A DNA stretch of 64,000 nucleotides from Lathyrus oleraceus (lineage: Eukaryota; Streptophyta; Magnoliopsida; Fabales; Fabaceae): assembly GCF_024323335.1 (NCBI RefSeq), contig NC_066581.1, forward strand, positions 292,774,536-292,838,535, read 5' to 3'. Within the stretch, counting starts at the first letter, position 1. Every line of letters begins with the position of its first letter. The position numbers were made by a program, and so were the translations under genes. The notes under the pieces are model-generated. The model was not told the origin of the DNA. It saw only the letters and a program-made list of their open reading frames with translations, and ran no database searches. Shown here in pieces: positions 1 to 64,000 of this stretch.

Positions 1-2302
1 TCTCTTTTCATTCTCGGCCACCAAAATAACTTTTTCAAATCATGATACATCTTCGTAGCCCCAGGATGAATACTCAGGCCACTACGATGTCCTTCCTCAA
101 GAATACTCTTCTTAAGTTCGGTAACATCCGGAATACACACCCGATTACCAAATTTCAAAACACCATTCTCATCGACTCTGAATTCACCACCTTGACCTTG
201 ATTCACTAGAGTCAACTTATCAACCAAAAGCACATCGGATTTCTGACGCTCTCTAATCTCATCCAGAATACCACTCGTTAACTTCAACATTCCCAATTTA
301 ACACTATTGTGACTACTCTCGCACACCAAACTCAAGTCTCTAAACTGCTCAATTAAATCCAATTCCTTAACCATTAACATAGACATATGCAATGATTTCC
401 GACTCAATGCATCAGCCACTACGTTTGCTTTACCCGGATGGTAATTCAAACCAAAGTCATAATCCTTCAGAAACTCTAACCATCTCCTCTGTCTCATATT
501 CAGCTCTTTCTGATCAAACAAATACTTTAAACTTTTATGGTCTTGAAAACCTCAAATCTTGACCCGTACAAGTAATGCCTCCATAACTTCAGAACAAATA
601 CCACAGCTGCCAACTCTAAATCGTGTGTCGGATAGTTCCTCTCATGAACCTTCAGTTGTCTCGAAGCATAAGCTACAACCTGCTTATTCTGCATCAAAAC
701 ACCACCCAAACCCAACAATGAAGCATCACAGTAAACCTCAAATGGTTCCGACGGACTTGGTAATATCAGAATAGGAGCAGTAGTTAACCTTCTCTTTAAC
801 TCTTGGAAACCTTCTTCACATTTTGAGTCCCAAACAAACGCTTGCCCCTTTCTAGTCAACATCGTCAACGGTAACGCCAACTTAGAAAATCCCTCAATGA
901 ATTTCCTATAATAACCTGCAAGTCCAAGAAAACTCCTTATCTCAGAAACTGACTTCGGAGCTTCCCACTTAGATACCGCTTCTATCTTAGAAGGATCAAC
1001 AACAACACCACCTCTTGAAACCACATGACCAAGAAAACTAACCTCTTCTAACCAAAATTCACACTTGGACAGTTTAGCAAATAACTTCTTTTCTCGTAGA
1101 ACTCCTAAAACCACTCTCAAATGTTCAGCATGCTCTTCTTCAGATTTCGAATACACCAAAATATCGTCAATAAACACCACAACAAACTTGTCTAGGTACG
1201 GATGGAAAATCCTATTCATATACTCCATAAATACCCCAGGCGCATTAGTCAAACCAAAAGGCATTACAGAATACTCATAATGTCCATACCTTGTTCTGAA
1301 AGCAGTCTTCTGAATATCCTCAGTTTTCACACGTATCTGATGATACCCCGATCTCAAATCTATTTTGCTGAACACACTCGCACCAACCAACTGATCCATC
1401 AAATCATCAATCCTCGGCAAAGGATACCGATTCTTGATCGTCACTTTATTCAGTTGCCTGTAGTCCACACACAACCTCATAGTACCTTCTTTCTTCTTAA
1501 CCAATAACACTGGTGCGTCCCACGGTGACACACTCGGACGAATAAATTTCTTATCCAACATATCTTCCAGCTGACTCTTTAATTCAGTTAACTCAACAGC
1601 AGACATACGGTACGGAGCCATCGATATCGGCCTAGTACCAGGTACCAAATCAATCGAGAACTCAACTTCACGCTCTGGCGGTAATTCATTCACTTCTTCA
1701 GGAAACATATCAGGAAAATCACACACCACGGCTAGATCGCAAATCACCAGTTTATCTTTAGCCTCCAAAGTCGCTAACAGCATAAACAACTCTGCCCCAT
1801 CTGCTACTGCCTCATCATAGGGAGTGTAATACTTCGACAGCTTTGTGAACTTAGCAGCATACTCAGTAACAGACCGGTTGCCCTGCTTCAATTCTAAGAA
1901 CTCTATCTCTTTCTTTCCTCTGACATCCTCTGGAAAGTACTTCCTCAGGAATCTCTCTCTGAACACCGCCCAAGTGATCTCAGCACTCCCAGCAGCTTCC
2001 AACTCAGTGCGGGCAGCAACCCACCAATCATCTGCTTCCTCTGACAGCATATGCGTACCGAACCTGACCTTCTGGTTATCGGCACACTCAGTCACTCGGA
2101 AGATCCTCTCGATCTCCTTCAACCACTTCTGAGCATCATCTGGATCGTATGCTCCCTTGAACATTGGAGGATTGTTCTTCTGGAACTCACTCAGTTGACG
2201 AGCAGCTCCCAATCCCACAACATTCGGATTCCCTCCAAGTACTCCAGCTAGCATACCCAGAGCCTCAGCAATCGCAGCATCGTCTCTACCTCTTCCAGTC
2301 AT
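1..2302 (-). pseudogene. gag-pol remnant of element C with in-frame internal deletion
   Basis: The ATG is at 2302 and an open frame of 591 codons runs to 527. It encodes Gag residues 1 to about 165 and then jumps directly into the pre-RT linker. The three CCHC knuckles and the aspartic protease present in element A are missing. The junction, CCTCAT at 1810-1815, equals a 7-bp word that flanks the corresponding 909-bp block in element A (38564-38570 and 39473-39479); 909 is a multiple of three, which explains why the frame stays open. RT is complete, including the FIDD active-site motif. A one-base loss near 541-545 shifts the frame inside RNase H, just where intact copies have the third catalytic Asp. 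Positions 1-526 continue in another frame with the rest of RNase H and the start of integrase. Confidence 0.9.
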
Positions 2303-2412
2303 CTCTATTCTGAGTTAATCCAACAAGCTAAAACAATAAGTACTGATAGGGTTACACAACACCTATCACATACAGGGAAACAGAATAATTACGACTCGAC
2401 TCGATCGACTAT

Positions 2413-2424
2413 GCTCTGATACCA
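2413..2424 (-). other. Primer binding site of element C (initiator tRNA-Met)
   Basis: On the minus strand the site reads TGGTATCAGAGC, the usual plant complement of the initiator tRNA-Met 3' end, separated by 4 nt (CTAA on the plus strand) from the LTR. It fixes the minus orientation of the element. Confidence 0.9.
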
Positions 2425-3100
2425 CTAATGTAACACCCTTCTAAAATACCCCAATAATTAATTAAAACAACAAAATATAAATCAGAGTAGATATGAAATT
2501 TCAGGGTGTCACACTTGACACTTCACACCATTCATCAAAATAACTGGTCATGCTCATTTATTAATTAAAACAAGGCATTGCACAATCCGCAGCGGATAGA
2601 AATCTAACAACATGTAAACCATGTAATCACATTACAGGTAAAACTGTTCAACAACCACAATGAAAACAAAGTAAACATCCCGTCCCGATGTTACATATAC
2701 CAGAGCATGACCCACTAAGGAACTACACTAGACTCCAAGCACTAGCTTCTACTCAATCACTGCTCGTTACCTGAAACATAGTTGTAAGGGTGAGTTCCTC
2801 AATCGATATAATAAGCATTATAGAATATCATGTAATGCTAAGTAAATTAACACATTCATCACCCTAATCAGATCACACATTCAGCAACGGCAACATCAAC
2901 TCAAAATCATACTCAACACAAACACAAAACACACGTATAATATTGGAATACATTCATTCATATTATATGCCATACATACATTATGCAATGAGACTCCATG
3001 CATGCGGTACCGACTATTCGTGAACACTTAGTTCAACCTCACCGATCAAACCCAGATACGGCTACCAAGCTCACTAGTCCCACTCATTTGAGACCTAGTG

Positions 3101-3308
3101 ACTCACTCACTAATTCCTCACCATGGGAATTAGCTACCACCATAAAGGCCATGCTATGCACGCTAAATCACCTAGCATGCAAACATCAACAACAATCCAC
3201 AATAACTCACTCACTAATTCCTCACCATGGGAATTAGCTACCACCATAAAGGCTATGCTATGCACGCTAAATCACCTAGCATGCAACCATCAACAACAAT
3301 CCACAATG
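3101..3308. repeat. 104-bp tandem duplication in the LTR of C
   Basis: Two nearly identical units start at 3101 and 3205. Each contains CTAATTCC and GGAATTAG, an 8-bp inverted repeat around an 8-nt loop. The same pair of units occurs in both B LTRs, starting at 31785/31889 and 52557/52661. The A LTRs have three irregularly spaced copies of the core, e.g. at 34064, 34247 and 34343. Confidence 0.85.
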
Positions 3309-3591
3309 GACCTATGCTCACACTCTAAGCCATAAACAGTCCATCCACAATTGCATACATAATAGATATATTCACAGCATTATGCATACCATCATACATC
3401 ATCAGCATATTTATCACAGAATCATATCATGCCAAATAATAAATCACAGTATTAGCACACTCTACTAATACCTATACTGCTCAAAACAACGGGAAATGAT
3501 CCCTACTATATCATACGTCAGCTAAATTACATCACTCAGCTGAAACGACCAAAACTGCACAACAACAACTCAGAAAAACTCAAACTTCTGC

Positions 3592-3884
3592 CCATACACG
3601 TATGCCTCATGCCCATACGCGTATGGCACAATTCCTAGCCAAGCCCATACGCGTATGGCCTGTCTCATACGCGTATGATACGCGTACCACTTCTCCCATA
3701 CGCGTACCAACAGAGACAAAACTACGTCAGAACATCATCTTCTTCATTCATACGTGTATGGCCTCACCCCATACGCGTACCACTCACAGGCTACACGTAA
3801 GCACACGCGTATGGCGCGTATCAGCACCAGTCTGCTCCTCTCCAGGCCATCTCATACGCGTATGGCCTAGTGTCATACGCGTAT
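3592..3884. repeat. CATACGCGTATG palindrome cluster in the LTR of C
   Basis: About ten full, degenerate or half copies of the 12-bp self-complementary word CATACGCGTATG, some fused (for example a full copy followed by ATACGCGTACC). The B LTRs have the same cluster with fewer units (32281-32459 and 53052-53231), so units are gained or lost. Role unknown; the ACGCGT core resembles CGCG-box elements bound by plant CAMTA factors (known for the motif, inferred here). Confidence 0.88.
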
Positions 3885-4311
3885 GACCAGAAACCAAATT
3901 TCAGATCTGCTATGGGTTTTTCTCTGCTACGAGATTTCTCAAATCCAACCTTCCACAGTCCAATTTTTTACACAGCATTCGTTCATATTATCTAACACAG
4001 ATCATACTCATTCAATTCCAAAATTTCTAACCTTATTACATCTAATTCCTACGAATTTTCTTCAATTATATACCCATATCTCATTCATCCATAAGTTCAC
4101 AATTTGCAACATTCATCATCCAAATTAGAGTCAATTCAATGGCTTATCACTACCCATTGCATGTTAACCCATAATACCCATTAAACGACGATAAACCCCC
4201 CTTACCTGAGTTAATCCGGCGAATCCTTTAACTTCAAGCTTTTCCCTTCTTCAACCCTTGTTCTCTTGCTCTTCCTCTCTGCCCTTTTTTCCACTTTTGA
4301 GTCGCTTCTCT

Positions 4312-4327
4312 GTTTTCACGTGAAAAC
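4312..4327. promoter_or_regulatory. G-box palindrome in the LTR of C
   Basis: GTTTTCACGTGAAAAC is a perfect 16-bp palindrome around the G-box CACGTG, a bHLH/bZIP target in plants. A 12-14 bp version sits at the same place in all B and A LTRs (32886-32899, 53658-53671, 35375-35386, 41955-41966, 48536-48547), a few dozen bases downstream of an AT-rich TATA-like stretch where one is visible. Regulatory use is inferred. Confidence 0.5.
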
Positions 4328-4475
4328 CCTTTTTTTTACCCAATGGGACTCTTTTCTGATTCCAACTTTATATTCCAATAATAATAATCCAATAATATTC
4401 CAATTATTTAATTAAATTAATAAATATACTATTAACTTAAATTAAATAATTATCATATTTTATCGGGGTGTTACA

Positions 4476-5472
4476 CCAACAGAATAAGCCAAAATACCAA
4501 GAAGTGTAGTTGGATTCAACAAGTATGTTTCTAAGCAAAATAGGGGTATGGGAAGCAAAGTGCTGGGCTTTATGGCTAAGCCTAATAGAATTTGCAAAGG
4601 GACATGTGAAAAAAATCAGCACTCACTCTCTTCTCTACACATCATCTTCCAATTTTCATGTCAAAACAGAACCACCAGTGGAGCTCCGGTACCACGCGTC
4701 GGAGGCGGCAGAGTTGGCCAAAATCAAGAAAAAGCAACACTTTATTACTCCTCTCAACCTCTTCTATCCTAATGCCTTATCCATTCTAACCACAAATTAA
4801 TTAATTCTGGAAATTGAGCCATTAAAGTCAAGAACCCTAAGCACAAAGTCTGAAATTAAATGGAGGTGGAGGAGAATCAAACCATCAAACCTTAGGGTTT
4901 TGATTCTCCAATACATAAGCTACAATGTGGTATCAAAATTTTAGCAAACAAGCAAAGATGAAAATTCACCGACCCGTAAGACAGAGAATTATCTTAGAAC
5001 TTGTTGAAATTTGGAGGTGGTGAAGATGAAGAAGAGAAAACTAGAGGTATGCTACTTTGAACCTTTAATCTTCTACTTCTACTATGAACTCCTCCCCTTC
5101 AAATCAACACTGAAAAATTCTAAATTGAATTGTTGTTGGTGGTGTTGAATATGTGAATATAGGGATGATTATTGAGTGCAAGAGGTTTAGCTTAATTGAT
5201 AACAAACTTCAATGTGAAGCTTTCTCCAATGGTGGTTTGAGCTTTGGTGTAGGGAGAGGAATTGGAGAAGATGAAGTGAGAAAAGTTGAATTTGCAATCA
5301 GTAATTTGAGAGTCATCAAGTTCTGAGTTTTTGCTCCCTCTTGTGTTTATATAGGTTACAGGTTTGGATGCAATGGAGGTTCGGAGTTAGTTTTGATGTG
5401 GCTTGGAATGAGTTAAATGAGGCTTGGAATTAGTTAAAATGGTTTGGAATTAGTTTGAAGAGGTTTGGAGTT
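4476..5472 (-). repeat. Distal part of the F 3' LTR (promoter and downstream)
   Basis: This 1-kb stretch between C and D has no ORF of interest. On the minus strand it carries CTATATAAACAC (TATA box 5346-5353), placed as expected for the core promoter of an LTR whose U3 lies at 56059-57391. C cut it on the left. The assignment is by context and not by alignment to a second copy. Confidence 0.6.
5346..5353 (-). promoter_or_regulatory. TATA box of the F LTR
   Basis: TATATAAA on the minus strand, about 120 nt from the D insertion point, followed on that strand by CACAAGAGGGAG. Predicted by motif and position only. Confidence 0.5.
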
Positions 5473-5527
5473 TGTAGCAGTAAATTCATGACCATTAAAT
5501 TATGGATAAACGTAACGTCAATAAAAC

Positions 5528-5538
5528 CAGAGTCGCCA
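5528..5538 (-). other. PBS-like word inside the D LTR
   Basis: TGGCGACTCTG on the minus strand lies about 55 nt inside the LTR end and repeats the first 11 nt of the true D PBS (28551-28567). It is altered by one base in the 5' LTR (near 28634-28643), and TGGCGACTC is kept in E (11946-11954). Confidence 0.7.
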
Positions 5539-8500
5539 CCGCGCTTTTATTGTTTCCAAAGGAAAAGGGAAAAGTATGAATAAAACCCAAAGATAAGAAG
5601 TTTGAAAATCAAAATTAATAAAATGCCAGATATTACAGCTAAGGGGGTTGGTTACACAGAGGGAAGGTGTTAGCACCCAAAGTGTCCTAGGTACTCCTAG
5701 GGAGCCATTTTTTATGTGTATATGTGTTTTTGGTATAAGAGATGTTTGCAATAAAATAGAGTGTCGGGATGAGAAAAGAATTCATTAATTATATTTTTAT
5801 GTTTGACAAGACAATGAGACTTGTGCCTACGTACCAACATAAAAATGAGGGATCAAAATCTCGTAGTTCATGGTATCAATTTCAAAATGAGTAGATTTCT
5901 TTTAATCAAAAATTAAGTTTACAAGAGGCATAAAGGAGCCTAAAAGAGTTTGAATGAGTGTTAGTTCTTTTTGTCTTTTGAAATTTTTAGTCAATATGGT
6001 TAAGTTCATTTACAAGTTTGATTTATGAAAAGAATTGACAAAAAGCAATGACATAAGGCCAAAGTTTCTAGTTTGCAATAAAGTCTCAGGTTTGAAATTG
6101 CAAGAAAAGAATTTTGAAAAAAGGGAGAGATTTTGAAATTTAAGAAGTGGGAGAAGATGAAGATGATATCCTAAGCATGAAATTAAAGGTTAAGAGTTGA
6201 AAAGATCTGACCAATGGGATGCAATCAAATAGACAAGAATGTCATATAGAAAACCCATTTCTCCTTTGGACTTTGAATCAAGCAATAATCAGCAAGCAAA
6301 TAATAATATGAAGAGCAATGCAACAAATAAAGATGGTCACATCCAAGCAAGCAAATTCCACAACAAGCAGTCTTCTTTGTCTTCTCATGTATCTGATGAC
6401 ACACTCCTTAGTTGGCTCAGAATAAGGTATTAGACACAGGTTCAAGACAACAATTGCATCAAGACCATGTAGCAGATGAATTCATGTGGATCCCAATACT
6501 TGCATTAGATGAAAACTCAAATCACAATAACTTGGTCTCAAAAATGTTGGCATTGGCCAAGTCCTTTTGCATAGGGGATGTTGCCTAATTCTAAGTCCAA
6601 AAGCTCATATCAAATCCAATAGTCCACACAAACATTTTTAAAGGTTTTTGTTGTTTATTAAGTATTTTAGGGTCCTAAGACCACAATCACAAACAAAATA
6701 CACAAACAAATATATACAATCACAATATATGGCTCAAGTGAGCAAAGTGAAAATGACATGAATATAAACAAGTTAAATGATATGTAAATGTAAAATGAAA
6801 TGGTAAATGACTTAAATTTAAATTGCGTAAAGTAAATGACTTAAAAATAAAAGGAATAATAATAAAAGTTAGTCAAATGTTAGTTGATTAGATGTTAGTG
6901 ATGTTTTGCTTTTCAATTGATTAAGTCATTCTTTGGAGAACACTCAACCCTCTATTCACAAGCATGGATCCTTGAACCAAGACATCTTCCAAAGGAAGGA
7001 AAAAAGACCAAGTTTCTACACAATACTGTAATACCCCAATTTTGGCCCTAAGATCCCTCATGGCATCATAACCTTGCATTTGCAAAGCCTCAAGGATCAT
7101 GAGCATCTTGGTTCCCTTTGCCTTTTCATGAGACCCCTTGTGAGTGGTTTGAGATCACCAAGCATGCTTGAATTTTTATATCATTGCTTTTCTCATTTTA
7201 TTTACTAACCAAAAGCAAAAAAATATGTCACTAACATTTCTTGTTTGTAGCTTGAAAAATCACACAGTCTAAAAGCTTCTAGGAGATCCTTTGTGCAATG
7301 ATAAGGTCAAGAGGAGATGAAAGAAAGCATGGTAATGGTTCCCAAAGCTCTCATCTATCAAATATGCTTCCCAAGTATCTCAATTCATCATTTTGATCAA
7401 AGCAAGTCAAAGGGTTTGAGGTTTGTTTCCCAAGGAAGCTCTAATTCATCTAATCATCAACAATGCCTTGCTCATGAATCAACCTCAACTCATGGTCAAA
7501 TACAATCAAGGGAAGTTATATAGTTCATAATTTCATGCATATTTGAACTTATTTGAGTTCCATCAATCATCTATTCATCAAGGTATGAGTTGTGGACTTG
7601 AGAAGTTGATCAGTCAATTCATCTGATTATCTTGAAATGCACTGAGACCTAACGTTTTATGTGTTGGTCAAATGGAGATGACCCCAAGAGCAAAAAATTT
7701 CTTAAGCACAATATGAACAACTCTCATGTTCATCAAAATTTTATTTGAAACTTGGAAGGTCATCTTCCATCCCAAGACATTATAGGTCATTTTGACTGAA
7801 ACCCTAATTTTGGGTCAACTTCCCAAGAACATAACTCATTCATTTTTCATGATTTTGGGATGAGACTTAATGCATTGTAAATATTATTATGTCTAATTCA
7901 AATGTTATGTTGAGAAAAATTTCAAAATCTCAAAAGAAATACATGTGATAATGCAAAACATTATAGGTCACTTTGGGCCAAATGCATTGAAATGTGAAAA
8001 AGTCCAACTTCAAGTGCCCATAACTTCTTCATTAAAACTCCAAATGATGCAAAATTTTAGTCCAAATTGATTATCTTGAAAATATCTACAACTTTCATGT
8101 TTAATATTGTATCATTTGGAGCTTGCATCATTGAGACAAAGGGGCTTGAACATTGGCCAAATTTGGAAACTTCACATATGCATGTTTTGCACCCTACACT
8201 TCAAGCTCAAATTTCTTTAATTTCCAAGGCCCAATTGGAGTTTTGATCAACATAGCATTTGTTCCTTATGCAACAAGCTTTCTAACCATTACTCATAAGG
8301 TGGTATTTGGAGTTTGGAAGCACCATTTTCGAAGACATGAAAAATTAAGTGCATTTTGTGAAAGCTATCTCAATTGCCATGCATGAGCTGATTACACTTA
8401 ATATACACGTCCATTTGCCTTTCACATGAACTCAGCAGGTTATTTCAGCCTTCATTGGGCCTTCCACATGCTCACACAAGCCCATGCAATGCAAAATCCA

Positions 8501-8545
8501 TTTGCCATGCACACGAGTTAGCTCATGCATTCAACTCTCTCCATC

Positions 8546-8553
8546 TATAAATA
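8546..8553 (+). promoter_or_regulatory. TATA box of solo LTR E
   Basis: CTATAAATACC on the plus strand, 1.5 kb from the LTR start, the position expected for a long Ogre U3. It agrees with the plus orientation of E. Confidence 0.55.
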
Positions 8554-10650
8554 CCATGCCTTACCTTCACAATTCTCCAACCTGAAGGTGCCTGAAATAC
8601 TGCAAGATTGAATCCCCAGCCATACCTAAAGGAACAACTCCATTTTTCTCCAAAAATTCAGATCTGAAATTCAATTGCATTTGGTTGAATTTTCAGATCT
8701 AAAGTTCCTAGACCTTCACCATTTGATCTATTGAAGTTTCTGTTTGCAAAAGGAACCAAAGAGAGTGACTCAATTCTTCACAATCCAAAGATTTTGCTCC
8801 ACTGAATTTTGCTTCGAATCTCATCATACTTTGCTCCATTTGCCTTGATATTGTGTTGTCTGAAGTCCTCTTTATTGAGGCATCCTTATTGTGTGCTTAA
8901 TTGTTGAAATCGAGCAAGTTCAGTTGAACACCACCAAACTTCCATCTCTGATTTCTCTCTTAATAGGAATCTAGAGTGGAAGTGAGTGGCATAGGAGTGA
9001 TGTACATCACTTCACCTTTCGAATGGTGCCTGGATCGTTCATTTTAGTAAGCATTTGAAACTCTGTGTTTTTTTATCTTCATCGGAGCTCAATGGAGAAG
9101 ACGGTGGCGCTGGCCACCGTCTCATTTCCAGATCAATTGTGAGCCGTTGGATGCATTTCCCAGTTTATATCACAACCATCAGATCTTATGACTTTTGATA
9201 ATGTGCCATGTGATTCATTTGACTAAGGACCTTGGTGGAAGCGCGCTCAAAGGCCGTGTGATGTGCCAGCTCAACTAATGAGCCATCATCCAACGCCTCT
9301 CCTTTTTTCATATTTTCTTATTTCTGATTTTATTTTCTTTTATTTCTTTTAATTCCATTTTATTTCTAAAATCCATATCTCTTTTATTATTGGTCTAGAA
9401 AATATGGGACCAATTGCATTATTTCTCTTTTAATTTCTAGTTTTTAAAAATGATTTTTAATATTTTTTATTTTATCATTTGCTATTTTTTTAATAATTTT
9501 ATCTTTTCTAGTTATTTTTAATTCATTTTAAATAGTTTTTGATATTCAAAAAATACAAAAATATTTTCCTAACTTCTTTGAATGATGATTGATCTATGAA
9601 AAATATTCTCATCAATTTATTAATTGATTTGAGATTTATTTGAGATTTTAGTTCAATTAGGTAATTTTTATTCATCTTTAATTGATTTAAAATAGTTTTT
9701 GACTTTTAAAAATGCTGAAATTTTTTGTCAAACTTTGTTTGACCTTGTTGAACTTGAGATAATTTACTTGGACTTTTCAAAGTTGATTTGAAATGAATTT
9801 GAAGTTTGACCTTTCTTTAATATTTTAATTCAAGTTTATTTTCAAATATTAAAAATGCCAAAAATATTTTGTTTATTTTTTGACTTCCAATCTTCATCTC
9901 ACTTCTGTTTTTTATGGTTTGACCTTGTTCTTCCCTATCTTTGGTCAACATTGGTAGATTGGTACATTCCATTTCATCTAATGCACTTTATTTTCTTCAT
10001 TTCCATTATCCATCTTCTTCTTCTTCTCCTTTTCTTTTTTTTTTAATCAATGACTTAAAGGTTGATAAGTTAGCATTGATTAGGGAGGTTTAATCTTCCT
10101 TGATTCAAATCTAATTCATCTTGATCAAATGATCAAGTGAATGGCTTTGCATTAAGGATATATTGCTTTCTAAATCATGCAAAGGACTTAAACCAATACA
10201 AGATCATTTCTCCTCTTCTTTTTTGGCATGGCAAGTTGCTGGAACTTGGTTCACTAATCAAGACTTCTAACTTGTGTTGTTGCCTACATTATTATTGACC
10301 GGCCTTAGATAGTTGTTACTTCTACATAAGTCCAATTACGATTGCTTAACATAGCGCTAAATTTGCCTTTTGGCACACTAACTACTAATACTAATCATTA
10401 ACTATTAACATTTACTTTTTGCTCATTACTTTTATGCAATTTATTATTCTTATACATATTATTCATTTGCTTTTTCCTTTGCTCACTTGAGCACATGTTT
10501 ATGTTAATGCAATTTGCCTTTTGCTCCCTTGAGTACATAATTGTGTATATACCATTGTGTTTGTGTTTTGTTTTGTTTGTTGTGGACCAAATGCAAAGAA
10601 ATGAACAATTGGACTTAGACTTTAGGATCTTCCCTATGCAAATTTGGAGT

Positions 10651-10779
10651 CAAAGAGCAACTAGGCATTGAGCCTTTAGAGTGCTATAAAAGTAAAAGAG
10701 AAACTAGGTATTGAGCCTTTAGAGTGCTATAAAAGTCAAAGAGCAACTAGGCATGGGGCCTTTAGAGTGCTATAAATGT
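10651..10779 (+). repeat. 43-bp tandem repeat, three copies, in E
   Basis: Units start at 10651, 10694 and 10737. Each has a CTAGG core and ends with AGAGTGCTATAAA. They lie downstream of the promoter, in the transcribed part of the LTR. Confidence 0.85.
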
Positions 10780-13704
10780 TGAAGAGGACTTTGAAAGGAC
10801 CAATTTCTAAACTCCTTCTTGTTCATTCTTTATTTGTTGATAGAACTTTTTGATGTGTGTGTTCTTGTGCTAGGAATTCCAACATTGAGCCAAATTGAGG
10901 AACCATTGCCATAAGCTCCTAAGAGAGAGAGAGATCTAAAAGCCATTGGAAGATCCCTAGGAGCTTGTTTTGATTGTGTGCTTGATTGTTTGAGTATTTG
11001 CTTATCTTGCTTGCATATTCCAAAGGATGAGAGCTACTTGGATCATCAATATGATCTCAAGAGAGGAACTCCATTTGTGGTCTTACTTCTTATCCTTCAT
11101 CTCTTGTATGCTTAGGACTTAGCCCTTCTTCTTCTTCCCTCCACTCTAACCCAAGCCAAAACTTTTGTGCAAACATTTAACACTTGTTTTCAAACATTAG
11201 AAACCTAAGCCTTATGCTTTTAATTTCCAAACTTTCTTTTTCATAACACTTATTTTGAATTGAATCCTTAAGTCAACTTTGACCATATTTTGTAAATACT
11301 TTTCATTAGTAAATATAACCCATTCAAATACTTTTTGTGGTTTCAATGGCCACCTTCTTAATTAAAACTTTTCAGAACCTTTAGCTATTAGGTTTGAGTT
11401 ATCATTGAGGTAAATGTAATACTCACCTATATCCTTAGTGATGGACAATGAGTCTTCCATGCTTATTATAGGGTTAACCCCTCACTAGCATGCTGAAGCT
11501 ATCCTCACATGGTGGATTTGTGGTTTTAGGTTGAGTTTTCTCCCTTGGATAACAAAAGACCTTAAGGCTTTTGGACCAATCAATTCACCAACTCATTTTG
11601 AGATTTTTACCCCGAACTATGAGGTTTTGATCCTAATATTTTTTAAGATGGTACGTAGGCAATGAGTTCATCCATCCAAACACAAAATGTAAATGAACTT
11701 GCATATTCTTTCCTCATCTCTTCAATCATGTTTGCACAAATACATTTTCACAAAACACCAACCTTACAACAAGTATGAAAAGGGCTCCCTAGGAGTACCT
11801 AGGATGTTTTGGGTGCTTAAAACCTTCCCATTGCATAACCAACCCCCTTACCCAGATCTCTGACATTTTTACTAGTTTTTGATTCGATAAAACTTTTAGG
11901 TTTTTTTCGCTTTTTAACCATTCCTTTGGATAAATAGAAGTGCGGTGGCGACTCGACTTATATGGTTTACCTTAGATTTAGTCAATATCTCTAATAGTAA
12001 CGAATACCCCTCTACAAATACCATGAAATAGGGGAGACTTACAATCTCACTTACTAGAATGATATGTCTTTAGGGTCAAATTTAGCTCTATGTTAAGCAA
12101 TTGTAATTGGACTTATGTAGAAGTCACAACTATCTGAGACTTGGCAATAGAAATTTTGGTGTTAATGCATGTTAGAGAAATGGTATAATGAACCATACTC
12201 CTAAAACATACCACACACAAAAAAGAAAAAGATCAAAGGATGGACCTATCTCATCCATACTGGTATTGGTTCATCTAACACAAAGTTATTGATGAACCAA
12301 TTAGCCTTAGGATATTGAGACTTCATTGGTCAATGGAAAGGATGGGAGAGAATGGGATTGAAGATGAAGAGGGAGGGGAGATGAGAGAAACACAAATTGG
12401 TCATGGGAGGAATTTTATCAAATTAAAATCATTCATTCATTTTGGGAGATGAAATGTACATTTCATCCATCCCCTAAATCCAATGATTTTAACTTAACAA
12501 AAGTCAAATTAACCTTGACCAAGGCCCAAACACATAGTCCAACATCACAAGTCAATAAAAATGGCTCAAAACAATTCCTACACAATTAATCAATTAAAAA
12601 TGCATTTAAATTAAATTTAGTTTGGTCAAAACCTAAAACCTCTTTAAAACACCAAATAAATGGCCAAGATATTTATCCTAGGTCAAACAAGGTCAAAGGA
12701 CCTTAGACAAAAAATTTCATAATTTTTGAAAAGTCGGAAGTATTTTTAAATAATTAAAAATATGCACAAAAACAAGTAATTCTTTAAAAATATCAAAATT
12801 AATCCAAAAAATAATTTTAATTCAGAAAATGAAAGAAGAAAATATTTAAAGATTTTTGGTGAAAGTCCCATATTCTTTGGATTAAAAATTAAATTAATAT
12901 GAATTAATCAAAATAAAAGGATTAAATGAAAAATCAGAAAATAAAAAGAAATTCAAAAAAACAAGGGTCATCATATCTCCCTCATTAATTTAGGAGGCAG
13001 ATCTGATGGTCAAGCGCGCGCTTCCACCAAACACTGCAGTAAATGCGTGCACACGAATGATAATCATTTTGGATGTGTGACACTAGAACATGAGAACCAG
13101 ATCAGATGGCTTGGATTGATCCAGTGCACCACCGGAGCCCTAGCTCCGGTCATCTTCTTCGGTGATCACCACTAGTCTGGTTCAGGCTCAACTCCGGGGA
13201 AAATGAAAAGTGAATACACAAATTTGAAGGAAAAATGCTCAGGAGCCCGAATCTGGCCTCAATTTTCTCCTATTCCAAGTATATAAAAAAGATACAGGGA
13301 TTTGAATTTTTAGGATCATGAACTGAGTTGCTTCAATTTGACCTCAAAGCAACTCAATCTTCTTACCTACACTGATAGGACTTCAGACAACCAAAAATCA
13401 CAAAGAATGGTGAATAATTGAGGGAGAATCGAAGAGATAAAGTTTTTGAAAATTCACCTTCAATGGAGCTTCAAACTTGCTCGATCTTGGTTCCAATTGT
13501 GCTTGGCCTTGCTTCAGATGCTTGATGGAAGTGATTAGGATCAAGAAATGGTCTGGACTCTTGGAGTTTCAATATCAAAACAGATGGAGAATTGAAACTC
13601 GATTTTCAAAAGAAAACCTTCAAAATTATCCTTTAATGGAAGGGGTTTGGATTGCAGGTTCAAAGCTTGGGTATGAGGTCCTTAATTCTGAGCAATGAGG
13701 GTTG

Positions 13705-13712
13705 TATTTATA
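13705..13712 (-). promoter_or_regulatory. TATA box of D LTR (3' copy)
   Basis: GGCTATAAATACAACCC on the minus strand; the same word is at 54530-54537 in the 5' LTR, which would drive the element. Confidence 0.55.
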
Positions 13713-15228
13713 GCCAAAGAGATTCACTTCCACACACTTCCAAAAATGACAAAATTTGAGTAATTCCCTTGAATTCTTGCATGGGCGTGTTATAGGCCCA
13801 TCAAGTGATGTATTAAGGTCCAAAAATTATTAAGAAACATGTTGAAATCATGTTGTGAAGCCATGCATTCGTGTATGAAATGTGGAAGTGAAAATCATCC
13901 AAATGGTATCTCATATTGCACCTATGCGCAAGTCCTTCATTATTTGTCCAAATGAGGTAATCTTGGACTTTTTGGAAATTTGAGATCAAGGGGAATAACT
14001 TTCGTGTTGTACACTTTTTCATTTGAAGCATGGATCATGATGAATTTTGAGGTGGAAGTTTGGGAAATCAAACATATTTGAAAATTTTCTAAGTCTCAAG
14101 TCAAATGTTCACTTCTTCCACCTTGAATAACTTTTTCTATGGACATCAAATGAGAAAAGTTCCTTCATCAAAGTTGTATATATTTAAAACCTATTCAATT
14201 TGGTCACAAATTTGACCTCATTTGGATTTGGCATGAAGGATTTATGCATTTTAGAAGTTGAGGAAAATCACATGTTCAATGGTAGTGGCCCAAAATGACC
14301 TATAATGTTTCCTCTTGGCACATGCACTTGAAAGTTGAATTTGAACTTACTCCAAACATGAAATTTTAATTATACATCTTTAATTTGATCATGGAATTTG
14401 AATGGATTTCATCTCATAAAAAATGAGCAAATTATGGTCTTGGGAAGTTGACCTCCTAACTAGGATTCAAACAAAATGACCTAGAATCTTTCACCATAAA
14501 AAATGAATTTCCAAGAACAACTAGCTCTTGACATCAACATGAAAGTTGTTTGTAATGTCATTTTGAGTAACTTTTCTCTTGGAATCATTTTCATATGACA
14601 AAATTTGTAGGAGATAGGGTATAGAGAACCATAATTTTGGCCAGTTGACTTTCTCTGGTCAACCACCATGAACCAACTTGCTTGCTTGATATTCTCTTGA
14701 CTTTTGGGACTCATGGAGGATCATATATTCATAAGATAATGTAGTATGAAATATCCCTTTAAATATTTAATCAAATGATGAAGGAACTTGCTGAGGAAGT
14801 CACACAAGATACCCAGATGAATTAGGGTTTCCAAGGCAAACAAACTTCAAACTCTTAGTGAATTCTTGATCAAAATGATATGTGAATAACATAGGGATCC
14901 ATATATGATGTCTAGAGTAAATGTGAACCATTTCTTGATTGAGATCCTTGTATTGAGGGTCTTAAACCCTAGATATGAGCTTGATGAGGCATTGGTGAGC
15001 ATCCACACTACCTACAAAAGAAAAAATCTATACATAGACATATTTTTGGTATTTTTGTTAGTAAATAATGAAAAAGAAAGTATAATACAATAAAATGTGC
15101 TTGGTGGTCTCTCCCAATGCAAACTCAATGAATGGAGGGGGTAAGGTGGATGCCAAAGTGTGATCCCAATACCAATGCATATAATGAGATTGCATGAGGG
15201 ATCTTAGGGTCAAAATTGGGATCTTACA

Positions 15229-15240
15229 GCTGCCCCTATT
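15229..15240 (-). other. Polypurine tract of D
   Basis: On the minus strand AATAGGGGCAGC directly precedes the 3' LTR start TGTAAGATCCC; it would prime plus-strand cDNA synthesis. Confidence 0.75.
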
Positions 15241-15799
15241 TAAGGGCGTTCTAGCTGAGGAGATGAAGGTTAAAATCTTCGTATCGACTCAGTGGAATGG
15301 ACTTAATAACAACATATAAAAACAAATTTTGGTCCCTAAGAGACCTCATGATGCATATGATATGAATGTTGAAAAGGACTCTCTGTGCGGAAAATATTGC
15401 CACACAAAGAAAAAGAATCCGGAGAGACTGAAAGTCCGCAGGAGCATAATGCATTCCATAAGGGAAACTCACTGGGGAGACAGAGACTCTGGGGGATAAA
15501 AAGTTGTGCGTAGTCCAGGCTACGACTTAAAAACTGTTGGGGACACGAGGGTAATTCCATAAAAATAAATCAATGGAAAGACTCAATCGGGGATAAAGGG
15601 AAAATCTGCAGGGGAAGCGGGTAAATCTGAACAAAACGAAAATACTCGAACCAAATAGGGGATTGGCGACTTCACTAAGCAAATACGCACTCAAACTTAA
15701 CTGGGGAAGAATGAACTTCAACACAGGAGTACCCGAAGTATATTATCCATTATCGGTTACTGGGTAGGAGGATAACATAATCTGATAGGGGGACATCCG

Positions 15800-16377
15800 T
15801 TACCGATTAGGGTAAACATATCAAGGATGACTCACTGAGGAAATAATGTATGTTCATTACCAACTACAGGGTAAGAACAACATGCGAGAAAAATATCAAA
15901 TAGGATTTACAACTATCAGCTACTAGGCAGAAGACCAAAGAAAGAGAATATCCGTCACTTGTTAAAGTGAACATATCAAGGATAGACTCAAAGGGAAGAA
16001 TATCCGTCATCGATTAGGATGAACATATCGAGTATATACTATCAGGGAAAAGTAGGAATTATATCAATTGATTACCGGATAGAATACCAAAAAGATAATA
16101 TCCATCACCGGTTAGGATGAACATATCAAGGATAGACTCAGAGGGGAAAGCGGGATTTATAACTACCGGTTACTGGGCAGAAGACCGCAAAGAGAAGAAA
16201 GTCTATCATCGGTTAGGATGAACATATCAAGGATTAACTCTCTAGGAAAAGCAATAGGGATTACAGCTACCTTTTTACTGGGTAGAAAACCAAAGGAGGA
16301 GAATACCCGTCATCGGTCAAGATGAAAATATCAAGGATAGACTCAAAGGGAAGAATATATGTCATCAGTTAGGATGA
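15800..16377 (-). repeat. Hairpin array in the 3' UTR of D
   Basis: Seven units at 15800-15815, 15955-15970, 16007-16022, 16105-16120, 16206-16221, 16310-16325 and 16362-16377. Each is a 5-bp stem with a 6-nt loop, most followed by ACATATCAAGGATAGACTC-like sequence. Plus-strand stems are TTACC/GGTAA in the first, TCACT/AGTGA in the second (plus an additional T-A pair closing the loop side) and TCATC/GATGA in the others. The fourth has a C-A mismatch on the plus strand that becomes a G-U wobble in the minus-strand RNA. Spacings alternate around 50 and 100 nt. Confidence 0.8.
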
Positions 16378-17808
16378 ACATATCAAGGATAGATTACCTG
16401 GGGAAACATAAAACGAATCCGCTGGGAAACACAAGAGGAAGTAGATTATTGTAACCGGGTATTGGGTAAGAGTAAGGTACTCGTAAATCGAGAAGAATAT
16501 TACCAGTTACTGGGTAACAAACTTTCGAGGGACCAAAAGCATCCATCTAGGTAAGATCTAGAAAGAAACGGTTAAACAAATGACTCTACCCAATGAGGAT
16601 ATATCTTAAGGGGGTGGTTCCATCCAGACAATCAAATGGTGGAGGAAACTGAAGTAATAATCATCCACGAGAAAATAACTCAGTGGGGAATGAGAAAGAT
16701 TAAATTCTTTCTGCTTAAGAGGCTGACACCCTACAATTGAGGGAGGACAAATGCACCAAATCTGCATGGGGAAAGTATATCACGATAGCAGAGGATCGGA
16801 AAAATAAGGAATCAAATGCAATAATAATGCGTAATGAAATATCTAATGTATGAATGTATATGTATATGTATATATGACTGATGATTATGCTGACAAAACA
16901 ATCGCAAAGGACACAAATATCACTAATCTGTATCATCGCTACAACACTCGACTAATCTTGATAGGATGGAGGCATCAACTGGAGAAAACGCTAGGGATGA
17001 ACATAAACCATCCATCACAAACCACTCAGCCATGACTAGGGAGATAGAAAAGATCTGTTGAGGATCTGAATCATCAACTCTACAAGGGAATTTTAGGTCA
17101 ACACCATGCCACATGGGAGACAACCTTGCAAAGGACCAGAAATATTGCTCAAGAATCAGTGCTGGCGGGGTTCAGGAGTGAACCCTACTGGCGACCTGAG
17201 GGGAATAAAAATCATGTGCTGAATATTTATAAACCGCTGAGAATACGCGCCTACCGCTTAGTCGGGGAGGCAATCATAAAACTCGATTGGAGAAATTGAA
17301 TTGTCGTTGGGAAGAAAAAAGTGACCAAACCAACTGCTTGGGGAAGACCAACAATGTTCCGCATTTTTAAGACTTATCTGTTCTTTGACTGTTGTTGATA
17401 TTCATTAATAAAATCGATTGCTTTTTAAAAGTAATTTTATTATTTTAAGAAAAATGATTTTGATTTTTAAATTCACATTTAGAATTATCATTATAAAATT
17501 TAATTATATTTAGCGGAAAGATAAATAAGAGTAGAAACAAATGGATAAAAAGCTCAACTTTATTTAATGGAATGGTAGTCTGTAAATGACAAGACTCCAT
17601 AGATCTTTACAAAAGTTGAAAAATGACAATTTACATGGAAAAAGGCTACATTGAATACAATTATCACTAATCCTTCTACCAACTTCAATATCCATTATGC
17701 TCTTGGCTTCGGTTGAGGATGAATCAGAGTTGACTGACTTGCTCAAAACTGTTCTCAAGATCGGAGACCAACCGAATGCAGTTACTTGCCATAATCCCTA
17801 ATTTTTGC

Positions 17809-17841
17809 ATAGATTTCCCCAAGGTGGGGTACTCCATCTAT
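17809..17841 (-). other. Third 3' UTR hairpin of D (non-GAAA loop)
   Basis: Outer stem ATAGAT/ATCTAT (6 bp), 6-nt bulge, inner stem CCCC/GGGG, 5-nt loop, followed by GCAAAAATTAGG on the minus strand. The architecture and trailing GCAAAAAT word match the two GAAA hairpins next to it. Confidence 0.65.
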
Positions 17842-17879
17842 CGGGATAAATTTTATATTTTATGTCTCTAATTTTTGCC

Positions 17880-17907
17880 TGGATCGCCCTTTCGGGTTTT
17901 CAATCCA
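17880..17907 (-). other. GAAA-tetraloop hairpin 2 of D
   Basis: Read on the minus strand: outer stem TGGAT/ATCCA, 6-nt bulge TGAAAA, inner stem CCC/GGG, loop GAAA, then GCAAAAAT. The counterpart in F (58566-58593) has the same length, bulge and loop but outer stem TAGAC/GTCTA. Confidence 0.75.
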
Positions 17908-17926
17908 CCGAGACGCTCATTTTTGC

Positions 17927-17956
17927 CTAAGTCACCCTTTCGGGTATTTAACTTAG
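17927..17956 (-). other. GAAA-tetraloop hairpin 1 of D
   Basis: Starts 22 nt after the pol stop on the minus strand: outer stem CTAAGT/ACTTAG, 5-nt bulge TAAAT, inner stem ACCC/GGGT, loop GAAA. F has the same hairpin at 58613-58642 with outer stem ATAAGT/ACTTAT. Confidence 0.78.
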
Positions 17957-17978
17957 CGAGTTGTTCTTTTTTATTTGT

Positions 17979-20900
17979 TTAGGCGAAGTATTTCTTGACT
18001 GCATCGGCGTTCACAGGACACGTGAACTCTTCACCATCCATAATTATAAGAATCAAAGCGTCTCTTGAAAAGAGTCTCTTTAACAACATATGGGCCTTCA
18101 TAATTAGGAGTCCATTTGCCCCTAGCATCTGGTTTGAAAGATAAAATCTTCTTGAGCACAAGGTCACCTTCTCTGAACACACGAGGCCTGACCTTCTTAT
18201 CAAATGCTTTCTTCATTCTCTATTGATATAACTAACCATGGCACATGGCAGTCAACCTTTTCTCTTCAATTAAGTTCATCTGGTCATATTTGGTTTGACA
18301 CCATTCAGCTTCAGTCAACTTGGTTTCCATCAAAACACGTAATGATGGGATTTCAACCTCTATTGGGAGCACAACTTCCATGCCATAAACAACTGAAAAA
18401 GGGGTTGCCCCTATTGAAGTGTGGATGGATGTACAGTACCCATGCAAAGCAAATGGGATCATATCATGCCAATCCTTGTCGGTTACAACCATTTTCTGAA
18501 TGATCTTCTTAATGTTCTTATTTGCAGCTTCAACAGCCCCATTCATCTTAGGTCTGTAGGGAGAAATATTATGATGTGCAATCTTGAAGTCTTTGCAAAG
18601 AGCTTCCATCATATTGTTAGTCAAGTTAGATCCATTATCAGTAATGATTTTACTTGGTACACCATAATGGCATATAATCTGATTCTTGATAAACCTTACA
18701 ATAACTTGCTTGGTTACATTTGCATACGATGCCGCTTCAACCAACTTTATGAAGTAGTCAATAGCCACTACAATGAAACGATGTCCATTCGAAGCTTTAG
18801 GCTCAATCATGCCAATCATATCAATTCCTCACATGGAGAAGGGCCATGGAGAGGAAATGCCATTCAACAGTGTCAAAGGAACATGAATCTTATCTACATA
18901 AATTTGACACTTGTTGCATTTCTTCACAAACTTGCAACTGTCAGATTCCATTGTCACCCAATAGTAACATGCTCTCAACATCTTCTTAGCCATAACATAT
19001 CCATTGGGATGAGTACCAAAGGAACCTTCATGGACTTCAGTCATCAACAAGTCTACTTTGTGTCTATCCACGCATCTAAGCAAAACCATATTGAAGTTTC
19101 TCTTATAGAGCACATCACCATTCAGGTAAAAATTGCCATCTAATCTTCTCAAAGTTTTCTTATCTTTCAAGGATGCCCCAGGCGGGTAAATCTGACTTTG
19201 GAGGAAACACTTGATATCAAATAACCATGGTTTTTCATCTTTGGTCTCTTCAACAACAAACACATGAGTTGGCCTATCAAGACGCATCACATTCAAGTTA
19301 GGAACTTCATTCCAAAATTTCACCACAATCATTGAAGCCAATGTTGCAAGAGCATCTGCCATCCGGTTTTCATCTCGGGGGATGTGATGAAACTCAACCT
19401 TTGTAAAGAAATTTGAAATCCTCCTCGCATAATCTCTATATGGTATCAAACCGGGTTGATTCGTCTCCCATTCATCTTTGATCTGATTTACAACCAAAGT
19501 TGAATCTCCATAGACGTCAAGATACTTGATTATGAGATCAATGGCCTCTTCAAGCCCCATAGTGCAAGCTTCATACTCAGCCATATTGTCCGTACATTTG
19601 AAAGTCAATCTAGCTGTAAATGGAAAATAAGTTCCTTGAGGAGTAATAATCATTTCCCCAATTCCATTACCATATTAATTAACAGCTCCATTAAATATCA
19701 TTCCTCAACGGGAACCAGGTTTTGGCCCTTCTTCAAGCAATGGTTCATCACAGTCTTTCATTTTCAAGTACAAAATCTCTTCGTCTAGAAAATCATACTG
19801 CACTGACTGATAATCTTCAATCGGTTGGTGAGCCAAATGGTCAGCCAAAACACTACCTTTAATTGCTTTTTGAGATAAGTATTCAATATCATACTCGGAT
19901 AACAACATCTACCAACGGGAAATCCTCCCAATTAAAGCAGGCTTATCAAAAATGTATTTAATTGGATCCATTTTGGATATCAACCAAGTAGTATGGGTCA
20001 GCATATACTGACGCAGACGCTTAGCAGCCCAAGCCAATGCGCAACAAGTCTTTTCAAGCATGGAATACCGAGTATCACAGTCGGTGAATTTCTTACTGAG
20101 GTGGTAAATATCATATTATTTCTTTCCAATTTCATCTTGTTGAACAAGAACACAACCCATACTCTCTTCAAGCACAGTCAAATACATGATCAATGGTCTT
20201 CCTTCAACAGGTGGAGACAGAATCGGAGGCTCGAGCGGATACTCTTTAATATTGTCAAAATCTTTTTGGTAATCTTCGGTCCAATCAAAACACTGATCTT
20301 TCCGAGGAAGCTTGAATATAGGCGCATATGTGGCAGTCATATGCGATATGAATCTTGAGATATAATTCAAGCGACCGAGAACACCTCTGACTTGCTTCTC
20401 AATTTTGGGCGCAGGCATCTCTTGTATTGCTTTGACCTTGGCAGGATCAACTTTAATACCTTTCTCACTGACAATAAATCCCAACAACTTACCAGAACGA
20501 ACACCAAATATACACTTCGTGGGATTCAAGCGGAGTTTGTACTTCCTCAAATGCTAGAATAACTTCAACAAATGCTCAACATGTTCTTCTTTATCACTTG
20601 ATTTGGAAATCATATCATCAAAATAGACTTCGATCTCTTTATGCATCATATCATGAAAAGAGTGGTCATAGCTCTCTGGTACGTTGCACCAGCATTCTTT
20701 AAACCGAAAGGCATCACTCTATAACAGAATGTTCCCTAGGGTGAGTTCTCCTCAACTTATGCTTGATCAGCGGGAATTCTGGCTTTAACGGCAATCTATG
20801 CTCCACAATCTCAAAATCCAAACCAGACATGTCTTGATAGGACAAAGCAAACATATCTGAATACTCTCGGAAAAGATCAACCAACCCCTTCTTAACCTCT

Positions 20901-21115
20901 GGATACAGTTGAGACCCAATCTTGACTTCCTTCACATTATCTTCAGAACCCAGGCTGTCTAGCTCAATCTGATCTTCGAACGGCTGAATGGATTTTTCCT
21001 CATGCTCAAGTAGACGACTATCTCTTCATCAGTCTCTTCCTCATCCTCAAACACAGGGAAATTAATGTTTGGAGAGGGAGTAGAATCATTGTATTCAATG
21101 GGTTTGGGAAACAAC
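17979..21115 (-). pseudogene. pol of D (RT, RNase H, second RNase H, integrase), broken
   Basis: Read on the minus strand: N-terminal RT fragment ending in RRTHP (about 20745-20990). A deletion follows that removes the RT fingers and the first catalytic Asp, then RT resumes from the MPFGL region (about 20740 down; YFDDM-type site near 20610) through thumb and connection (20116-20550). Next come RNase H and linker (19705-20110) and a second, archaeal-like RNase H at 19350-19700, whose first active-site Asp reads Asn (FNGA) with a stop nearby. Integrase follows: HHCC zinc region and catalytic core with ITDNG (18232-19130), and a C-terminal part ending in NADAVKKYFA at 17979. Dual RNase H is typical of the Tat lineage. 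At least one further frameshift lies near 18050. Confidence 0.88.
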
Positions 21116-21211
21116 CTACATAATGATTTGATATTTTGATTTTAGAGAAGTGAATTATGACCAAATATTATGCAAATGGACAATTATTATTATGTATGTT
21201 TTTATGATTAC
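21116..21211 (-). other. Candidate intron between pro and pol of D
   Basis: Ogre elements are known to carry an intron between gag-pro and RT. On the minus strand GT occurs at 21211 (AAAATG/GTAATC) and AG at 21116 (TTATGTAG/GTTGTTTCC), bounding 96 nt of AT-rich sequence. The gag-pro ORF stops at 21364, and the pol frame seems to start just after the acceptor. The sites are picked by eye; other donors upstream are possible. Confidence 0.4.
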
Positions 21212-21363
21212 CATTTTCAGAAAAACGAAAAGTAAAAATAAAACATCATAGATGTGGATGAATAAAATTGCATTTTATTGATGATAATTGAGAAATGCCT
21301 AACAATGTCCACTTCTCCCTTAGTCATAGGAGAAGGATTTTTCTTAAAACAATGAAAAAAAAA

Positions 21364-24300
21364 TTACTTAGAGCGATGGACAATAACGGGAACATCAACA
21401 TCAACCCAATTGTTGCAAGTCTCGCCATGTGTGACAAATTTGGCGCAGTCTTCATCTTCATCACCCTCGATCACAACACCTGAGTGTTGTTCATTACCAT
21501 GGATGAACCCTCTGCTACGGAAACTCGGTTGCACTTCTTTAGCTTTAACATTAGATGGCCCTTGTTGAATTCCTAATTCGGCCATATTCTTGTTCTCTGC
21601 AACTTCTACCATTTGGCCTCACTGATCTGTACTGCCTGCCTTAATAGCTTTCTGAGCATCTTTGAAAGAAGACATGGGTAAAAGATGACAGATAGCTTAC
21701 CAAAAGTGCTTTCTCTCCACTAACAACGACAAGCTTGCCGTTCTTCACAAATTTTTATTTCTGGTGCAGAGTGGACGTTACAACTCCAACCTCATGAATC
21801 CATGGCCTTCCTAATAAATAGATATAGGCCGGGTGAATATCCATTAGTTGAAAAGTAATTTGAAAATCACTCGGACCTATCTTCACTGGAAGGTCCAGTT
21901 CTCCAATAACGGTTTTGCGAGAACCATCAAATGCTTTGACAATTACGCCACTATACCTCATCGGGGCGCCTTGATAGGATAATCTGGATAGAGTTGATTT
22001 TGGGAGTACATTCAGAGAAGAACCGGTATCAACTAGCACATTGAACAATGCATCCTCCTTGCAATTCATTGATATATGTAGTGCTAGATTGTGATTTTTG
22101 CCTTCCTCGGGAAGCTCTTATCACAAAAACTCAGATTGTTGCAAGAAGTAATGTTAGCCACAATGTGGTCAAACTGATCCACAATAACGTCGTGCTCGAC
22201 ATAGGCTTGCTCCAACACTCTTTGCAATGCTTCTCTGTGCGCTTCAGAATTCATTAGTAGAGACAGTACTGAAATCTTTGACGGGGTTTGGAGCAACTGC
22301 TCCACCATATTAAATTCACTTTTCTTAATCAGATGTAGCAATTCATCATCATTGTTAGGCTTCAGCCTACTGGATTCACCAGACTGACACACGAGAGCAC
22401 CAATTGGGTTCATCGTAGGCATATCAACCTTCTTACTGATTGCAGCCTCTTTTATATCCTTTGGAAAAACGGGACCAAAAATGCGACCGCTACGGGTCAC
22501 CCTCACAATATCAGCTATATTCACAACAGAATTTGTCGTAGGCAATGGAAACTCTTGACCATTCTCCACCGTTGTGGAATTATACTGATAAGGCACGACT
22601 TTATCGGATATATATGGGACAGGGCCCGCTAACCGTATCACTAACGGTGATACCGATCTATTGATGTTGTTGTTGCTGCTACTATCAAATTGAATGACTA
22701 CCCGCTTAGGGGTCTTAAGCACTGGTATTATCACATTGACATCATCTACTTCCCTTGACTGACAAATTTGGATAAGCCCTTCATCCATCAATCTTTGAAT
22801 GTCCCTCTTGACAATGACACATCCTCGAGGGTTCACGCTACATACCACACAACCATCATGGTCATGCTCACAATCACTAACCAAGCAGATATCTCTATGA
22901 ATTGCAACCAAAGACTGTCTGATATGGCGAACATCATAAACCTTATATTCTCCAGGACAACCATCTACCATGTTGATAGAGGAGTTACCATGAGCGGGAA
23001 ACGGATTGGCTTTTACATTCGGTGCATGGTCCTCAAAAGACACCATCCCACTCTTCACAAGTTTATGGACTTCGTACTTCAATGGGTAACAATTCTCAAT
23101 ATCATGGCCGGGAGCTCCTTGATGAAAGGCACATCAGAGTTCAGGCTTATACCACTATGGAAGTGACTCAGGAATTTGAGGTGGATTTCTCAGTTGAAGT
23201 AGGTTCTTGAGAACCAAAGATGGGTAGAGTTCGGCGTATGACATAGGAATAGGGTCAAAAGAGACCTTTTTCCTCTCTAAGTTTTGTTGTTGATTATTAT
23301 TGTTGTTGATTATTATTGTTGTTGTTGTTGTGGGTTCTTTGTTGCGGTTGTTGTTGAATTGACACTGATTGATTGCTGGAATTATTTGAAAACATTGAAA
23401 GTACTGATGAAACTTGATTTTGATGCTGACGCGGTTGAGGATTTCTTCTTATGTGAGGCATCCTCTGCCTCCCTACGGACACTGCATTGGTTTCTCCTTC
23501 CTTCTTCTTGGCAAAACTGCTACCATATTTCCTACTAGACGATATCTCTTCCTTAGACAGACGTCCTTCACGGACTCCTTCCTCTAACCTCATCCCCATG
23601 TTTACCATTTCGATAAAGTCATTGGGGGCACTGGCAATCATATGTTCGTAATAAAACGAACTTATGGTCTTTAGGAAAATCTTCGTCATCTCCTTCTCTT
23701 CCAATGGAGATTAATCTGAGCAGCAACCTCTCTCCACCTTTGGGCATATTCTTTAAACGTATCCTTGTCCTTTTGAGACATAGACCTCAGTTGGTCTCTA
23801 TCAGGAGCTATGTCCACATTATACTTATATTGTTTAACAAAAGCTTCTCCCAAATCGTTGAACGTGAGAACACTTGCACTTTCTAGCCCCATATACCATC
23901 TCAGAGCAGCACCAATCAAATTGTCTTGAAAGTAGTGAATCAGTAACTGATCATTATCAGTTTGAGTTGACATATTTCTGGAATACATAACAAGGTGGCT
24001 AAGTGGACAAGTGTTTCCCTTATACTTTTCAAAGTCAGGGACTTTGAACTTCATCGGGATCTTCACATTTGGTACCAGGCAAAGTTCAGCAACACTTTTC
24101 CCAAACAAGTCATTTCCTCTCAGAGTCTTCAATTCCTTTCGCAACTCAAGAAACTGATCCTTCATTTCATCCATTTTCTCATAAACATCTGGGCCCTCAG
24201 ACGGCTCAGAATGGTAGATGGTGTCCTCAACACGAGGCAAGGTATGAATAACTGGAGGTGGCACAGACATGACCGGACTAGATGTCGGCATAGAAGCAAA

Positions 24301-24576
24301 TGTAGGCGCAAACCCTTCAGGCATGAAATTTGGTGGCATTCCCCACGGGAATCCAGCAGGAATAGATGGACCATATTGAGTAGCAGCAACAGGCAGAGAT
24401 GAAAGTCCTCTGAGGAGGAGGAGTTGCAGGAGTTGGTGAAGACTAATTCTGCGTAGCAAGAACATACTCCATCAATCAGTTAGACGAGCAATCTCATCCT
24501 TTAGTTCTTTGTTCTCTTGTTCCAAATGCTCCATAATACTGTATTGATTGTCGTGAGTGTTGTATCGGTGAGTCAT
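21364..24576 (-). pseudogene. gag-pro of D, broken by frameshifts and stops
   Basis: ATG at 24576 (MTHRYNTHDNQ), then a Glu/Lys-rich coiled-coil start, a frame excursion around 24380-24480, and the capsid-like Gag core (23700-24380, with PKFKVPDF-type and RWYMGLES words). A frameshift near 23700 is followed by a Gln/Asn-rich tract (23280-23340, CAA/AAT repeats). A knuckle-like CAFHQGAPGH motif sits near 23130, then a long linker (22084-23082). The aspartic protease (21755-22084) has VDTGSSLNVLP as active site and LLGRPWIH as the second conserved loop. The tail ends at 21364. At least three frameshifts separate these parts. Confidence 0.85.
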
Positions 24577-24828
24577 CTTGGCTGAAGCACAGAAGAATAA
24601 CCGATAAGACATCTGGCGGAAGAAAACCTATTATGCGAATGGTGCATGAAATGCAATGTTTTTGTTTATTTAATTTCAAGGAACATACTATTTTATTTGC
24701 AAATATATAATATCAATAATAACAATTTGATTGACCATAAAAATTTCTTTTATTCATATAATTTGGAAGGATTACACTGAGTACAATTTCAGAAATCAAA
24801 GTACAAACACAAGAGAAAAGGAATCTAA

Positions 24829-26340
24829 TCATCCTAAGGATCCCCTAACAACGGTGTCAGATGATTTGGCTGCAGGCGCGTACTTCCTTTGGATGCGTTG
24901 GATCTCGGACTCAAAATAAGTCTTCATCTGAGCCTTCTCAAGGACAAGCTGATCAACAATCTTCTTCCAAGCACCGGAAGGCTGAGGTATACTAGAGGAA
25001 GATGAACCCTCTGGCTCTCTCTGTCTCTTTACTGCTCGATCTTCAAGAAGTTCAATAAGTGCATCTTTGTCCTTTGACTCAAGCTACAACTCCTCATGCT
25101 TTCAGCTTAAAGCATGGAATCGCTCTTCCCACATATCTGTCTCTTGCTTCATCTTGGCGAGTGCATCTTCCAACTCCTCTATATCTTGGTTAGGGAGAGT
25201 TGATGGCTTAGCCACAACCAAAGACATAGGTCTGTCACAAGCATATGTCATCTTCAATTCCAAAGCTCTCTTCTTCACCCAAGTAGTGTAAACTTCCAAA
25301 GCTACACAGTTGCACGGACCAAGCTCAGATCTTCCTTTCCTATGCACATTATGCCAATCATGTACCATTTTCTACTTCAAATGTTAGGGATTTTTACCCT
25401 CTTTATAGAAAAGACCTTCTAACTGGGTGTTATTAGGTTTGTCTCTCAAGGGGAACCCAAGTTGACGACGAGCCAAAGCAGGGTTGTACTTGATTCCTCC
25501 TTGTGTACCAATGAGAGGCACATTAGAGAATTCACCACAACTATCAATAATATCCAAGCCACTCAAGGCAGAATCATACCAAACAATATCATCATTAGTG
25601 AGGGACATAAGTCTATGAGACCAACGTAGACATTGCTTATTTTCCACAAAAGCAGGTGTCTGAGGCAAGTGCGAAATAAACCACGTGTACAGAAGAGGAA
25701 CACAACACACAATAGTTCTGCCACCTTTAGAATTCCTTAAATGCAAAGAGAAATACATATCACCCAACAAAGTTGGAACTGGATTCCCAATCAAGAAGAT
25801 TCTAATGGCGTTAATATCAACAAAATCGTCAATGTTAGGGAACAAAGCCAGACCATAGATGAGCAACACAAAGATGGCTTCAAAAGAATCCACACTACCG
25901 ACTTGAGCAAAGACAGTAGCTTTCCCTATGAGAAACTCAGAAGTCAACCCAAATATTCCTCCTTTCTTCACCCAATGAGCCTCAATCTCAGACTTTTTCA
26001 TATGAAGAGCTTCAGATATAAGATGAGATCTGGGAATCTCCTTCAATCCACTAAAAGGCATCTTGTCAGAAACAGGTATTCCCAAGAGATGGGCATACTC
26101 CTCAAATGTAGGCATACGCTGATAATTGGGGAAAGTGAAGCAATGGTAAAGAGGATCATAAAACTGAACCAACACACTCAAGAGTCCTTCAACCACATCA
26201 GTAGATATCACAGATAGAAGCTTCCCACAACGTTGCTTGAAGTCTAAGGGATCTAATACAAAAGATGATAGCTTCCTTATCTCTTTCAAATCTGGACATT
26301 TGAAACTATACTTCTTAGTGTTCCTTCGTCCATAATCCAT
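24829..26340 (-). pseudogene. ORF1 of D (Ogre-specific, plant-mobile-domain-like)
   Basis: ATG at 26340 (MDYGRRNTKKYSF); the same frame reaches a final TGA at 24829, 503 codons, with four premature stops: TAA 25384-25386, TAG 25372-25374, TGA 25102-25104, TAG 25084-25086. Three of them look like CAA/CAG to TAA/TAG changes. The first 318 codons resemble the domain found in Ogre ORF1 and in plant mobile domain proteins (words such as MPTFEEYAHLLGIPV). The C-terminal part is charged and coiled-coil-like. Function of ORF1 is unknown. It sits in the 5' position typical of Ogre, so it is a retrotransposon gene and not a host gene. Confidence 0.85.
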
Positions 26341-27563
26341 GGTCTGAAAATATTTGTAAATAAAACCTCAGTTCCTTGAAGTTATTTTTCGTGTGGTGAA
26401 TGTTATGATGTGCATGAATGCATGGATGCAACAATCACAAACAAGGGATCACACACAAGGCAAACACAAACAGAGGACAAGGGATGAATCAAGTTATTGC
26501 CAAGATCAATCATCCATTTTGGTGGATTATGGTTTTCACCTTATCAACACCCAAGTTCCATTGATATTAATAAGACTTGATTGGATCAACCAAGAATCAA
26601 AGGGTTTGTTGTGAGTCACGAGCATGGAGTCAAGTTAAGAACCATCCCAAAGGAGTGTACTAAGGATAAAAACCTATAGATCATGTTCTAAATGTTGGTG
26701 TAAGCCCTAGAGGCCAATACTTTTGGTACTTGTATCGAATTATTTATTAATAATAAAAGGCTTTTTCTTTATTATGTTTGTTTAATAAAGTCCCTAGAAT
26801 AGATAGTCCGTTTAATGTATCAAGTGTGACTTAATCATGAGATCACATTAAATATAAGGACACTATTCTTAAAGTATCCGTAGTCGAGCTTTATTGTGAA
26901 GTGGGATAACATTAAAGCATGAAGACTATTATGTTTATAGACTGATGATCGCATCTCATAGATCATGGATAAGGAGTTATCAAATCTTAAACATAGGTAT
27001 GAATATTAAGAGTAATATTTATACTAGATTGACCCGTTATGAGAATACTATATAGAATGTTATCCAAAGTGTCATAAGTTATTCTCATGGTGATAATGGT
27101 GTATACCACCCTTCGACCTGAAACCACTATGGACCCTAGATGTAGAGTCGAGTGCCTTAGTGCTGATTAAACGTTGTCCGTGACTGGATGACCATAAAGA
27201 CAGTTGATGGGTACTCCACGAATCATGCTAAAGGACATGAGTGACCTAGATGGAATTTTCCCATCCTGCGTAACAGGATAAATGTCTATGGTCCCAATAT
27301 TGAACTGGACAAGGATGACACGGTCTATGCCTTGTGTTCAATATAGACATAAGGGCAAAAAGGATAATTATACACATAAGTATTATCACAGAAGTATTTG
27401 TCAGATCACATGACATTTTCGTGTCTTGGGTAGCAGTGATGTGTTGCTAGATACTGCTCATTGTTTATTATGTCAAATGCGTGATTTAGTATAATTGCCA
27501 ATGTCGCGAAAACCTACAGGGTCACACACAAAGGACGGATTGATAAGAGATAGAGTAACTAAG

Positions 27564-27712
27564 GAACATCGTAAGGTACGGTGAATTTAAGTGAATTATA
27601 GAACATCGTAAGGTACGGTGTACTTAAGTAGAATACGAAATATGGTAAGGTACCACACGCTTAAGTGATTTTAGCATATTATAAGATATGGGCCACATAC
27701 ACTTAAGTGGGC
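27564..27712 (+). repeat. Four ~37-bp repeats upstream of the copia TATA box
   Basis: Units start at about 27564, 27601, 27637 and 27676. The first two share GAACATCGTAAGGTACGGTG, and all keep a TTAAGT word near the end. They sit in U3 just before the TATA box, like retroelement enhancer repeats (inference). Confidence 0.75.
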
Positions 27713-27742
27713 TTTTTAGCTTATAGCCCACACAAGTGGTTC

Positions 27743-27750
27743 TATAAATA
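27743..27750 (+). promoter_or_regulatory. TATA box of the copia solo LTR
   Basis: CTATAAATACAACCC on the plus strand; start of transcription expected about 30 nt downstream. Confidence 0.6.
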
Positions 27751-28550
27751 CAACCCTTGTGCAGAAGCATTAGTGCAGTTGCAATTTTGTTTCTCTCTCT
27801 CTCTCTCACTCAAAACCTTCATTCGTAGCAGCTAACACTGAGATTGAAGGAATCTGTTTGTGTGGACTGAGTAGAGGCGTTGTCATCGTTCAACATTCGT
27901 GATCGCTCCGTAGATCTGCATCAAAGGTTACAATCCCCACAAGAGGAAACGATTCTGTCACTGATCATGCCCATTTCTAAGGATCATTAAAGGAGAAATT
28001 TTAAATTCCGCTGTGTTTTGGATCTCCCTTCTCCTTCACTAAAAAGTTCCCAGAGTCTTAATTCCATCTATCAGATATTATAGGTTAGGATGACTGACTC
28101 ATCAACCCATAATATTCTCAAGAGAAACTCGTCTGAGTGTAGTATCGCATAACAACTGTTATCAAGTCTACACCTGAACAATCTCCACACTACGTCCTAA
28201 ATAGGCCAAGTTGGGTTAAATGTTCTACGGTCCTTAGCTTCTTGGACCCCAAATCAGAGAAAGTAATGCCTAACCACAAATAACTTGTGTGACATCAATA
28301 GCTCCAAACGGGTCTCCACTGAGTAGATGGGTCTCAAGCCAACTTATTAAGGAGTACTCCACACAAGTCGAACATGACTATACCATCCTCCTATCTTAAT
28401 TGCGCTCAACTTTGGGTTAGAACTTATCTCACCAGTCAGAGATCACCAAGCACAATAATCAGATTATATCACATAAACAAATATACAAACATCAAATATA
28501 CAAATATATACACACATAAAAAAAGTAGACTAAACCCACTGAGGACTACT

Positions 28551-28567
28551 CCCCATCAGAGTCGCCA
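28551..28567 (-). other. Primer binding site of D
   Basis: TGGCGACTCTGATGGGG on the minus strand, 9 nt from the LTR end at 28577. TGGCGACTC begins with the complement of a tRNA CCA end. Ogre elements are reported to use tRNA-Arg; the exact tRNA was not checked. Confidence 0.7.
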
Positions 28568-31122
28568 CTTGATTTTTATAGCGGTATATTCATGAACATT
28601 AAGCTATGGACAAACTTAACATCAATAAAACCAGAGGCGCCACCGCGCTTTTATTGTTTCCAAAGGGAAAGGGAAAAGTACGAACAAAACACAAAGATAA
28701 GAAGTTTTCAAATCAAAACTAATAAAATGCCAGAGATTACAGGTAAACGGGTCGGTTACACAGAGGAAAGATGTTAGCACCTAAAGTGTCCTAGGTACTC
28801 CTAGGGAGCCTTTTTTATGTGTGTATGTGTTTTTGTTATAAAAGATGTTTGCAATAAAATAGAGTGTGTGGATGAGAAAAGAATTCATTAATTATATTTT
28901 TGTGTTTGACAAGACCTTCGGACTTGTGCCTACGTGCCAACATAAAAATGAGGGATCAAAACCTCGTAGTTCGTGGTATCAATTTCAAAATGAGCCGATT
29001 GCTTTTAATAAAAAATTAAGTTTACAAGAGGCATAAAGGAGCCTAAAAGAGTTTGAATGAGTGTTAGTTCTTTTTGTCTTTTGAAATTTTTAGTCAATAT
29101 GGTTAAGTTCATTTACAAGTTTGATTTATGAAAAGAATTGAAAAAAAGCAATGGCATAAGGCCAAAGTTTCTAGTTTACAATAAAGTCTCAATTTTGAAA
29201 TTGTAAGCAAAGAAGGTTTTTGAAAAGGGGAGAGATTTTTAAATTTAAGAAGTGAGAGAAGATGAAGAGACTATCCTAAGCATGAAATTAAAAGTTAAGA
29301 GTTCAAAAGATCTGACCAATGGGATACAATCCAATAGACAAAAATGTCCTATAGAAAACCCATTTCCCCTTTGGACTTTGAATCAAACAATAATCAGCAA
29401 GCAAATAGCAATATGAAGAGAAAGGCATCAAATAAAGATGGCCACATCCAAGCAAGCAAATTCCACAGCTAACAGTCTTCTTTGTCTTCTCAAGTATCAG
29501 ATGACACACTCCTTGGTTAGCTCAGAATAAGGTATTAGACACAGGTTCAAAGTAACAGTTGCATCAAGACCATGTAGCAGATGAATTCATGTGGATCCCA
29601 ATACTTGCATCATATGAAAGATCAAATCACAATAACTTGGTCTCATAAATGTTGGCATTGGCCAAGTCCTTTTGCATAGGGGATGTTGCCTAATTCTAAG
29701 TCCAAAAGCTCAGATCAAATCCAACAGTACACACAAACATTTTTTAGGGTTTTTGTTGTTTATTAAGTATTTTAGGGTCCTAAGACCACAATCACAAACA
29801 AAATACACAAACAAATATATACAATCACAATATATGGCTCAAGTGAGCAAAGTGAAAATGACATGAATATAAACAAGTTAAATGATATGTAAAAGGCAAA
29901 TGAAATGGTAAATGACTTGAATTTAAATTCCGTAAAGTAAATGACTTGAAAATAAAAGCAATAATAATAAAAGTTAGTCAAATGTTAGTTGATTAGATGT
30001 TAGTGATGTTTTTCTTTTCAATTGATTAAGTCATTCTTTGGAGAACACTCAACCATCTATTCACAAGCATGGATCCTTGAACCTAGACATCTTCCAAAGG
30101 AAGGAAAAAATGCCAAGTTTCCACACAATACCATGAAAGGGGGGAGCCTTACAATCTCACTTACTAGAATGCTATGCCTTTAGGGTTAAAATTTAGCTCT
30201 ATGTTAAGCAATCATAATTGGACTTATATAAAAGTCACAACTATCTGAGGCCAGGCAATAGAAATTTGGTGTTAATGCATGTTAGAGATATGGTATAATG
30301 AACCATACTCCTAAAACATACCACACACAAAAAAGAAAAAGATCAAAGGATGGACCTATCTCATCCATACTGGTATTGGTTCATCTAACACAAAGTTATT
30401 GATGAACCAATTAGCCTTAGGATATTGAGACTTCATTGGTCAATGGAAAGGATGGGAGAGAATGGGATTGAAGATGAAAAAGGAGGGGAGATGAGAGAAA
30501 CACAAATTGGTCATGAGAGGAATTTTATCAAATTAAAATCATTCATTCATTTTGGGAGATGAAATGTATATTTCATCCATCCCCTAAATCCAATGATTTT
30601 AACTTAACAAAAGTTAAATCAACCTTGACCAAGGCCCAAACACATAGTCCAACATCACAAGTCAATAAAAATGGCTCAACACAATTCCTACACAATTAAT
30701 CAATTAGAAATCAAATTAAAAATGCATTTAAATTAAATTTAGTTTGGTTAAAACCTAAAACCTCTTCAAAACACCAAATATGACCAAGAAATTTATCCTA
30801 GAACAAAGAAGGTCAAAGGACCTTAGACAAAAAAATTTATAATTTTTGAAAAGTCAGACGTATTTTTAAATTTTTAAAAATATGCACAAAAACAAGTAAT
30901 TCTTTAAAATTATCAAAATTAATCCAAAAAATTAATTTTAATTCAGAAAACGAAAGAGGAAAATATTTAAATATTTTTAGTGAAAGTCCCATATTTTTTG
31001 GATTAAAAATAAAATTAATATGAATTAATCAAAATAAAAGGATTAAATGAAAAATTAGAAAATAAAAAGAAATTCAAAAAAACAAGGGCCATCAGATCTC
31101 CCTCATTAATTGAGGTGGTAGA

Positions 31123-33050
31123 TGTAACACCCTTCTTAAATACCCCAATAATAATTAAAACAACAAATATAAATCAGAGTAGATATGCAATTTCAGGGTG
31201 TCACACTTGACACTTCACACCATTCACCAAAATAGTTTGTCATGCTCATTTAATAATCAAAATAAAATATTGCACAATTCGCAGCGGATATGCAAACCAT
31301 GTAACACATTCCATGTAAAATTATTCAACAACCAAATGAAAACAAGGTAAAACATCCCGTCCCGATGTTACATATACCAGAGCATGACCCACTAAGGAAC
31401 TACACTAGACTTCAAGCACTAGCTTCTACTCAATCACTGCTCGTTACCTGAAACATAGTTGTAAGGGTGAGTTCCTCAATCGATATAATAAGCATTATAA
31501 AATATCATGTAATGCTAAGTAATTTAACACATTTCATCACCCAAATCAGATCGCACATTCAGCAACGGCAACATCAACTCAAAATCATATTCATACTCAA
31601 CCCAACAATAAAACACACGTATAATATTGGAATACATCCATTCATATTATACGCCATACATACATTATGCAATGAGACTCCATGCATGCGGTACCGACTA
31701 TTCGTGAACACATAGTTCAACCTCACCGATCAAACCCAGATACGGCTACCAAGCTCACTAGTCCCACTCATTTGAGACCTAGTGACTCACTCATTAATTC
31801 CTCACCATGGGAATTAGCTACCACCCCAAGGGCTATGCTATGCACGCTAAATCACCTAGCATGCAAACATCAACAACAATCCACAATAACTCACTCACTA
31901 ATTCCTCACCATGGGAATTAGCTACCACCATAAAGGCCATGCTATGCACGCTAAATCACTTAGCATGCAACCATCAACAACAATCCACAATGGACATATG
32001 CTCACACTCTAAGCAATAAACAGTCCATCCACAATTGCATACATAACAGATACATTCACAACATTATGCATACCATCATACATCATCAGCATATTTATCA
32101 CAAAATCATATTCATATCATGCCAAATAATAAATCACAGTATTAGCACACTCTACTAATACCTATACTGCTCAAAACAACGGGAAATGATCCCTACTATA
32201 TCATCCATCAGCTAAATTACATCACTCAGCTGAAATAACCAAAACTGCACAACAACAGCTCAGGAAAATCAAACTTCTGCCCATACGCGTATAGCCTGTC
32301 TCATACGCGTATGATACGCGTACCCCTTCTCCCATAAGCGTACCAACAGAGACAAAACTACGTTAGAACATCATCTTCTTCATTCATACGCGTATGGCCT
32401 CACTCCATACGCGTACCAGGCCATCTCATACGCGTATGGCCTAGTGTCATACGCGTATGACCAGGAACCAATTCCAGATCTGCTATGGGTTTTTCTCTGC
32501 TACGAGATTTCTCAAATCCAACCTTCCACAGTCCAATTTTTACACAACATTCGTTCATATTATCTAACACAGATCATACCCATTCAATTTCACAATTTCT
32601 AACCTTATTACATCTAATTCCTACGAATTTTCTTCAATTATAGACCCATCTCTCATTCATCCACAAATTCACAATTTACAACATTCATCATCCTAATTGG
32701 AGTCGATTCAATGGTTTATTACTACCCATTACATGTTAACCCATAATACCCATTAAACGACGATAAACCCCCCTTACCTGAGTTAATCCGGCAAATCTTC
32801 TTTAGCTTCAAGCTTTTCCCTTCTTCAACCCTTGTTCTCCCGCTCTTCCTCTTTGCCCCTTTCTCACTTTCTGTCGCTTCTCTGGTTTTCACGTGAAAAA
32901 CCCTTTTTACCAAATGGAACTCTTTATATATATTCCAACTTTATTATTCCAATAATAATAATCCAATAATATTCCAATTATTTAATTAAATTAATAATTA
33001 TACTATTAAACTTAAATTAAATAATTATCATATTTTATCGGGGTGTTACA
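31123..33050 (-). repeat. 3' LTR of B (1928 bp)
   Basis: TGTAACACCC...GGGTGTTACA. Carries the 104-bp duplication (31785, 31889), the CATACGCGTATG cluster (32281-32459), a G-box palindrome (32886-32899) and TATATAAA on the minus strand near 32924-32931. Confidence 0.95.
32281..32459. repeat. CATACGCGTATG cluster, 3' LTR of B
   Basis: About seven full or half units; one reads CATAAGCGTACC where the 5' LTR has CATACGCGTACC, a point change since insertion. Confidence 0.88.
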
Positions 33051-33063
33051 ACTCTCCCCCACT
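33051..33063 (-). other. Polypurine tract of B
   Basis: AGTGGGGGAGAGT on the minus strand, directly before the 3' LTR; identical words are at 35553-35565 and 42133-42145 in array A. Confidence 0.85.
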
Positions 33064-33508
33064 AAAAGAGTTTTCGTCCTCGAAAACATACCTCAAGCGA
33101 ATAACTCCGGATAAGACTCCTTCATCTGACTCTCAAGTTCCCAAGTCACATTGCCACCCGCTGGTCCTCCCCAAGCTACCTTTACCAAAGCAATCTCTTT
33201 ACCCCGCAACTGCTTCAACTCTCGATCCTCGATCCTTATTGGTGATGTTTCAACAGTCAGGTTATCTCTCACCTGTACATCATCTACTTGGACCACATGC
33301 GACGGATCAGGAATGTACCTCCTCAACTGAGACACATGAAAAACCTCATGCAAATTCGCAAGTGACGGCGGTAAAGCGATACGATAGGCTACCTCCCCTA
33401 TCCTCTCCAAAATCTGATAAGGACCAATAAATCGAGGTGTCAACTTCTTCGACTTCAAAGCTCGACCAACCCCAGTTATCGGAGTAACACGAAGAAACAC
33501 ATGATCTC

Positions 33509-35552
33509 TGTAACACCCTTCTAAAATACCCCAAAAATTATTTAAAATAATAAACATATAATCAGAGTAATAGTGCACCAAGGGTGTCACACAAACATTC
33601 CACACCATTCAACCAATATAACAGTCATGCTCTTTTATTTAATTTAAATACAAAGTATTTGCACAGTTACGCAGCAGATAGAGATCAACTCAATCATGCA
33701 AAACATGTAACATCACATGTAATTTAGTTCAACAACAACTACAATAATAATCAAGTGTTCCCGCCCGATGTTACATCTATCAGAGCATGACCCATAAGAA
33801 CTACTCTAGACTCCAAGCATTAGCTTCTACTCGACTCATTTCTCGTTACCTGAAAAATAGGTTGTAAGGGTGAGTTCCTCAATCAATATAATAAGCATTA
33901 TAGAACGACATGTAATGCTAAGTAAATAACACATCAATTCACCCTAACCAGACTACGCATTCAGCAACGGCAATATCCGTCCAAACATCATATTCAACAA
34001 TATTATATCATATGTAAAATCCTCAAACCATATTCAACACCAACAACGCAACACAACGATTTACTCACTAATTCCTCACAATGGGAATTAGCTACAGCCC
34101 CTCAGGCTATGCCATGCATTCATTATGCAATGAGACTCCATGAAATGCGGTACCGACTCTTCTCGAACATATAGTTCAAGCTCACCGATCCCTCCAGATA
34201 CGGCTACTGAGCTCACTAGTCCCACTCATTGAGATCTAATGCCTCACTCACTAATTCCTCACCATGGGAATTAGCTACAGCCCCAAAGGCTAGACTATGC
34301 ACACTAATCATCTAGTATGCAAACATCAACAACAATTCACAACTCACTAATTCCTCACCATGGGAATCAGCTACAGCCCCAAAGGCTAAACTACGCATGC
34401 TAATCACCTATCAATACCACATCAACAACAACTCAAGAATAGACACATGCTCGCACTCTACGCCATCGAATAGTCTATTCACAACTGCATACATTCACAA
34501 CATCATGTATAATATATACATTCACCGCATCATATACATCAGCAATATTTCATCACATAAGCATGTCAGATTATGTCAAACAACCACTACAATATTAGTA
34601 CATTCTAATATTACATCTCCTGCTCAAAACAGCGGGAATTAATCCCTATCACACCATAGGCAACATAGGCCAACCCTCACATAGGTACACAACAATTAAA
34701 ACAACAATTTTTCCATTCTGCTACAGCGTTAACCGGTTAACGCCCTGGGTTAACCGGTTAACGCAGCACAACACGCCTTCTGTCTCAATTTTTAACAGTG
34801 TTAACCGGTTAACGCCCTGGGTTAACCGGTTAACGCAGCACAAACAGCCAAATATCAGAATGACAACAGTGTTAACCGGTTAACACCCTGGGTTAACCGG
34901 TTAACGCAGACAAAACAACACATACTCATAATCCAACACAGTGTTAACCGGTTAACACCCTGGGTTAACCGGTTAACGCAAGACAGAAGCTGTTCCTGCG
35001 CTAACTCAAGGCAGAATGCAGAATTCTCCGCATTTTCCGCCATTGGAGGACTTCCGGACCTCCGAATCCGATTCCGTAAAAAGCTATACGATCGGAAAAT
35101 TACAACAGACTCAATTACCGATTTAATTTCAACTTCTAACACGATTCATCTAACAAATTTTCAGCATTCACAATTCCCAATTAGGGTCGAATTAACAGCT
35201 TATTACTACCCATCACATATTCTCCCATAATACCCATTAATCGAGATAAACCCCCCTTACCTTAACAATCCGGCAAAATCTTTGAGCTTCACGTTTTCGT
35301 TCTCCAACCTTTGCTCTTCAGCTCCTCTTCTCTGCCCTTTTTCCCTTTTCTCTCACGATGCTCCTCTGTTCTGTTTTCACGTGAAATGCTTTTCCAAAAT
35401 GAGAACTTTTCCTTATTCCAACATATATATATATTCCAAAATAATAATAATCCAAAAATAATAATAATAAAATTTCTAATTATTCAATTAAATTAATAAT
35501 TATATTATTAACTCAATTTAAATAATTATTTTATTATTATCGGGGTGTTACA
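33509..35552 (-). repeat. LTR 1 of array A (3' LTR of copy A1, 2044 bp)
   Basis: TGTAACACCC...GGGTGTTACA. Holds three CTAATTCC/GGAATTAG modules (34064, 34247, 34343), eight GTTAACCGGTTAAC palindromes (34728-34977), the TTTCACGTGAAA G-box (35375-35386) and an ATATATATAT stretch near 35424-35433 that could serve as TATA on the minus strand. Confidence 0.96.
34728..34977. repeat. GTTAACCGGTTAAC palindrome cluster, LTR 1
   Basis: Eight exact copies of a 14-bp perfect palindrome as four pairs; within each pair the spacer is (G/A)CCCTGG, so each pair is itself nearly palindromic. Pairs are 30-45 bp apart. Confidence 0.95.
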
Positions 35553-35565
35553 ACTCTCCCCCACT
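35553..35565 (-). other. Polypurine tract of copy A1
   Basis: AGTGGGGGAGAGT on the minus strand next to LTR 1. Confidence 0.85.
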
Positions 35566-35594
35566 AAACGAGTTTTCGTCCTCGAAAACATACC

Positions 35595-38500
35595 TCAAGC
35601 GAACAACTCTGGATAAGACTCCTTCATCTTACTCTCCAGTTCCCAAGTCACGTTGCCACCTGCTGGTCCTCCCCAAGCTACCTTCACCAAGGCAATCTCT
35701 TTACCCCGCAACTGCTTCAACTCTCGATCCTCGATCCTCATAGGTGATGTTTCAACAGTCAGGTTATCTCTCACCTGTATATCATCTACTTGGACTACAT
35801 GCGACGGATCATGAATGTACCTCCTCAACTGAGACACATGAAAAACCTCATGCAAATTCGCAAGCGACGGCGGTAAAGCGATACGATAGGCTACCTCTCC
35901 TATCCTCTCCAAAATCTGATAAGGACCAATGAATCGAGGTGTCAACTTCTTCGACTTCAAAGCTCGACCAACACCAGTTATCGGAGTGACACGAAGAAAC
36001 ACATGATCTCCCTCTTGGAACTCAAGTGACTTCCTCCTCTTGTCATGATAACTCTTCTGACGACTCTGAGCAATTCTCATCTTATCCTGAATCATCTTAA
36101 TCTTTTCCGTAGTTTGTTGAACAATCTCCGGTCCAACCACAGCACTCTCACCGGACTCATACCAACATAAAGGTGTCCGACATCTCCTACCATACAAAGC
36201 TTCAAATGGTGCCATACCAATGCTCGAATGAAAACTATTGTTGTAGGTAAACTCAATCAAAGGCAAATAACAATCCCAAGCACCTCCTTTTTCCAAAACA
36301 CAAGCTCTCAAAAGATCCTCTAATGACTGAATCGTCCTCTCAGTCTGACCATCAGTTTGCGGATGATATGCAGAACTCAATCTCAGCTTAGTTCCCAAAG
36401 CCCTCTGCAAACCTTCCCAAAACTTCGATGTAAATCTAGGATCTCTGTCCGAAACAATACTCGACGGAATACCATGCAAGCTTACAATCTTCTCAATATA
36501 CAACTCGGCTAATCTCTCTAACGGATAATCCATTCTGATCGGAATGAAATGAGCCGACTTTGTCAACCTGTCCACAATCACCCAAATGGCTTCAAAATTC
36601 TTATTTGTCCTCGGCAAACCAGAAACAAAATCCATACTGATACTATCCCACTTCCACTCTGGAATAGCCAACGGTTGCATTAGCCCAGACGGCTTCTGAT
36701 GCTCAATCTTCGACTTCTGACAAGTCAAACAGGAATACACAAAACTTGCAATTTCTCTTTTCATTCCCGGCCACCAAAATAACCTTTTCAAATCATGATA
36801 CATCTTCGTAGCTCCAGGATGAATACTCAAGCCACTACGATGTCCTTCTTCCAGAATACTCTTCTTAAGCTCAGTAACATCCGGAATACACACCCGACTA
36901 CCACATTTCAAAACACCATTCTCATCAACTCTGAATTCACCACCTTGGCCTTGATTCACTAAAGTCAACTTATCAACCAAAAGCATATCAGATTTCTGAC
37001 CCTCTCTGATCTCCTCCAGAATACCACTTGTTAATTTCAACATTCCCAATTTAACACTATTGTGAGTACTCTCACACACCAAACTCAAGTCTCTAAACTG
37101 CTCAATTAAATCCAATTCCTTAACCATCAACATAGACATATGCAATGATTTTCGACTCAATGCATCAGCCACCACATTTGCTTTACCCGGATGGTAATTC
37201 AAACCAAAATCATAATCCTTCAAAAATTCTAACCACCTCCTCTGTCTCATATTCAGCTCTTTCTGATCAAACAAATACTTCAAACTCTTATGGTCACTGA
37301 AAACCTCAAATCTTGATCCATACAAGTAATGCCTCCACAACTTCAAAACAAACACTACAGCTGCCAACTCTAAATCGTGCGTCGGATAGTTCCTTTCATG
37401 AACCCTCAGCTGTCTCGAAGCATAAGCTATAACCTGCTTATTCTGCATCAACACACCACCCAAACCCAACAATGAAGCATCACAGTAAGCCTCAAATGGT
37501 TCCGACGAACTCGGTAATATCAGAATAGGAGCAGTAGTCAACCTTCTCTTCAACTCTTGGAAACCTTCTTCACATTTTGAGTCCCAAACAAATGCTTGCC
37601 CCTTTCTAGTCAACATCGTCAATGGTAACGCCAACTTGGAAAATCCCTCAATGAACTTCCTATAATAACCAGCCAATCCAAGAAAACTTCGAATCTCAGC
37701 CACAGACTTCGGAGCTTCCCACTTAGATACCGCTTCTATCTTAGAAGGATCAACGGCAACACCACCTCTTGAAATCACATGACCAAGAAAACTAACCTCT
37801 TCTAACCAAAATTCACACTTAGACAGTTTAGCAAATAACTGCTTTTCTCGCAGCACTCCTAAAACCACTCTCAAATGCTCGGCATGCTCTTCTTCAGATT
37901 TCGAATACACCAAAATGTCATCAATAAACACCACAACAAACTGATCCAAGTACGGATGGAAAATCCTATTCATGTACTCCATAAATACTCCAGGCGCATT
38001 AGTCACACCAAAAGGCATTACAGAATACTCATAATGTCCATACCTTGTTCTGAAAGCAGTCTTCTGAATATCCTCAGTTTTCACACGTATCTGATGATAC
38101 CCAGATCTCAAATCTATCTTGCTGAACACACTCGCACCAACCAACTGATCCATCAAATCATCAATCCTCGGCAAAGGATACCGATTCTTGATCGTCACTT
38201 TATTCAGTTGCCTGTAGTCCACACACAACCTCATAGTACCTTCCTTCTTCTTAACCAACAACACTGGTGCACCCCACGGTGACACACTTGGACGAATAAA
38301 CTTCTTATCCAACAAATCTTCCAACTGACTTTTCAATTCAGCTAACTCAACAGCAGACATACGATACGGAGCCATCGATATCGGTCTAGTACCAGGTACC
38401 AAATCAATCGAGAACTCAACTTCACGTTCTGGCGGTAACTCATTCACTTCTTCCGGAAACACATCAGGAAAGTCACACACCACTGCTAGATCACGAATCA

Positions 38501-39965
38501 CCAGTTTATCTTTAACCTCTAAAGTTGCCAACAGCATAAACAACTCTGCTCCATCTGCCACTTCCTCATTCACCTGCCTGGCTGATAGGAACAGACTCTG
38601 CCCTTCCTCAATCTCAGGAAATATCACCGTCTTATCAAAACAGTTGATATAGACTCGGTTAAACACCAACCAGTTCATACCCAAGATAACGTCAATCTGC
38701 ACTAATGGAAGACACACAAGGTCTATCCTAAAATCTCTACCAGAAATATTCAAAGGACAACTCAAACAAACCGAAGTAGTAGTCACTGAACCCTTTGCAG
38801 GAGTATCAATCACCATACTTCCACGCATCTCAGATATCTCTAACTTAAGTCTCACAGCACAATCCACAGATATAAAAGAATGAGTAGCACCTGTGTCAAT
38901 AATAGCTATAAGAGGAAAGCCATTAATATAACATGTACCTCTGATCAAACGATCATCTGCAGAAGTCTCAGAACCTGATAGAGCAAAAACCTTGCCTCCC
39001 GACTGATTCTCCTTCTTCGGCTTAGGACACTGGGGACTGATATGACCCAACTCTCCACAGTTGAAACAAGTTACAGTCTTCAATCGGCACTCTGCAGCCA
39101 AGTGACCACCTTTCCCACACTTGAAACACTTCATCTCAGCACTGGTACACTCATGAACACGATGTCCAGCCCGACCACATCTATAACACTTAACAGGAGC
39201 ACTAGAGTCTCCCCCACTAGGCCTCTTCATCCCACTCTGCTTCTGAAAACCTTTGCCAGCTGCATACGGTTTTCCACGATCCATCTGATTCTTACCCTTC
39301 CTATCAACCCTCTGCTGATAGCTCTCTGCTCTCGCCTTGGAATCCTGTTCAAAAATTCTGCAACAGTCAACCAAATCAGAAAACACTCGAATCCTCTGAT
39401 ATCCAATAGCTTGTTTGATCTCAGGACGCAACCCGTTCTCAAACTTCACACACTTCGAAAATTCTCCAGCAGCCTCATTATAGGGAGTATAGTACTTTGA
39501 CAGCTCTGTGAACTTCGCAGCATACTCAGTAACAGTCCTGTTACCCTGTTTCAATTCCAAGAATTCTATTTCTTTCTTCCCTCTGACATCCTCTGGAAAA
39601 TACTTCCTCAGAAATCTCTCCCTGAACACAGCCCAAGTAATCTCAGCATTCCCAGCAGATTCCAACTCAGTGCGGGTAGCAACCCACCAATCATCAGCTT
39701 CCTCTGACAGCATATGTGTACCGAACCTGACCTTCTGGTTATCAGCACACTCAGTTACTCTGAAGATCCTCTCGATCTCCTTCAACCACTTCTGAGCACC
39801 ATCTGGATCGTATGCTCCCTTGAACATTGGAGGATTGTTCTTCTGGAACTCACTCAGTTGACGAGCAGCTCCCATTCCCATAACATTCTGATTTCCTCCA
39901 AGCACTCCAGCTAGCATACCCAGAGCCTCAGCGATTGCAGCATCATCTCTACCTCTTCCAGCCAT
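35595..39965 (-). CDS. gag-pol polyprotein of copy A1 (1456 aa, intact)
   Basis: Single uninterrupted ORF. Gag core about residues 85-210. Three CCHC knuckles start at C260, C280 and C300 (C-x2-C-x4-H-x4-C). Aspartic protease DTGA at 357-360. RT about 525-720 with D618 and the D682/D683 pair in FIDD. RNase H about 820-940 with D829, E866, D891, D934. Integrase has the zinc region H1042, H1049, C1079, C1082 and catalytic D1112, D1173, E1209 (D-x35-E). GPY motif at 1347-1349. A chromodomain-like C-terminus, about 1410-1456, would direct integration to chromatin in this lineage. All key residues are present, so this copy may be competent. The ATG was chosen because it begins the conserved MAGRGRDD start shared with A2 and B. 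Confidence 0.97.
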
Positions 39966-40073
39966 CTCTATTCTGAAAACCCAAACAAACTAAAACAATA
40001 AGTACTGATAGGTTACTCAACACCTATACCGTACAGGGGAACAGAATAATTACGACTCGACACGACCGACTAT

Positions 40074-40085
40074 GCTCTGATACCA
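40074..40085 (-). other. Primer binding site of copy A1
   Basis: TGGTATCAGAGC on the minus strand (initiator tRNA-Met type), 4 nt from LTR 2. Confidence 0.9.
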
Positions 40086-40089
40086 CTAA

Positions 40090-42132
40090 TGTAACACCCT
40101 TCTAAAATACCCCAAAAATTATTTAAAATAATAAACATATAATCAGAGTAATAGTGCACCAAGGGTGTCACACAAACATTCCACACCATTCAACCAATAT
40201 AACAGTCATGCTCTTTTATTTAATTTAAATACAAAGTATTTGCACAGTTACGCAGCAGATAGAGATCAACTCAATCATGCAAAACATGTAACATCACATG
40301 TAATTTAGTTCAACAACAACTACAATAATAATCAAGTGTTCCCGCCCGATGTTACATCTATCAGAGCATGACCCATAAGAACTACTCTAGACTCCAAGCA
40401 TTAGCTTCTACTCGACTCATTTCTCGTTACCTGAAAAATAGGTTGTAAGGGTGAGTTCCTCAATCAATATAATAAGCATTATAGAACGACATGTAATGCT
40501 AAGTAAATAACACATCAATTCACCCTAACCAGACTACGCATTCAGCAACGGCAATATCCGTCCAAACATCATATTCAACAATATTATATCATATGTAAAA
40601 TCCTCAAACCATATTCAACACCAACAACGCAACACAACGATTTACTCACTAATTCCTCACAATGGGAATTAGCTACAGCCCCTCAGGCTATGCCATGCAT
40701 TCATTATGCAATGAGACTCCATGAAATGCGGTACCGACTCTTCTCGAACATATAGTTCAAGCTCACCGATCCCTCCAGATACGGCTACTGAGCTCACTAG
40801 TCCCACTCATTGAGATCTAATGCCTCACTCACTAATTCCTCACCATGGGAATTAGCTACAGCCCCAAAGGCTAGACTATGCACACTAATCATCTAGTATG
40901 CAAACATCAACAACAATTCACAACTCACTAATTCCTCACCATGGGAATCAGCTACAGCCCCAAAGGCTAAACTACGCATGCTAATCACCTATCAATACCA
41001 CATCAACAACAACTCAAGAATAGACACATGCTCGCACTCTACGCCATCGAATAGTCTATTCACAACTGCATACATTCACAACATCATGTATAATATATAC
41101 ATTCACCGCATCATATACATCAGCAATATTTCATCACATAAGCATGTCAGATTATGTCAAACAACCACTACAATATTAGTACATTCTAATATTACATCTC
41201 CTGCTCAAAACAGCGGGAATTAATCCCTATCACACCATAGGCAACATAGGCCAACCCTCACATAGGTACACAACAATTAAAACAACAATTTTTCCATTCT
41301 GCTACAGCGTTAACCGGTTAACGCCCTGGGTTAACCGGTTAACACAGCACAACACGCCTTCTGTCTCAATTTTTAACAGTGTTAACCGGTTAACGCCCTG
41401 GGTTAACCGGTTAACGCAGCACAAACAGCCAAATATCAGAATGACAACAGTGTTAACCGGTTAACACCCTGGGTTAACCGGTTAACGCAGACAAAACAAC
41501 ACATACTCATAATCCAACACAGTGTTAACCGGTTAACACCCTGGGTTAACCGGTTAACGCAAGACAGAAGCTGTTCCTGCGCTAACTCAAGGCAGAATGC
41601 AGAATTCTCCGCATTTTCCGCCATTGGAGGACTTCCGGACCTCCGAATCCGATTCCGTAAAAAGCTATACGATCGGAAAATTACAACAGACTCAATTACC
41701 GATTTAATTTCAACTTCTAACACGATTCATCTAACAAATTTTCAGCATTCACAATTCCCAATTAGGGTCGAATTAACAGCTTATTACTACCCATCACATA
41801 TTCTCCCATAATACCCATTAATCGAGATAAACCCCCCTTACCTTAACAATCCGGCAAAATCTTTGAGCTTCACGTTTTCGTTCTCCAACCTTTGCTCTTC
41901 AGCTCCTCTTCTCTGCCCTTTTTCCTTTTCTCTCACGATGCTCCTCTGTTCTGTTTTCACGTGAAATGCTTTTCCAAAATGAGAACTTTTCCTTATTCCA
42001 ACATATATATATATTCCAAAATAATAATAATCCAAAAATAATAATAATAAAATTTCTAATTATTCAATTAAATTAATAATTATATTATTAACTCAATTTA
42101 AATAATTATTTTATTATTATCGGGGTGTTACA
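40090..42132 (-). repeat. LTR 2 of array A (shared: 5' LTR of A1, 3' LTR of A2, 2043 bp)
   Basis: One base shorter than LTRs 1 and 3 (a C lost in the CCCTTTTTCCC tract near 41924). It has a private A at 41344, where the others have G, next to a palindrome of its cluster at 41309-41558. G-box palindrome at 41955-41966. Confidence 0.96.
41309..41558. repeat. GTTAACCGGTTAAC palindrome cluster, LTR 2
   Basis: Eight copies in four pairs, same arrangement as LTR 1. Confidence 0.95.
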
Positions 42133-42145
42133 ACTCTCCCCCACT
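42133..42145 (-). other. Polypurine tract of copy A2
   Basis: AGTGGGGGAGAGT on the minus strand next to LTR 2. Confidence 0.85.
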
Positions 42146-42174
42146 AAACGAGTTTTCGTCCTCGAAAACATACC

Positions 42175-45100
42175 TCAAGCGAACAACTCTGGATAAGACT
42201 CCTTCATCTTACTCTCCAGTTCCCAAGTCACGTTGCCACCTGCTGGTCCTCCCCAAGCTACCTTCACCAAGGCAATCTCTTTACCCCGCAACTGCTTCAA
42301 CTCTCGATCCTCGATCCTCATAGGTGATGTTTCAACAGTCAGGTTATCTCTCACCTGTATATCATCTACTTGGACTACATGCGACGGATCATGAATGTAC
42401 CTCCTCAACTGAGACACATGAAAAACCTCATGCAAATTCGCAAGCGACGGCGGTAAAGCGATACGATAGGCTACCTCTCCTATCCTCTCCAAAATCTGAT
42501 AAGGACCAATGAATCGAGGTGTCAACTTCTTCGACTTCAAAGCTCGACCAACACCAGTTATCGGAGTGACACGAAGAAACACATGATCTCCCTCTTGGAA
42601 CTCAAGTGACTTCCTCCTCTTGTCATGATAACTCTTCTGACGACTCTGAGCAATTCTCATCTTATCCTGAATCATCTTAATCTTTTCCGTAGTTTGTTGA
42701 ACAATCTCCGGTCCAACCACAGCACTCTCACCGGACTCATACCAACATAAAGGTGTCCGACATCTCCTACCATACAAAGCTTCAAATGGTGCCATACCAA
42801 TGCTCGAATGAAAACTATTGTTGTAGGTAAACTCAATCAAAGGCAAATAACAATCCCAAGCACCTCCTTTTTCCAAAACACAAGCTCTCAAAAGATCCTC
42901 TAATGACTGAATCGTCCTCTCAGTCTGACCATCAGTTTGCGGATGATATGCAGAACTCAATCTCAGCTTAGTTCCCAAAGCCCTCTGCAAACCTTCCCAA
43001 AACTTCGATGTAAATCTAGGATCTCTGTCCGAAACAATACTCGACGGAATACCATGCAAGCTTACAATCTTCTCAATATACAACTCGGCTAATCTCTCTA
43101 ACGGATAATCCATTCTGATCGGAATGAAATGAGCCGACTTTGTCAACCTGTCCACAATCACCCAAATGGCTTCAAAATTCTTATTTGTCCTCGGCAAACC
43201 AGAAACAAAATCCATACTGATACTATCCCACTTCCACTCTGGAATAGCCAACGGTTGCATTAGCCCAGACGGCTTCTGATGCTCAATCTTCGACTTCTGA
43301 CAAGTCAAACAGGAATACACAAAACTTGCAATTTCTCTTTTCATTCCCGGCCACCAAAATAACCTTTTCAAATCATGATACATCTTCGTAGCTCCAGGAT
43401 GAATACTCAAGCCACTACGATGTCCTTCTTCCAGAATACTCTTCTTAAGCTCAGTAACATCCGGAATACACACCCGACTACCACATTTCAAAACACCATT
43501 CTCATCAACTCTGAATTCACCACCTTGGCCTTGATTCACTAAAGTCAACTTATCAACCAAAAGCATATCAGATTTCTGACCCTCTCTGATCTCCTCCAGA
43601 ATACCACTTGTTAATTTCAACATTCCCAATTTAACACTATTGTGAGTACTCTCACACACCAAACTCAAGTCTCTAAACTGCTCAATTAAATCCAATTCCT
43701 TAACCATCAACATAGACATATGCAATGATTTTCGACTCAATGCATCAGCCACCACATTTGCTTTACCCGGATGGTAATTCAAACCAAAATCATAATCCTT
43801 CAAAAATTCTAACCACCTCCTCTGTCTCATATTCAGCTCTTTCTGATCAAACAAATACTTCAAACTCTTATGGTCACTGAAAACCTCAAATCTTGATCCA
43901 TACAAGTAATGCCTCCACAACTTCAAAACAAACACTACAGCTGCCAACTCTAAATCGTGCGTCGGATAGTTCCTTTCATGAACCCTCAGCTGTCTCGAAG
44001 CATAAGCTATAACCTGCTTATTCTGCATCAACACACCACCCAAACCCAACAATGAAGCATCACAGTAAGCCTCAAATGGTTCCGACGAACTCGGTAATAT
44101 CAGAATAGGAGCAGTAGTCAACCTTCTCTTCAACTCTTGGAAACCTTCTTCACATTTTGAGTCCCAAACAAATGCTTGCCCCTTTCTAGTCAACATCGTC
44201 AATGGTAACGCCAACTTGGAAAATCCCTCAATGAACTTCCTATAATAACCAGCCAATCCAAGAAAACTTCGAATCTCAGCCACAGACTTCGGAGCTTCCC
44301 ACTTAGATACCGCTTCTATCTTAGAAGGATCAACGGCAACACCACCTCTTGAAATCACATGACCAAGAAAACTAACCTCTTCTAACCAAAATTCACACTT
44401 AGACAGTTTAGCAAATAACTGCTTTTCTCGCAGCACTCCTAAAACCACTCTCAAATGCTCGGCATGCTCTTCTTCAGATTCCGAATACACCAAAATGTCA
44501 TCAATAAACACCACAACAAACTGATCCAAGTACGGATGGAAAATCCTATTCATGTACTCCATAAATACTCCAGGCGCATTAGTCACACCAAAAGGCATTA
44601 CAGAATACTCATAATGTCCATACCTTGTTCTGAAAGCAGTCTTCTGAATATCCTCAGTTTTCACACGTATCTGATGATACCCAGATCTCAAATCTATCTT
44701 GCTGAACACACTCGCACCAACCAACTGATCCATCAAATCATCAATCCTCGGCAAAGGATACCGATTCTTGATCGTCACTTTATTCAGTTGCCTGTAGTCC
44801 ACACACAACCTCATAGTACCTTCCTTCTTCTTAACCAACAACACTGGTGCACCCCACGGTGACACACTTGAACGAATAAACTTCTTATCCAACAAATCTT
44901 CCAACTGACTTTTCAATTCAGCTAACTCAACAGCAGACATACGATACGGAGCCATCGATATCGGTCTAGTACCAGGTACCAAATCAATCGAGAACTCAAC
45001 TTCACGTTCTGGCGGTAACTCATTCACTTCTTCCGGAAACACATCAGGAAAGTCACACACCACTGCTAGATCACGAATCACCAGTTTATCTTTAACCTCT

Positions 45101-46545
45101 AAAGTTGCCAACAGCATAAACAACTCTGCTCCATCTGCCACTTCCTCATTCACCTGCCTGGCTGATAGGAACAGACTCTGCCCTTCCTCAATCTCAGGAA
45201 ATATCACCGTCTTATCAAAACAGTTGATATAGACTCGGTTAAACACCAACCAGTTCATACCCAAGATAACGTCAATCTGCACTAATGGAAGACACACAAG
45301 GTCTATCCTAAAATCTCTACCAGAAATATTCAAAGGACAACTCAAACAAACCGAAGTAGTAGTCACTGAACCCTTTGCAGGAGTATCAATCACCATACTT
45401 CCACGCATCTCAGATATCTCTAACTTAAGTCTCACAGCACAATCCACAGATATAAAAGAATGAGTAACACCTGTGTCAATAATAGCTATAAGAGGAAAGC
45501 CATTAATATAACATGTACCTCTGATCAAACGATCATCTGCAGAAGTCTCAGAACCTGATAGAGCAAAAACCTTGCCTCCCGACTGATTCTCCTTCTTCGG
45601 CTTAGGACACTGGGGACTGATATGACCCAACTCTCCACAGTTGAAACAAGTTACAGTCTTCAATCGGCACTCTGCAGCCAAGTGACCACCTTTCCCACAC
45701 TTGAAACACTTCATCTCAGCACTGGTACACTCATGAACACGATGTCCAGCCCGACCACATCTATAACACTTAACAGGAGCACTAGAGTCTCCCCCACTAG
45801 GCCTCTTCATCCCACTCTGCTTCTGAAAACCTTTGCCAGCTGCATACGGTTTTCCACGATCCATCTGATTCTTACCCTTCCTATCAACCCTCTGCTGATA
45901 GCTCTCTGCTCTCGCCTTGGAATCCTGTTCAAAAATTCTGCAACAGTCAACCAAATCAGAAAACACTCGAATCCTCTGATATCCAATAGCTTGTTTGATC
46001 TCAGGACGCAACCCGTTCTCAAACTTCACACACTTCGAAAATTCTCCAGCAGCCTCATTATAGGGAGTATAGTACTTTGACAGCTCTGTGAACTTCGCAG
46101 CATACTCAGTAACAGTCCTGTTACCCTGTTTCAATTCCAAGAATTCTATTTCTTTCTTCCCTCTGACATCCTCTGGAAAATACTTCCTCAGAAATCTCTC
46201 CCTGAACACAGCCCAAGTAATCTCAGCATTCCCAGCAGATTCCAACTCAGTGCGGGTAGCAACCCACCAATCATCAGCTTCCTCTGACAGCATATGTGTA
46301 CCGAACCTGACCTTCTGGTTATCAGCACACTCAGTTACTCTGAAGATCCTCTCGATCTCCTTCAACCACTTCTGAGCACCATCTGGATCGTATGCTCCCT
46401 TGAACATTGGAGGATTGTTCTTCTGGAACTCACTCAGTTGACGAGCAGCTCCCATTCCCATAACATTCTGATTTCCTCCAAGCACTCCAGCTAGCATACC
46501 CAGAGCCTCAGCGATTGCAGCATCATCTCTACCTCTTCCAGCCAT
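42175..46545 (-). CDS. gag-pol polyprotein of copy A2 (1456 aa, full length)
   Basis: Same length and domain order as A1. I see three residue differences from A1: A360V directly after the protease DTG, P559S in the RT fingers region, and K689E six residues after the RT catalytic pair. All other catalytic positions listed for A1 are present. The protease DTGA signature is strongly conserved in aspartic proteases (D-T/S-G-A/S), so A360V may weaken this copy; that is inference. No stop or frameshift. Confidence 0.97.
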
Positions 46546-46653
46546 CTCTATTCTGAAAACCCAAACAAACTAAAACAATAAGTACTGATAGGTTACTCAA
46601 CACCTATACCGTACAGGGGAACAGAATAATTACGACTCGACACGACCGACTAT

Positions 46654-46665
46654 GCTCTGATACCA
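46654..46665 (-). other. Primer binding site of copy A2
   Basis: TGGTATCAGAGC on the minus strand, 4 nt from LTR 3. Confidence 0.9.
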
Positions 46666-46669
46666 CTAA

Positions 46670-48713
46670 TGTAACACCCTTCTAAAATACCCCAAAAATT
46701 ATTTAAAATAATAAACATATAATCAGAGTAATAGTGCACCAAGGGTGTCACACAAACATTCCACACCATTCAACCAATATAACAGTCATGCTCTTTTATT
46801 TAATTTAAATACAAAGTATTTGCACAGTTACGCAGCAGATAGAGATCAACTCAATCATGCAAAACATGTAACATCACATGTAATTTAGTTCAACAACAAC
46901 TACAATAATAATCAAGTGTTCCCGCCCGATGTTACATCTATCAGAGCATGACCCATAAGAACTACTCTAGACTCCAAGCATTAGCTTCTACTCGACTCAT
47001 TTCTCGTTACCTGAAAAATAGGTTGTAAGGGTGAGTTCCTCAATCAATATAATAAGCATTATAGAACGACATGTAATGCTAAGTAAATAACACATCAATT
47101 CACCCTAACCAGACTACGCATTCAGCAACGGCAATATCCGTCCAAACATCATATTCAACAATATTATATCATATGTAAAATCCTCAAACCATATTCAACA
47201 CCAACAACGCAACACAACGATTTACTCACTAATTCCTCACAATGGGAATTAGCTACAGCCCCTCAGGCTATGCCATGCATTCATTATGCAATGAGACTCC
47301 ATGAAATGCGGTACCGACTCTTCTCGAACATATAGTTCAAGCTCACCGATCCCTCCAGATACGGCTACTGAGCTCACTAGTCTCACTCATTGAGATCTAA
47401 TGCCTCACTCACTAATTCCTCACCATGGGAATTAGCTACAGCCCCAAAGGCTAGACTATGCACACTAATCATCTAGTATGCAAACATCAACAACAATTCA
47501 CAACTCACTAATTCCTCACCATGGGAATCAGCTACAGCCCCAAAGGCTAAACTACGCATGCTAATCACCTATCAATACCACATCAACAACAACTCAAGAA
47601 TAGACACATGCTCGCACTCTACGCCATCGAATAGTCTATTCACAACTGCATACATTCACAACATCATGTATAATATATACATTCACCGCATCATATACAT
47701 CAGCAATATTTCATCACATAAGCATGTCAGATTATGTCAAACAACCACTACAATATTAGTACATTCTAATATTACATCTCCTGCTCAAAACAGCGGGAAT
47801 TAATCCCTATCACACCATAGGCAACATAGGCCAACCCTCACATAGGTACACAACAATTAAAACAACAATTTTTCCATTCTGCTACAGCGTTAACCGGTTA
47901 ACGCCCTGGGTTAACCGGTTAACGCAGCACAACACGCCTTCTGTCTCAATTTTTAACAGTGTTAACCGGTTAACGCCCTGGGTTAACCGGTTAACGCAGC
48001 ACAAACAGCCAAATATCAGAATGACAACAGTGTTAACCGGTTAACACCCTGGGTTAACCGGTTAACGCAGACAAAACAACACATACTCATAATCCAACAC
48101 AGTGTTAACCGGTTAACACCCTGGGTTAACCGGTTAACGCAAGACAGAAGCTGTTCCTGCGCTAACTCAAGGCAGAATGCAGAATTCTCCGCATTTTCCG
48201 CCATTGGAGGACTTCCGGACCTCCGAATCCGATTCCGTAAAAAGCTATACGATCGGAAAATTACAACAGACTCAATTACCGATTTAATTTCAACTTCTAA
48301 CACGATTCATCTAACAAATTTTCAGCATTCACAATTCCCAATTAGGGTCGAATTAACAGCTTATTACTACCCATCACATATTCTCCCATAATACCCATTA
48401 ATCGAGATAAACCCCCCTTACCTTAACAATCCGGCAAAATCTTTGAGCTTCACGTTTTCGTTCTCCAACCTTTGCTCTTCAGCTCCTCTTCTCTGCCCTT
48501 TTTCCCTTTTCTCTCACGATGCTCCTCTGTTCTGTTTTCACGTGAAATGCTTTTCCAAAATGAGAACTTTTCCTTATTCCAACATATATATATATTCCAA
48601 AATAATAATAATCCAAAAATAATAATAATAAAATTTCTAATTATTCAATTAAATTAATAATTATATTATTAACTCAATTTAAATAATTATTTTATTATTA
48701 TCGGGGTGTTACA
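46670..48713 (-). repeat. LTR 3 of array A (5' LTR of copy A2, 2044 bp)
   Basis: As LTR 1 but with a private T at 47382. Palindrome cluster at 47889-48138, G-box palindrome at 48536-48547. It is followed by TSD copy ATCTC (48714-48718). Confidence 0.96.
47889..48138. repeat. GTTAACCGGTTAAC palindrome cluster, LTR 3
   Basis: Eight copies in four pairs, same arrangement as LTR 1. Confidence 0.95.
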
Positions 48714-51700
48714 ATCTCCCTCTTGAAACTCAAGTGACTTCCTCCTCTTGTCGTGATAACTCTTCTGACGACTCTGAGCAATCCTCATCTTCTCCTGAAT
48801 CATCTTAATCTTTTCCGTAGTTTGTTGAACAATCTCCGGTCCAACCGCAGCACTCTCACCGGATTCATACCAACATAAAGGTGTCCGACATCTTCTACCA
48901 TACAAAGCTTCAAACGGTGCCATACCAATGCTCGAATGAAAACTATTGTTGTAGGTAAACTCAATCAAAGGTAAATAACAATCCCAAGCACCTCCCTTTT
49001 CCAAAACACAATCCCTCAAAAGATCCTCTAGTGACTGAATCGTCCTCTCAGTCTGACCATCAGTCTGCGGATGATATGCAGAACTCAATCTCAGCTTAGT
49101 TCCCAAAGCCCTCTGCAAACCTTCTCAGAACTTCGATGTAAATCTAGGATCTCTGTCCGAAACAATACTCGACGGAATACCATGCAAACTTACAATTTTC
49201 TCAATATACAACTCAGCTAATTTCTCTAACGGATAATCCATTCTGATCGGAATGAAATGAGCCGATTTTGTCAATCTGTCAACAATCACTCAAATAGCTT
49301 AAAAATTCTTAATTGTCCTCGGTAAACCCGAAACAAAGTCCATACTGATACTATCCCACTTCCACTCTGGAATAGCCAACGGTTGCATTAGCCCAGACGG
49401 CTTCTGATGCTCAATCTTTGACTTCTGACAAGTCAAACAAGAATAAACAAAACTCGCAATTTCCCTTTTCATTCCCGGCCACCAAAATAACTTTTTCAAA
49501 TCATGATACATCTTCGTAGCCCCAGGATGAATACTCAGGCCACTACGATGTCCTTCCTCAAGAATACTCTTCTTAAGTTCGGTAACATCCGGAATACACA
49601 CCCGATTACCAAATTTCAAAACACCATTCTCATCAACTCTGAATTCACCACCTTGACCTTGATTCACTAGAGTCAACTTATCAACCAAAAGCACATCGGA
49701 TTTCTGACCCTCTCTAATCTCATCCAGAATACTACTTGTTAACTTCAACATTCCCAATTTAACACTATTGTGAGTACTCTCACACACCAAACTCAAGTCT
49801 CTAAATTGCTCAATTAAATCCAATTCCTTAACCATTAACATAGACATATGCAATGATTTCCGACTCAATGCATCAGCCACCACGTTTGCTTTACCCGGAT
49901 GGTAATTCAAACCAAAGTCATAATCCTTCAGAAACTCTAACCATCTCCTCTGTCTCATATTCAGCTCTTTCTGATCAAACAAATACTTTAAACTTTTATG
50001 GTCACTGAAAACCTCAAATCTTGACCCGTACAAGTAATGCCTCCATAACTTCAGAACAAATACCACAGCTGCCAACTCTAAATCGTGTGTCGGATAGTTC
50101 CTCTCATGAACCTTCAGTTGTCTCGAAGCATAAGCTACAACCTGCTTATTCTGCATCAAAACACCACCCAAACCCAACAATGAAGCATCACAGTAAACCT
50201 CAAATGGTTCCGACGGACTTGGTAATATCAGAATAGGAGCAGTAGTTAACCTTCTCTTTAACTCTTGGAAACCTTCTTCACATGTTGAGTCCCAAACAAA
50301 CGCTTGCCCCTTTCTAGTCAACATCGTCAACGGTAACGCCAACTTAGAAAATCCCTCAATGAATTTCCTATAATAACCTGCAAGTCCAAGAAAACTCCTT
50401 ATCTCAGAAACTGACCTCGGAGCTTCCCACTTAGATACCGCTTCTATCTTAGAAGGATCAACAGCAACACCACCTCTTGAAACCACATGACCAAGAAAAC
50501 TAACCTCTTCTAACCAAAATTCACACTTGGACAGTTTAGCAAATAACTTCTTTTCTCGTAGAACTCCTAAAACCACTCTCAAATGTTCAGCATGCTCTTC
50601 TTCCGATTTCGAATACACCAAAATATCGTCAATAAACACCACAACAAACTTGTCTAGGTACGGATGGAAAATCCTATTCATATACTCCATAAATACCCCA
50701 GGCGCATTAGTCACACCAAAAGGCATTACGGAATACTCATAATGTCCATACCTTGTTCTGAAAGCAGTCTTCTGAATATCCTCAGTCTTCACACGTATCT
50801 GATGATACCCCGATCTCAAATCTATTTTGCTGAACACACTTGCACCAATCAACTGATCCATCAAATCATCAATCCTCGGCAAAGGATACCGATTCTTGAT
50901 CGTCACTTTATTCAGTTGCCTGTAGTCCACACACAACCTCATAGTACCTTCTTTCTTCTTAACCAATAACACTGGTGCGCCCCACGGCGACACACTCGGA
51001 CGAATAAATTTCTTATCCAACAGATCTTCCAACTGACTCTTCAATTCAGTTAACTCAACAGCAGACATACGGCTTCCCACAATCATTCTGATTCTTGCCT
51101 CTCCTATCAACCCTCTGCTGATAGCTCTCCGCTCTGGCCTTGGTATCCTGTTCAAAAATCCTGCAACAGTCAACCAAGTCGGAAAACACTCTAATCCGCT
51201 GATACCCAATAGCCTACTTGATCTCGGGACGTAACCCGTTCTCAAACTTCACACATTTTGAAAATTCCCCAGTAGCCTCATCATAGGGAGTGTAATACTT
51301 CGACAGCTCTGTGAACTTAGCAGCATACTCAGTAACAGACCGGTTGCCCTGCTTCAATTCTAAGAACTCTATCTCTTTCTTTCCTCTGACATCCTCTGGA
51401 AAGTACTTCCTCAGGAATCTCTCTCTGAACACCGCCCAAGTGATCTCAGCACTCCCAGCAGCTTCCAACTCAGTGCGGGCAGCAACCCACCAATCATCTG
51501 CTTCCTCTGACAGCATATGCGTACCGAACCTGACCTTCTGGTTATCGGCACACTCAGTCACTCGGAAGATCCTCTCGATCTCCTTCAACCACTTCTAAGC
51601 ACCATCTGGATCGTATGCTCCCTTGAACATTGGAGGATTGTTCTTCTGGAACTCATTCAGTTGACGAGCAGCTCCCAGTCCCACAACATTCAGATTCCCT

Positions 51701-51878
51701 CCAAGTACTCCAGCTAGCATACCCAGAGCCTCAGCAATCGCAGCATCGTCTCTACCTCTTCCAGCCATCTCTATTCTGAATTAATCCAACAAGCTAAAAC
51801 AATAAGTACTGATAGGGTTACACAACACCTATCACATACATGGAAACAGAATAATTATGACTCGACTCGACCGACTAT

Positions 51879-51890
51879 GCTCTGATACCA
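51879..51890 (-). other. Primer binding site of B
   Basis: TGGTATCAGAGC on the minus strand, 4 nt from the 5' LTR. Confidence 0.9.
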
Positions 51891-51894
51891 CTAA

Positions 51895-53822
51895 TGTAAC
51901 ACCCTTCTTAAATACCCCAATAATAATTAAAACAACAAATGTAAATCAGAGTAGATATGCAATTTCAGGGTGTCACACTTGACACTTCACACCATTCACC
52001 AAAATAGTTTGTCATGCTCATTTAATAATCAAAATAAAATATTGCACAATTCGCAGCGGATATGCAAACCATGTAACACATTACATGTAAAATTATTCAA
52101 CAACCAAATGAAAACAAGGTAAAACATCCCGTCCCGATGTTACATATACCAGAGCATGACCCACTAAGGAACTACACTAGACTTCAAGCACTAGCTTCTA
52201 CTCAATCACTGCTCGTTACCTGAAACATAGTTGTAAGGGTGAGTTCCTCAATCGATATAATAAGCATTATAAAATATCATGTAATGCTAAGTAATTTAAC
52301 ACATTGCATCACCCAAATCAGATCGCACATTCAGCAACGGCAACATCAACTCAAAATCATATTCATACTCAACCCAACAATAAAACACACGTATAATATT
52401 GGAATACATCCATTCATATTATACGCCATACATACATTATGCAATGAGACTCCATGCATGCGGTACCGACTATTCGTGAACACATAGTTCAACCTCACCG
52501 ATCAAACCCAGATACGGCTACCAAGCTCACTAGTCCCACTCATTTAAGACCTAGTGACTCACTCACTAATTCCTCACCATGGGAATTAGCTACCACCCCG
52601 AGGGCTATGCTATGCACGCTAAATCACCTAGCATTCAAACATCAACAACAATCCACAATAACTCACTCACTAATTCCTCACCATGGGAATTAGCTACCAC
52701 CATAAAGGCCATGCTATGCACGCTAAATCACCTAGCATGCAACCATCAACAACAATCCACAATGGACATATGCTCACACTCTAAGCAATAAACAGTCCAT
52801 CCACAATTGCATACATAACAGATACATTCACAGCATTATGCATACCATCATACATCATCAGCATATTTATCACAGAATCATATTCATATCATGCCAAATA
52901 ATAAATCACAGTATTAGCACACTCTACTAATACCTATACTGCTCAAAACAACGGGAAATGATCCCTACTATATCATCCATCAGCTAAATTACATCACTCA
53001 GCTGAAACAACCAAAACTGTACAACAACAGCTCAGGAAAATCAAACTTCTGCCCATACGCGTATAGCCTGTCTCATACGCGTATGATACGCGTACCCCTT
53101 CTCCCATACGCGTACCAACAGAGACAAAACTACGTTAGAACATCATCTTCTTCATTCATACGCGTATGGCCTCACTCCATACGCGTACCAGGCTATCTCA
53201 TACGCGTATGGCCTAGTGTCATACGCGTATGACCAGAAACCAATTCCAGATCTGCTATGGGTTTTTCTCTGCTACGAGATTTCTCAAATCCAACCTTCCA
53301 CAGTCCAATTTTTACACAACATTCGTTCATATTATCTAACACAGATCATACCCATTCAATTTCATAATTTCTAACCTTATTACATCTAATTCCTACGAAT
53401 TTTCTTCAATTATAGACCCATCTCTCATTCATCCACAAATTCACAATTTACAACATTCATCATCCTAATTGGAGTCGATTCAATGGTTTATTACTACCCA
53501 TTACATGTTAACCCATAATACCCATTAAACGACGATAAACCCCCCTTACCTGAGTTAATCCGGCAAATCTTCTTTAGCTTCAAGCTTTTCCCTTCTTCAA
53601 CCCTTGTTCTCCTGCTCTTCCTCTTTGCCCCTTTCTCACTTTCTGTCGCTTCTCTGGTTTTCACGTGAAAAACCCTTTTTACCAAATGGAACTCTTTATA
53701 TATATTCCAACTTTATTATTCCAATAATAATAATCCAATAATATTCCAATTATTTAATTAAATTAATAATTATACTATTAAACTTAAATTAAATAATTAT
53801 CATATTTTATCGGGGTGTTACA
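51895..53822 (-). repeat. 5' LTR of B (1928 bp)
   Basis: Same length as the 3' LTR. Duplication units start at 52557 and 52661, CATACGCGTATG cluster at 53052-53231, G-box palindrome at 53658-53671, and a TATATAAA box on the minus strand near 53694-53701. This copy would have driven transcription. Confidence 0.95.
53052..53231. repeat. CATACGCGTATG cluster, 5' LTR of B
   Basis: About seven full or half units in the same order as in the 3' LTR. Confidence 0.88.
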
Positions 53823-56058
53823 GTAGATCTGATGGCCAAGCGCGCGCTTCCACCAAACATTGCAGTCAATGCGGGCACACGCATGGTAATCACTTTGGAC
53901 GCGTGAGATTAGAACATGAGAACCAAATCAGATGGTCTAGATTGATCCAGCGCACCACCGGAGCCTTAGCTCCGGTCATCTTCTCCGGTGATCACCACCG
54001 GTCTGGTTCAGGCTCAACTCCATGGAAAATGAAAAGTGAATACACAAATTTGAAGGAAAAATGCTCAGGAGCCCGAATCATGCCTCAATTTTCTCCAATT
54101 CCAAGTATATAAAAAGATATAGGGATTTGAATTTTGAGGATCATGAACTGAGTTGCTTCGATTTGACCTCAAAGCAACTCAATCTTCTTCCCGCTATTGA
54201 TAGGACTTCAGACAACCAAAAATCACAAAGAATGGTGAAGAATTGAGGGAGAATCGAAGAGATAAAGTTTCTGAAAATTCACCTTTAATGGAGCTTCAAA
54301 CTTGCTCGATCCTGGTTCCAATTGTGCTTGGCTTTGCTTCAGATGCTTGTTGGAAGTGATTAGGATCAAGAAATGGTCTGGACTCTTGGAGTTTCAATCT
54401 CAAAATAGGTGGAGATTTAAAACTCGATTTTCAAAAGAAAACCTTCAAGATTATCCTTTAATGGAAGGGGTTTGGATTGCAGGTTCAAAGCTTGGGCATG
54501 AGGTCCTTAATTCTGAGCAATGAGGGTTGTATTTATAGCCAAAGAGATTCATTTCCACACACTTCCAAAAATGGAAAAATTTGAGTAATTCCCTTGCATG
54601 CTTGCATGGGCGTGTGATAGGCCCATCAAGTGATGTATTCAGGTCCAAAAATGAGTAAGAATCATGTTGAAATCATATTGTGAAGCCATGCATTCGTGTA
54701 TGAAATGTGGAAGTGAAAATCATCCAAATGGTATCTCACATTGCACCCATGCACAAGTCCTTCATTCTTTGGCCAAATGAGGTGATCTTGGAGTTTTTGG
54801 AAAGGTGAGATCAAGGGAAACAACTTTCCTGTTGGACACGTTTTCATTTGAAGCTTGGATCATGATGAATTTTGAGGTACAAGTTTGGGAAATCAAACAT
54901 ATTTGAAAATTTTCTAAGTCCCAAGTCAAATGTTCACTTCTTCCACCTTGAATAACTTTTTCTATGGACTTCAAATGAGAAATGTTCCTTCATAAAGGTT
55001 TTATATATTTAAAACCTCTTCAATTTGGTCACAAATTGGACCTCGTTTGGATTAGGCATGAAGGAGTTATGCATTTTAGAACTTGAGGAACATCATTTGT
55101 TCAATGGTAGTGGCCCAAAATGACCTATAATGTTTCATCTTGGCACATGCACTTTCAAGTTGAATTTGAAATTCCTCCAAACATAAAAGTTGAATTAGAC
55201 ACATTTAATTTTATCATGGAATTTTAATGGCTTTAATATTATAAAAAAATGAGCAAGTTATGGTCTTGGGAAGTTGACCTCCTAACTAGGGTTCATACAA
55301 AATGACCTATAATCGTTTACCATAAAAAATGACTTTCCAAGCAAAACTAGCTCTTGACTTAAATATGAAAGTTGTTTGGAATGTCATTTTGAGTAAAGTT
55401 TCTCTTAGAATAATTTTTATATGACAAAAATTGTAGGAGATAGGGTCTAGAGAACCCCAGTTTTGACTAGTTGACTTTCTCTGGTCAACCACCATGAACC
55501 AACTCGCTAGCTTGATATTATCTTGACTTTTGGGACTCATGGAGGATAATATATGCATAATATAGTGTAGTATGAAATATTCCTTTAAATATTTGATAAA
55601 TGATGAAGGAACCTACTGAGGAAGTCACACAAGATACCCAGATGAATTAGGGTTTCCAAAGCAAACAAACTTCGAACTCTTGGTGAATTCTTGATCAAAA
55701 TGATATGTGAAGAACATAGGTATCCATATATGATGTCTATAGTCAATGTGAACCATTTATTTATTGATATCCTTGTATTGAGGGTCTTAAACCTTAGATA
55801 TGAGCTTGATGAGGCATTGGTGAACATACACACTACCTACAAAAGAACAAAGCTATACATAGACATATTTTTGGTATTTTGGTTAATAAATAATGAAAAA
55901 CAAAGTATAATACAATCAAATGTGCTTGGTGATCTCTCCCAATGCAAACTCAATGAATTGAGGGGGTAAGGAGGATTCCAAAGTGTGATCCCAATGCCAA
56001 TGCATATAATGAGATAACATGAGAGATCTTAGGGTCAAAATTGGGATCTTACAAAGTT

Positions 56059-57391
56059 AGTTTGATGTGGTTAGTTTGGGACTGTTATGACAGTTGAGGG
56101 ATGTTAGAATAGCTTAAAGTTGATGATTTTAATTGTTGGGAATACTTGGTTTAATGCATGAATGTTATGGGTAGTTGCTTCATAATTATGTAGAGCTTTG
56201 AATATGCATTGATTCAAGCATTGGAACTATTTTGGAGTGCAAAGGAAATTGCATTGTTGCTGAAAAATGTTGTATTTTGACTCACTGTTCCAGGGTAAAT
56301 CGATTTACCAAGCATGGAAATCGATTTCCTTCATGAAAAATGGCTTTTTTTGGCTATTGTTCTAGGGTAAATCGATTTACCAAGCATGGAAATCGATTTC
56401 CATCATCCATAAATGCATTTTTTGGCTACTGGAGCAGGGTAAATCGATTTCCATCATTTAGAAATTAAATTTTTGGCTACTGGAGCAGGGAAATCTATTT
56501 CCCAAACATGGTAATCGATTTCCATCATGCAAAATGGATTTTTTTTCTTTGTTTTGATGCATGGGGTCATGTGTGAGGCATAATGACTTGGCTTTCTTTG
56601 AATGAATGAATGAAATTGAATTAATGGGTCATGGAATGATTTGATCAAATGAATTTGTATCAATGGGACTATAAATCAAAGCATGGATGAATCTTGACCT
56701 TTTAATAAAACCATGCAAGTAATGGATGAAGTGGGAATGAAATAAGACTCTGATCAAATGGATCATGACACGATGAAGTCAATGAAACATGAATGCAAAC
56801 ATGTCTTGAATCAACCACATAACACCATGAATTAGGGTTTACTAGGTCGAAGTTCAAAGTTATGTATCAATCAAGAATCTCAAGCCAGGTGAGAAGTCAA
56901 CTCAAGTGGTGCATCATTGCCATGAACCCTAACCAGGGTTTCCACTACCTCAATGCAAACCAAAAGGTTCATAACCTCAAAGCCAAGGACTAGGGTTTTG
57001 ATGAACCGTAGATCAGAAAGCCAAACCAACAAAGCACTTGAATATCATATATCCCTGATTAGGGTTTCAAACAAAGCCTAAAGCTCTACAGGAAAGACCT
57101 CAAACCATGGACCCACAATTAGGGTTCAGAAGTCAGGTTAGTTACATAGAAGGTCAAACAAAAAATCCCATATGAGCAAAGTCAAGAATTAGGGTTTCAG
57201 CCCATAAGGTGTGCAATACCACCGCCTTCAAGTAAAACCCTTATTTTTACCAGCCATAAACCTTGAATCTATGATGCTTGTTAGCAAGTGTTAATCATGA
57301 ATGAATAATACACATGAATGAAATATGAATGAGTGTCAAACCATAAGTTAGATGAGAAGCAAAAAGGGAGAGCAAATTTTGGGGTACAACA
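56059..57391 (-). repeat. U3 part of the F 3' LTR
   Basis: On the minus strand it begins TGTTGTACCCCAAAATTTGC at 57391 and runs to the D insertion point. It contains a cluster of ATCGAT-centred palindromes (56294-56523). No ORF of interest. The boundary is set by similarity to the LTR starts of D and E, not by a second LTR copy. Confidence 0.6.
56294..56523. repeat. ATCGAT-centred palindrome cluster in the F LTR
   Basis: Perfect palindromes GGTAAATCGATTTACC (56294-56309) and GGAAATCGATTTCC (56316-56329) form a pair joined by AAGCAT. The pair recurs exactly about 70 bp on, then in decayed form twice more. Intervening spacers share TTTTTTGGCTAYTG. Confidence 0.85.
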
Positions 57392-57427
57392 ACCTGACTT
57401 ATGCTAGGGAAAGAAGTTCGAAGATGA

Positions 57428-57808
57428 TTTTTAGCTACGACTATGAATATCTGACTTGGCTGGATGAACAAGCCCAAATGCGCCTCTTGTTCGAAATAAA
57501 AAGGGGGAAATTTAAATGATGATTCTTAACAAAGGCTAAGAGTACCTGACTTTGGTAAGGTATAAATGAAAATGATGATTCTCAGCAACGGCTGGAATAT
57601 ATGAATCGTAAGGGATAGAAGAAGTACAATGATGATTCTTAAGAAAGGTTAAGAATACCTGACTCTTCTGGGGGGAGAAAACTTGAAAGGAAACAAGACA
57701 GTTCAATGACGATTGCTAGCAATGGCTAGAAATACCTGACTCATCTAGGGAAATATCTTGGGAATGAAAGATAACTTTACTGGGGAAGATCCCTAACAAC
57801 GGTTAGAG
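57428..57808 (-). repeat. Hairpin array in the 3' UTR of F
   Basis: Five good units (57524-57541, 57580-57597, 57637-57654, 57714-57731, 57791-57808) plus a weak one near 57428. Each is a 7-position stem with a 4-nt loop (AAAG, AACG or AATG on the plus strand), most followed by ATACCTGACT. Core stems include CTAGC/GCTAG, CTAAC/GTTAG, TTAA/TTAA and CAGC/GCTG. Pairing is kept while bases change. Confidence 0.75.
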
Positions 57809-58565
57809 AGTTCCAAAAAATATGATGAATCAATCTTGAGTACGAATTGAAGGGTGAATTTCAGAAGATACTTATGATGTAATGTTATGTATGTAAGATG
57901 CTGATGTATGTTCGGGTTTCCGCAGGGGATTATGCAAATGCAAGGTTTGCAAGTTATGCCAAGTATCGTTGGGTTTTGCGGGGGGAAATATTGGGAATGG
58001 CAATGGTGATTGGGCTTAAATTTTGTTTGGGGAGAGTGAACTTACTTCCTGACATTGAAAAACTAGAATTTCTGACGACCAAGCAAGCACTAGGTGTGAT
58101 AACTGAGGATTTTTGTCGAGGAATGTCTTGATTGGGGCAAGTCCAAGGGACTGCATGGCATTTTTGTGTTAGGGATACCAAACATGTTTTTGGGTTACCT
58201 TTAGATAATTTGAAAGATAAGTAATTTTATGTTTCCCTTAAAGGTTTTTTATATAGTAAAAGTTGACTACCGAAAAATTCCCAATGTGATATCAATTTAA
58301 GAAAAGTCACATTTCACAAGCAAAGCAGGAAAAGTAAAACAATTGAGCACATATGAGGGAACTGATTTTATTGATAAATGGTCCCAAAAATGGGTAATTT
58401 GTATAGAGGAAGCAATTCCTAAAAGAGGTGATTGCGAAAAATGGGTCATTGACTGTCCTTTAGTCTTGCTTTAGAAGGAAAGTGACTGGATTGACTTGGT
58501 GAGGAGTGAAGAAAGACTCGTTGCGGGATGCAACCTATCGCTTTTATGAATCCCTAATTTTTGCC

Positions 58566-58593
58566 TAGACCTCCCTTTCGGGTTTTCAGTCTA
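58566..58593 (-). other. GAAA-tetraloop hairpin 2 of F
   Basis: Minus strand: outer stem TAGAC/GTCTA, bulge TGAAAA, inner stem CCC/GGG, loop GAAA. Same 28-nt length as the D counterpart (17880-17907). Confidence 0.75.
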
Positions 58594-58612
58594 CCAGGAT
58601 ACCCATTTTTGC

Positions 58613-58642
58613 ATAAGTCTCCCTTTCGGTTTTTTAACTTAT
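58613..58642 (-). other. GAAA-tetraloop hairpin 1 of F
   Basis: Minus strand: outer stem ATAAGT/ACTTAT, inner stem CC/GG, loop GAAA; 30 nt, as in D (17927-17956). Begins 21 nt after the pol stop at 58664-58666. Confidence 0.75.
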
Positions 58643-58663
58643 CGGGCTCTTTTTTTCTTTTTT

Positions 58664-61600
58664 CTAAGCGTAGTATTTTTTACTGCATCCACGTTCACGG
58701 GGGATGGAAGATCTTCACAATCCATATTTGAAAGGATTAAGGCTCCTCCGGAGAAAACCTTTTTTACAACATATGAGCCTTCTTAGGTCGGCGTCCATTT
58801 GCCCTTTGGATTGGTGTGGATTGGTGTAATCTTATTCAACACAAGGTATCCGGCCTTGAGAATGCAAGGAAAGGCCTTCTTATCATGGGCCCTTTTGATG
58901 CGCTTTTAGTAAAGCTGGTCGTGGATGATGGCTGCCAAACGCTTTTCATCAATGAGGTTCAGTTGGTCAAATCGGGCTTGTACCCACTTAGCTTCGTCAA
59001 GCTTGACACCGGTAAGAATTCTGAAAGAAGGAATGTCTACTTCAACGGGTAGGACTGTATCCATGCCATACACTAGAGAGAATGGAGTTTCCCCATTGGA
59101 GGTACGTATTGAGGTGCGGTAGCCATGCAATGCGAACGAGAGCATTTCATGCCACTCTTTGTAGGTTTCCACCATCTTCTGCATGATTTTTTTGATATTC
59201 TTATTAGCTGCCTTGACAACGTCATTCATCTTGGGCCTATATGGTAACGAGTTGTGGTGTTCAATTTTGAAGCTTCAACCCAACTCTTTCATCATTTTGT
59301 TATTGAGGTTAGATCCATTATTAGTAATGATCTTGTTGGGGACCCCATAACGATAAATGATCTCCTTTCTTATGAATCGAGTTACTACTTGTCTTGTGAC
59401 GTTAGTATAGGAGACTGCCTCCACCCATTTAGTGAAGTAGTCTATGGCTACCAAGATGAAGCGATGTCCGTTTGAGGCAGTTGGCTTAATATGTATGATC
59501 ACGTCAATGCCCCACATGGAAAATGGCCAAGGTGATGTTAGGACATTGAGTGGCATTGGTGACACATGGATCTTGTCCATGTAGATTTGGCATTTATGGA
59601 ATGTTTGGACATGGTGGTAACAGTCAACCTCCATAGTCATCCAATAATAGCTGGCTCTCAAGATTTTCTTTACCATGGTGTGTCCACTAGCATGTGTCCC
59701 AAAGGATCCCTCATGGATTTCCATTATGATTTGGTTTGCTTATTGCTTGTTCATACGTCCCTCTTGTATAAAACCCATCCACTTAAGAAGAACTTGGATG
59801 ACAGCTTCTGAAGATACTTCTTGTCGGTGATGGATGCATCCTTAGGGTAATCCTGGCTTTCTAAGAACTTCATGATATCGTAAAACCAAGGATAACCATC
59901 GGTTTCGTCTTCTGCTGCCAAATAGTGGGCAGGCTCGTCCAAGTAGTCAAGGTGGAAATTTGGTGCTTCATTTTTCCATTTGACCTTAAACATGGATGAA
60001 AAAGTTGTCAGGGCGTTAGCCAACTGATTTTCCTCTCTAGAAATATGGTTGAATGTAATCTTGTCAAAGTAAGGGATCAGTTTCAGGACATGCTCCTTAT
60101 AGGGGGATGAACTTGGGATCTCTATCTTAATCACCTTTTACATGGTTGATGACTAAGTCTGGATCTCCATAGACTTCAAGAATTTTGATTCTGAGATCAA
60201 TTACAACTTTAATGCCAAAGATACGTGCCTCGTATGCTGCCATATTGATGGTACATTCGAAACACAACCTTGTAGTCAAGGTAAATGAAAACCAGTTATG
60301 GAGGTGATGATTGCCCCAATGCCATTATCGTGAGCGTTAGAAGCTCCATCAAAAACTAGAGTCCACCGAGATCTAGGTTCTGGGCCTTCCTCGGGGTCGG
60401 GTATGTCGCAATCTCTGATCAACATGATTTCCTCGTCAGAGAATTCAATGTGCATAGACTGGTAGTCTTCCAAAGGTTGGTGTGCAAGATAGTTGGACAA
60501 TACACTCCCTTTGATATCCTTTTGAGTGACACGTTAGATGTCGTACTCGGTTAAAGCCATTTGCCAATGGGCTACTCTATCGGTTAGAGCGGGCTTCTCG
60601 AAGATGTACTTGACGGGGTCCATCTTGGATATTAACACCGTTGTATGAGTGAGCATATACTTTCTCAGGCGTTTGATAACCCAAGCAAGCGTGGAACAAG
60701 TCTTCTCAAACATTGAACATCTACTGTCGCAATTGGTAAACGTCTTGCTCAAGTAGTATATGACATGTTCTTTCCTACCAGTCTCGTCTTGTTGGCCAAG
60801 GACACATCCCATGTATCCTTAAAGAACAGTAAGGTACATTATCAATGGTCTTCCAAACACAAGAGGCATCAGGATAGGAGGTTCTTTTAAGTACTCCTTC
60901 ATCTTCTTAAAAGTGTTTTCGCAATCGTCATTCCAAATGACAACTTGATCCTTTCCAATAAGTTTGAAGATTGGCTCACAAGTAGCCTCAAGGTGAGATA
61001 TGAATCTAGTGTTATAGTTCAATTTACCTAGAAATTCTCAGACTTCCTTCTCGGTTTTGAGTGCAGCCATAACTTGTATGGCCTTTACCTTCTCAGGATC
61101 TACCTCAGTGCCACGTTGGCAGACGATAAAACCTAGTAGTTTTCCAGATCTTACTCTAAACGTGCATTTGTTTAGATTAAGCCTCAACTTGAATCTTATT
61201 AGTTGTTCAAATAGCTTTTCCAAATTAATAAGATGCTCCTCTTTGCCTTGAGATTTGGAAATCATATCGTTAATGTGTACCTCGATCTCTCTATGAATCA
61301 TATCATGAAAGAGTGTGACCATGGCTCGTTAGTAAGTTACGTCGATGTTCTTTAGTCCGAAGGGCATGACCTTATAGCAGAACATCCCCCATGGGGTTAT
61401 GAAAGTAGTCTTTTCCATATTTTCTTGAGCCATCATGATCTGGTTATAACCGGAGAATTCGTCCATGAAGGAGAAAAAAGAGAATTGAGTGTTGTTATCC
61501 ACTAGCACATCGATAGTGGGAAGTCATCTTTGGGACTTGCTTTATTCAAATCTCTATAATCTACATGTATCCTTACTTTGCCGTCCTTTTTGGGCACGAG

Positions 61601-61786
61601 CACAATATTGGTGATCCATTGAGGATAGTTGGAGACTACTAGGAAACCGATGTTGAGCTATTTTTGCACCTCCTCATTGATCTTCATAGCCATGTCAAGA
61701 TGAGTCCTTCTTAGATTTTGCTTCACGGGAGGGAAATCCTCTTTGAGGGGTAGATGGTGGACCATGGTATCAGTATCGAGGCCTGG
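58664..61786 (-). pseudogene. pol of F (RT to integrase), broken
   Basis: Read on the minus strand from the G junction: a PGLDTD phrase and RT N-terminus with RRTH (61658-61786), then RT palm and thumb (60819-61600). The catalytic pair reads IND (near 61262-61272) where D has a DD-type site. RNase H follows (60534-60812) with a stop before the linker, then linker and second RNase H with VFDGASN (59990-60500). Integrase has a zinc region and a core in which the usual ITDNG reads ITNNG (near 59325-59335), and a C-terminal part ending in DAVKKYYA before TAG at 58664-58666. Frameshifts and stops separate these parts, and two catalytic Asp to Asn changes would inactivate RT and integrase. Confidence 0.85.
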
Positions 61787-63202
61787 TGATCGGGAAAATA
61801 GCAAGTGTACTATTTTGTCGATGTAGTAACTAGAGGGATGTTTCCCAAAGATTGATCTCGAGGATTGCCCAGCAATATATGAGTAAACAGTCACTCAATT
61901 GAACAAAAGTAATAGTTTTGGGTTTTATAAAATTCACTGTAAGGGAAAATAAAACAACTAAATATTTTCACAGATTATAATAATATGCCAAGGATGGTGT
62001 GTGGAAATCTCCTGTAATGATCCTTGAGTGTATATCTCCTTAATAATGAGAATTGTTCAATTACCGGATCTTAAGATTGTTTTCCCCTAAGACCTCAGAG
62101 GGAAACCTTTGGTGTTCAATCTGACCTCTAAGTTCTTAGGTGATTATGATGAAACCAAGTCATTTTAATTTAACAAGAATAAACCGGTAACCATAAGGTA
62201 TCCCTAGTCCTAGGTGATGTCTATTATGGTTTCACTGTATAAAAACCTTAACAATTGCAATCCTGCTAATCGTTAACCATACATCAATCTTAATTTTTCT
62301 GATAAAGAAAGCATTACACAAATTACACAGTGAAATTGATAACAAATAACATATATTAAGGAAAATCTAACATCAGAGTCATTACATGATCAATTCAGGG
62401 ACACCCCCCCTGGCATTGGGGGGTTAGCCTATCATATTATTCAAATCAGATACAAGATGAAATTGAGACATTACAAAAAGTTTGGAATTTCATTTATCTT
62501 CAATCGCGTCCGCTCTTGAAGGATCTCCGTTCTTCTTCCTTTTCCATTGCTTCAATCTTGATTGTCTCTAATCTTTCATCGTGTAAAAAGTCTCTCTCTC
62601 CATATTCAAATCTCCTATAAATAGTTCCTGATGACAATTTTTATCTAGCAAAAGTCCAAAATGGCCTCCGGAATAAGTCGTGCCAAAAACAACACAAAAT
62701 TGGAAAATCAAGTGTCCAAGCCAAAACTGGCAGTGTCAGGCAACACAATAGGTCGTGTTGGGGTTCTGGAGCATAATGCTTGACACACCCCTTCAGGGAG
62801 GCTGACACGGGCCGCGTCAGCTGACATGGGAACCCGTGTCATCTCCCTGTTTTCCTCTTCCCATTGTCTTCTCCTGACACGGTCCGTGTTAGGCAACACG
62901 GGTGGCCATGTCAGGACTACTGTATGTCCAATTTTCTTCTTCTGATGGGCCCGGAACGTTTGATTTTCTTATCTATCCCTCTGGTACTCTTGCTTACACC
63001 TGAAACCAATAGAACTACCACAAAGGGACATAAAATGGAGTATAATGATGCTTATAACATGTAATCAACAACTGGAAACAACAATGCAGAACATCTAAAT
63101 TACTAAACAAAACAATAAAATAAATGGACTAATGTGTTACCGACTTCGTACAAAGGTGCCAAATGAGTGTCAGAAAACAAGTAGAATTGGAGACTGATAA
63201 CA
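61787..63202 (-). repeat. 3' LTR of G (about 1416 bp)
   Basis: On the plus strand it starts TGATCGGGAAAATAG and ends GACTGATAACA. It includes a cluster of TGACACGG/CCGTGTCA inverted words (62731-62912) and CTATAAATAG near 62623-62632. The latter is nearly palindromic and so does not settle orientation; the PPT does. Confidence 0.6.
62731..62912. repeat. TGACACGG/CCGTGTCA word cluster in the G LTR
   Basis: Imperfect palindromes TGACACGGGCCGCGTCA (62803-62819), TGACATGGGAACCCGTGTCA (62822-62841), TGACACGGTCCGTGTTA (62875-62891) and AACACGGGTGGCCATGTCA (62894-62912), plus half words at 62731-62758 and 62781-62786. Confidence 0.8.
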
Positions 63203-63213
63203 ACCCCAAACTT
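63203..63213 (-). other. Polypurine tract of G
   Basis: AAGTTTGGGGT on the minus strand, directly before the LTR start TGTTATCAG. Confidence 0.6.
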
Positions 63214-64000
63214 ATCTCATTGCTTGTCCTGAACTGATGCTCGAGACATCCGGACGGTTACCCCAAGTTTCGCATCCACAATGCTACTGCGATCTTTCAC
63301 AATCTCCTATTCACTTTTCAATCACAGTTTTACTCTTTCCCAATTTTCGACATCAGCCACACTTTCACCTTGACGCACCTTTTGGCCTGTAGCTCTTCAC
63401 ACTCTCACCAAATCTCTCGAGATCAAAGTGTTTACACTCAAGAAAAACAGATCATGCAAAGTTAACTCTTAGGTTTGAAATACAGATACCTTCATAACAA
63501 GAAACACACAACACACACTACTAAAGGAATTTTTGGGTTATAGCGGGGCTAAGGTGTAAGGTGGGGAGTCAAAACAAAAAATGGAAACACTAGGGGTTTA
63601 GGCTCAGAGTTTGTGTTGTTACCCTCGTAACTGTTGTTCAATCTAAAAAATCTGGGGTATTTCTTTTGGACACCATTCTTGTTGAGATTCATTGGCTCAT
63701 ATATTTTTCTTTTATGGCTCTTTGAGCATGCTTTTTGCCAACTTTAATACTTCTCGATAACTGCTTCATGATTTTTTTTCTTTGAATTTTCTCATCTTTT
63801 TGCACTTATCTACCATTCATCGGTGTCCTCAACATTTTGATGAAACCCCAAACTTAGGCTTTTCTGCAGCTTCGGAGTAAACAACACTTATCTAAGCAAG
63901 GTGTGGTAGTGTATGGGCTTATGGTTATATACAATGGTTAAATAACAAACAAAAGGAAATATGGCTCAAATTTAGTGAACGAAGGGTAATAATGGTGGGT

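Follow-up and report, generated by a model that had tools for sequence, protein, structure and literature searches.

To our knowledge, the Ty3/gypsy retrotransposons of plants have so far yielded only a few structured RNA elements that act in cis. The closest described systems come from retroviruses and from plant LTR retrotransposons. The CTE of type-D retroviruses is found at the 3' end of the genomic RNA and follows a two-fold symmetric plan, with two lobes that bind independently (PMC4330390). In Rous sarcoma virus, whose RNA has a very long 3' UTR, the RSE directly follows the gag stop codon (PMC5580461). In plants, ENE triple-helix elements were described as structured elements in the 3' UTR of LTR retrotransposon RNAs, for example in Evade (PMC12501189), and the 3' regions of Tat-group elements (Tat/Ogre/Retand) are rich in tandem repeats, such as the Gmr9/GmOgre minisatellites, which are made up of repeat blocks located in the region from pol to the 3' LTR; these arrays can be long and, in Retand, family-specific (PMC3305785; PMC11963269). 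Ogre elements carry an additional RNase H between RH and integrase, and their RNA is only partly spliced, with the intron located between protease and RT in pea and Medicago Ogre (PMC6317226).

Here we describe a motif of hairpin units that lies behind the pol stop codon of two pea elements, D and F, both located in a stretch of 64,000 nt of chromosome sequence (NC_066581.1; the window). All data come from one genome (3.80 Gb), and the L-numbered loci are further stretches fetched from it.

The hairpin units of elements D and F

Element D lies on the minus strand. Its coding part (18232..26364) is interrupted and has the Ogre layout according to Pfam: an extra DUF7745 ORF upstream of gag (25387-26364), which we take to be the usual Ogre ORF1, then gag (23689-24468), aspartic protease, RH, an additional RH (RVT_3) and integrase. 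The order RT_RNaseH_2, RVT_3, Integrase_H2C2 and rve on the minus strand places the additional RNase H as in Ogre; such a domain is also present in Retand, and the lineage of D is assigned here by layout. The pol frame ends with the integrase tail ...KKYFA and a TAA codon (17979..17981, minus strand). Past this stop the D frame stays open for ~36 codons, through both hairpins (17870-17978, minus strand), but it closes sooner in F and in locus L015, and on these three stop-codon readthrough was rejected as a candidate role. The main LTR blocks of D are ~93-94% identical, and its 3' LTR is split by other sequence into pieces (2473-3183, 5471-6411 and 12152-13002) that match the 5' LTR at ~28575-31867. 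Of element F, pieces of RT (under the Pfam cut-off), RH, additional RH and integrase were found; its pol stop codon is TAG (58664..58666, minus strand) and its pol frame is broken elsewhere. The window also contains two minus-strand ORFs of exactly 1456 aa each (35595-39965 and 42175-46545), 6580 bases apart, which apparently represent tandem or nested copies of another element lineage.

Our starting point was a sequence-only reading, which reported twin hairpins of 30 and 28 nt after the pol stop of both elements. These were found on the minus strand in both cases: CTAAGT...ACTTAG (30 nt, 17927-17956) and TGGAT...ATCCA (28 nt, 17880-17907) in D, and ATAAGT...ACTTAT (30 nt) and TAGAC...GTCTA (28 nt) in F. 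The three outer-stem pairs that differ between D and F are all Watson-Crick exchanges, as was claimed. The reported distance of 22 nt to the stop holds for the noted stem in D, but the outer helix described below starts 18 nt (D) and 16 nt (F) past the stop; likewise, the inner stem reported as CCC/GGG is CC/GG in hairpin 1 of F.

The hairpins are real, but they are parts of a larger motif. Each unit is built in the order P1, G, P2 (5-8 bp), variable tip, P2', GCAAAAAU or GCAAAAAUUA, P1', with an asymmetric internal loop between the helices P1 and P2 in which the G lies opposite the conserved GCAAAAAU or GCAAAAAUUA. The outer helix P1 (usually 3-5 bp), which encloses GCAAAAAU as one strand of the internal loop, had been overlooked. 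The best-conserved part is this P1/P2 internal loop and not the GAAA loop and A-rich bulge that had been emphasized; GAAA is one tip among several, and among 118 distinct units CGAAAG is present in 42. Of the 118 tips, 91 allow an inner stem of 3 bp or more, compared with 24.5 expected from shuffled tips.

In D there are three units, all on the minus strand. Unit 1 (17916..17960) has P1 CTC/GAG, the G, P2 CTAAGT(T)/(G)ACTTAG, a tip with CCCGAAAGGG and the loop strand J2 GCAAAAAT at 17919-17926; it is matched by the covariance model at 17916-17958 (E 1.5e-10, with D among the model sequences). Unit 2 (17864..17914), which lies 1 nt from unit 1, has P1 GTCTC/GAGAC, P2 TGGATTG/CGATCCA, a GAAA tip and J2 GCAAAAATTA at 17869-17878 (model E 1.3e-17). 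A third unit (17794..17847), absent from the earlier description, is located 3' of the other two and has no GAAA loop; it is composed of P1 ATCCC/GGGAT, P2 ATAGAT/ATCTAT, the tip CCCC-ACCTT-GGGG and J2 GCAAAAATTA at 17799-17808 (model E 3.3e-13). F has two minus-strand units that abut each other with a gap of 0 nt: unit 1 (58601..58647) with P1 GCCC/GGGT, P2 ATAAGT/ACTTAT and J2 GCAAAAAT at 58605-58612 (model E 1.6e-10, with F among the model sequences), and unit 2 (58550..58600) with P1 ATCCT/GGGAT, P2 TAGACT/GGTCTA and J2 GCAAAAATTA at 58555-58564 (model E 2.8e-17). Some relatives have four units per array.

The same geometry is found in the other loci. Among 98 units, 92 have 3-5 contiguous P1 pairs, counted with the P1' offset picked to favour P1 pairing, and 90 have a G as linker; loop strands of 10 nt (57 units) and 8 nt (31 units) prevail, with other lengths in 10. 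There are frequent G.G mismatches at P2.1, and an F-like subfamily (L030, L031 and L046) has a common T.T mismatch at P2.4 of unit 1, halfway along this helix. For 65 pairs of neighbouring units the distance between P1' and the next P1 is -1 to 2 nt in 34 (0 nt in 16 and 1 nt in 14); the other 31 are at least 6 nt apart, 27 of them 15-28 nt, and include the pair from D to F, which are two different elements. As a spacing of 0-1 nt is seen in many neighbours, the abutting P1 helices of two units (a dyad) could stack into a rod, with its two A-rich loops on opposite strands and a pseudo-two-fold symmetry.

Thermodynamic folding gives a mixed picture. Compared with dinucleotide shuffles, the isolated D hairpins fold well (z -3.87 and -3.15; 0 of 200 as good) and those of F weakly so (z -1.70 and -1.58; 11 and 15 of 200 as good), while the third D unit alone gives z -1.54, with 12 of 200 shuffles as good. 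A 171-nt stretch of D folds better than shuffles (z -3.06); for a 151-nt stretch of F, whose best fold disrupts hairpin 1, no such advantage was found (z -0.07, with 88 of 200 shuffles as good). When 17 dyads were folded freely, both full units were drawn in 8 (F, L005, L011_2, L015_2, L017_1, L017_2, L028 and L033). In D and L002 unit 2 was drawn whole and P1 of unit 1 was left undrawn; unit 1 was lost or altered in L011_1, L015_1, L018, L030 and L031, and unit 2 in L012 and L032. The z of the dyad fold lies below -2 in 8 of the 17, F (-1.29) and L017_2 (+0.47) being among those where it does not.

Covariation, strand and conservation

It was proposed from the four hairpins of D and F that the RNA structure is selected, and this is supported well past them by unit alignments, by tree-based simulations and by a sample of raw matches. 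In a sequence-only alignment of 27 units (MAFFT), both sides change in 12 of 16 pairs, and pairing holds in 85.9% of the cells, versus 21-48% with slid partners. In 92 distinct model-aligned units, an alignment that leans towards structure through its fitting to the model, the values are 89.9% and 15-44%. The cells paired, the double-change cells and the covariation score exceeded all 500 shuffles in all three pair-count runs (first set, 27 units and 92 units), the first of which still contained L012:7084-7109 (E 0.075), elsewhere dropped as a chance match. Two further measures were hardly above the shuffles: pairs with a double change, where 50, 5 and 14 of 500 shuffles were as high in the three runs, and further pair types, where 485, 422 and 22 were. 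Since these two of the five measures were not clearly above shuffles, a tree-aware null was built, in which Fitch changes are placed anew along a FastTree tree built from the units.

Against this null, 86 units show 11 Watson-Crick to Watson-Crick changes on the same branch in P2 (null mean 0.9, max 5), and 118 distinct units show 13 (null mean 1.4, max 7). Three cut-off or gapped rows were left out across the 86- and 118-unit sets, and the second appearance of two L012 units from the latter. In the 118 units, 98.0% of the P2-core cells are paired; the null mean is 81.4% and its maximum 95.7%, with 0 of 1000 tree-based simulations as high. The P2 letters here come from the model-fitted alignment, and loci L030-L033 and L042-L056 were drawn from one match list of a 3'-strand pattern, many of them for unusual stem letters. 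The P1 results, including those with 86 and 118 units, lean towards structure because the P1' offset was optimised and the null was not refitted. For single pairs, this tree-aware test gave a modest result: E is below 0.05 for 3 of 13 pairs with 45 units (P1.2, P2.3 and P2.4) and for 2 of 13 with 86 units (P2.3 and P2.4), and in the latter test the third-ranked pair lies outside the structure (E 0.112).

Two analyses are free of fitting to the model, namely the 27-unit MAFFT alignment and a sample of 100 listed matches among the 41,474 exact matches to a 32-nt pattern of one tip class. The sample was chosen on tip and loop letters only and consists of raw matches. P2 is fully paired in 95 of the 100 (shuffled mean 43.6, max 57), which are not 100 independent events, because all lie in the initial 12.1 Mb of a single chromosome and represent few classes.

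The wobble pairs bear on which strand is involved. G.U was found 62 times and A.C 13 times in 942 core-pair cells of the 118 units, and 48 versus 2 times in 500 cells of the 100 matches, counts that are dependent since wobbles are inherited within clades. Such a bias is not expected of a DNA palindrome or of an antisense RNA, so the sense RNA is likely the form under selection.

The dyad is also conserved as a non-coding sequence. Between F and D the identity is 0.59-0.72 in the coding part, 0.80 and 0.80 in the dyad units and 0.23-0.45 downstream. L018 versus D gives 0.79-0.84 (coding) and 0.90 and 0.90 (dyad), L028 versus D gives 0.83-0.92 and 0.88 and 0.94, and for L011, L015 and L017 the dyad identity is 0.68-0.88, with 0.30-0.79 in coding and 0.14-0.60 in downstream sequence. 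In these six (F, L011, L015, L017, L018 and L028), none of which was chosen by array similarity, the conservation of the dyad is thus roughly that of the adjacent coding DNA, and often higher; the high array identity of L001-L008 is biased because they were picked by similarity to the D array.

Distribution and relatives without detectable pol

Units are carried by 6 of 20 evenly spaced 10-kb samples from two chromosomes (L011, L012, L015, L017, L018 and L028), and extrapolation from these 20 samples suggests arrays of the order of 10^5 in the genome, though the margin of this estimate is wide. Exact matches to a 29-nt pattern number 8,680; read backwards, neither this pattern nor the 32-nt pattern has any. 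In a protein search of the window and the 20 10-kb loci, all 7 complete Ogre integrase tails have units behind them (a 56-aa Ogre-like fragment at L018 8406-8579 was left out of this count), and none of 3 tails taken for other lineages, by their identity of only 31-34%, has them. In seven pol-bearing loci P1 starts 6-18 nt past the homologous pol stop triplet, the frame of L015 being shifted there. No Rfam family reaches its gathering score in the window; a relaxed search with 401 bases of D and five loci returned only P31, with 13 and 19.5 bits versus the 40 required, which is not credible. In viral contigs a 16-mer of the loop occurs in 8 loci, which score 12.4-21.9 bits with the model (best E 0.0012, after preselection for the 16-mer) and were judged to be chance.

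One of the sampled loci provides a natural experiment. In L012 (5132-3237, minus strand) the dyad follows an Ogre-like gag, which Pfam sees weakly (E 0.053), and no Ogre pol homology was found between gag and dyad. This region is multicopy: of 4,882 candidates 40 were scored and 40 of 40 match, L012 included. Both dyad units were found in all 17 fetched copies of the pol-less family (16 relatives and L012), L057-L072 having been picked by similarity over a stretch that contains the dyad. Upstream protein homology was examined in 4 of the 17 (L012, L073, L074 and L075). In longer pieces of the last three, L075 has homology to gag and to the region after it and aligns with L012 over 2.1 kb, whereas L073 and L074 match the part that separates gag from protease; in forward-strand matches of L073-L075 with E up to 1e-4, no homology to protease, RT, RH or integrase was found. 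Relatives of the L012 type are apparently non-autonomous.

Within this family the dyad shows an identity of 0.74-0.83, versus 0.58 in the 30 nt before it; further upstream the values are 0.70-0.92 and the dyad does no better. The inner stem is CTTC/GAAG instead of CCC/GGG in 11 of the 17 copies, by eye. The gag-like frame, as read in 4 copies, ends about 290 nt upstream of the dyad, with a stop triplet there in 16 of 17, and further stops common to 15-17 copies leave none of the three L012 frames uninterrupted. Closer to the dyad there are open runs of 36-73 codons, which in 5 of the 17 copies extend up to it. Apparently, then, the dyad is retained without detectable pol and away from the main stop, and a short ORF nearer the dyad is possible. 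One locus speaks against this: L023 contains the gag-end region of this family (4117-4276) followed by a CCTCAGAGTTGA-type repeat, and no hairpin unit was found in its 10 kb despite the shared region.

Possible functions and known systems

What might such a motif do? The explanation that in our judgement fits best is that it is a cis-acting recognition element of the Ogre genomic RNA, most likely bound by Gag, to which we give a probability of roughly 0.4. The element would act in the sense (genomic) RNA, where each unit may display the unpaired strand GCAAAAAU or GCAAAAAUUA, opposite a G and between two helices. The helices would hold the shape of the loop, leaving the stem letters free to change as long as pairing stays, and two units joined P1 to P1 might make up a rod whose two loops would suit a protein that binds as a dimer or in pairs. 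More specifically, and more tentatively, the paired hairpins could be a genome tag, that is, a two-site RNA platform by which Ogre RNA is identified to its own assembly or trafficking machinery. The dyad would then mark the element RNA as a genome for Gag and the assembly machinery, and this tag would be common to autonomous elements and to their gag-only parasites. That the dyad is retained where gag is present and pol undetectable speaks for a function in cis, on the RNA itself. As the element is located 3' of the Ogre intron, it is part of both spliced and unspliced RNA, so that alone it cannot select the unspliced genome.

Recognition of the genome by Gag has two main rivals, a CTE-like role in export and an RSE-like role in stability. 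Splicing of Ogre RNA is only partial (PMC6317226), and the dyad might recruit a host export factor for the intron-containing genomic RNA, as the CTE does via NXF1; the dyad is placed similarly to the CTE, and if stacked it would have a comparable pseudo-two-fold plan (PMC4330390). This option is weakened by the relatives that still keep the dyad without detectable protease or RT, the flanks of the Ogre intron, since the region that holds the intron is lost in them. We know of no clear NXF1 in plants. In the excerpts of a plant review Nxf1 is mentioned once, for the animal and yeast pathway (PMC3605508). We regard nuclear export as unlikely, though less so than the other rivals. A position directly behind the stop, as seen for P1 in the seven pol-bearing loci, is what the RSE has behind the gag stop (PMC5580461), and a stability element could likewise shield an RNA with a long 3' UTR from nonsense-mediated decay. 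In the pol-less relatives the dyad apparently lies at a distance from the end of the gag-like frame, with the open runs noted above nearer to it, and this distance weakens both a decay-related and a termination-related reading; translation termination at the pol stop, one of the guesses of the sequence-only reading, is therefore disfavoured. In plant carmoviruses, moreover, protection went with an unstructured start of the 3' UTR and was abolished by a hairpin there, while a readthrough structure did protect from decay (PMC6277124). Altogether we consider a stability role improbable.

Other options are less probable still. The dyad might serve reverse transcription or RNA dimerisation, for example by contacting the 5' leader or a primer tRNA; by our reasoning, such functions would also need cis elements in non-autonomous relatives, which is in accord with the distribution of the dyad. 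The 8-nt complement of GCAAAAAT is absent from the sense strand of the window at 2401-32000, which contains three copies of its 7-nt core TTTTTGC. From this search, mainly of one register, base pairing between the A-rich loop and the element was rejected. A role in reverse transcription or dimerisation appears quite improbable. Least probable, and in our view very unlikely, is that the units are only a tandem repeat of the 3' UTR or a DNA palindrome without RNA function, a thought that the repeat-rich 3' regions of the Tat group invite (PMC11963269; PMC3305785). Against it stand the conservation of the units, which about equals or surpasses that of coding DNA and is not seen elsewhere in the 3' region, the number of compensatory changes, which is above the null, and the excess of G.U over A.C, which is not expected of a palindrome of DNA only.

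No description of the dyad was found in the titles and abstract openings of the papers searched on Ogre and on the RNA structure of LTR retrotransposons, a set of mostly freely accessible literature, so that it may have been described elsewhere. The main text of a Retand survey makes no mention of hairpin or secondary structure, and a 2025 survey of structured plant RNAs does not mention retrotransposons, transposons or Ogre. If the tag reading is true, tens of thousands of copies of a previously undescribed element exist in one plant genome. It would offer a handle on the export, protection or packaging of giant, partly spliced retrotransposon RNAs in plants, and on the way in which the machinery of full elements is shared by their non-autonomous relatives; the covariance model of the units may also aid annotation.

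In comparison with the known systems, the dyad resembles the CTE in position and, if its helices stack, in plan; the CTE is one stem-loop and the Ogre dyad consists of two abutting hairpins. The RSE is a sequence of 400 nt found at a stop codon, and the dyad of the pol-less relatives is seemingly not stop-proximal. ENE loops are U-rich on both sides, and here the dyad differs: its sense loop is A-rich on one side, with a G opposite GCAAAAAU. From the tandem arrays of Tat, Ogre and Retand elements it is set apart by its composition of 2-4 unlike units, which are common to several families and which covary.
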